Below, in pieces: positions 1-34,987 of a stretch of DNA of 34,987 nucleotides. This stretch comes from an uncultured Saprospiraceae bacterium (GTDB lineage Bacteria > Bacteroidota > Bacteroidia > Chitinophagales > Saprospiraceae): positions 1 to 34,987 of the forward strand of contig CALLVY010000050.1 in the NCBI GenBank assembly GCA_938015925.1. The letters are read 5' to 3'. The translations under genes were made by a program, and so were the position numbers. Each line of letters opens with the position of its first letter. The stretch's first letter is position 1. The notes under the pieces were generated by a model. The model saw nothing but the letters and a program-made list of their open reading frames with translations. It had not been told where the DNA came from and made no database searches.

Positions 1-142
1 ATATGCAGAAAGCAGAGATTTGAATGCTGATATCAATCAAGGCTCGATTGATATTTCAGATTTAAATACCGGAATGTATATTTTTAACATTACCGATAAG
101 GAAGGAAAAAACTTAGTTAGTCGTCGCTTTTTTGTGAACTAA
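1..142 (+). CDS. C-terminal end of a T9SS cargo protein (5' truncated)
   Basis: The reading frame starting at base 2 stays open to a TAA at 140-142 and gives about 46 residues; the gene begins outside the window. The end has the look of a type IX secretion C-terminal sorting domain: a beta-rich segment with LNTGMYIFNI followed by a Lys/Gly turn and a terminal basic strand, RRFFVN. In this family the tail directs an exported protein through the T9SS to the cell surface. The functional part of the protein is not visible, so its activity cannot be stated. Confidence 0.7.
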   Translation, partial: YAESRDLNADINQGSIDISDLNTGMYIFNITDKEGKNLVSRRFFVN

Positions 143-171
143 GATTTTCTCTTTCAGAAGAATATAAGAGA

Positions 172-251
172 CCCGCAGATCGTGCAATTTTTCGTAAAAA
201 CGGATAAAAATTTTTAAAGTCTTTGCGAATTTATTCCGTGCGATCTGCGGG
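172..251. repeat. Intergenic inverted repeat with 11-bp perfect arms
   Basis: Arms at 172-182 (cccgcagatcg) and 241-251 (cgatctgcggg) are perfect reverse complements separated by 58 bases of A/T-rich DNA. The element lies 30 bp after the stop of the T9SS cargo gene. It lacks the tight loop and T-run of a normal intrinsic terminator. It may be a copy of a dispersed intergenic repeat, or may end transcription of the upstream gene. Confidence 0.5.
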
Positions 252-388
252 AAACTTTTAAAAATTCCCATCTATTTTACAAAATGATATCTCCTGTCAT
301 TTTCATTTGTTCGCTACCTGAATTTATTTTGTCAAAGCTCTTACTTATCTTGCAGTGTAAATATTGTCAAAGAACCAAATAAATACAC

Positions 389-1258
389 ATGCTTTCAAAG
401 CGCTTATATATTCCCTTTCTCATTCTACTGGTTATCGCATTGTATCTGACCATCATGGTGAGTTCTTCTTATTCCTGGTATATCATTCCTCCGATTTTGG
501 CTTGCGCTGCGATATTTTTTATTCAGCCGGAGTTGGATTGGTGGTGGTATCAGAAGCATATTCCACCGATGCATCCGCAATTGGAAGCGATCATTGATAA
601 AAGTATTCCCTTCTATGCTGCTTTGCGGGAAGCGGATAAAAAGCGATTTCAAAATCGGGTAGAATTGTATGTGATCGCCAATGCTTTTATTGCGAAAGGC
701 GTGCAAGAAGATTCGGAGCTACCAGATGAGATAAAGTATTTCTTAGCCACGAATGTCGTTCAACTCACCTTTGGTCAGGCAGATTATCGATTGCCTAAAT
801 TTGAGCGACTGGTGATCTATCCAGCTTATTTTCCTTCGCCTAATTTTCCAGAATACATTCATGCTTCAGAAACCAATGCAGAAGATGGGGTGTTGATTTT
901 TGCATTAGATCCTTTGATGAGGGGCATCATGCAGGCTCAAGAATACAATATAGGATTTCATGAATATGCCCAAGCTTATATTGCCAGCTATCCAGATAAA
1001 GATTATGCTAAAGAGGGCGAAATTTCCTGGGAAGATTTGAGTCAGATCAGTGGTATGAAAAGCGAGGCGATCAAGAAGCATATTGCGCTGCCGGAAATTG
1101 ATATTCGGGCAGTGGCCATTCACCACTTTTTTTATTTTCCAGAAGGAATGAAAAACCTAACACCAATACTGTATGAGCGGCACAGCAAGATTTTTAATTT
1201 AGATTTGTTGAACGCCGAAAATCCAGTGATGGATCGATCGAAATTAGGGGATATTTGA
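389..1258 (+). CDS. MtfA/M90-like zincin-fold membrane protein with altered active site
   Basis: The 289-residue protein has two N-terminal hydrophobic segments (about 7-24 and 29-46) and a soluble domain resembling the MtfA (M90) family: ADKKRFQNRVELYV near 82-95, an iAtnvVQLTFG helix near 120-129, and a strand ERLVIYPAYF near 139-148. MtfA-type proteins are zinc metallopeptidases with HExxH. Here the matching segment reads H191-E-Y-A-Q195, so the second zinc-binding His is Gln, and the protein is probably inactive or binds metal differently. The ATG at 389 precedes the first membrane segment. Its 3' end overlaps the convergent downstream gene by 15 bp. The family assignment is moderate; loss of the His is seen directly. 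Confidence 0.6.
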   Translation: MLSKRLYIPFLILLVIALYLTIMVSSSYSWYIIPPILACAAIFFIQPELDWWWYQKHIPPMHPQLEAIIDKSIPFYAALREADKKRFQNRVELYVIANAFIAKGVQEDSELPDEIKYFLATNVVQLTFGQADYRLPKFERLVIYPAYFPSPNFPEYIHASETNAEDGVLIFALDPLMRGIMQAQEYNIGFHEYAQAYIASYPDKDYAKEGEISWEDLSQISGMKSEAIKKHIALPEIDIRAVAIHHFFYFPEGMKNLTPILYERHSKIFNLDLLNAENPVMDRSKLGDI

Positions 1259-2080
1259 GACCACTTTTTCTTCATAAGCGCCATTTCCTAAAATAGCACC
1301 ACAGCCCATTTGTTTTTTAAGTTGGTCTAGGCGACTGATGCGACCCGGATAATCCCGATTGATAATCCATGGGCTTAGTTCGTCTAAGGTGGATACATAA
1401 ATGGGAATCAAGCCCGTTGGGTCCCAGATAGAAGTTTCGCAAATTAATTCAATGGTTCTCTCATCCGTTTCCAAAAGATCTTCTTCGTCATATTGAAACT
1501 CACTTAGCGCCAGAGCGATACTGTTTGGAGTCGCGCCATTAGGTGAAGGACTTCCGCTAATCATATCGATGAGAATGGTGGTATTGAAATTATTGAGTAG
1601 CCGATTGAAAAGGTATTTTTCATTCATTAGGCTCAATTCGAAGGCCATAATGAAATAAAGTTCGTGTTCGCTTTCTAATGCTTTTAGCAAACCAGAAGTA
1701 ATGTAAAAATGGCCACCGGGGAGAATAAAAGCGTTTTTCTGATCTTCTAAAAGGATATGGGTTTTCCAGAGGCGTTCTGGATTCCATCGATCAGAAGAAG
1801 GAGAATGACTGTCTTTTTGCAAGGCATCATTTGCTTGACTGTAGAGCCTGTTGATGTGCTCATAAGCGATATCGAAAGGGGGGACGTTGGGTAAAATGGA
1901 GAAGTCTCGGGTATTATTGGCAATGGCGGTCTGTATGAGGTCGCCTAGATCTTCTCGCTGAGCTTTGGTGAATTCACTAGGTTTGATACCAAGTCCATCA
2001 TCTGGCTGACAAGCAGGCAGAGATAGCGCCAAGACGAATAGCACCAGATATTTTAAACAGTTCCGGGGGGCAAAGTACAT
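1244..2080 (-). CDS. Degenerate M48-like peptidase lipoprotein
   Basis: This 278-residue protein starts with a signal peptide and lipobox (LPAC, lipid-modified Cys24), so it should be membrane-anchored. Residues 113-135 (QKNAFILPGGHFYITSGLL) match the conserved strand of M48 peptidases such as BepA and LoiP, and 240-255 contains the late YPGRISRLDQLK segment where M48 proteins have HP...R..L. At the HExxH position, however, it reads F147-E-L-S-L151, so both zinc-binding His are gone. It is likely a non-catalytic homologue with a binding or structural role. The gene converges on the MtfA-like gene with a 15-bp overlap, making a pair of neighbouring degenerate zincins. The role is unknown. Confidence 0.6.
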   Translation of the reverse strand: MYFAPRNCLKYLVLFVLALSLPACQPDDGLGIKPSEFTKAQREDLGDLIQTAIANNTRDFSILPNVPPFDIAYEHINRLYSQANDALQKDSHSPSSDRWNPERLWKTHILLEDQKNAFILPGGHFYITSGLLKALESEHELYFIMAFELSLMNEKYLFNRLLNNFNTTILIDMISGSPSPNGATPNSIALALSEFQYDEEDLLETDERTIELICETSIWDPTGLIPIYVSTLDELSPWIINRDYPGRISRLDQLKKQMGCGAILGNGAYEEKVVSNIP

Positions 2081-2253
2081 GGTTATGTTATTTCCTTTTT
2101 GTGAACACGAAGTGCAAATGCTTGTACCAAGCGTGTTTTTTGGTGGTTACAGTTAGAAATACACCAAAAATCGCACCAAAATATGTTAAAAAATCATCAA
2201 GGGTTTGTGGGAGAAACAGAATAAAAGTAATCACTGCGGGGGAGCGTGAAAAA

Positions 2254-2286
2254 AAGCTTCCATTCACAGAGGTGAGATGGAAGCTT
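2254..2286 (-). terminator. Intrinsic terminator of the acyl-CoA synthetase gene
   Basis: Arms aagcttccat (2254-2263) and atggaagctt (2277-2286) form a perfect 10-bp stem with a 13-base loop. Read on the minus strand the stem is followed by a run of T (complement of the A-run at 2249-2255). It lies about 90 bp beyond the stop of the minus-strand gene ending at 2378. Confidence 0.75.
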
Positions 2287-2377
2287 GGTGTTTGTTTTTT
2301 GTTCTGTATTGTAAATATAGTAAAAAAAGTGAAATTCAATACGATCGGATATTGAATTAAGGCTCCGTTTACTCTAA

Positions 2378-4198
2378 TTAGCTGTAGATAGAATCTATCT
2401 CATTGCCATATTTTTCAAGAATAACTCGACGTTTGAGTTTCATGGTAGGCGTTAGTTCGCCAACGGTACCATCCGTTTTTACGGGTTCCCAGGTGTCATC
2501 AATCAATACAAACTTTTTGATTTGCTCGATATGACTAAAGTTGGGATTGAATTTATTGCAAATTTCCTGGTAGTGAGCGATCACTTTAGGGTCTTGAATG
2601 GCATCTCGTACATTATCGTGTTCGATACATTCTTCCTTACACCAAGCCATCAAAGCTTCGTTGGCAGGTACGATTAGGGCGGAAACAAACTTTTGTTTTT
2701 CGCCGACCACCATCATTTGCTCGATTAGGAAATCCTCTTTAAATTTATTTTCAATTGGTGCAGGAGCAACATACTTTCCTCCGGATGTTTTGAGTAGTTC
2801 TTTTTTGCGATCCGTGATTTTAAGGAATTTTGAGCCGCCAGGACCATCTACCAATTTTCCAATGTCGCCTGTTCTAAACCATTTGACTCCATTTATTTCT
2901 TTGGTGACTTCCGCTGTTTTATCAGGCTTATTATAATAGCCCATCATGATATTCTTTCCTTTGGCTAAGATTTCTCCTTCTCCTTCACGATAGTCGCCTT
3001 CGGTATCGTCGATGACTAGTTCTACTCCGGGAAGCATCGGCCCAACGGTCCCCAGCATAGCGCCATGGAGATCAAAACGATTGATGGTGAGGCCTGGAGA
3101 AGTTTCGGTCAATCCATAACCTTCTCGTATAGGAATGCCGGCAGCAGAAAAAATCCGCGCCATTTTTACAGGACAAGCTGCAGCTCCAGTAAGAATACCT
3201 TTGACATTACCACCGAGTGCATCTCGCCATTTGCTAAAGATTATTTTATCAGCGATACTGTTTTTAAGTCCGGCAAAGCCACCTTTCTTTTGATCAAATT
3301 GATAATCTTCTGTAAGACCCAAAGCCCAGAAAAAGAGAGATTTCTTTATGCCAGTAAGGGCGACCCCTTTATTGTAAATTTTTTCGTAAACCTTTTCTAA
3401 CAGACGCGGAACGGTCGTGAAAAAGTGAGGCTTCAGTGTTGCTAAATCCCCATTTTCTCCTCCCAGATTATCTGTTCCGGTAAAGATGACATTGATGCCA
3501 TTGTAAGCATAGGAATAAGAAGCGGTGCGTTCAAAAATATGGCAGATCGGTAAAAAACTCAAAGCGATTTCACCTGCTTTGATTGGGAGTAATTCTTTTA
3601 CTCCGTTTACATTACTGGCAATATTGGTATGGCTCAACATCACTCCTTTTGGGTTTCCAGTAGTACCGGAAGTATAGATGATGGTAGCCATTTCTTCTGG
3701 ATTGACATTGGCTTTTCTTTTTTCTACTTCCTCTATTCCTTCGTCTGAAAATAGTGTTTTCCAAGACTTGCATTTCGGATGATCATCGAAAGAAAATATT
3801 TCTTTTAAAGAAGGAACATTAGGTCTCGCAGCAGTTACCTTGTCATAGAGATCGCCTTCTCCTACGACACAGTATTTTACTTCCGAATCATTGAAGATGT
3901 ATTCATATTCGTTTGGACTAATGGTTGGGTAAACAGGTACGTTAATTACTCCTACCTGCAACATTCCAATATCCATGATGGTCCATTCCGGACGATTCTT
4001 ATAAACGATGGTCGCTACTTTATCACCTGGTTGTAAACCCAGTTTTAGTAAACCACAGCTAATTTGATTGGCTTGCTCAATAATATCATCCGTACTATAA
4101 TAAACCCACTTTCCATCCTTTTTATAACCAAAGGCTTTCTCTTGAGGGAAGTTTTCTTTTTGATAGTAGATGTAGTCAAATAACTTGGTAGGTTGCAT
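2378..4198 (-). CDS. Long-chain acyl-CoA synthetase (AMP-forming)
   Basis: The 606-residue protein belongs to the ANL adenylating-enzyme superfamily. It shows the AMP-binding P-loop YTSGTTGNPKGV (175-186), a GYGLTETSP motif near the middle and the hinge/C-terminal region with GDIGKL and ITDRKKELLKTSGGKYVAP. The Lys/Arg pattern in this last block and the overall length fit bacterial FadD/FACS proteins that convert fatty acids, ATP and CoA to acyl-CoA and AMP, at the inner face of the membrane. It follows a paralogue on the same strand with a gap of 222 bp and has its own terminator downstream. Substrate chain length cannot be read from the sequence. Confidence 0.9.
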   Translation of the reverse strand: MQPTKLFDYIYYQKENFPQEKAFGYKKDGKWVYYSTDDIIEQANQISCGLLKLGLQPGDKVATIVYKNRPEWTIMDIGMLQVGVINVPVYPTISPNEYEYIFNDSEVKYCVVGEGDLYDKVTAARPNVPSLKEIFSFDDHPKCKSWKTLFSDEGIEEVEKRKANVNPEEMATIIYTSGTTGNPKGVMLSHTNIASNVNGVKELLPIKAGEIALSFLPICHIFERTASYSYAYNGINVIFTGTDNLGGENGDLATLKPHFFTTVPRLLEKVYEKIYNKGVALTGIKKSLFFWALGLTEDYQFDQKKGGFAGLKNSIADKIIFSKWRDALGGNVKGILTGAAACPVKMARIFSAAGIPIREGYGLTETSPGLTINRFDLHGAMLGTVGPMLPGVELVIDDTEGDYREGEGEILAKGKNIMMGYYNKPDKTAEVTKEINGVKWFRTGDIGKLVDGPGGSKFLKITDRKKELLKTSGGKYVAPAPIENKFKEDFLIEQMMVVGEKQKFVSALIVPANEALMAWCKEECIEHDNVRDAIQDPKVIAHYQEICNKFNPNFSHIEQIKKFVLIDDTWEPVKTDGTVGELTPTMKLKRRVILEKYGNEIDSIYS

Positions 4199-4420
4199 GA
4201 AAATTGATTGTTTATGTTATTGCATTTGGCGCAAGGCCTTTTCTGTCTTTAATTCTACCCCAAAATATACAAAAAATAATTGCTATACTACTCCGGAGGG
4301 CGATATTTTGAAGGATTGAAAGCGGAAAGACGAAATTTAATTCCGTAAAATTCGGAGATGGGTATTTTAGTTCTAAAGGAATGGTTGGGCTTGGGAGAAA
4401 AACCTTTAAGGGGGAACGCT

Positions 4421-6232
4421 TTATTGTTCTTTAGAAGAAATCAGTTCGTCCTTGCTATTATACATTTCTTCAATGCCCTTATTGAATTTTTCCAAAATAA
4501 AATCCCGACGCAATTTCAAGGTTTGTGCATATTCTCCAGTTGGGACAGACCATTCTTCATGAAGCAGGTGTATTCGCCTTACTCTCGCTTCTTTTTTCAA
4601 TTGGTCATTGATTTGAGCAACAACACTTTCAAGAAAATTTTCTACTTTGGTATTGTGCACCATGTATTGTGGGGAAGTCCAGTGTACTTTGTTGTTGATA
4701 CACCAGCGTTCCAGGTGAACGAAATTGGGGATAATCAAAGCAGTAACATAAGGTCGATTAAAACCAATGACCATGCACTGGCTAAAATAGCGACTGGACT
4801 TGAGTAAGTTTTCTACCTTTTGTGGCGCTACATATTTTCCGCTACTGGTTTTGAAAATATCTTTTTTACGGTCCGTGATTTGCAAAAATCTTTTGAAAAC
4901 AATCTTACCAATATCTCCGGTGTGAAACCAACCCTCTTCATCGATTACTTGGGCAGTCAATTCGGGTTGACGATAATAACCCATCATTACATTGGGGCCT
5001 CGAACACAAATTTCTCCTTCTTGGTTTTTATTAGGTTGATCGATTTTTAACTCTACTCCTGGAACAGGAATTCCTACGGTACCAAAATGTACGCCACCTG
5101 GTTCAAAACGATTGAAAGAAATAGCAGGAGAAGTTTCGGTTAAGCCATAACCTTCCCGGATATCAATTCCCGCCGCAGAAAAAAGCTGGCCTAGTTTCGG
5201 TTGTAAAGCCGCTGCGCCAACAATAACTCCTTCGACCTTTCCTCCCAAAGCATTCCGCCAATGGCGGAAGACCAATATTCTGGCAAGCAGCAATTGCATT
5301 TGGTAGGTAATTTTCATTTTTTGTCGGCGATTAAAACGCTCCCCTAAACCAATGGCCCAAGTTAAAATTCTGCGTTTTAAAAATCCTTGGCTACTCGCCT
5401 GTTCCAAAATACTATCATACATACGCTCCAGTAATCTCGGAACCGAAGTGAAATAATGCGGACGGACTTCCTGGATGTCTTCCAAGATCGTATCGACACC
5501 TCTAGCATAATAAATAGACACCCCCGCAGCGCAATAAACATACACCGCCATTCGCTCAAAAATATGACTCATCGGTAAAAAACTAATCGTCTTTTTTTCA
5601 TAATTGATGGGCAATAACGACATGGTTGATTTGATATTGCTGACGATGTTTTTGTGGCTGAGCATTACGCCTTTGGGTTGACCTGTAGTGCCGGAGGTAT
5701 AAATGATCGTTGCCAGATCTTCTTCTTTTATTGCTGCTTTGCGTTCCTGAATGATTTTCAATTGAGTAGGATCGGGATCGATGATCAATTGTTTCCAATG
5801 AGGAACTTCGGGGCATTTTTCAAAAGTATAAATTTGTTGAAGCTCCGGCGTGTTTTTGCGAACGCTAGATAACAGATCATGCAATTCCTGATTTGCAGCG
5901 AAGCAGTATTTAATGGTGGCTTCCTTAAGAATAAAACGGAGTTCTGCTTCCCTGACTGCTGCATGAAGGGGGACTACAATCACTCCTATTTGTTGGAGAG
6001 CTAGATCAACCAGATTCCAAGCAGGACTTCCCACTGTAGTCATTATTCCCACGGCATCTCCAGCTTGAAGATTCAGTTGAAGAAAACCAGTACTTAGTTG
6101 ATCTATTATTTTTAGACAATCTTCTGTAGAATAACTTTGCCATTGCCCATTGTGTTTACTTGCCAGGGCAATCTTTTGTGGATAGCGGGCGGCTTGATAA
6201 GGGAGTAGGTCTAGTATTCTTTTAAAATCCAT
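4421..6232 (-). CDS. Long-chain acyl-CoA synthetase paralogue (AMP-forming)
   Basis: This 603-residue protein is a full-length paralogue of the downstream neighbour. It carries the P-loop YTSGTTGQPKGV (178-189), MSHIFERMAVY, GYGLTETSPAISFNRF, GWFHTGDIGKI and ITDRKKDIFKTSSGKYVAP, so the adenylation and thioesterification machinery looks intact. It should activate a carboxylic acid, most likely a long-chain fatty acid, to its CoA thioester. The pair probably arose by tandem duplication and may differ in substrate preference. The start ATG at 6232 gives an N-terminus aligned with the paralogue. It is the last minus-strand gene before the RiPP locus; nothing links it to peptide biosynthesis. Confidence 0.88.
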   Translation of the reverse strand: MDFKRILDLLPYQAARYPQKIALASKHNGQWQSYSTEDCLKIIDQLSTGFLQLNLQAGDAVGIMTTVGSPAWNLVDLALQQIGVIVVPLHAAVREAELRFILKEATIKYCFAANQELHDLLSSVRKNTPELQQIYTFEKCPEVPHWKQLIIDPDPTQLKIIQERKAAIKEEDLATIIYTSGTTGQPKGVMLSHKNIVSNIKSTMSLLPINYEKKTISFLPMSHIFERMAVYVYCAAGVSIYYARGVDTILEDIQEVRPHYFTSVPRLLERMYDSILEQASSQGFLKRRILTWAIGLGERFNRRQKMKITYQMQLLLARILVFRHWRNALGGKVEGVIVGAAALQPKLGQLFSAAGIDIREGYGLTETSPAISFNRFEPGGVHFGTVGIPVPGVELKIDQPNKNQEGEICVRGPNVMMGYYRQPELTAQVIDEEGWFHTGDIGKIVFKRFLQITDRKKDIFKTSSGKYVAPQKVENLLKSSRYFSQCMVIGFNRPYVTALIIPNFVHLERWCINNKVHWTSPQYMVHNTKVENFLESVVAQINDQLKKEARVRRIHLLHEEWSVPTGEYAQTLKLRRDFILEKFNKGIEEMYNSKDELISSKEQ

Positions 6233-6634
6233 TGGAAAAGAACGATTGTTTTATTTGTTGGTTTAAGGTAGGGAAAAAAATATAAATCAACAGTAGTAAA
6301 CAGAAGGATCCGAAAATTTAGCGAATATTAAAGGGTACTCAAGGGTATGTAAGAAATAAATATTTACGACCAATTACAGTTACCTTTTTTTTATTAGGGG
6401 AATATAAAAGTGGATGGCTAATTATTGAAGCGTCTTATTTCAAAACGTGGATAGTGATTTTTGGTTCGAGATTAAATAAATCATCTTCAAACAACTTCAT
6501 TAAAAAAGCGAAACGAAAAAATAAAGTACTAGTGTTTTACACTTGTTGCTCAGGCATTGCTATGTCTATGGGATAGCATTATAGCTTAAGCAGGTGGTCA
6601 AAATTGTGTTACCAATAAATTAGTTCGTACCGCT

Positions 6635-6655
6635 TGAACCTCCGTTGTCGGTTTG
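6635..6655. repeat. 21-nt repeat, also present at 30186-30206
   Basis: The 21 bases tgaacctccgttgtcggttt plus a final g occur identically at 30186-30206, about 23.5 kb away, in another gene-free region. Both copies lie next to hairpin-rich sequence upstream of a plus-strand operon. This points to a dispersed intergenic repeat family. Confidence 0.75.
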
Positions 6656-6786
6656 AGATGAATTTTGTTTTTAGCCGAGGCGAAAAACGTAGGCGATGCT
6701 CAGGCATCGCTTAGGCCCCCCCCATCCGCTTTGCGGGTCACGAGCGATTGCTCGTTCATGCCTCGACTAAGCCTGAAACTCATCCC
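6655..6786. repeat. Palindromic intergenic element with imperfect terminal inverted repeats and internal hairpins
   Basis: The ends, 6655-6681 and 6760-6786, are imperfect reverse complements (19 of 27 positions identical, with more G-T pairs in RNA). Inside are three small hairpins: gcgatgc/gcatcgc at 6693-6710 with a 4-base loop, ccgc/gcgg at 6726-6736, and cgagc/gctcg at 6741-6754. There is no ORF. It resembles a REP- or MITE-like element, or a structured 5' leader if transcribed. It ends about 75 bp before the precursor start codon. Confidence 0.55.
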
Positions 6787-6805
6787 ATTTTAATGGCAAA
6801 ATAAT

Positions 6806-6834
6806 TTTGCTCTCTTACTTAGTAATTAATATTT
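6806..6834 (+). promoter_or_regulatory. Candidate promoter of the RiPP precursor
   Basis: A TTTG at 6806-6809 and TAATATTT at 6827-6834 partly match the Bacteroidota -33 (TTTG) and -7 (TAnnTTTG) elements, with 17 bases between them. The -7 box has two mismatches. The position, 25-30 bp before the ATG at 6860, is right for the precursor gene. The call rests on weak motifs. Confidence 0.3.
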
Positions 6835-6859
6835 TTTAACCAATAAATTTTCTAAAATT

Positions 6860-7039
6860 ATGAAAAAGAAAAAAGTTTTAAAATTGGATGTACTCAAGGT
6901 ACAAAGTTTTGTATTGAATGATCCTAAAGATGTTCAAGGTGGCGTTGCTGACACAGAGCCATATACAAAAGCAAAAGATTGTGTAATCCAAACTATGGAT
7001 ACCTCTCAGAAATGTTGCCTCCAAAATGATAACTCTTAA
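6860..7039 (+). CDS. Lanthipeptide precursor peptide (59 aa, Gly-Gly leader)
   Basis: The ORF encodes 59 residues starting MKKKKVLKLD. The leader, residues 1-28, is Lys-rich, contains LKVQSFVLND (residues 12-21) and ends QGG at 26-28, the usual cleavage signal for C39 peptidase exporters. The LxVxSFV pattern resembles leaders of Bacteroidota class I lanthipeptides such as the pinensin group (from memory, not searched). The core, residues 29-59, begins VADTEPYTKAKDC and has Cys41, Cys52 and Cys53 with Thr32, Thr36, Thr45, Thr48, Ser49 and Ser59 as possible dehydration sites. Thr48-Ser49 lying four residues before Cys52-Cys53 could give two intertwined rings as in the C-terminal part of nisin. 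The following operon supplies dehydratase halves, cyclase and a C39 exporter. Ring pattern and cleavage site are inferred. Confidence 0.87.
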   Translation: MKKKKVLKLDVLKVQSFVLNDPKDVQGGVADTEPYTKAKDCVIQTMDTSQKCCLQNDNS

Positions 7040-7083
7040 TTGAGTTCCCCAAAATGGTCTCTACCTAACTTGAGGTAAGAAAA

Positions 7084-7160
7084 TTTGCTTCGAGCAAAAT
7101 GGAGATGATTTTGAATCTGTGCTCCTTATTGGAGTTGTTTTCAGTAAGGAGTACTTTTTA
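7084..7160 (+). terminator. Hairpins between precursor and biosynthetic genes (attenuator-like)
   Basis: Two hairpins follow the precursor stop. A small one has TTTGCT/AGCAAA arms around a tcg loop (about 7085-7098). A larger one has arms 7119-7128 and 7145-7154, ten pairs including one G-T, with a 16-base loop, and is followed by TTTTTA and further T-rich DNA. This is the form of an intrinsic terminator. Partial read-through would give much more precursor mRNA than enzyme mRNA, as is usual for lanthipeptide operons. Confidence 0.6.
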
Positions 7161-7194
7161 GTTTTTTAATTATAATCATATAAACATTCCTTTT

Positions 7195-8223
7195 ATGCAA
7201 TATTATTTAAAAAGGTATTTGCCGGTAGTAAAGAATCCTCAAAAAATCAAAATAGGTGTAAAATCGGAAGGCATAATTGTTGAGAACACCCCCGCCAATA
7301 TCGTTTTATTGGAAAAACTGATTGAGACCGGAATTTCCGAAGAGGACATTGCCAATGAAGCATTTTTTGGTTGGATGAAGGAAAAAGAGATGTTGACTCC
7401 TACGATGAAGGGGATTCGAAAAGAACTGTTTTTGGAATATATGGGCGTTCCATTGGAACGATCTATTTTGTCGAAAAAATTATTGATACTGGGAGCAGGG
7501 GGAATGGGTTCTACAACTGCGTTTATGTTGGCTCAATTCGGATTCAAAGACTTGACCATTGTAGATTATGATGGTGTTGAAGAATCAGAAATAGAAAAGA
7601 TGATGGTCTATCGAAGAGAACATTTGGGGCAGCAGAAAACAGATGCATTGAAACAAATCCTAGAAGGGACATTCGACTATTGTAATGTGAAAACCATTGA
7701 ACAAAAAATAAGAGGCAAAGAAGATATTTTTAGAATTATTGAGGAATCTGATCCCGAATTTGTAATCAAAGCGATGGACCCCAAAGATGTTGGTTTTCGC
7801 TTGTGGTTAAATGAAATTTGTTTTCATAAACAGATTCCTTTTGTCAATAATTCTTATTCCTTTGAGTTTATTCGCTTAGGTCCTTTATTCGCTCCGGGGA
7901 TAACAGATGCCTGCGACAATTGTTGCAATTTATGGTTTATGAAAGGACAAGGAGCGGATGCGGACTTTAATGCTTCTGAAAAATTATTCCACAGCTACAC
8001 AATTCATCCGGCGATATCTTTTAACATCAATATAGCAGCAAGTTTAGCAGTAAAAGATATCATTTTCTTTTTTGCGAAGAAATATGAATACGTGAGTTCT
8101 TTTAGTAAGGTTGTCGATTTTAAATCTTTGGAATTGCAAGGAGAAGTTGTTGAAATTACCCGACATCCAGCTTGTAAAATTTGTAGTGAGGTGGAGCTAG
8201 ATGTAAGGTCATCAGTTGCTTAA
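7195..8223 (+). CDS. E1/ThiF-like adenylating enzyme with RRE-like N-terminal domain
   Basis: The 342-residue protein has a Rossmann nucleotide-binding loop GAGGMGS (100-106), an acidic strand end TIVDYDGVEESE (121-132) and a downstream Lys148, matching E1-like enzymes (ThiF, MoeB, MccB). Two Cys pairs, C240-DN-C243 and C327-KI-C330, are the structural zinc site. The usual NLNRQ segment is replaced by EIEKMMVYRRE. Residues 1-55, with RYLPVV, a strand IKIGVKSEGIIVEN and a helix IVLLEKLIETG, resemble the leader-binding (RRE) domain fused to ThiF-like proteins in azoline peptide clusters. No YcaO gene is nearby, so an azoline role is unlikely. It may present the leader to the dehydratase, adenylate the peptide C-terminus or a side chain, or both. 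It is the first enzyme gene after the precursor. Confidence 0.75.
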   Translation: MQYYLKRYLPVVKNPQKIKIGVKSEGIIVENTPANIVLLEKLIETGISEEDIANEAFFGWMKEKEMLTPTMKGIRKELFLEYMGVPLERSILSKKLLILGAGGMGSTTAFMLAQFGFKDLTIVDYDGVEESEIEKMMVYRREHLGQQKTDALKQILEGTFDYCNVKTIEQKIRGKEDIFRIIEESDPEFVIKAMDPKDVGFRLWLNEICFHKQIPFVNNSYSFEFIRLGPLFAPGITDACDNCCNLWFMKGQGADADFNASEKLFHSYTIHPAISFNINIAASLAVKDIIFFFAKKYEYVSSFSKVVDFKSLELQGEVVEITRHPACKICSEVELDVRSSVA

Positions 8224-8249
8224 AAAATCAATCAATATTTAATATAATT

Positions 8250-10952
8250 GTGCAAATATTTCCAAAAATATTATCTAGAATTGCTAGTCAACCTTTTTTA
8301 AGATTAGCGCCTTTAGTTCATCAAGAGCTTAAGGAACAAGTGCGATCATTAATACAATTAGAAGAAGCAATAGAAAAAGGCAAAGAAGAAATATGCAAGG
8401 ATCTTTTCCTAAATATTGGTACAGAAAAGGATCAGTCTCGGAAGGAAATATTGATAGGACTTAAAAGAAAAATTTTTAATGGAAGAAAGATTTCGGAAAA
8501 TCAATTTTTCGAATTGCAATCAATATTAGAAGAAGAATTGTATGATAAGATCAAGCAACTTTTAAAATCAAAAAATCAAATTAAAAAAACAAATCAGGCA
8601 TTAGGAAACACTATAAAGAAATACTTGGATAAAGACAGAACATACCTCAAAGTGATTGCGGATGAAACCTTGTTTAAAAACGGTTTACTCTTGTCTTCGC
8701 ATTCTTTCCTCAACCAAATTTCTAAATACAGAAAGAAAGAAATCGACTCTTTTCGAAAGAAAGAATACCAAACGGAACTAGGTTTGCTAAAGTACCTTAC
8801 GAGAATGTATACCAAAACAAGCCCCTTTGGTTCGTTTACCTCTGTTGATATTTCAACACCTGATTTTATTCCAGACTCCGATACCCATTTGACGATTACC
8901 GGTTCTTTTAAATCAACAATAAGTTTAGATGGATTTATTGTCAAATCTATCGACACTTTGTTAAAGAGACTAGAAGAGATATACACTTGGTATCCGCTTA
9001 GTTTAAATAACACTTTGCTTCTCGGAGAAGAAGAAATCCTGTTTTATAAAAATGAATACCTTTTTTATCCCACTCAAAATAACCACGAATCTTTTCAAAG
9101 AATAAAAAACACCCCAATACTAATGGCCATTTGTTCTTTTTTCAAAAACCAAAGAGGGCTAGTTTTTTATCAGGACGTACTCAACGAATTGTTATTATCT
9201 GTAGATGCAGGGAAAGAAGAAATCAAAGCTTATATCAATGACTTAATCAAGAGCGGTCTTTTAGAGTGTGCAGAAAGGGTTACGGCGACTACCTCTAATT
9301 GGAGTCTCTATATGGAAAATAAAATGGAACAATTGATTGTGGAAAAAAGCCCTTTTGTGGAAAATATTTTAGGAATTCTTCGGCAAATTAATAAAGGGAA
9401 AAAACAATTTTGTATCGCTGGATTCGAAGAAAGAAGACGAATTATTCCAGAAATAAAAAGGCACCTGCATGAAATCTACGAAGTCATAATCGAACAAGTG
9501 AAAAAGGAGGAGACGGTCTGTTTAATGTCCAATGAAGAGGTATTCGATGCAGTGAAAAAATTGAAAAATTACACAGACAAACGCAATGTTTTTTATGAAA
9601 ACATAAACAAGACAAGTCATTTAAAAATTAATAAAGATTTATTTGAAAGCCTGTTTTCGAAATTGAGTCGTTTGTCTCATGTAGTTTATAATAGTCGGTC
9701 AAATCCAATTGGTTTAATGAAAGCGACTAGTTTGTTTTTGGCCTTGTATAAAACAGATGCGGAACCTTCGTTAATAGAATTTCACGAGCAATATTATAAA
9801 TGCATTACCCAAAAGAATATTTCCAAAGATGCGGAGATGAATCTAAGCTCATCGAAGTATACGGAGGAATTGGAAAAACAAAAAAGAGCGTTTAAAGAAT
9901 CCCGAAATCACTGGTTGAATGCAGTAGAAGAAAAATTGACAGCCTATCTGTCCAAAGGGCAGACAGAAGTTCATTTAGGAGAAAATTTTATTCTGGATCT
10001 AGAAAAGGTAAACCGGAGAGATAATAGATCAAGCGCTAATGCTGCTCTTAAGCATGGTGCTTATATTCAGTTGGTAGAAAGGAAGAAAGAAGAAGATGCC
10101 ATAATGGTATTAAATTCTATTTCTTCTGGTTACAGCAAAATGTTTAGTCGCTTTTTAAGTCATAGTGATGAAGCTTTGATAGATACCTTTAAACAGTGGA
10201 ATACTAGTAATAAAGAAGAGGGAGCAACTTTTGTTGAGATCGAAGATGAATCCGCTTTTAGTGCCAATGTTCACCCCTTGATTCTGCCACAAATAATTCG
10301 ATTAAAAGGAGATACGACTAATACTGGAAATGGATTGTCCTTGGGAGATTTGAAGATACGATACCATCCAAAAAATAAAGAAATCGAACTTTTTAATCCG
10401 ACAAATCAGCAAACCTATTATTGTTTTGATATGGCTTTTCAAGCGCTAGTGCTAAGATCCGAAATGTTTAAATTTTTAAGTCTTTTTGATATTGCACTCA
10501 TTCCTATCATAGATGATATTTTAGAAAAAATAAATAAGCTCTGTTTTGTTTCAGAAAAGAGCATTAACATTCAGCCCAGAGTTATCTATGCAAAGAATAT
10601 CATTCTGCAAAGGAAAACCTGGCTAATTGATAAAGCAGAACTTCCGGAGCGATTAGAGAAAGAAACATTATCAGAATATTTTATTAGGTTAAATATTTGG
10701 AAAGAGCGTCATGAAATTCCGGATGAAGTATTTATTTCTATTCCAGGAAAAGTCGAACTTTCTAATAAGGATGATTATAAACCGCAGTATATAAATTTTA
10801 ATAGCCCTTTAGTCGTTCGTTTGTTTGATAGAACGGTGAAAAAACTAAAAACACATTTAGTACTTGTTGAAATGCTTCCAGCGTCGAAGCAATTATTGAA
10901 AAGCAATGAAGAACCATATGTCTCTGAATTTTTAGTGCAATGGCAAAGTTAA
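8250..10952 (+). CDS. Stand-alone LanB glutamylation subunit (lantibiotic dehydratase N-terminal domain)
   Basis: The 900-residue protein has hallmarks of the Lant_dehydr_N family: RMYTKTSPFGSFTSVD near 185-200 (family pattern TPFG.F), a central VNRRDNRSSANAALKHG block, NPTNQQTYYCFD, and a late IQPRVIYAKNIILQRKTW region with conserved Arg and Trp. Such domains transfer glutamate from glutamyl-tRNA to Ser/Thr of the core. There is no fused SpaB-type elimination domain at the C-terminus; that activity is encoded separately at 15813-16715. The start is probably the GTG at 8250, 26 bp after the E1-like gene; no ATG fits better. Within this architecture the protein should recognise the leader, perhaps together with the E1-like partner. 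Confidence 0.88.
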   Translation: MQIFPKILSRIASQPFLRLAPLVHQELKEQVRSLIQLEEAIEKGKEEICKDLFLNIGTEKDQSRKEILIGLKRKIFNGRKISENQFFELQSILEEELYDKIKQLLKSKNQIKKTNQALGNTIKKYLDKDRTYLKVIADETLFKNGLLLSSHSFLNQISKYRKKEIDSFRKKEYQTELGLLKYLTRMYTKTSPFGSFTSVDISTPDFIPDSDTHLTITGSFKSTISLDGFIVKSIDTLLKRLEEIYTWYPLSLNNTLLLGEEEILFYKNEYLFYPTQNNHESFQRIKNTPILMAICSFFKNQRGLVFYQDVLNELLLSVDAGKEEIKAYINDLIKSGLLECAERVTATTSNWSLYMENKMEQLIVEKSPFVENILGILRQINKGKKQFCIAGFEERRRIIPEIKRHLHEIYEVIIEQVKKEETVCLMSNEEVFDAVKKLKNYTDKRNVFYENINKTSHLKINKDLFESLFSKLSRLSHVVYNSRSNPIGLMKATSLFLALYKTDAEPSLIEFHEQYYKCITQKNISKDAEMNLSSSKYTEELEKQKRAFKESRNHWLNAVEEKLTAYLSKGQTEVHLGENFILDLEKVNRRDNRSSANAALKHGAYIQLVERKKEEDAIMVLNSISSGYSKMFSRFLSHSDEALIDTFKQWNTSNKEEGATFVEIEDESAFSANVHPLILPQIIRLKGDTTNTGNGLSLGDLKIRYHPKNKEIELFNPTNQQTYYCFDMAFQALVLRSEMFKFLSLFDIALIPIIDDILEKINKLCFVSEKSINIQPRVIYAKNIILQRKTWLIDKAELPERLEKETLSEYFIRLNIWKERHEIPDEVFISIPGKVELSNKDDYKPQYINFNSPLVVRLFDRTVKKLKTHLVLVEMLPASKQLLKSNEEPYVSEFLVQWQS

Positions 10953-11011
10953 ATACTTACTTATAAATTTTGCATAGTAGTAAACGATTCTCTATACACG
11001 CTGTACCCTTT

Positions 11012-13207
11012 ATGAAAAAAAGACGATTCCCATTCTATAAGCAACATGACCAAATGGATTGTGGTCCGACCTGCATAAAAATGATTGCTGATTTTTATGG
11101 GAAAGAATACAGTTTGCAATCACTTAGAGAAAAGTGTTATTTTACTAGAGATGGGGTGTCTCTGAAAGGGATGATGGCGGCCTCAGAAAATATCGGACTA
11201 CAATCACTTCCTGTAAAAATTCCATTTAGTGATAGTGGACCAGAGGGTGTTTCCTTGGTTGATATTCCGCTGCCCTGCATCGCACACTGGGATCAAAAAC
11301 ATTTTGTAGTGGTCTACAAAATTTCTAATAAATACGTTTGGTTAGCTGACCCTGCTCAAGGTAAATTGAAAGTGACCTATGAGGTGTTTAAGAAGTTTTG
11401 GATAAGTGATGAAGACAAAGGCGTTGCACTCTTATTCGAACCGACTCCTCTTTTTTATGAAAAGGAAGGAGAAACTACAAAGCAAAAAGGGTTTTCTTTT
11501 CTTTTCAATTATTTGAGGCCCTATAAATGGTTACTCGTTCAGATTGTGATAGGTTTGCTCATTGCAAGTTTGTTACAACTCGTCCTTCCCTTTCTCACCC
11601 AATCCATTGTAGATATTGGGATAGGGACGAGGAATCTCGAATTTATTTACCTGATTCTTCTAGGGCAATTGATGATATTTGTCGGAAGTGTTTCTGTTTA
11701 TATCTTGCAGCAATGGTTATCTCTGCACATCAGTACTCGGATCAATATTTCTTTGATTTCTGATTTTTTATTTAAACTAACGAGACTGCCCATCAAATTT
11801 TTTGAAACTAAAATGATTGGCGATTTATTACAACGAATCACCGACCACCAAAGAATCGAAGCATTTTTGACCACAGCAACACTTAATGCGATCAATTCCA
11901 TGATCAGCATCCTTAGTTTCGGAATCGTCTTATTTATTTTGAATTTTCAAATCTTCTTAATATTCGTAATTGCCAGCGGGATTTATTTTTTATGGATTTC
12001 ATTATTTCTTAAAAAAAGAAGAGAAATAGATTTTGCGCACTTCCGGGAAATGTCGAATAACCAGGATGCCTTGATAGAAATTATCCAGGGTATGCAGGAA
12101 ATAAAATTGCAAAATAGTGAGCACAAACATCGACTGAATTGGAAAAGTATTCAGACGAAATTATTTAGAGTCAGCATGAGAGCATTGTCTATTGCTCAAT
12201 GGCAGGAAATAGGAGCCAATGGCATCAATCAGTTAAAGGATATTTTTATTTCTTTTATCGCAGCCACTGCAGTCGTAAAAGGAGATATGACGCTGGGTAT
12301 GATGATGGCAGTGCAGTTTATTATCGGGCAATTGAATGTGCCTCTTCAACGATTGGTGGGCTTGATTCAATCGGGGCAAGATGCCAAAATTAGCCTAGAA
12401 AGATTGGGAGAAATACACGATCAGGAAAACGAAGAAGGCATAGAAAAAATAAGCATCAATACGATTCCGGAGAAAAATATCGTAATCGAAAATATGAGCT
12501 TCCAATATACTCCTATCACGGAAGTTGTCTTAGAAGACATCAACCTCACGATACCTCGGAAAAAGGTAACTGCAATTGTAGGAGTAAGTGGCTCTGGTAA
12601 AACAACACTGGTAAAATTACTACTCGGATTTTATCAGCCAACAGCTGGAACCCTAAAAATTGGAGATACCCCAATTGAAAATATTTCTCAAAAACTTTGG
12701 CGACAAAAATGTGGCGCAGTATTGCAAGATGGCTATGTTTTTTCAAACACCATCGCCAATAATATTGCAGAATCAGACGATATGGTCGATCAGGAAAAAT
12801 TACTAAAAGCAGTTGAAGTAGCCAATATCAAAGATTTTATAGAATCCTTGTCTTTGGGCTATAATACGATGATTGGCGCTAAAGGAAATGGTGTCAGTCA
12901 AGGACAGAAACAAAGGATGTTGATTGCAAGAGCTGTTTACAAAGATCCAGAGTTTATTTTTTTTGATGAAGCGACCAATGCCCTAGACGCCAATAATGAA
13001 CGAGTGATCATGAAAAACTTAGATAACTTTTTCAAAGGACGAACAGTCATCGTAGTCGCACATAGATTAAGTACGGTAAAAAATGCCGACCAAATTGTGG
13101 TGCTTCATCAGGGGCGAATTGTGGAGACCGGAACGCATGAAGAATTGGTTGCTAAACGAGGAGAATATTATGTACTCATCAAGAATCAATTAGAATTAGG
13201 AAGCTAA
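11012..13207 (+). CDS. C39-peptidase ABC exporter (bacteriocin/lanthipeptide transporter)
   Basis: The 731-residue protein begins with a C39 peptidase domain (about 1-145). Catalytic Cys17 lies in QMDCGPTC after Gln11 of the oxyanion hole; His97 (QKHFVVV) and Asp113 (LADPAQG) complete the site. About six membrane helices span roughly 165-435. The ATPase domain has Walker A GVSGSGKT (524-531), signature VSQGQ (628-632, usually LSGGQ) and Walker B IFFDE (649-653). It should cut the precursor after Gly-Gly and export the core. The frame is open to a TTG at 10970, but the ATG at 11012 fits the usual C39 N-terminus and is preferred. The stop overlaps the next gene by one base (TAATG). Confidence 0.92.
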   Translation: MKKRRFPFYKQHDQMDCGPTCIKMIADFYGKEYSLQSLREKCYFTRDGVSLKGMMAASENIGLQSLPVKIPFSDSGPEGVSLVDIPLPCIAHWDQKHFVVVYKISNKYVWLADPAQGKLKVTYEVFKKFWISDEDKGVALLFEPTPLFYEKEGETTKQKGFSFLFNYLRPYKWLLVQIVIGLLIASLLQLVLPFLTQSIVDIGIGTRNLEFIYLILLGQLMIFVGSVSVYILQQWLSLHISTRINISLISDFLFKLTRLPIKFFETKMIGDLLQRITDHQRIEAFLTTATLNAINSMISILSFGIVLFILNFQIFLIFVIASGIYFLWISLFLKKRREIDFAHFREMSNNQDALIEIIQGMQEIKLQNSEHKHRLNWKSIQTKLFRVSMRALSIAQWQEIGANGINQLKDIFISFIAATAVVKGDMTLGMMMAVQFIIGQLNVPLQRLVGLIQSGQDAKISLERLGEIHDQENEEGIEKISINTIPEKNIVIENMSFQYTPITEVVLEDINLTIPRKKVTAIVGVSGSGKTTLVKLLLGFYQPTAGTLKIGDTPIENISQKLWRQKCGAVLQDGYVFSNTIANNIAESDDMVDQEKLLKAVEVANIKDFIESLSLGYNTMIGAKGNGVSQGQKQRMLIARAVYKDPEFIFFDEATNALDANNERVIMKNLDNFFKGRTVIVVAHRLSTVKNADQIVVLHQGRIVETGTHEELVAKRGEYYVLIKNQLELGS

Positions 13208-14556
13208 TGCCAGATCCAGAAAAAAAAATATCGCCAGAAGAAAAAGGTGTCTTTTCCATAAAGTATGCGGAAGAAGAAGATGTCTTAGGAATACCTCCAA
13301 GATGGTTGATGAAATGGGGGATATCAATTATCGGCTTTGTTTTTTCGATCTTTTTTATGTTGTCCTTTGTGATTAAATATCCAGATATTATAAGAGCTCC
13401 AATCGTCATTACCTCTCAGAAACCACCGATTCAACTTGTCGCTAAAAGCAGCGGGATAATAGAACAAATACTCGTCAAAGACAATACTCCCGTAAAAAAA
13501 GGAGAAATAATCGCTTTGGTAAAAACTCCTTTGTATTACCCTCATTTGCAAACACTCCGTGATTTTATTGCCGCATTTGAAAATGTCGAAGAACAAAAAG
13601 GGTATGAAAAACTATGGATTCCAAAGAATCTGGAATTGGGTCAATTGCAAACAAGTTATAGTACCTTGATTCAAAATTATGAAGAATTTCAACACTTCTC
13701 CCAGCGGCAAATAACCGGAGTGAAAGTAGAATCTTTAAAGCAACAAATCCAACAGATTACCCGACTAAACAAGTCTATAGAGAAACAAGAAACTTTATAT
13801 GAAAAAGACTTTGCATTGAAAAAGAAAAACTTCGAAAGGTTTCAGGGTTTGAATCAGGAAGGTTTGATTAGTGATATTGAAAAAGAAGAAAAGCAATCTA
13901 TACTTTTTCAGGAAGAACAAAAATTAGAAAACTTACGCTCGACAAGAATCAATAATGACCTTAGAATTGAGCAATTGAGCGCAGAGATCAAATTTTTAGA
14001 TAGTGATCGGCAATTAGGAGGGTCGACAAGGTTGCTTAAAATTCAACAACTGGTGGAACAACTCAAAGGAGAAATGGCACAATGGGAGGAGATAAATATT
14101 ATCAAAGCATCCATAAATGGAGTTTTGGCTTATTCAAATATTTGGAGTGATCAACAAGATATCGAAATAGGAGAAAACTTGTTTACTATTCTGCCAGGTA
14201 AAAACCAAGGAGCTATTATCGCGAGGTGTTTTTTACCAACGCAGCGATCTGGAAAAGTAGCGGTACATGCAAAAGTAAATATTCAAATTGATGCGTTTCC
14301 CTCCCAAGAGTTTGGAGTACTAGTGTCGGAAATTACTGCCATTTCAAAAATACCTTCTCCTGTCGGGCAAAATCAATTTGGTCAAACTCAATTTGCCTAC
14401 ATCGTTGAAATTCCTTTATCAGATTCTTTAGTGACAACTTATGGTAAACAAATTCCTTTTAGACAAGAAATGAAAGGAACGGCTCAAATCATTACAGAAG
14501 AAAGAAAAATCATTGAACGAATTTTTGATAAGGTATTTAATGCAATTAAAAATTAG
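13207..14556 (+). CDS. HlyD-family membrane fusion protein
   Basis: The 449-residue protein has one N-terminal membrane helix (about 37-57, ending in VIKYPD), then a biotinyl-lipoyl-like strand region PPIQLVAKSSGIIEQILVKD with VKKGEIIALV (near 73-105). A long alpha-helical coiled coil, rich in Glu/Gln/Lys, covers about 145-275, and a second lipoyl half and beta-barrel follow (INGVLAYSN, FLPTQRSGKVAVHAKVNIQIDAF). This is the layout of HlyD-type periplasmic adaptors that link an inner-membrane ABC exporter to an outer-membrane channel. Translational coupling to the C39 transporter (1-base overlap) argues that the two form one export complex. A TolC-like partner is not in the locus and is presumably encoded elsewhere. 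Confidence 0.9.
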   Translation: MPDPEKKISPEEKGVFSIKYAEEEDVLGIPPRWLMKWGISIIGFVFSIFFMLSFVIKYPDIIRAPIVITSQKPPIQLVAKSSGIIEQILVKDNTPVKKGEIIALVKTPLYYPHLQTLRDFIAAFENVEEQKGYEKLWIPKNLELGQLQTSYSTLIQNYEEFQHFSQRQITGVKVESLKQQIQQITRLNKSIEKQETLYEKDFALKKKNFERFQGLNQEGLISDIEKEEKQSILFQEEQKLENLRSTRINNDLRIEQLSAEIKFLDSDRQLGGSTRLLKIQQLVEQLKGEMAQWEEINIIKASINGVLAYSNIWSDQQDIEIGENLFTILPGKNQGAIIARCFLPTQRSGKVAVHAKVNIQIDAFPSQEFGVLVSEITAISKIPSPVGQNQFGQTQFAYIVEIPLSDSLVTTYGKQIPFRQEMKGTAQIITEERKIIERIFDKVFNAIKN

Positions 14557-14599
14557 ATAGGAATTAGAGCTAAATCGAAATTAAAATAAAAAAAGGCAT

Positions 14600-15808
14600 A
14601 TGAAAACTTTAAGTAAATTACTCGCACCACTTAGTAGTCAAGCTTTTTTTGAAGACTACTGGACCCAAAAAGTGTATCTGCAAAAAGGCGATCCCAAAAG
14701 ATATGATGCCCTTTTTAATTGGGAATCATTCAATCAATTATTAGATGAACATCTCTATCATTTGTCTTTCCCGGATATTAGAATGGTACACGATGGAAAT
14801 TTAATTTCGGAGGATAATATTACGGAATTTATTCCATCTAGGAGGTTCGGAAAAATTAAAAAAATCTCTGCAGAGAAGATTAATAAACTGAGCCAACAAG
14901 GAGCTACATTGGTATTGGATGCGGTAAATAAAATTAGTCCTGGCCTCCGTCTGTTTGCAAGTCAATTGTCTTCAGAATTTGGGGATAAAGTGCAAATTAA
15001 TACTTACTGTTCCTGGAAAGGCAGGCAAGCTTTTGATGTGCATTTTGATTTGCAAGAAGCCTTTATTTTGCAAATTGAAGGCAGTAAGAATTGGGAGGTC
15101 TACGAAAACTTGGGAACGGAATTTCCAATTAAAAACGATCACGATAAATCGATTGATGCAGAGGTTAAACCTTCTGTGAAATGCACACTGCATAAAGGAG
15201 ATTTGTTGTATATCCCAAGAGGGTTTTGGCATTCTGCCTTAGCCCAAGATGAACCCTCTTTACACATTACTGTTGGGGTTTATTGCAAAACAAAAATAGA
15301 TTTTATTAAATGGGTTGCCAATGAAGTTTTAACGAAACAGGAAAAATTTCGGAAAAACATTCCACTTTCATCAGCTGAAAATCGAAAGACGCATCCCGAA
15401 GAATCTTTAGCGGGCATTTTGGATGATATTAAAAAAAGCCTTTCGCCGGAAGTTGTCAATAAGTTTAATGCCTATTGTTTGGAAGAAAATGGATTGATTA
15501 AAAATTTCAGTTTTCCTTCTTCTGTTGTTGATGAACCAATTCCAAATCAAGAATCAAGTTTCTATCGATTGCCAAGTCAAAGAGTATTGGTCAATGATTT
15601 AGAAGAGGAGGAAGGGGTGAAAATTTTTTATGGCAATAAAGAATTGATCTTTAGAGGAAAAGTTGAAAAAATTGTAAATGGTATTTTTTCAAACGAGTCG
15701 TTTACCGGAACTGATGTATTGGCTTTTGATGAAGATTTTGACTGGGAAGACATTGAACCCATTCTTTCTTTGCTGTTGAGGGAACAAGTTATTTATCTTA
15801 AAAATTAG
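14600..15808 (+). CDS. JmjC/cupin Fe(II)- and 2-oxoglutarate-dependent oxygenase
   Basis: The 402-residue protein has the double-stranded beta-helix of the Cupin_4/ribosomal-oxygenase type. The iron triad is visible as H148-F-D150 in FDVHFDLQ and H211 in PRGFWHSA. A Lys-containing strand, QIEGSKNWEVY (158-168), follows the HxD motif where these proteins bind 2-oxoglutarate. The C-terminal ~75 residues (ELIFRGKVEKIVNGIF to REQVIYL) look like a winged helix. Family members hydroxylate protein side chains. Its place between the exporter genes and the LanB elimination subunit (4 bp before the next start) suggests that it hydroxylates the lanthipeptide core, for instance an Asp, Asn, Lys or other residue; the target is unknown. 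A housekeeping ribosomal role is possible but unlikely in this operon. Confidence 0.82.
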   Translation: MKTLSKLLAPLSSQAFFEDYWTQKVYLQKGDPKRYDALFNWESFNQLLDEHLYHLSFPDIRMVHDGNLISEDNITEFIPSRRFGKIKKISAEKINKLSQQGATLVLDAVNKISPGLRLFASQLSSEFGDKVQINTYCSWKGRQAFDVHFDLQEAFILQIEGSKNWEVYENLGTEFPIKNDHDKSIDAEVKPSVKCTLHKGDLLYIPRGFWHSALAQDEPSLHITVGVYCKTKIDFIKWVANEVLTKQEKFRKNIPLSSAENRKTHPEESLAGILDDIKKSLSPEVVNKFNAYCLEENGLIKNFSFPSSVVDEPIPNQESSFYRLPSQRVLVNDLEEEEGVKIFYGNKELIFRGKVEKIVNGIFSNESFTGTDVLAFDEDFDWEDIEPILSLLLREQVIYLKN

Positions 15809-15812
15809 AAGG

Positions 15813-16715
15813 ATGGGGTTTGGAGAAAATGCTGACTTTACTTGGGTCTCCACACATATTTACATTACAGGAAGAACGCTTCGTTTTTTGACAGAAGGAT
15901 TGTTGCCATTATTGGAACAACTAAATGAAAAAATAAAAATTGATCAATACTTTTTTATCCGCTACCGAGATCCTGAATTCCACATTCGACTTCGATTAAA
16001 AGTAGAGAAAAATAAAGTTAAAAAAGTAGAAGCTTTTATTTTGGATTTTTTTAGGATTTGGACAAGTCAAGGAGCTGTAGCACCAAAGGAATTAATTTCC
16101 ATTACAGCCATAAAATTTATTGAATACCAACGGGAGATGCAAAGGTATGGAGGTCTGAAAAGTATTGGAATCATAGAAAAACAATTTTGCTATTCTTCCA
16201 AAACCTGTTTGCAGATTTTAAAGGAGGATGCTGCTCAAAATTATGAAAGTATTTTGGGAAAGGCCATTCAAATGCACTTGAGCCTTGTCGCTACTTTTGA
16301 ATTTGACCAAGATCATACCTTGCAATTATTTAAAAAAATATTATCAAACTGGTCTGTAGTTCATCTAAATGCTTTTACCGTAAAAGAACAAGTAGAAAAA
16401 AATCAAGAAGAATTAATTCAGCAATTCCAAAAGTCATTGACTCCCAATCGCTTGTTTGTTTTGGAACAAATTAGTTCTTTTTTGGAGGCATTAAAGCAAG
16501 GAAAAAAGTTTGAATCGGGGTGGATGCAAGAATGGATAGAAGACCTGAAAAAGACCGGTGATGCTTTGAAGAAAATACATTCAGAACAACTTCCTTTAAT
16601 TGTGGCAGATCTTATTCATATGACGAACAATCGCCTCGGAATTTTCAATAAAGACGAGTCTTATTTAGCTTACATTATTATAGAATCTTTGGAGTATGCA
16701 AAGCATGGAAGATAA
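15813..16715 (+). CDS. Stand-alone LanB elimination subunit (thiopeptide-type bacteriocin biosynthesis protein)
   Basis: The 300-residue protein matches the SpaB_C/Lant_dehydr_C family: it starts with WVSTHIYITG, carries FFIRYRDPEFHIRLRL (about 47-62) with the conserved Arg and His residues, and ends with DLIHMTNNRLGI near 268-279, whose His and Arg are family hallmarks. The domain removes glutamate from glutamylated Ser/Thr to leave dehydroalanine or dehydrobutyrine. It is encoded separately from the glutamylation subunit, as in thiopeptide systems. The ATG follows the oxygenase stop by 4 bp and has a purine-rich agaagg just before it. Its end overlaps the cyclase gene by 20 bp. Confidence 0.88.
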   Translation: MGFGENADFTWVSTHIYITGRTLRFLTEGLLPLLEQLNEKIKIDQYFFIRYRDPEFHIRLRLKVEKNKVKKVEAFILDFFRIWTSQGAVAPKELISITAIKFIEYQREMQRYGGLKSIGIIEKQFCYSSKTCLQILKEDAAQNYESILGKAIQMHLSLVATFEFDQDHTLQLFKKILSNWSVVHLNAFTVKEQVEKNQEELIQQFQKSLTPNRLFVLEQISSFLEALKQGKKFESGWMQEWIEDLKKTGDALKKIHSEQLPLIVADLIHMTNNRLGIFNKDESYLAYIIIESLEYAKHGR

Positions 16716-18615
16716 AAAAGTGTTTATAGCTTATGCTCAGAAAATTGGAGATGCTTTAATCGCAGATTCCAATGGAAAAATAGATTGGGAAGCCATTGAT
16801 GACCCCGTCAACTCAGCTAATGAATACAATATTAGTTTGTACACAGGGATTTCTGGAGTCTTACTTTATTTCGGGCAATTGTATGGACAAACAGGAGAAC
16901 CAAAATACTTTTCCGTATTGGAAGATGGTTTGAATTGGCTGAAAAAGAATAAAATAAAATACGAACAAAAGAATTATTCCTTTTATGCCGGACAGTTAGG
17001 GATCGTCTATACCTTGACCCAAATTTCTAAATTGGTTCCTGTAAATCAGAAAGCAGCCTACCTAGATTTAGCTTTGGAAATTACAGAAAAAGCTTCTGCT
17101 CATCAATACAAAATTGCAGAACATGTTACGGATCTTATCGGTGGAATAGCTGGAATGATTATAGCCTTGCTGCATTTACATTCCTGTCGGCAAGAAGCAT
17201 GGATAATAAAAGATATTCAACTATTGTTCAGGTCAATTATTGAACGGACAAGTTTAAGCAAGGCTGGCATTTTTTGGGAGCGAAATCCAAAACACAAAAA
17301 TGGCTTATGTGGTTTTGCTCATGGAGCTTCTGGTTTTGCTTTTGTGTTTTTAGAACTCGGAAGTTATTTTAAAAATAAAGCCTTTTATAAATTGGCAGAA
17401 TTGACTTTGGCGCATGAAAACCTTTTTTATGACGCTGAAATAATGGATTGGATTGACTTGCGTTATCTAGATGAAGAACTAGAATGGATGGCCAAATCCT
17501 ATCGAGATACCAGACAAATAAACTTTGATAAAAAGAAAAAAATGACCGCTTGGTGTCACGGTGCACCAGGGATAGGACTGACTAGACTTCGAGCTTTTGA
17601 ATTAACGAAAGAAAAACAGTATCTGAAGGGACTCGAGTCGGCTTTATTGAAAACAAAAGCCTTTTTCGAAAAGCCGACAGGGCTTTGTCTATGCCACGGG
17701 ATTACGGGCAATGCCCTACTCTTTCTAGAGTTGTACAAACGATTAGAAGACGACCGCTACTTAGAGTTTAGCGTCAATATTGGTAAATCTCTTGCGAAAG
17801 AATTACCTCCTTTTGGCTTAGCTAATTTTGCAGAAAAAATCACCTCCCTTCCTGTCTATTCTCTATTTCTTGGGCAAATGGGATTGGGATATTTTATGTT
17901 GCAATTAGCAAATCCATTGACTTTTGATTCTGTATTATTTCCTGCAATAAACGATAGTTATCAGGGGCCTGCAAATTACTTGACCGATGTTTCTTTCTTG
18001 GATGTCAGCAATGAGTTATACCTAGTTTGCTATCCCAAATCCTATGTTCTTTTAGATGAAAAAATAAGAACTCCTATTGGTGAAATTCCTTCCGAAAATT
18101 TCGTTGAAGCACTTGGTCGCTCCTTCCAGAATAGCATCAAAGCAAAGGCCTCTTCCGCGATTAATGAAATTTTTAAAATAGAACAGAATAAACTCCTTAG
18201 TTTGGCTAATGTAGAAGATAATGCAACACTTGAAATTGTAGATCGCCTGGAAAAGGAAAGGAATAAAGAAAAACTGAAACAAGATATTAATTCCTTGGTA
18301 TTAAAATTAAGTAAAACAATTCAGTTGTTTGAGAATACGAGAAATTGGGGGGGCTCAAATTGGAGAACTGCTGAGTCAGAAGAAGAAGGGCCGTATTATT
18401 TAGTTTGTAAGCTAACAGCAAAAGGAGTTGTGGAATACCAGATAAATTGGTTCACTTTTCTAGTGCTCTCTTCTACTCAAGAAGCAGGAACAATTAAGGA
18501 GATAAGTGAAAAAGTCAAGCAAGAGTTGATTGATTTTCAGATTGATGATCTGGATCGATTAATTCAAGCGCAAATCGAAGAAGTGCTAAAAGAAGCCTTG
18601 GTACAGGTTATTTAG
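16696..18615 (+). CDS. LanC-type lanthionine cyclase with C-terminal extension
   Basis: Residues about 40-415 form a LanC-like alpha/alpha toroid with GISGVLLYFG, FYAGQLGIVY, GLIGGIAGM-like and GFAHGASGF repeats. The zinc ligands are intact: Cys287 in WCHGAPG, and Cys333-His334 in LCHGITGNALL. Such enzymes add Cys thiols to dehydrated residues to make (methyl)lanthionine. The protein has 639 residues, against about 400 for normal LanC. The extra ~215 residues include a charged helical stretch (about 480-545) and a C-terminal segment (572-639) resembling a small winged helix. The ATG at 16696 lies inside the previous gene; a second ATG at 16705 is equally possible. This is the last gene of the operon. 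Confidence 0.9.
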   Translation: MQSMEDKKVFIAYAQKIGDALIADSNGKIDWEAIDDPVNSANEYNISLYTGISGVLLYFGQLYGQTGEPKYFSVLEDGLNWLKKNKIKYEQKNYSFYAGQLGIVYTLTQISKLVPVNQKAAYLDLALEITEKASAHQYKIAEHVTDLIGGIAGMIIALLHLHSCRQEAWIIKDIQLLFRSIIERTSLSKAGIFWERNPKHKNGLCGFAHGASGFAFVFLELGSYFKNKAFYKLAELTLAHENLFYDAEIMDWIDLRYLDEELEWMAKSYRDTRQINFDKKKKMTAWCHGAPGIGLTRLRAFELTKEKQYLKGLESALLKTKAFFEKPTGLCLCHGITGNALLFLELYKRLEDDRYLEFSVNIGKSLAKELPPFGLANFAEKITSLPVYSLFLGQMGLGYFMLQLANPLTFDSVLFPAINDSYQGPANYLTDVSFLDVSNELYLVCYPKSYVLLDEKIRTPIGEIPSENFVEALGRSFQNSIKAKASSAINEIFKIEQNKLLSLANVEDNATLEIVDRLEKERNKEKLKQDINSLVLKLSKTIQLFENTRNWGGSNWRTAESEEEGPYYLVCKLTAKGVVEYQINWFTFLVLSSTQEAGTIKEISEKVKQELIDFQIDDLDRLIQAQIEEVLKEALVQVI

Positions 18616-18674
18616 GTAGTAGTCGAACAAGTCAAAGGTTATAACTAAGTAGTTTTTAAACAATTTCTAAATAA

Positions 18675-18708
18675 AAAAGCGTTTCGAAGAAACCTCCGAA
18701 ACGCTTTT
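18675..18708. terminator. Bidirectional intrinsic terminator closing the RiPP operon
   Basis: Arms aaaagcgtttcg (18675-18686) and cgaaacgctttt (18697-18708) are perfect over 12 bp with a 10-base loop. A T-run on one side and an A-run on the other allow termination in both directions. It sits between the convergent LanC and YceI genes, 60 bp after the LanC stop. Confidence 0.85.
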
Positions 18709-18743
18709 AAGCAAAAAATAATTAGGAAAAATAATTCCGATAA

Positions 18744-19433
18744 TTATTTACCTGCTTCCAATTGGATGTTCAAAGAGATGTCATCATCAATGAATTTGTC
18801 TTTTAAATCATCAAAAACAGACTTAGACATGTAGTTGACTCCCCACTCCGTACGATTGATTTTGAAGGCAGGAGTAATAGCAGAAACTTTATCTCCCATC
18901 ACGTTTACATTGGCAGGGAAAGTAATACTCTTTGTCGTGCTTTTGATCGTAAGGTCACCAGTGATATTGTGTGTTGCATCACCTCCGGCAGGAAGGGCAT
19001 CAACTTTAGTGATTACGAAAGCAGCAGTTGGATATTTTTTTACATTGAAAAAGTGATCTGCTTTTTCATCTTCTGATCCTTTGAGGTGGGCTTCTAGATC
19101 TTCTTTGCCTTCTCCAGCTTTCATATCTATGTTGGCAATGCTATTCATATTTAAAGTGAAATTTCCACTAACCAATTTACCATCAGCAACTGAAAGTTTA
19201 CCATCAGCGACATCGATAGAACCATTGTGAGTGCCAGCAGGCTTGCTACCTACCCAAAATACTTTACTGGTTGTATTGTTGACGGTGTACGTGGTAGCAG
19301 CAGAAGGAGTGGCAGCAGCGGCTCCGGCAGCAGCTCCAGTTTTGGCGGCATCACCCGCAGTTTTACCTTTACAACCAACGAAAAGCATACTGGCAGCAAG
19401 TAAAAGGAAAGAAAATTTTAATAAATTTTTCAT
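18744..19433 (-). CDS. YceI-family lipoprotein
   Basis: The preferred start at 19433 gives 229 residues with a signal peptide and lipobox (LFVGC), then an Ala/Gly/Thr-rich linker and a YceI lipocalin-like barrel: YTVNNTTSKVFWVGSKPAGTHNG, then HLKGSEDEKADHFFNVKKYPTA split by strands, and ITGDLTIKSTTKSITFP. YceI proteins bind isoprenoid or other amphipathic molecules in the periplasm; the precise ligand is unknown. The frame is open further upstream to 19475, but those 14 residues precede an evident signal peptide and are rejected. The gene faces the RiPP operon across a shared terminator and is probably unrelated to it. Confidence 0.88.
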   Translation of the reverse strand: MKNLLKFSFLLLAASMLFVGCKGKTAGDAAKTGAAAGAAAATPSAATTYTVNNTTSKVFWVGSKPAGTHNGSIDVADGKLSVADGKLVSGNFTLNMNSIANIDMKAGEGKEDLEAHLKGSEDEKADHFFNVKKYPTAAFVITKVDALPAGGDATHNITGDLTIKSTTKSITFPANVNVMGDKVSAITPAFKINRTEWGVNYMSKSVFDDLKDKFIDDDISLNIQLEAGK

Positions 19434-19472
19434 CGAGAATTTTATTTTTAGGTGAATTGTAATTTTATGAGG

Positions 19473-19480
19473 CAAATTTA
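19473..19480 (-). promoter_or_regulatory. Candidate -7 promoter element of the YceI gene
   Basis: On the minus strand the bases read TAAATTTG, a full match to the Bacteroidota -7 consensus TAnnTTTG, 40 bp before the chosen ATG. No good -33 TTTG is seen. Just upstream, aatggtac occurs twice with a 10-bp period (19490-19497 and 19500-19507), a possible regulator site. Confidence 0.4.
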
Positions 19481-19575
19481 CATAATTTCAATGGTACCTA
19501 ATGGTACAGTTGAGGGAATGTTGTGAAGTTTTATTTTTTAATTAAAAGACAGGGACAAGTGCAGGCCAAGCTAAA

Positions 19576-20457
19576 TTAGAGTTCTTTCAGAAAAGCAAGA
19601 GTATCATTGAGGCTATGGAATACTGATAAGCCTTCAGCCGACTCAATTCCTTGAACCATCATCTGATAACCAGACATCAAGAGATGCGTATTTTCAGACT
19701 GTGCGCTTAGCGCATCGATATAATCTTGAACCGGTTTGCGGGTATAGGTTTCCGTAATCATCGTAAAGAAATAATCTGGCTGATGGATTTTAGAGACATC
19801 CTTAAGATCGGATAAAGAAATGTTTTGGCCCAGATAAATGACTTGATGATTTCTAGATTTTAGAAGGTATTGCATAAAAAGAAGACTCAACTCTTGCGAT
19901 TCTCCTTCTGGCAAATAAACAATAAATTTTTTGAGGTAAGGACCTCGAGGAATAGGAATTTGATCGATTGCGACAATTAGTTTTTGTCGGATAAGATTAC
20001 TGATAAAATGTTCTTGTACCGGATTGATGGAACCAGTCATCCACAAAACGCCCAATTTTTCCAAAAAAGGATAAACTACATCCAACATGGTTGTTTCAAA
20101 TCCCAATTGGCGGATATTGACCGTAATGATTCGATCAAATTTGTATTCATCCATTTCTATCATAGAAATGGTTAAAGCATCTAGTTGAGTATCGTATTTG
20201 AAATTGACTTCAGAAAAATCGGCTACTTTCTCTCTAATCTCCTCTTCTGTCATCTTAGCGATCTTGGAGATCTTTATCCCATTCTTGTTCAACAAGGCGA
20301 CATTGAGCAAGCGTTTTAAGTCTGTATCCTCGTAATAACGGATGTTGGTATTGGTTCGGCGAGGAACAACAATACTATAGCGTTGCTCCCATATCCTGAT
20401 GGTATGTGCTTTGATACCACATAATTTTTCCAAATCGCCTATAGAATATATTGCCAC
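19576..20457 (-). CDS. MerR-family regulator with B12-binding-like sensor domain
   Basis: The 293-residue protein has an N-terminal MerR helix-turn-helix (YSIGDLEKLCGIKAHTIRIWEQRY, split here as residues 4-27, with RYYEDTDLKRL at 40-50). The C-terminal part resembles the CarH/LitR sensor: a helical cap with VQEHFISNLIRQKL (147-160) and a Rossmann-like domain with YLPEGESQELSLLF (181-194) and VIYLGQNISLSDL. In CarH the cobalamin-binding His follows GE.; here that place is Gln188. Adenosylcobalamin light sensing by His ligation is therefore unlikely, and the domain may sense something else or bind B12 differently. It is divergent from bshA. Targets are unknown. Confidence 0.8.
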   Translation of the reverse strand: MAIYSIGDLEKLCGIKAHTIRIWEQRYSIVVPRRTNTNIRYYEDTDLKRLLNVALLNKNGIKISKIAKMTEEEIREKVADFSEVNFKYDTQLDALTISMIEMDEYKFDRIITVNIRQLGFETTMLDVVYPFLEKLGVLWMTGSINPVQEHFISNLIRQKLIVAIDQIPIPRGPYLKKFIVYLPEGESQELSLLFMQYLLKSRNHQVIYLGQNISLSDLKDVSKIHQPDYFFTMITETYTRKPVQDYIDALSAQSENTHLLMSGYQMMVQGIESAEGLSVFHSLNDTLAFLKEL

Positions 20458-20908
20458 CGCTGAAAAGTAAGTTAAACGATTAAATATTAAGATAAATAAA
20501 GTCTCTAAAAGCCTATCAATAAAATTAAGCTAAGAAACCAATGCTCTAAAGGAACAGAAAGTGTGCTAAATTGTTTAGCTAGGAGTATAAATAGCTAAAA
20601 CGAATTAGTGATTTTAACTTTTACAGGGGAAAAACCGAATTGTTTTTAAACAATAGCTAAGTAAAAGTAAGCAAAAATAACCATTTTATGTCTCTGGTGT
20701 TTCAATATTAGAGATATACTCATTTAGGTAGAATTTGAGGGGTTTAAAAATAGATTCCGCCAAAAACCTAAACTATCTTTGTTGCGTTCTTTTATTCAGA
20801 TCATTTAAACAGCACTTTGAACGTGTTTAAGATTAATACTATAAGGAAAAGGATCATTTTAAGTATTCCCAATTAATACTAATCACGCTCTTAAAACGAA
20901 GAATCTTT
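20458..20908. promoter_or_regulatory. Divergent regulatory region between the MerR gene and bshA
   Basis: The 451-bp gap holds no plausible gene. An inverted repeat tttagcta (20574-20581) and tagctaaa (20592-20599), spaced by 10 bases, is a good candidate operator. The AGCTAA core recurs at 20528-20533 and 20655-20660. A second palindrome, attgttt/aaacaat, lies at 20639-20654. The sites may bind the adjacent MerR-type regulator. Confidence 0.4.
20774..20781 (+). promoter_or_regulatory. Candidate -7 promoter element of bshA
   Basis: TATCTTTG matches TAnnTTTG exactly, about 130 bp before the bshA start. A -33 element at normal spacing is not clear, so a long 5' leader and this promoter remain tentative. 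Confidence 0.35.
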
Positions 20909-22054
20909 ATGAAAATTGGTATTGTATGTTATCCTACCTATGGGGGAAGTGGAGTTGTGGCAACGGAGTTGGGGCTAGGTTTGGCCCGAAAAGGCCATCA
21001 AGTACATTTCATTACCTATCGACAGCCTGCCAGATTGAATTCTTTTCAAGAGAATATTTACTATCACGAAGTGAGCTCAGCAGATTATCCTTTGTTTGAA
21101 TATCCACCTTATGATACTGCTTTGGCGAGTAAATTGGTGGATGTCGTCAAATATGAAAATTTGGATATTCTCCACGTGCATTATGCGATTCCCCATGCTG
21201 CGATTGCTTACATGGCTAAAAAAATCCTACTTAGCGAAGGACGTTATGTACCGGTGGTAACCACGCTTCATGGTACAGATATCACCTTAGTCGGAAGCCA
21301 CAATGCTTTTGCACCCGTCGTCGCTTTTTCAATAAATAAATCTGATGGCGTTACTGCGGTATCCCAAAGTTTGGCCAAGCAAACCTATGAAACGTTTAAG
21401 ATCGAGAACGAAATCAAAGTGATCTATAATTTTATCGACTTTGATCGATTTAAAAAAGTGGACAAAGATCATTTTAAAAAAGCCATTGCTCCTGATGGAG
21501 AACGAATATTGGTACACACTTCCAATTTTCGAAAAGTAAAAAGAGTGGATGATGTCATTCGCATTTTCCAAAAAGTATACGAAGAGGTGCCGTCTAAATT
21601 ATTGCTAATTGGCGATGGTCCAGAACGACATAACCTGGAACAACTCTGCCGCGAAATAGGTTTGTGCAATGAAATTCGCTTTCTGGGAAAACAAGATGCG
21701 GTAGAAGAATTATTGGCTTTGGCCGATTTGTTTATTATGCCTTCTGCCAGCGAAAGTTTTGGATTAGCAGCACTAGAAGCGATGGCTTGTGAGGTACCTG
21801 TGATTTCCTCTAATGTTGGTGGATTACCGGAGGTAAATATTGATGGGAAAACGGGTTACTTGAGCGACCTTGGAGATGTGGAAGCAATGGCTGCCAATGC
21901 AATCCGACTTTTAAAAGACGATGAATTGCACCAACAATTCCGAGAGAATGCGCTGGAGCAAGCGAAGCGATTTGATATCGATAATATCCTTCCTCAATAC
22001 GAAGCGTATTACGAATACATTCTTTCTAATAAAGTCTACGCAGATAAATCCTAA
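20909..22054 (+). CDS. bshA: N-acetyl-alpha-D-glucosaminyl L-malate synthase BshA
   Basis: The 381-residue GT4 glycosyltransferase starts MKIGIVCYPTYGGSGVVATE, the typical BshA N-terminus with its Gly-rich UDP-sugar loop. It continues with HVHYAIPHAAIAYMA (near 90-105), TTLHGTDITLVG (near 122-133), and the C-terminal GT4 block SESFGLAALEAMACEVPVIS with the catalytic-site Glu pair. BshA joins GlcNAc from UDP-GlcNAc to L-malate, the first step of bacillithiol synthesis, the low-molecular-weight thiol of many Bacteroidota. The length is normal. The gene stands alone between a MerR gene and porZ; other bsh genes are not in the window. Confidence 0.92.
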   Translation: MKIGIVCYPTYGGSGVVATELGLGLARKGHQVHFITYRQPARLNSFQENIYYHEVSSADYPLFEYPPYDTALASKLVDVVKYENLDILHVHYAIPHAAIAYMAKKILLSEGRYVPVVTTLHGTDITLVGSHNAFAPVVAFSINKSDGVTAVSQSLAKQTYETFKIENEIKVIYNFIDFDRFKKVDKDHFKKAIAPDGERILVHTSNFRKVKRVDDVIRIFQKVYEEVPSKLLLIGDGPERHNLEQLCREIGLCNEIRFLGKQDAVEELLALADLFIMPSASESFGLAALEAMACEVPVISSNVGGLPEVNIDGKTGYLSDLGDVEAMAANAIRLLKDDELHQQFRENALEQAKRFDIDNILPQYEAYYEYILSNKVYADKS

Positions 22055-22314
22055 TATTGAATTTTAAGCTAGGAGTGTTCAGGAAAAATAAAAAAGGGAA
22101 TATTGAGTCCTGAATTTCCAATATCGAATATTGATTCGGCAGTCAATGCTATGATTTAGTTTAATCCCTTCTTTTATGTTTTCATAGGAGGTACTGAAAC
22201 TCGCGATTTTTCGTCAAAAAAATCATTATTCAAAATTTAAAATTCCTTATTCCTATCCAGCATTAAACCTCCGTTTTTTCTTTTTCTGAACATCCCTAAT
22301 GTTAAGCCTGTTCT

Positions 22315-24639
22315 TTAATTGACCACCAAGATTTTGGTTACAATAGCGTCCGGGTCTCCAAAAGTATCGGCACTGGTACTGAAGACCAAATAAACGCCAG
22401 AGCTAGCCTTTCGCCCCGTATAGTCCCGGCCATCCCAAATGGCTTGTCCGCCGAGTGCTGTCGTTTCAAAAATAAGTTGACCATTGACATCCGTAATTTT
22501 TACATTCGCATCTCGGGTCAATCCTTTTATAGCAATAGGGCCTTCATAATCTGGACGAACAGGATTGGGATAGGCGAAGACATTATTTTCATCGTGGTAT
22601 TCAAAGCCTTCAATGGCCTCTGTTTGGAAAGAGACCAATCCTTTTCCAGTACCAATAAAAGCCTCTCCACTTTTGGGATCAATCGCAATACTGTAAATAA
22701 TGTTATCGAGTAAAGGGCTGTTTTTATCGGTCAGGTACGCAACGGATTCTTTGCCATCTGGCGACTGAACAAATATTCCGTTCTCCGTACCAAACCATTT
22801 TCGATTGGCGCCATCTATTGCGATAGACAAGACATCTTCGGATTCTAAAAGATAGGCAGGAATTCCCCCTACTGTCACTTGTTGTTTAAAGCCTCGACAA
22901 TTGTCTTCAAACACAGAACCGCAATCGAAAATAGCTACTCCTTTTTTGGTACCAACCCACACCTCACCATCGAGATCTACTGCGATACAACGTACATTAT
23001 CATCTGGTAAAAGGCTACTGGAAGTAGTAAATTCCTTCACTTCATCATCGAGAGGATTTTCTAAGGTTCCTTTATCATCATATACGACAAGCCCTTGTTT
23101 ATCCGAACTAAACCATTTGTAGCCATTTTGATCAATGACAAGTTTTCGAAGAGGCGTTCCTGATGCTAGTTTATTGCTAAAGTTATTGATCATTTCTCCA
23201 TCAGGTTTTAAAACGGCAATAGGGTCTCCTGCGGAATTATTACTCATCCAAAGATTGCCATCATCATCGAAAGCTAAACCTCCAACTCTGACGGTGGCAT
23301 CTCCAATAGCTACTTGTAGCGACGAAGTGACATTGTCGTAGTAAAATATTTTTTTAGTCTCCGGATTGTATTCGAGTAAGCCATCAGAGAGGGTTCCGAC
23401 ATACACCATTCCATTGTCGGGATTGATGGCTACGGTATAGCAATTTTTTCCACCATTTTTAAGGTTCATTTCTGGGTTATTCCATCTGTTGATGTTTTCC
23501 CATTTTCCCTCTTTGAAATGATAGAAACCATGATTTTGATTGAAAGAAGCATAGCTACTAGAGCTGATGATTTCGGAGGTAACCCACACTTCCCCATCGT
23601 GAATTTTGATCTCGTTGTTTTGGGAATTAAAAGGGGCATTAAATAAAATTCTTTCGCAAGGGGCATCGGCAGATTTGGAAATGCGATAGGACCACCAATC
23701 ATCAGCAAACCACAATTGTCCTTTCTGATCCTCAAGGGTATATCTAGGTCGACTGATACAATTGTCTGGACCAGGACGAGCAGTACCTGTGGCATCAAAC
23801 ATAATCATTTTTCCAGTGCATTCTTCTTTGCAATAAAGTCCTAAAAGCAAATGTTCTCCCTCGGCGGTTAGGTAAGAAATGACGAACTCAGAATCGTGGT
23901 AAACAGAATCCAAACTGCCATTGGAATATTTAAAGAGGGTGTCATCAATGGCCATGAATAATTGATCCTTGTAGTTGACGATAGCTTCGGATCTATAATC
24001 ACCTGGAAAGCCATCATTGATGTCGAGTAATTTCCAATTGCTGTTGTCTTTGAGGTTGATGTTTGGAAGGTCTTTGGCGACATAAATACCTTCCTCTGTT
24101 GCCACATAAAATTTTTCATCTTGATAAGCGATGTTGAAAACCTCAATCCCAAGGTTGGCAGTAAATCCAAAACGTTCGCTTACTAAATTGAATTCGACGA
24201 CTCCATAAGCGGTACAAAAATAAGCCATGGAATCTTTTAAAATGGCGATATCATTGATGGTCCGGTTAAAGAAATTTCCGTCCAATCTTAAATTGCTATA
24301 AGTAGTCGTTCTTCCTTCATTGATCAAATCAAAATCACTATTAGAATAAGAGACCAGGAGGTCTCCACTAATCGGACTGTATTTTATTAGATTGGTTTTT
24401 GCATTAGTGAGGCCATCTAGTTTGGTAATAAACTTGGCGCTAAGGTCTTCCTTGTCGAAGGCTACGACTGCAAATTGAGAGGTGTAATAAACCTTCTCAT
24501 CACTTTGCGTGAGGTGTCTGCCATAACGAAAAGGATGGTAAATGTTCCACTCTCCAATACGAAGGTCTTTTTGACCAAAGACATCAGTGCTGAAACAGGT
24601 AAGAAGTAGAAAAATGATAGTAAGTAGGTGTTTGCCCAT
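22315..24639 (-). CDS. porZ: PorZ-like T9SS protein (two beta-propellers and C-terminal sorting tail)
   Basis: The 774-residue protein has a signal peptide (to about FGQ, residue 23), then RIGEWNIYHPFRYGRHL and a long series of propeller blades with patterns such as GLAFDDDGNLWMSNN, KLVIDQNGYKWFSS, AVDLDGEVWVGTKKGVAIFD and AIDGANRKWFGTENGIFV. It ends in a sorting-type domain with YPNPVRPDY, ITDVNGQLIFET and SSGVYLVF. This matches PorZ, the outer-surface T9SS subunit that helps the sortase attach anionic LPS to cargo. Size and order fit. A less specific alternative is a two-component-regulator-propeller T9SS cargo protein. Confidence 0.78.
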   Translation of the reverse strand: MGKHLLTIIFLLLTCFSTDVFGQKDLRIGEWNIYHPFRYGRHLTQSDEKVYYTSQFAVVAFDKEDLSAKFITKLDGLTNAKTNLIKYSPISGDLLVSYSNSDFDLINEGRTTTYSNLRLDGNFFNRTINDIAILKDSMAYFCTAYGVVEFNLVSERFGFTANLGIEVFNIAYQDEKFYVATEEGIYVAKDLPNINLKDNSNWKLLDINDGFPGDYRSEAIVNYKDQLFMAIDDTLFKYSNGSLDSVYHDSEFVISYLTAEGEHLLLGLYCKEECTGKMIMFDATGTARPGPDNCISRPRYTLEDQKGQLWFADDWWSYRISKSADAPCERILFNAPFNSQNNEIKIHDGEVWVTSEIISSSSYASFNQNHGFYHFKEGKWENINRWNNPEMNLKNGGKNCYTVAINPDNGMVYVGTLSDGLLEYNPETKKIFYYDNVTSSLQVAIGDATVRVGGLAFDDDGNLWMSNNSAGDPIAVLKPDGEMINNFSNKLASGTPLRKLVIDQNGYKWFSSDKQGLVVYDDKGTLENPLDDEVKEFTTSSSLLPDDNVRCIAVDLDGEVWVGTKKGVAIFDCGSVFEDNCRGFKQQVTVGGIPAYLLESEDVLSIAIDGANRKWFGTENGIFVQSPDGKESVAYLTDKNSPLLDNIIYSIAIDPKSGEAFIGTGKGLVSFQTEAIEGFEYHDENNVFAYPNPVRPDYEGPIAIKGLTRDANVKITDVNGQLIFETTALGGQAIWDGRDYTGRKASSGVYLVFSTSADTFGDPDAIVTKILVVN

Positions 24640-24842
24640 AACGGATTTTCGTTGATTTATTCTTCTGAAAAGGACTCTCTAAGGGACGGAAAAAAAAGAT
24701 GATCTTATTTATTTTGTAAGCTTTCTAGTTTAGATCAAACTTTTATGGGATTATGCTTCCAAATAAAACAGCGTACCAAAGTTATTATTGTTTCGAGAAA
24801 AAACATTATTTCCTTATGTCAAATGGCTGACTACTTGGCCAA

Positions 24843-25427
24843 TCAAGAACGGTAAAGACCACTCGATAAAAGGTATTCATAAACGGGTTCGGGAACAAGG
24901 TATTGAATGGAATGGCCATTTTTGATACAATTGCGAATATAACTTGCAGAAATCTGCATTAAAGGAGCTTGAAAGATCTGGACACTAGGGTGTTGGACCA
25001 ATTCTCCCAAGTCATAATCTGGGCGTTGATATACGTAGATAGCATATCGTTGGAGTAGCAATTCGTAATTTTTCCACTTATGAAGAGTACCCAGGTTGTC
25101 GCCACCCATGATTAATGTAAATTCATGTTGCGGAAACTTCTCTGTGATATAAGTGAGCGTATCTATGGTGTAGGAAGGCTGAGGTAGGCCAAATTCTATG
25201 TCAGATGCTCTTAGCTTAGGGTTTTCATCAATGGCCACTCTGACGAGGTGAAGTCGATCGTGATCTCTGGCGAGGCTATTCTTTTTCTTAAGTGGGTTTT
25301 GAGGACTCACCACCATCCAAACTTCTTCCAAGTCCGTTTGCGTTGCCATGTAATTGGCAATGATCAAATGCCCAACATGTACCGGGTTGAAAGAACCAAA
25401 AAATAAACCGATTTTTTTGTGGAGCAT
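24843..25427 (-). CDS. nadD: Nicotinate-nucleotide adenylyltransferase
   Basis: The 194-residue protein begins with KIGLFFGSFNPVHVGHLIIA, which includes the HxGH nucleotidyltransferase signature (H17-V-G-H20). Further along are VSPQNPLKKK, a substrate loop, MGGDNLGTLHKWKNYE (typical of NadD rather than CoaD), and ISASYIRNCI near the end, the ISSTxIR ATP motif. It converts nicotinate mononucleotide and ATP to deamido-NAD. Length is normal. It lies downstream of dnaN on the same strand but behind a strong terminator, so it is probably expressed from its own promoter or by read-through. Confidence 0.95.
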   Translation of the reverse strand: MLHKKIGLFFGSFNPVHVGHLIIANYMATQTDLEEVWMVVSPQNPLKKKNSLARDHDRLHLVRVAIDENPKLRASDIEFGLPQPSYTIDTLTYITEKFPQHEFTLIMGGDNLGTLHKWKNYELLLQRYAIYVYQRPDYDLGELVQHPSVQIFQAPLMQISASYIRNCIKNGHSIQYLVPEPVYEYLLSSGLYRS

Positions 25428-25450
25428 GTTAGGGAGCTTGTCTGAAAAAT

Positions 25451-25487
25451 GATGGATCGAAGCTTACAATGTAAGCTTCGATCCATC
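25451..25487 (-). terminator. Strong intrinsic terminator of dnaN
   Basis: Arms 25451-25467 and 25471-25487 form a perfect 17-bp stem (gatggatcgaagcttac and its complement) with a 3-base loop. On the minus strand it is followed by ATTTTTC. It lies 20 bp after the dnaN stop and before nadD. Confidence 0.85.
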
Positions 25488-25507
25488 TCTAACACTGGAA
25501 GGCGTTT

Positions 25508-26623
25508 TTAGTTGCTGAGCATTACGGGCATTACCAACATCAGGATTTCTTCCCCTTCTGTTTCTTCGACAGGCAAAAGAATTCCTGCGCGAGTAGGAGA
25601 AGACAATTCCATTTTGATCTCATCGCTTTCTAAAACATTGAGCATTTCGATCAAAAATTTAGCATTGAATCCGATGGTTAGAGGATCGCCTTCGTAAGTG
25701 CAAGGCAATTGTTCCGTCGCTTCATTAGAGAAATCCAAATCTTGAGCAGATACCGTGAGGCTTCCATCATTGACATTGAGGATGACCTGGTTGGTCGTCT
25801 TATTGGCGTAGATGGCGATCCGCTTTAAGGAATTTTGGAAATCCGATCGAGATAGTGTGAGGAGGTTTGGATTGTCTACCGGGATAACAGCATTGTAATC
25901 AGGGTAGCGGGCATCAATAAGCCGGCATACCATGTCAATGTGATCGATAGAAAAGAAAGCATTCGCTTTATTAAAACTCAACTTTAAATCTCCACCACTA
26001 GGCAAAGCATTTTTGAGTAAGTTGAGGGCTTTTTTTGGAACGATAAAAGTGGTAGAAACTTCACTTTCGATTTCTTTAAAAGTGTATTTGACCAATTTGT
26101 GTGCATCAGTAGCCACAAAAGTTAGTTTATTGAAATCCACTTGAAAGTAAACGCCAGTCATGGCTGGTCGAAGCTCATCATTGCTCGTCGCAAAAAGCGT
26201 TTTGCTAATCGCTTGTGAAATTACATCACTGGAGAGCTTTACCGTATCTACTGTATCTGGTACAGGGATATTGGGAAAGTCTTGCCCGTTTTCACCTGCC
26301 AAGCGGTATTTACCGTAGGCAGAGGTGATTTCGATCCCATAATTTTCGTCATTCACCAAAAAGGTGATTGGCTGCATGGGCAACTCCTTTAAGGTGTCCA
26401 ATAAGATTTTAGCAGGTACCGCAACGGTACCATCACCATCGGAAGTCACTTCGATACGGGTAACGATAGAAGTTTCCAGATCGGTTGCAGAAATGGTTAG
26501 TTGATTGCCTTTGATGTTGAATAAGAAATCTTCAAGAATAGGCAAAACAGGGTTGGAAGCGATAGCGCCTCCAGCAATTTGCAACTGCTTTAATAAGTCG
26601 GATGAAGAAACACTGAATTTCAT
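25508..26623 (-). CDS. dnaN: DNA polymerase III beta subunit (sliding clamp)
   Basis: The 371-residue protein starts MKFSVSSSDLLKQLQIAGGA and shows the three-domain clamp layout with characteristic segments VPAKILLDTLKELP, YRLAGENGQDFPNIP, RPAMTGVYFQ, FVATDAHKLVKY and FNAKFLIEMLNVLESDEIK. The end, AGILLPVE followed by MLVMPVML, fits the canonical C-terminus. The dimeric ring tethers DNA polymerase III to DNA. Full length and intact. It is not next to dnaA, as is common in Bacteroidota. Confidence 0.97.
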   Translation of the reverse strand: MKFSVSSSDLLKQLQIAGGAIASNPVLPILEDFLFNIKGNQLTISATDLETSIVTRIEVTSDGDGTVAVPAKILLDTLKELPMQPITFLVNDENYGIEITSAYGKYRLAGENGQDFPNIPVPDTVDTVKLSSDVISQAISKTLFATSNDELRPAMTGVYFQVDFNKLTFVATDAHKLVKYTFKEIESEVSTTFIVPKKALNLLKNALPSGGDLKLSFNKANAFFSIDHIDMVCRLIDARYPDYNAVIPVDNPNLLTLSRSDFQNSLKRIAIYANKTTNQVILNVNDGSLTVSAQDLDFSNEATEQLPCTYEGDPLTIGFNAKFLIEMLNVLESDEIKMELSSPTRAGILLPVEETEGEEILMLVMPVMLSN

Positions 26624-26760
26624 TGGGCTAGTTTATGTGAGTAATGGTCAAATAGTAACTTACCGATTTTTGGCTAAAAATGCTCTAGCCAAAGTGCGTA
26701 ACCTATTTTTCGTCCATTACTTAATCAAGTTGTTTTAGGCAGAACTGCCAGGCATTTTTG

Positions 26761-26788
26761 TCAAAAAAACCTTCAAGTATTGCTTGAA
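26761..26788 (-). terminator. Probable intrinsic terminator of the repeat-containing T9SS protein gene
   Basis: Arms ttcaag (26772-26777) and cttgaa (26783-26788) flank a 5-base loop; on the minus strand they are followed by GG and a run of seven T. The stem is short. It lies 80 bp beyond the stop at 26868. Confidence 0.5.
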
Positions 26789-26867
26789 TTAATTGTAAAT
26801 GTAAGTGTTCCTGTCAATTTTACAAGTATAAAATATTAACAGAATGTTGATAACCCTGTGAATAACT

Positions 26868-28208
26868 CTATTGATGAGTATTTACTAATAGTTTGTGGTG
26901 CCCAATTTCGCCGCTACTATTTTCCAAACTAAGAATATAAAGACCAGAAACCAGGTGTTTTTCAATCGCAAAACGGATCAATTCCTGTCCTTGGATTTTT
27001 TTGTGGAGGAGTAACTTTCCTTGAAGGTCATATACTTTTACGCCAAGGATAGGCTCCGGGTTTTCAAGAGAACAAGAAATGTCGCTTCCGATGATATAAG
27101 GATTGATGAATTTACATTCCGTATTACTTGGAATCGGGCTTTGCAAAGAAACGGTGGTTAATTCGATGAGAGAGTAGAAATAATTGGCTTGAGTAACTTG
27201 AGTAAAAATATCTTGGACCGCATTATAAGCATACGTTTTTTGTTCTACCAAATCGCCATCACTATCATAAGCATAACTTTGGTAATTGGTCAAAAGGAGT
27301 TCGTTTTGAGTTGCATCCCAAGTATAAATCGTATCGGCGATTACCAAATCATTTTCATAAGTAAAGATGGTATAGTTTTCACCATAGTAACCTCCAAAGT
27401 AAGAATAGACATGGGCAGAATCTTTTAGAGCATCACCATTGTAAAATTCGAATATTTCAAGTTGTAAGCTAAAACCACTGATGCTACTGTCCCAATTATA
27501 GATATTCAAATTGGTTTGTTGGCCAAGCGGATCATAGAAAGAGGTAAACTTTCCAATCAAATTCCAAAGATTTGCCGTACTGTTCCAGGTATAGGAATAA
27601 ACACTGTCCCGGAGCAGGTCATTGCCATAAAATTGCAAATCCAATCGACTGGGTACCCAGTCCTGAGTTCCGGCGTCCCAAGTTTGAGTGAGCAAACTAT
27701 CTACGAGATTCGTCGTACCGATAAAATAATTACTTGAAAGAGAAGAAGGTAGAAAACTATTGGTTCCGGCGTCCCATATTTCTCCAAAGGTAGTGAGTAA
27801 GACATCTTGATCCCTATAGTCCTCGGTGATTCGTCCAGTATTTTGATATTGACCCTGTTCGATCCTCCCCTTTGATTCGACAATTTGATTTTGCGAATAA
27901 GTGGTATTGGTTTGATCCACATAAAACAAACTATCGGCATTGATGTCAAACGAAGAGTTGAATTCCCGGGTTTGCCTGGCGAGCGTATCGTACAAGAAAA
28001 TGTTTTGTTTTTCTAAAGACAAGTTGCTGCTAGCATCAATGCGTAGAAATATTATAGAGTCGACTACTTTTTCGCTACTCGTTAGTATTCCTTGTGAGGG
28101 AGCAAGAAGCTCCCCCCAAAACGCTTCGATCTCCGATGGAAGCTCAGATTGAGAAAAACCACTTAGGGCAACACAAAAACAGGACAAGAGGATAAAAATC
28201 TTTTTCAT
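26868..28208 (-). CDS. Secreted T9SS cargo protein with ~31-residue repeats
   Basis: The 446-residue protein has a signal peptide (about 1-20, ending GFSQS), a middle region of degenerate repeats and a T9SS type A sorting tail (about 370-446, with VKVYDLQGKLLLHKK and SGLYILSLENSSG). The repeats carry an aromatic-Asp core, WDxxxxxx, at W145, W177, W208, W239, W297 and Y328, a period near 31 residues with one weaker unit at about 268. They are rich in Tyr, Asp and Asn and resemble the beta-hairpin repeats of surface YD-type proteins. The domain was not recognised, so no function is given. The protein should reach the cell surface or medium. Confidence 0.7.
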   Translation of the reverse strand: MKKIFILLSCFCVALSGFSQSELPSEIEAFWGELLAPSQGILTSSEKVVDSIIFLRIDASSNLSLEKQNIFLYDTLARQTREFNSSFDINADSLFYVDQTNTTYSQNQIVESKGRIEQGQYQNTGRITEDYRDQDVLLTTFGEIWDAGTNSFLPSSLSSNYFIGTTNLVDSLLTQTWDAGTQDWVPSRLDLQFYGNDLLRDSVYSYTWNSTANLWNLIGKFTSFYDPLGQQTNLNIYNWDSSISGFSLQLEIFEFYNGDALKDSAHVYSYFGGYYGENYTIFTYENDLVIADTIYTWDATQNELLLTNYQSYAYDSDGDLVEQKTYAYNAVQDIFTQVTQANYFYSLIELTTVSLQSPIPSNTECKFINPYIIGSDISCSLENPEPILGVKVYDLQGKLLLHKKIQGQELIRFAIEKHLVSGLYILSLENSSGEIGHHKLLVNTHQ

Positions 28209-28554
28209 TCAATAATGGGTTGTTTCCCTAGACGGAAAATGTGAATAAAAACGGAAATGATCGGTGTAGGCTTAGGTGATTATGACTTTTAAAATAGCAA
28301 TGCTCCGTGTGTTTTAAAACTAAGGTCTTCTTTAAAAGTCATTGTGGGTTTGTAAAAATAAACATATTTACGCAAGGGGGAAAGCTTAATACCAAGGTTT
28401 TTGTTTAATTCTTGTGATTTTATTCATATATATATTGAGGTAATATACTTAGGCCCTGTTGGTATGGATTTTATTGGTAATTTTGTAGAGAACTAGAACC
28501 TTTGAAAAATAGCAAAGAATTCCCTGTTTTTCTAAAAGGACATAAAATCAAACC
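28209..28554. other. Divergent gene-free region with an inverted repeat
   Basis: The 346 bp between divergent genes hold no plausible ORF. A perfect 12-bp inverted repeat has arms atgacttttaaa (28282-28293) and tttaaaagtcat (28331-28342), with the palindrome gttttaaaac (28311-28320) between them. This could be a regulator site. No clear promoter pair was identified. Confidence 0.5.
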
Positions 28555-29829
28555 ATGCCAAATCGACAGATAGCTCCAGAGATACACGATATAAAAAACC
28601 TCTTGCTCCCTCCTTTTCGCGAGTATAAGTTAGACAATGGAATCCCCGTCTATCTCGTAGAAATGGGCACCCAAGAAGTGCTGAAAATAGAAATCATCTA
28701 CAATGCCGGACGCCCTTATGAGCAAAAACAACTGGTGGCAAGGGCGACTAGTCGATTATTGAAAGAAGGAACCACCTCTTTTGATTCAGCAGCGATTGCG
28801 GAGAAAATTGATTTTTATGGAGCGAGTTTGAGTTTGCCGGTCAATCTGGATTTTTCTTCTATGGTTTTGTATACCCTGACCCGGCATTTCGAATCCCTTT
28901 TGCCCTTGCTGCAAGAAATGCTTAACGAACCCGCTTTCCCCGAAGAGGAATTACAAACCTTTGTGGACAATAGCATCCAATCGCTGCAAGTAGAATTGAG
29001 TAAAAATGACGTGTTAGCCTATAGAACGATCACCGAGTTGTTTTTTGGCGATACTCATCCTTATGGCTATAATAGCAATCCGGATACTTATCATTCCTTG
29101 ACTCGCGAGGATTTGTTGCAGCATTTTAAGCAACATTACCATAGTGGGAATTGTAAAATCATGCTCAGTGGCCGCCTGGGAAAAGATACCCTGAGCTTGC
29201 TCAATCGTTACTTAGGACAAGGGATTCCGATTGGTACCCCTTCGAAGCCTAAGATTCCGGTAGCAGATTCTAAGCCAGAGCATTTGAAAATTTTTAGAGA
29301 GGATTCGGTACAAACGGCGATTCGGATTGGGCGACGATTTCCAACTAAAAGCCATCCAGACTATCAAGGCTTTTATATTCTCAACACTCTTTTAGGAGGA
29401 TATTTTGGCTCCCGACTGATGGCCAATATTAGAGAAGACAAAGGTTATACCTACAATATTTTTTCGACGATAGATTCCTTGCATTACGATTCGTGCTTTT
29501 ACATTGGTACCGAGGTTGGAAATGATTTTGTCGAACCTACGGTTAAAGAAATTTATCGGGAAATGGATTTATTGACCAAAAAGATGGTGGATCCAGTAGA
29601 AATGAAGATGTTGCAAAATCATCTTTTGGGAAGTCTGCTTTCTATGGTGGATGGTCCCTTCAATGTGGCAAGTATTGTAAGAACGATCGTGACGGAAAAT
29701 CTCGATCCAAAGGACTTTGACGATTTGGTGCATTTGATGCGGAACATCTCTGCGGAAGATTTGCATGGCTTGGCTCAGCGATACTTACAGCGGGAAGACA
29801 TGTGGGAAGTTATTGTTGGTGCTGTTTAA
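28555..29829 (+). CDS. M16-family peptidase-like protein, non-catalytic (R/Y) subunit
   Basis: The 424-residue protein has the M16 (pitrilysin/PqqL-like) fold: an N-terminal strand YKLDNGIPVYLVEM (24-37), a central KQHYHSGNCKIMLSG block and GGYFGSRLMANIREDKGYTY (281-300), whose Arg and Tyr residues are the substrate-binding R/Y pair. The zinc motif HxxEH is absent: at its place the protein has RATSRLLKEG (63-72). M16B proteins often work as heterodimers of one HxxEH subunit and one R/Y subunit, usually encoded side by side. No partner is adjacent here, so it either pairs with a subunit encoded elsewhere or acts alone as a binding protein. Confidence 0.85.
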   Translation: MPNRQIAPEIHDIKNLLLPPFREYKLDNGIPVYLVEMGTQEVLKIEIIYNAGRPYEQKQLVARATSRLLKEGTTSFDSAAIAEKIDFYGASLSLPVNLDFSSMVLYTLTRHFESLLPLLQEMLNEPAFPEEELQTFVDNSIQSLQVELSKNDVLAYRTITELFFGDTHPYGYNSNPDTYHSLTREDLLQHFKQHYHSGNCKIMLSGRLGKDTLSLLNRYLGQGIPIGTPSKPKIPVADSKPEHLKIFREDSVQTAIRIGRRFPTKSHPDYQGFYILNTLLGGYFGSRLMANIREDKGYTYNIFSTIDSLHYDSCFYIGTEVGNDFVEPTVKEIYREMDLLTKKMVDPVEMKMLQNHLLGSLLSMVDGPFNVASIVRTIVTENLDPKDFDDLVHLMRNISAEDLHGLAQRYLQREDMWEVIVGAV

Positions 29830-30097
29830 ATCATTTTTTGCCGCATACCTCCCTCTTTCGAAGGATTCCATTCGCTTGATTTTTGAGATCAACAGTATAA
29901 AAGCAAAGATTTTATTTGGGATTACAGGGGCAATGATAGCCCTTTGTGTAACAAAGGATTAATTCACTGAATAAAAGTGCTTGGAAAAAACTAAATCACA
30001 TATTAATTTAGTTCGTTCCTCATGCATCTCCTTCGTCGATGTCTGCGTCTTGTATCTTTAATCAGCCCTTCCGCTTTGCGCGTTGCTGGCAAAGGCA

Positions 30098-30168
30098 GGT
30101 TCCTTCACTTGAAGCATTGTTTCCTTTTGCTGCCCGTCCGCTTGCGCGGTTCCTTCACTTGAAGCATT
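30098..30168. repeat. Two direct copies of a 21-bp repeat, 50-bp period
   Basis: The 21-mer ggttccttcacttgaagcat plus t is found at 30098-30118 and 30148-30168 without mismatch. Both copies follow a small G/C-rich hairpin-like stretch. They lie just before the 21-nt repeat at 30186-30206. Confidence 0.8.
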
Positions 30169-30185
30169 AGTGCGGCAGAGCCTTA

Positions 30186-30206
30186 TGAACCTCCGTTGTC
30201 GGTTTG
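30186..30206. repeat. Second copy of the 21-nt repeat found at 6635-6655
   Basis: Identical over 21 bases to 6635-6655, in the same orientation. The flanks differ, so the shared unit is short, or it is one module of a mosaic repeat. Confidence 0.75.
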
Positions 30207-30336
30207 TCATGCTTCACCCTTCGGGATCGTTCAGTCATATCGTTAAAAATGACTCGTCTAAAGCCACAATACACTAGAACTTAATGGTAACCCAATTTTG
30301 TCCAAGCACTTACTAAATATTGGAAGGGATTTTTTG

Positions 30337-30455
30337 TACATTTACCGTGGATTGAACAAACAACTATTCCAATTTTACTTCTGAGAACCAAATTTCCCCA
30401 ATCCAATTGAAATTGATTTCCCAGACCACTAGCTTGCTGAGTGGTGTTTTTTCTT
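30337..30455 (+). ncRNA. Possible small RNA upstream of mreB
   Basis: TACATTTA at 30337-30344 is one base off the -7 consensus TAnnTTTG. About 80 bp later, accact (30425-30430) and agtggt (30440-30445) form a hairpin with an inner agc/gct pair, followed by gttttttcttcctttt, like an intrinsic terminator. No protein gene lies between. A transcript of roughly 100 nt is possible. It matches no RNA family recognised by eye. Confidence 0.25.
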
Positions 30456-30766
30456 CCTTTTTACACAAAAATTGTTTTCTTTTGTGTTTTTGGATACCGA
30501 CGGAGCAATTCTTTTTTGTATAGAAAAGACCTAATCCAATAAGCATTCAGATAAATTAACAACACCAACAGAGAGAAAACGATTTTTAGTAACGTTGAAA
30601 AAATAAGTTTTACTTTCGTGAACCTTACGGTTTCTGTTTTTCATTCTTTAAAGTACGTAAAACTCCCATAGGGAGTGTCATCTCTTTGAAAATGGAAAAC
30701 CTGCCTGCCGGCAAAGGCAGGCTCAAAAGAAAATTTTATTTTTTAAACAGCACCTAATAATAGAAA

Positions 30767-31798
30767 ATGAAATTCTTTAGCTTTTTTACACAGGAGCTCG
30801 CCATAGATTTGGGTACTGCGAATACGCTGATTATCCAAGACGGAAAAATTGTGGTAGATGAGCCTTCTATCGTTGCTGTCAATCGCCGAACTGGCGAAAC
30901 CATTGCCGTGGGTAATAAGGCTATGCAAATGCACGAGAAGACTCACGAAAATATAAAAACGATCCGCCCCCTCAAAGATGGAGTGATTGCTGATTTTCAG
31001 GCAGCGGAAAGTATGATCGAGGGCTTGATCAATATGACGGGAATTCGTAAGAAGTTTTTCTCGCACATGAAAATGGTGATTTGTATTCCTTCTGGAATTA
31101 CAGAAGTGGAAAAACGCGCCGTTTTTGATTCTGCCGATCACGTCGATTCAAAAGAAACTTATTTGATCTATGAACCAATGGCTGCTGCACTGGGAATAGG
31201 CCTTGATGTAGAAGAGCCGATTGGTAACATGATTATCGATATAGGTGGTGGAACCACCGAGATTGCAGTGATTGCCCTTTCAGGTATCGTATGTGATCAG
31301 TCTATCCGAACCGCGGGTGATGAATTTACTACAGACATTATGAATTATATGAAGCGGCAGCACAATATCCTGATTGGAGAGCGCACCGCGGAGCAAATTA
31401 AAATTCACGTTGGTTCTGCCTTGCCAGAGTTGGAAAATCCACCAGATGACTTTGCCGTCAATGGTCGAGATTTGATGACCGGGATTCCCAAGCAGATTAC
31501 GATTACTTATCAGGAAATTGCACATGCACTTGACAAATCTATTTCCAAGGTAGAAGATGCTGTTTTGAAAGCATTGGAAACGACTCCACCGGAGTTGGCT
31601 TCGGATATTTATAAAACAGGATTGTACCTCACCGGAGGCGGAGCATTGCTTCGTGGATTAGATAAGCGTATTGCTGCAAAAACGAAATTGCCCGTACACA
31701 TCGCAGAAGATCCTTTGCGAGCAGTGGTTAGGGGAACCGGAATTGCCTTACAAAACTCTGATCGTTTCACCTTTTTGGTAGATCGAAGAAGTGTCTAA
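30767..31798 (+). CDS. mreB: Rod-shape determining protein MreB
   Basis: The 343-residue actin-like protein has the phosphate-1 loop DLGTANTLI (15-23), the phosphate-2 motif IDIGGGTTEIAVI (near 149-161), the linker segment KQITITYQEIAHAL and the adenosine motif LTGGGALLRGLDKRI (near 300-314). MreB forms membrane-bound filaments that guide the elongasome and so control cell width and shape. Length is normal. It is the first gene of the mreB-mreC-mreD-PBP2 cluster and is preceded by a long leader-like region. Confidence 0.97.
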   Translation: MKFFSFFTQELAIDLGTANTLIIQDGKIVVDEPSIVAVNRRTGETIAVGNKAMQMHEKTHENIKTIRPLKDGVIADFQAAESMIEGLINMTGIRKKFFSHMKMVICIPSGITEVEKRAVFDSADHVDSKETYLIYEPMAAALGIGLDVEEPIGNMIIDIGGGTTEIAVIALSGIVCDQSIRTAGDEFTTDIMNYMKRQHNILIGERTAEQIKIHVGSALPELENPPDDFAVNGRDLMTGIPKQITITYQEIAHALDKSISKVEDAVLKALETTPPELASDIYKTGLYLTGGGALLRGLDKRIAAKTKLPVHIAEDPLRAVVRGTGIALQNSDRFTFLVDRRSV

Positions 31799-31846
31799 TT
31801 CTTTCCAATGTCCTGGGTCGCATGCCCCTTTTGAAGTTCCAGATTT

Positions 31847-32677
31847 ATGCGCAATTTAATTTATCTTTTTGTTCAGTTTGGAGGATTGATAACTTTTGTC
31901 GTTTTAGAGATTTTGTGCATGTACTTGGTCATCAATTTCAATAAAAAGCAAAATTCTATCTTTGTCAATTCATCGAATACTATATCCGGCCTGCTTTATG
32001 AAAGAGCAGATCAGTTAGCTGAATTTTGGGATATGTCATCGGTTTCTGATTCTTTGGCAGAAGAAAATGCTCGCCTTAGAGCAGAATTGCGGAACGCCCG
32101 TTTTGTAGAAACCATCCTTCAAGATTCTGCCCGCAACGAAAAAACCAGCCAGCGGTATACTTTTATTTCCGCAGATATCATTAATAACTCTGTTAATAAG
32201 CACAGCAATAATATCACGATCAATCGTGGAGCCAATCATGGTGTTAAGATTAGGGCTGGTGTTTTTGATGATCGGGGGATTGTGGGGATCATTCGAAATG
32301 TCGGTAGTCGTTTTTCTAGTGTCATGTCCATATTGCATAAGGAAAGCCGAATTACTGCTGCGATCCGTCGCAATAATTATTTTGGTTCACTGACCTGGAA
32401 TGGCAGTAATCCCCGGATGGTAACCTTGAGTGATATCCCCAAACATGCCCAACTGATCAAAGGGGATACGATTCAAACCAGTGGTTATTCTACGATTTTT
32501 CCAGCGGGGATAATGGTTGGAGTTATTGATACTTTTTGGTTGGAACCAGGAAGTAATTTTTATACCATAGACGTACTGCTTTCCAATGATCTGAGTAAGT
32601 CCAAATATGTTTATATCGTCAATGATTTGATGCGAGAAGAAATCAATACTATAGAAGAGGAGGTGAGTGATGAATAA
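31847..32677 (+). CDS. mreC: Rod-shape determining protein MreC
   Basis: The 276-residue protein has one N-terminal membrane helix (about 10-30), a coiled coil (near 65-90, SLAEENARLRAELRNA) and the paired beta-barrels of MreC, with NRGANHGVKIRAGVFDDRGIVG split over 135-157 and GDTIQTSGYSTIFPAGIMVG near 204-223. MreC links MreB inside the cell to PBP2 in the periplasm. It starts 49 bp after mreB and its end overlaps mreD by 8 bp. Confidence 0.95.
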   Translation: MRNLIYLFVQFGGLITFVVLEILCMYLVINFNKKQNSIFVNSSNTISGLLYERADQLAEFWDMSSVSDSLAEENARLRAELRNARFVETILQDSARNEKTSQRYTFISADIINNSVNKHSNNITINRGANHGVKIRAGVFDDRGIVGIIRNVGSRFSSVMSILHKESRITAAIRRNNYFGSLTWNGSNPRMVTLSDIPKHAQLIKGDTIQTSGYSTIFPAGIMVGVIDTFWLEPGSNFYTIDVLLSNDLSKSKYVYIVNDLMREEINTIEEEVSDE

Positions 32678-33191
32678 TACCATTTTATCTAATGCCTGGC
32701 GATTAATATTCCTGGTACTACTTCAGGTATTGATTTTCCAAAGACTTTCTTTTGGATGGGAAAACTTTAATTACATCAACGTTATTATTTTTCCCATTTT
32801 TATCTTATTGCTGCCTTTTCGAACGCCCAATTTTTTAGTCGTCTTTTTGGGCTTTTTGATTGGGATCAGTGTAGATCTATTTTACGATAGCCCAGGCGTA
32901 CATGCAAGTGCCAGTGTCTTTATGGCTTGGATACGTCCAGCAGTATTGGGACTGATGGAACCAAGAGGAGGATATGATAAAAACCAAAGCCCCGCCAAGA
33001 AACATTTGGGGATCAATTGGTTTTTTACCTACAGTAGTGTAATGATTTTGGCCTACCTCTTCTTTTACTTTTCTGTACAAGCTTTTACTTTTGTATACAT
33101 CGTAGATATTTTTCTTCGAACGGTTTTTAGTTTTTTGATGTCCATGATTTTTATCCTAGCGTATCAATACTTATTTGATCCAGGAGAATAA
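32670..33191 (+). CDS. mreD: Rod-shape determining protein MreD
   Basis: The ATG at 32670 gives 173 residues; a GTG one codon earlier is possible but less likely. The protein is hydrophobic, with about five membrane segments, including LIFLVLLQVLIF, INVIIFPIFILLLPF, FLVVFLGFLIGISVDLF and a C-terminal pair. The DLFYDSPGVHASA loop is typical of MreD. It is an inner-membrane part of the elongasome. A purine-rich agaggagg lies just upstream, inside mreC, suggesting translational coupling. Confidence 0.9.
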   Translation: MNNTILSNAWRLIFLVLLQVLIFQRLSFGWENFNYINVIIFPIFILLLPFRTPNFLVVFLGFLIGISVDLFYDSPGVHASASVFMAWIRPAVLGLMEPRGGYDKNQSPAKKHLGINWFFTYSSVMILAYLFFYFSVQAFTFVYIVDIFLRTVFSFLMSMIFILAYQYLFDPGE

Positions 33192-33214
33192 ACAAACTCT
33201 TCGATACTATTTTT

Positions 33215-34987
33215 ATGGCAGATACTTTCAAGAGACGGCAAAGAGGCATTCAGCTATTTTTTATAATAGCGATAAGCATCCTTGTGCTAAAAGCCATGGA
33301 AATTCAACTCATCGACACCTCTTATCAAGATCGTGCGCGCACCGCTGCGATTGATAAAGAAACACTCTACCCTTCCCGTGGCCTGGTACTCGATCGCAAT
33401 AGAAAATTGCTGGTAAATAATAATGCCATGTACGATCTGAAATGTACCTACAAGCAAATTGATCCAGGAATGGATACCCTGCGTTTTTGCACGCTGTTGG
33501 GAATTGATCGGGCGGACTTTGAAAAAAACCTCAATAAGAATTGGCGGAGTGCCCGCTACTCCAAATCAGTGCCCTTTATTTTTATGTCAAAAATATCCTC
33601 GGAGACTTATGCCCGGTTTCAAGAAAGCATGTATGAATTTCCTGGCTTTTCGATTCAGTTGCGGAATGTTCGGGGTTATCCTTATCCCAATGCCGCACAT
33701 GTGCTGGGTTATTTGAGCGAAGTGAATCAAGCACAAATCGAAGCATCTGATGGCAAGTATTCTCGAGGGGATTATATTGGAGCCACCGGATTGGAATTGG
33801 CTTATGAATCTGCTTTGCGGGGAACCAAAGGAAGTCGATATGTTCTCAAAGATAACCTGGGGCGAGCAGTAGGATCGTACAAAAATGGTGACTTCGATAC
33901 CGTTGCCGTTTCTGGAGCAGACCTGGTTACCTCTTTGGATATTGACATACAACGCTATGGAGAATTATTGATGAAAAACAAGACTGGAAGTATTGTGGCC
34001 ATCGAACCTGCTACTGGAGAAATCCTTACCATGATGAGCGCTCCAACCTATGATCCCAACTTGCTAACCATCAATCGGAATCGTGGAGACGCCTTTAAAG
34101 AATTGCTACAAGATTCCTTGCGACCTTTTCTCGACCGTTCCTTAATGGCCAAATATCCTCCGGGTTCCATTTTCAAAACGATGGTCTCTCTGATCGGAAT
34201 GGAAGAAGGGGTCGTTACCGCCAACACAGGCTTTTCCTGTAGCGGAGGCTATGTATACAAAGGGATGATTCGAGGTTGCCACCAACACAGCTATCCTTAC
34301 GATGTAGCTACCGCATTACAACATTCCTGCAATACCTATTACTTCCACTCCATCCGAAACATTGTGGATCGTTTCGATTTTTATGATCCGCACAGTGGTT
34401 TGGATACGTTTAATAATTATGTTTATCAATTTGGTTTGGGCAAACCCTTAGGCATTGATTTGCCCAATGAGTCTTCAGGAAATGTACCGACTTCCAAATA
34501 CTATGATTACTTATATCCCAAAGAAAAAGGAAGTTGGAAATCTCCGACGATCATGAGTATAGGTATTGGTCAGGGAGAGATAGAAATGACCACCGTACAG
34601 ATGGCCAATCTGGCAGCGGTAATTGCCAATCGCGGGTATTTTATTACCCCCCATTTAGCCAAAGGTTTTATAGGCAATGGATTGACGGTAGATGAAAAAT
34701 ACAAACGCAAAAATTATGTCGACATTTCCCCACAATACTTTCCTCCGGTAATCGATGGAATGGAAAAAGTAGTGATGGCTGGAACGGCGACCAATGCCCG
34801 CATCAAAGATATCCGCGTTTGCGGCAAAACGGGTACCTCTCAAAATCCACATGGAAAAGACCATTCTGTTTTCTTCGCTTTCGCTCCCCGCGACAATCCG
34901 AAGATCGCCATTGCGGTATATGTCGAACATGGGGTGTGGGGCAATCGCTATGCTTCCATTATTGCAAGTTTGATGATCGAAAAATAT
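33215..34987 (+). CDS. mrdA: Penicillin-binding protein 2 (elongation-specific transpeptidase), 3' truncated
   Basis: The frame from ATG 33215 is open to the window end, giving 591 codons without a stop; the C-terminus is missing. There is an N-terminal membrane helix (about 11-27), a pedestal domain with PSRGLVLDRN (near 53-62) and GATGLELAYE, and a transpeptidase domain with the SxxK motif in PPGSIFK (near 317-323), SxN in HSCNTYY (SCN, near 372) and KTG in GKTGTS (near 540). PBP2 cross-links peptidoglycan during side-wall growth, working with MreBCD and RodA. It starts 23 bp after mreD. About 20-60 further residues are expected. Confidence 0.95.
   Translation, partial: MADTFKRRQRGIQLFFIIAISILVLKAMEIQLIDTSYQDRARTAAIDKETLYPSRGLVLDRNRKLLVNNNAMYDLKCTYKQIDPGMDTLRFCTLLGIDRADFEKNLNKNWRSARYSKSVPFIFMSKISSETYARFQESMYEFPGFSIQLRNVRGYPYPNAAHVLGYLSEVNQAQIEASDGKYSRGDYIGATGLELAYESALRGTKGSRYVLKDNLGRAVGSYKNGDFDTVAVSGADLVTSLDIDIQRYGELLMKNKTGSIVAIEPATGEILTMMSAPTYDPNLLTINRNRGDAFKELLQDSLRPFLDRSLMAKYPPGSIFKTMVSLIGMEEGVVTANTGFSCSGGYVYKGMIRGCHQHSYPYDVATALQHSCNTYYFHSIRNIVDRFDFYDPHSGLDTFNNYVYQFGLGKPLGIDLPNESSGNVPTSKYYDYLYPKEKGSWKSPTIMSIGIGQGEIEMTTVQMANLAAVIANRGYFITPHLAKGFIGNGLTVDEKYKRKNYVDISPQYFPPVIDGMEKVVMAGTATNARIKDIRVCGKTGTSQNPHGKDHSVFFAFAPRDNPKIAIAVYVEHGVWGNRYASIIASLMIEKY

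Follow-up and report, generated by a model that had tools for sequence, protein, structure and literature searches.

A predicted pinensin-like lanthipeptide locus encoding an E1-like protein and a JmjC oxygenase in an uncultured Saprospiraceae bacterium

The eight-gene locus and its borders

The window analyzed here, a stretch of 34,987 nucleotides from the genome of an uncultured Saprospiraceae bacterium (contig CALLVY010000050.1), contains at positions 6860-18615 an operon-like set of eight intact genes, all on the forward strand and with open frames in the ORF calls. The first of these encodes a LanA-type precursor of 59 aa with a Gly-Gly leader (6860-7039). It is followed by genes for an E1-like protein (7195-8223; PF00899, E = 6.7e-30), the glutamylation half of a split LanB, denoted LanB-N (8250-10952; PF04738, E = 1.5e-28), a C39 peptidase ABC exporter (10970-13207; PF03412, E = 9.4e-34, along with PF00664 and PF00005), a HlyD-type adaptor (13207-14556; PF13437, E = 3e-7), a JmjC_2 oxygenase of the ROX type (14600-15808; PF08007, E = 2.9e-26), the elimination half LanB-C (15813-16715; PF14028, E = 2.6e-43, 149.5 bits) and a LanC cyclase that consists of a LanM-like cyclase domain and a C-terminal extension (16696-18615; PF05147, E = 1.5e-52). 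The spacing among the seven enzyme genes, taken as first-start ORFs, is -20 to +43 bp, and the precursor gene is separated from the E1 gene by a hairpin with a T-run (7119-7154, forward strand), probably a partial terminator. The complete one-strand set of a precursor and seven genes, including split LanB, E1-like and JmjC proteins, that had been described in the first-pass annotation is borne out by the domain matches and open frames. That annotation had not mentioned the hairpin, the long LanC extension or the lack of the locus at this site in a same-genus genome. No immunity or regulator gene was recognized within the eight-gene set.

The repeat element and the bidirectional terminator that had been placed to the left and right of the locus are both real. 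The multi-copy intergenic repeat at 6600-6800 has 60 matches in the same genome including itself, with the other 59 partial, and often occurs as two modules (1-82 and 84-201); the RNA fold of 6655-6790 has a z-score of -4.9. The terminator, at 18675-18708, forms a hairpin of 15 bp (-16.7 kcal/mol, z-score -5.6). In a same-genus genome (G822), the two genes that flank the locus lie next to each other with 89 bp between them; the site is closed there and the locus is missing, and JmjC is absent from that genome at 1e-5. Both flanks are collinear with this genome. On the left, the extra DNA begins somewhere between 6233 and 6860, and on the right LanC is followed by the terminator and then by YceI. 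The locus was probably gained by horizontal transfer, the alternative being loss in G822, the one same-genus genome compared. The locus had also been described as more A/T-rich than its flanks. This is true of the mean, although 1-kb windows in the near flanks reach into the same range (G+C of 0.32-0.38 within the locus and 0.345-0.44, mostly 0.37-0.43, outside).

The lanthipeptide core compared with pinensin clusters

With matches to PF04738, PF14028 and PF05147 above cut-off and a precursor core containing Cys, Ser and Thr, this is very likely a lanthipeptide locus of class I, lanthionine itself being a prediction. LanB-C additionally scores 135.1 bits with TIGR03891, above the cut-off, and the profile of the LanB-N group matches TbtB (6ec7, 165 bits). 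The exporter contains the motifs QMDCGPTC and HFVVV, and the HlyD protein scores 88 bits with TIGR01843, below the model cut-off. The precursor, MKKKKVLKLDVLKVQSFVLNDPKDVQGG / VADTEPYTKAKDCVIQTMDTSQKCCLQNDNS, combines a leader that ends in Gly-Gly and carries a motif of the pinensin-cluster type (LKLDxLKVQSFV) with a core that includes three Cys (Cys13, Cys24 and Cys25), six Ser/Thr and no Arg, and that terminates in Asn-Asp-Asn-Ser, the final residue being Ser, unlike the Asn of MccA. The calculated monoisotopic neutral mass of the core before any modification is 3448.525. The split LanB and the LanM-related LanC agree with the pinensin family, but the precursor scores 14.7 bits with the pinensin leader model NF038180, under the cut-off of 24 that is exceeded by 8 of the 8 scanned precursors of the related group; therefore we refer to the locus as pinensin-like rather than as a member of the pinensin family.

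The pinensin reference in our comparison is the locus of Chitinophaga sp. YR627 (L128), whose precursor scores 42.5 bits with the same model and whose core equals pinensin according to the text available from PMC9248904. The comparison with pinensin suggested earlier holds for the core layout, namely the C39 exporter, the split LanB, a LanC with the same kind of extension and an LxLxxLxVxSF-type leader ending in Gly-Gly, but not for the additional enzymes: the Chitinophaga locus has neither E1 nor JmjC, its LanB halves are adjacent and its core is unrelated to the present one. In the available part of PMC7268733, Bacteroidetes and pinensin clusters are already described as having a split LanB, LanM-related LanCs and C39 exporters that go with Gly-Gly leaders; the proposed new subclass is not supported. 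What is new relative to the pinensin clusters is the addition of E1 and JmjC and the parting of the LanB halves, whereas the core layout is of a known type.

A search of genome_contigs with one peptide motif yielded 59 pattern matches, 50 of which were confirmed as related LanB-N loci. In flanks of up to 10 kb, with several contigs being short, 27 of these loci, L128 among them, also encode an exporter (>250 bits), LanB-C and LanC, and within the stretches covered, 8 have no LanB-C match and 12 no LanC match. The LanB halves are adjacent in 41 of 42 related loci; here, three genes lie in between. Neither E1 nor JmjC was found in the covered stretches of the 50 loci (0/50) or in the 16 stretches at LanB-N places of order relatives (0/16), 8 of which are the same loci as among the 50. 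The co-occurrence of E1 or JmjC with LanB and LanC that was expected in related genomes thus was not found, which argues against a conserved subclass. The combination of E1, JmjC and LanB/LanC is a singleton in the genomes searched, and a single occurrence gives no means of showing that these genes are selected together.

The best NCBIfam match of the LanC protein is TIGR03897 (215.5 bits, below the cut-off of 304), and residues H209, C287, C333 and H334 are present. Its C-terminal extension of about 220 aa (17929-18612, forward strand; residues 412-639) is found in all 36 LanCs of the group longer than 560 aa, the one in the window included; these were kept from 39 matches (again including the window), a choice that favors long proteins and leaves out L119 and L145, which run to the contig end, and L150. 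In L150, the LanC (425 aa) stops early, and the extension can be read beyond the stop in another frame. An AlphaFold2 model of the extension, built from an alignment of 34 of the 36 sequences (L154 and L156 were dropped), has a pLDDT of 90.9 and consists of a helical part and an RRE-like winged helix. Among the matches of this model by VIA are TglHI (Z = 13.2), NisB (9.2), MibB (8.8), residues 1-81 of MccB (8.5), TbtB (8.5), TbiB1 (7.9) and PqqD (6.4); a histone methyltransferase appears in the same list with a Z of 9.1. The extension, for which this model is a confident one, is a further feature of the whole pinensin-like group.

The E1-like protein and the JmjC oxygenase

The E1-like protein combines an N-terminal RRE-type region, predicted from sequence alone, with a ThiF adenylation domain and is MccB-like: the closest solved chain is MccB (3h5a, 83.2 bits, residues 87-332), and residues 1-330 are 24.7% identical to a ThiF-family, MccB-like plasmid protein that is part of a microcin C-like gene set; plasmid searches gave distant matches only. 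A structure model of the protein had a pLDDT of 33 and was discarded. The retained motifs are GAGGMG, D124, D126, K148, the Mg-type Asp D195 and two CxxC pairs. Among the residues diagnostic of the MccB type, Lys148 and Asp195 are present and the essential Arg is not: Lys135, located 13 residues ahead of the conserved Lys, takes its place in the alignment with EnfB (Arg167) and PaaA. In the text available from PMC12250964, Arg167 of EnfB is essential and the R174A mutation of PaaA sharply reduces activity. With TIGR03882, the E1-like partner in TOMM systems, the protein scores 24.6 bits, below the cut-off of 36.9.

The ThiF-like RiPP enzymes MccB (microcin C7), PaaA, GrcB, EnfB and IndF activate a carboxylic acid by adenylation (available parts of PMC12150305 and PMC12250964) and share with the present protein the RRE-type region, the ThiF domain, the conserved Lys and the Mg-type Asp. 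Unlike these, the E1 described here has Lys for Arg and goes with a lanthipeptide-type precursor ending in Asn-Asp-Asn-Ser, and unlike MccB, it is not accompanied by genes for microcin C export or immunity. We infer that it is a tailoring adenylyltransferase.

Homologs of the E1 are scarce. A search of genome_contigs gave 16 pattern matches with 0 confirmed. Within the order (298 genomes, 1e-10), 21 genomes including its own had matches, the other 20 being partial (best 50.5 bits); within the class (395 genomes, 1e-12), there were 9 including its own, the longest of the others covering residues 37-313 at 24%; and within the family (398 genomes), there were 3 including its own, one of them, in genome G1027, full-length. 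In the genus of the latter, 1 of 42 genomes had a match, namely G1027 itself. These genome draws overlap and each is a sample of species, so the counts are not additive. The full-length ortholog (locus L171; about 32-33% identity, E = 7e-53) likewise has a Lys at the position of the essential Arg, which agrees with constraint and also with a loss common to both. Around it are a Gly-Gly peptide ORF ahead of E1, a C39 exporter and a HlyD protein; the 20-kb stretch has no LanB, LanC or JmjC by tblastn and no LanC by profile either. The E1 gene begins 0.7 kb from the contig end, the stretch read being bounded there. The G1027 genome has no JmjC at 1e-5, and its only PF04738 place is a lone LanB-N inside another contig; the absence of LanB-C and LanC refers to the L171 stretch only. 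A 370-aa protein next to this E1 was tried as an aKG-HExxH hydroxylase (14.4 bits, cut-off 40) and is a lead only. Both E1-linked precursors end in Asp-Asn-x (DNS here, DNI in L171), an ending seen in none of the 37 other candidates, of which 36 are plausible and one is spurious. This is a likeness of two peptides, one of which, in L171, is an ORF chosen among overlapping ORFs.

The JmjC oxygenase belongs to JmjC_2 (PF08007, 91.9 bits, cut-off 22) and contains the HxD...H metal site (H148, D150 and H211) as well as K163 (motif positions); the closest solved structures are NO66 and MINA. JmjC homologs are found in 13 of 395 class genomes including its own (1e-8). Marker profiles were run on all 14 other places, and 7 of these sit in RiPP-like loci: five (L042, L046, L047, L049 and L050) have PqqD and Asn-synthase matches; in L048, the JmjC gene lies beside a split LanB pair, with no E1 and no LanC on the stretch; and L043 was judged RiPP-like on account of a C39-type exporter together with small ORFs whose NHase-like matches remain under the cut-off. 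L053, with an Asn-synthase match alone at the stretch edge, was left out of this count, and none of the tested RiPP markers is present at L040, L041, L044, L045, L051 and L052. At L044, a radical SAM gene of the DUF3641 type was observed. Another JmjC protein, BipG, acts as an Orn hydroxylase in a RiPP pathway (available text of PMC12707348), and the JmjC protein of the present locus probably hydroxylates the peptide.

Proposed pathway and alternative explanations

In the reading that we favor, with some reservation, E1 and JmjC are two tailoring enzymes that have been added to a lanthipeptide operon of the pinensin-like kind, the entire chemistry being predicted. The precursor leader would be held by the RRE-like domains of LanB-N, the LanC extension and E1. 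LanB-N would catalyze Glu-tRNA-dependent glutamylation of core Thr/Ser, LanB-C would eliminate glutamate to give dehydroamino acids, and LanC would form up to three thioether rings at Cys13, Cys24 and Cys25. JmjC would hydroxylate a core side chain, E1 might adenylate, at the expense of ATP, a carboxylate close to the C-terminal Asn-Asp-Asn-Ser tail, leading to cyclization or a lasting conjugate, and the C39 exporter would cleave after Gly-Gly and, together with HlyD, export the product. Tailoring beyond lanthionine, as proposed in the first-pass annotation, is probable given that the E1/RRE and JmjC proteins are encoded within the operon and that each also occurs in other RiPP-like loci (L171 and 7 of 14 places, respectively).

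Partial precedents exist. An RRE-ThiF protein (PaaA) and a 2-oxoglutarate oxygenase (PaaB, 2OG-Fe(II)) likewise act on one precursor in pantocin A, in a system that differs by having no LanB/LanC, a different oxygenase and a different core, and Abiotrophia defectiva has a ThiF gene next to that of a lanthipeptide dehydratase (both from the available text of PMC12250964). The biphenomycin ornithine hydroxylase BipG is likewise a JmjC-type enzyme acting on a RiPP precursor (available text of PMC12707348), but the core here has no Arg and the biphenomycin pathway is not a lanthipeptide pathway. A literature search combining lanthipeptide, hydroxylase, cupin and LanB found no paper.

The E1 more likely acts catalytically on the peptide than serves as a passive leader binder. 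It is conceivable, although rather unlikely, that it is a catalytically degenerate leader-binding partner, similar to ocin-ThiF, that passes the precursor to the split LanB, in which case the product would be an ordinary, perhaps hydroxylated, lanthipeptide. Thiopeptide systems of the TbtB/TbtF type likewise combine a split LanB with a neighboring E1-like RRE protein, although the present set has LanC and no YcaO, and the E1 gene here lies immediately upstream of LanB-N. RRE-ocin-ThiF proteins appear in the available part of PMC7470986. The replacement of the essential Arg and the weak TIGR03882 match point in the same direction, but that match misses the cut-off, so that by score the protein is not TIGR03882; furthermore, LanBs of this type manage without E1 in the covered stretches of all 50 related loci, the stretch around the ortholog has no LanB, and the protein has kept the Gly motif, its two Asp residues, the Lys, the Mg-type Asp and the Cys pairs.

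It appears improbable that this is a plain pinensin-like cluster whose E1 and JmjC genes are only carried along or have a different substrate, as JmjC would if its target were ribosomal or concerned with self-protection. The singleton status of the combination, the action of NO66, MINA and the L16 arginine hydroxylase on ribosomal proteins, and the fact that half of the 14 further JmjC places found across the class fall outside the RiPP-like count would agree with it. Against it stand the other 7 places, the presence of the JmjC motifs, the tight spacing of the gene, 43 bp downstream of HlyD and 4 bp upstream of LanB-C, and its being the sole PF08007 place in the 7.5-Mb assembly. That assembly is a draft of 905 contigs, 77.8% complete, with a multi-copy repeat at the left border of the locus, but a wrong join of the cluster to this genome is very improbable considering the continuity from LanC through the terminator to YceI, the collinearity of both flanks and the open frames.

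The reading with two tailoring enzymes can be carried further, if only tentatively, to lanthionine rings and microcin C/pantocin-type chemistry in one peptide. Here, E1 would adenylate the Asn-Asp-Asn-Ser end of the lanthipeptide or an Asp side chain. The outcome would be an imide, a nucleotide conjugate or a second macrocycle derived from the acyl group, and a hydroxyl would be added by JmjC. If this is the case, E1 proteins with Lys for Arg and Asp-Asn-x substrates would represent a new ThiF-like subfamily, with the LanC-borne RRE as a second new feature, group-wide. The joining of ThiF-like carboxylate activation with a lanthipeptide pathway would bring two RiPP chemistries together in one operon and provide a natural test case for several enzymes sharing one leader. 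The product may carry modifications new to the pinensin family, and the RRE-like LanC extension would explain substrate recognition by the cyclases of this group.

Gene set and site of the extra DNA

The lanthipeptide locus (6860-18615) is real. ORF calls and a domain search recover eight + strand genes in an operon-like arrangement, all with open frames, in the order precursor, E1-like (MccB-like ThiF) protein, LanB glutamylation half (LanB-N, PF04738), C39 ABC exporter, HlyD adaptor, JmjC oxygenase (PF08007), LanB elimination half (LanB-C) and LanC. Together with these frames and domains, the spacing of -20 to +43 bp among the seven enzyme genes bears out the tight same-strand order described in the first-pass annotation. 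The precursor is set apart from the enzyme genes by a 155-bp gap with a strong hairpin and, behind it, a T-run, a common arrangement that might yield more precursor than enzyme. Both proposed borders were found, namely a terminator hairpin that closes the set at its 3' end and, on the left, a multi-copy repeat of this genome. The suggested A/T-richness holds inside the set (G+C 0.32-0.38) but the outside range of 0.345-0.44 overlaps.

In G822, the sole same-genus genome shown in the family search, the genes for YceI and acyl-CoA synthetase adjoin with 89 bp between them, whereas about 12.5 kb lies between them in the window. The further flanks are collinear (MerR-like, ORF20909, ORF2378, ORF1244, ORF389), and seven flank proteins are 59-84% identical, the figure for YceI covering only residues 65-220. 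Gain of the extra DNA in the lineage of the window and loss in G822 both fit; gain appears preferable because the extra DNA is A/T-rich. The closed site of G822 has an in-frame TAG in its acyl-CoA synthetase gene (L177, 13402-15198). The intergenic repeat at 6600-6800 has 59 further partial matches in its own genome, some at contig ends, and one copy is located on contig C218, which also carries a second split-type LanB-N.

A pinensin-like core with an extended LanC

The lanthipeptide part of the locus is known in kind: for Bacteroidetes, PMC7268733 already reports LanM-related LanCs, split LanB and leaders of the form LxLxKx5L that end in Gly-Gly. A scan of the genome_contigs collection with an alignment of nine LanB-N sequences yielded 50 relatives, with matches to LanB-C in 42/50 loci, to LanC in 38/50 and to the exporter (>250 bits) in 32/50, and with all three in 27. 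One relative is Chitinophaga sp. YR627, whose precursor scores above the threshold of the pinensin leader model (42.5 bits) and whose core is given as identical to pinensin in an excerpt of PMC9248904. The leader in the window starts in a similar way, with LKLDVLKVQSFV, but falls below the cut-off of the leader model, and the locus is therefore called pinensin-like.

LanC continues for about 220 residues beyond the cyclase domain (17929-18612). The extension is present in 36/36 group LanCs longer than 560 aa, as well as, in another frame, in one of three shorter matches, the other two being cut by contig ends. In a Foldseek search with a confident structure model (34 sequences; mean pLDDT 90.9, pTM 0.84), TglHI chain A (2.8e-4) alone scored below 0.001. 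By VIA-align, Z is 13.2 against TglHI (200 residues, rmsd 9.2) and 12.5 against 3dee (187 residues, rmsd 4.9); the final ~100 residues match NisB at Z 9.2, MibB at 8.8, MccB residues 1-81 at 8.5 and TbtB at 8.5, the matched parts being taken as RRE regions. A winged helix alone would prove little, because a histone methyltransferase (Z 9.1) and PKMT2 (Z 7.3) are matched as well and a Z near 8 can reflect a common arrangement; the RRE reading rests on the series of RRE matches and on the RiPP context. The model and alignment thus suggest an RRE-like C-terminal extension on LanC of the whole pinensin-like group (LanCs of L111-L160). A partial literature search, including excerpts of PMC7470986, PMC10352776 and PMC12710340, turned up no description of an RRE attached to LanC.

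The JmjC oxygenase and the E1-like protein

The first-pass annotation had linked these two genes to a possible new subclass and proposed a search for their co-occurrence with LanB and LanC in relatives. Both are absent from 50/50 LanB-N loci, in the stretches read, and from 16/16 LanB-N stretches of order relatives (one being a second locus of the window's own genome and eight repeating loci of the 50). The two additions are new within the sequences searched; the data prove neither a new subclass nor an ordinary one. Among the 42 loci that have both LanB halves, these are at most 500 bp apart in 41 (the exception is L155), whereas the exporter, adaptor and JmjC separate them in the window. The genome itself has five PF04738 places and one PF08007 place. 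The four further LanB-N places are on contigs C488, C168, C349 and C218, the last (L089) with a C39 exporter and HlyD alongside and running into the contig end.

Among solved chains, NO66 and MINA are closest to the JmjC protein, in which the metal ligands and Lys are present. The usual targets of this group are Arg and His; since the window core contains neither, the target is likely Asp, Asn, Lys or another residue. Elsewhere in the class there are 14 JmjC places. Seven of them are in RiPP-like loci (five with PqqD and Asn-synthase, one with LanB halves, and one with NHase-like small ORFs and a C39-type exporter), and the remaining seven show no tested RiPP marker or one at the stretch edge only. 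In L048 (9062-13585), a small Gly-Gly ORF and both halves of a split LanB adjoin the JmjC gene, and LanC was not found in the 19.5-kb stretch. In three class genomes, an ORF of 95-99 aa with a hydrophobic stretch and Cys, possibly the JmjC substrate, lies directly 5' of JmjC (L041 6936-7223, L044 8756-9055, L052 9026-9319). BipG is a proven RiPP JmjC hydroxylase (PMC12707348, in part), and some JmjC proteins have RRE-like domains, with bacterial homologs in RiPP-like contexts (PMC12710340, in part).

The solved chains closest to E1 are those of MccB (83 bits, against 40 for MoeB and 36 for PaaA). By alignment, the Gly motif is conserved in E1, as are Asp124/126, Lys148, Asp195 and two CxxC pairs. 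PaaA (R174/K187) and EnfB (R167/K180) have Arg 13 residues ahead of the conserved Lys (PMC12250964, in part), whereas E1 has Lys135 there, as does the sole full-length ortholog found, in genome G1027 (32-33% identical). Since adenylation of a carboxylate is the reaction of the ThiF-like RiPP enzymes characterised to date (PMC12150305, in part), the C-terminal tail or the side chain of an Asp would be the expected target of E1. Distant MccB-type RRE-ThiF genes in two genomes of one family (L109 7921-9535, L110 8372-10014) are downstream of three short ORFs in tandem whose products end in Trp-Asp-(Arg/His/Tyr/Gly)-Asn, in agreement with C-terminal Asn use by MccB; after them come a larger ORF and one that resembles a response regulator. 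Together these appear to form an undescribed RiPP locus of microcin C-like or ThiF type.

At the ortholog locus (L171), the E1 gene lies behind a 67-aa ORF whose product has a Gly-Gly leader and the core VLAECHLPPLPPIEPIRTDNI; the locus also encodes a protein of 370 aa, one resembling metallo-beta-lactamases, a C39 exporter (53% to that of the window) and HlyD. The 370-aa neighbour (locus 270-7836) holds HQCGH and weakly matches aKG-HExxH peptide hydroxylases (14.4 bits, cut-off 40), so that E1, judging from sequence, may again be paired with an oxygenase. The window and L171 precursors, two peptides only, both end in Asp-Asn-x, an ending seen in 0/37 other precursor candidates, one of them plainly spurious. 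LanB, LanC and JmjC were not found on the 20 kb of L171 read, where E1 is 0.7 kb from the contig end and genes beyond it would escape notice; for LanB-C and LanC the negative result covers that stretch only. The G1027 genome has no JmjC, and its single PF04738 place is a lone LanB-N inside another, 20-kb contig. Within these limits, E1 seems to work outside lanthionine chemistry, and a modifying enzyme is therefore favoured over a LanB helper.
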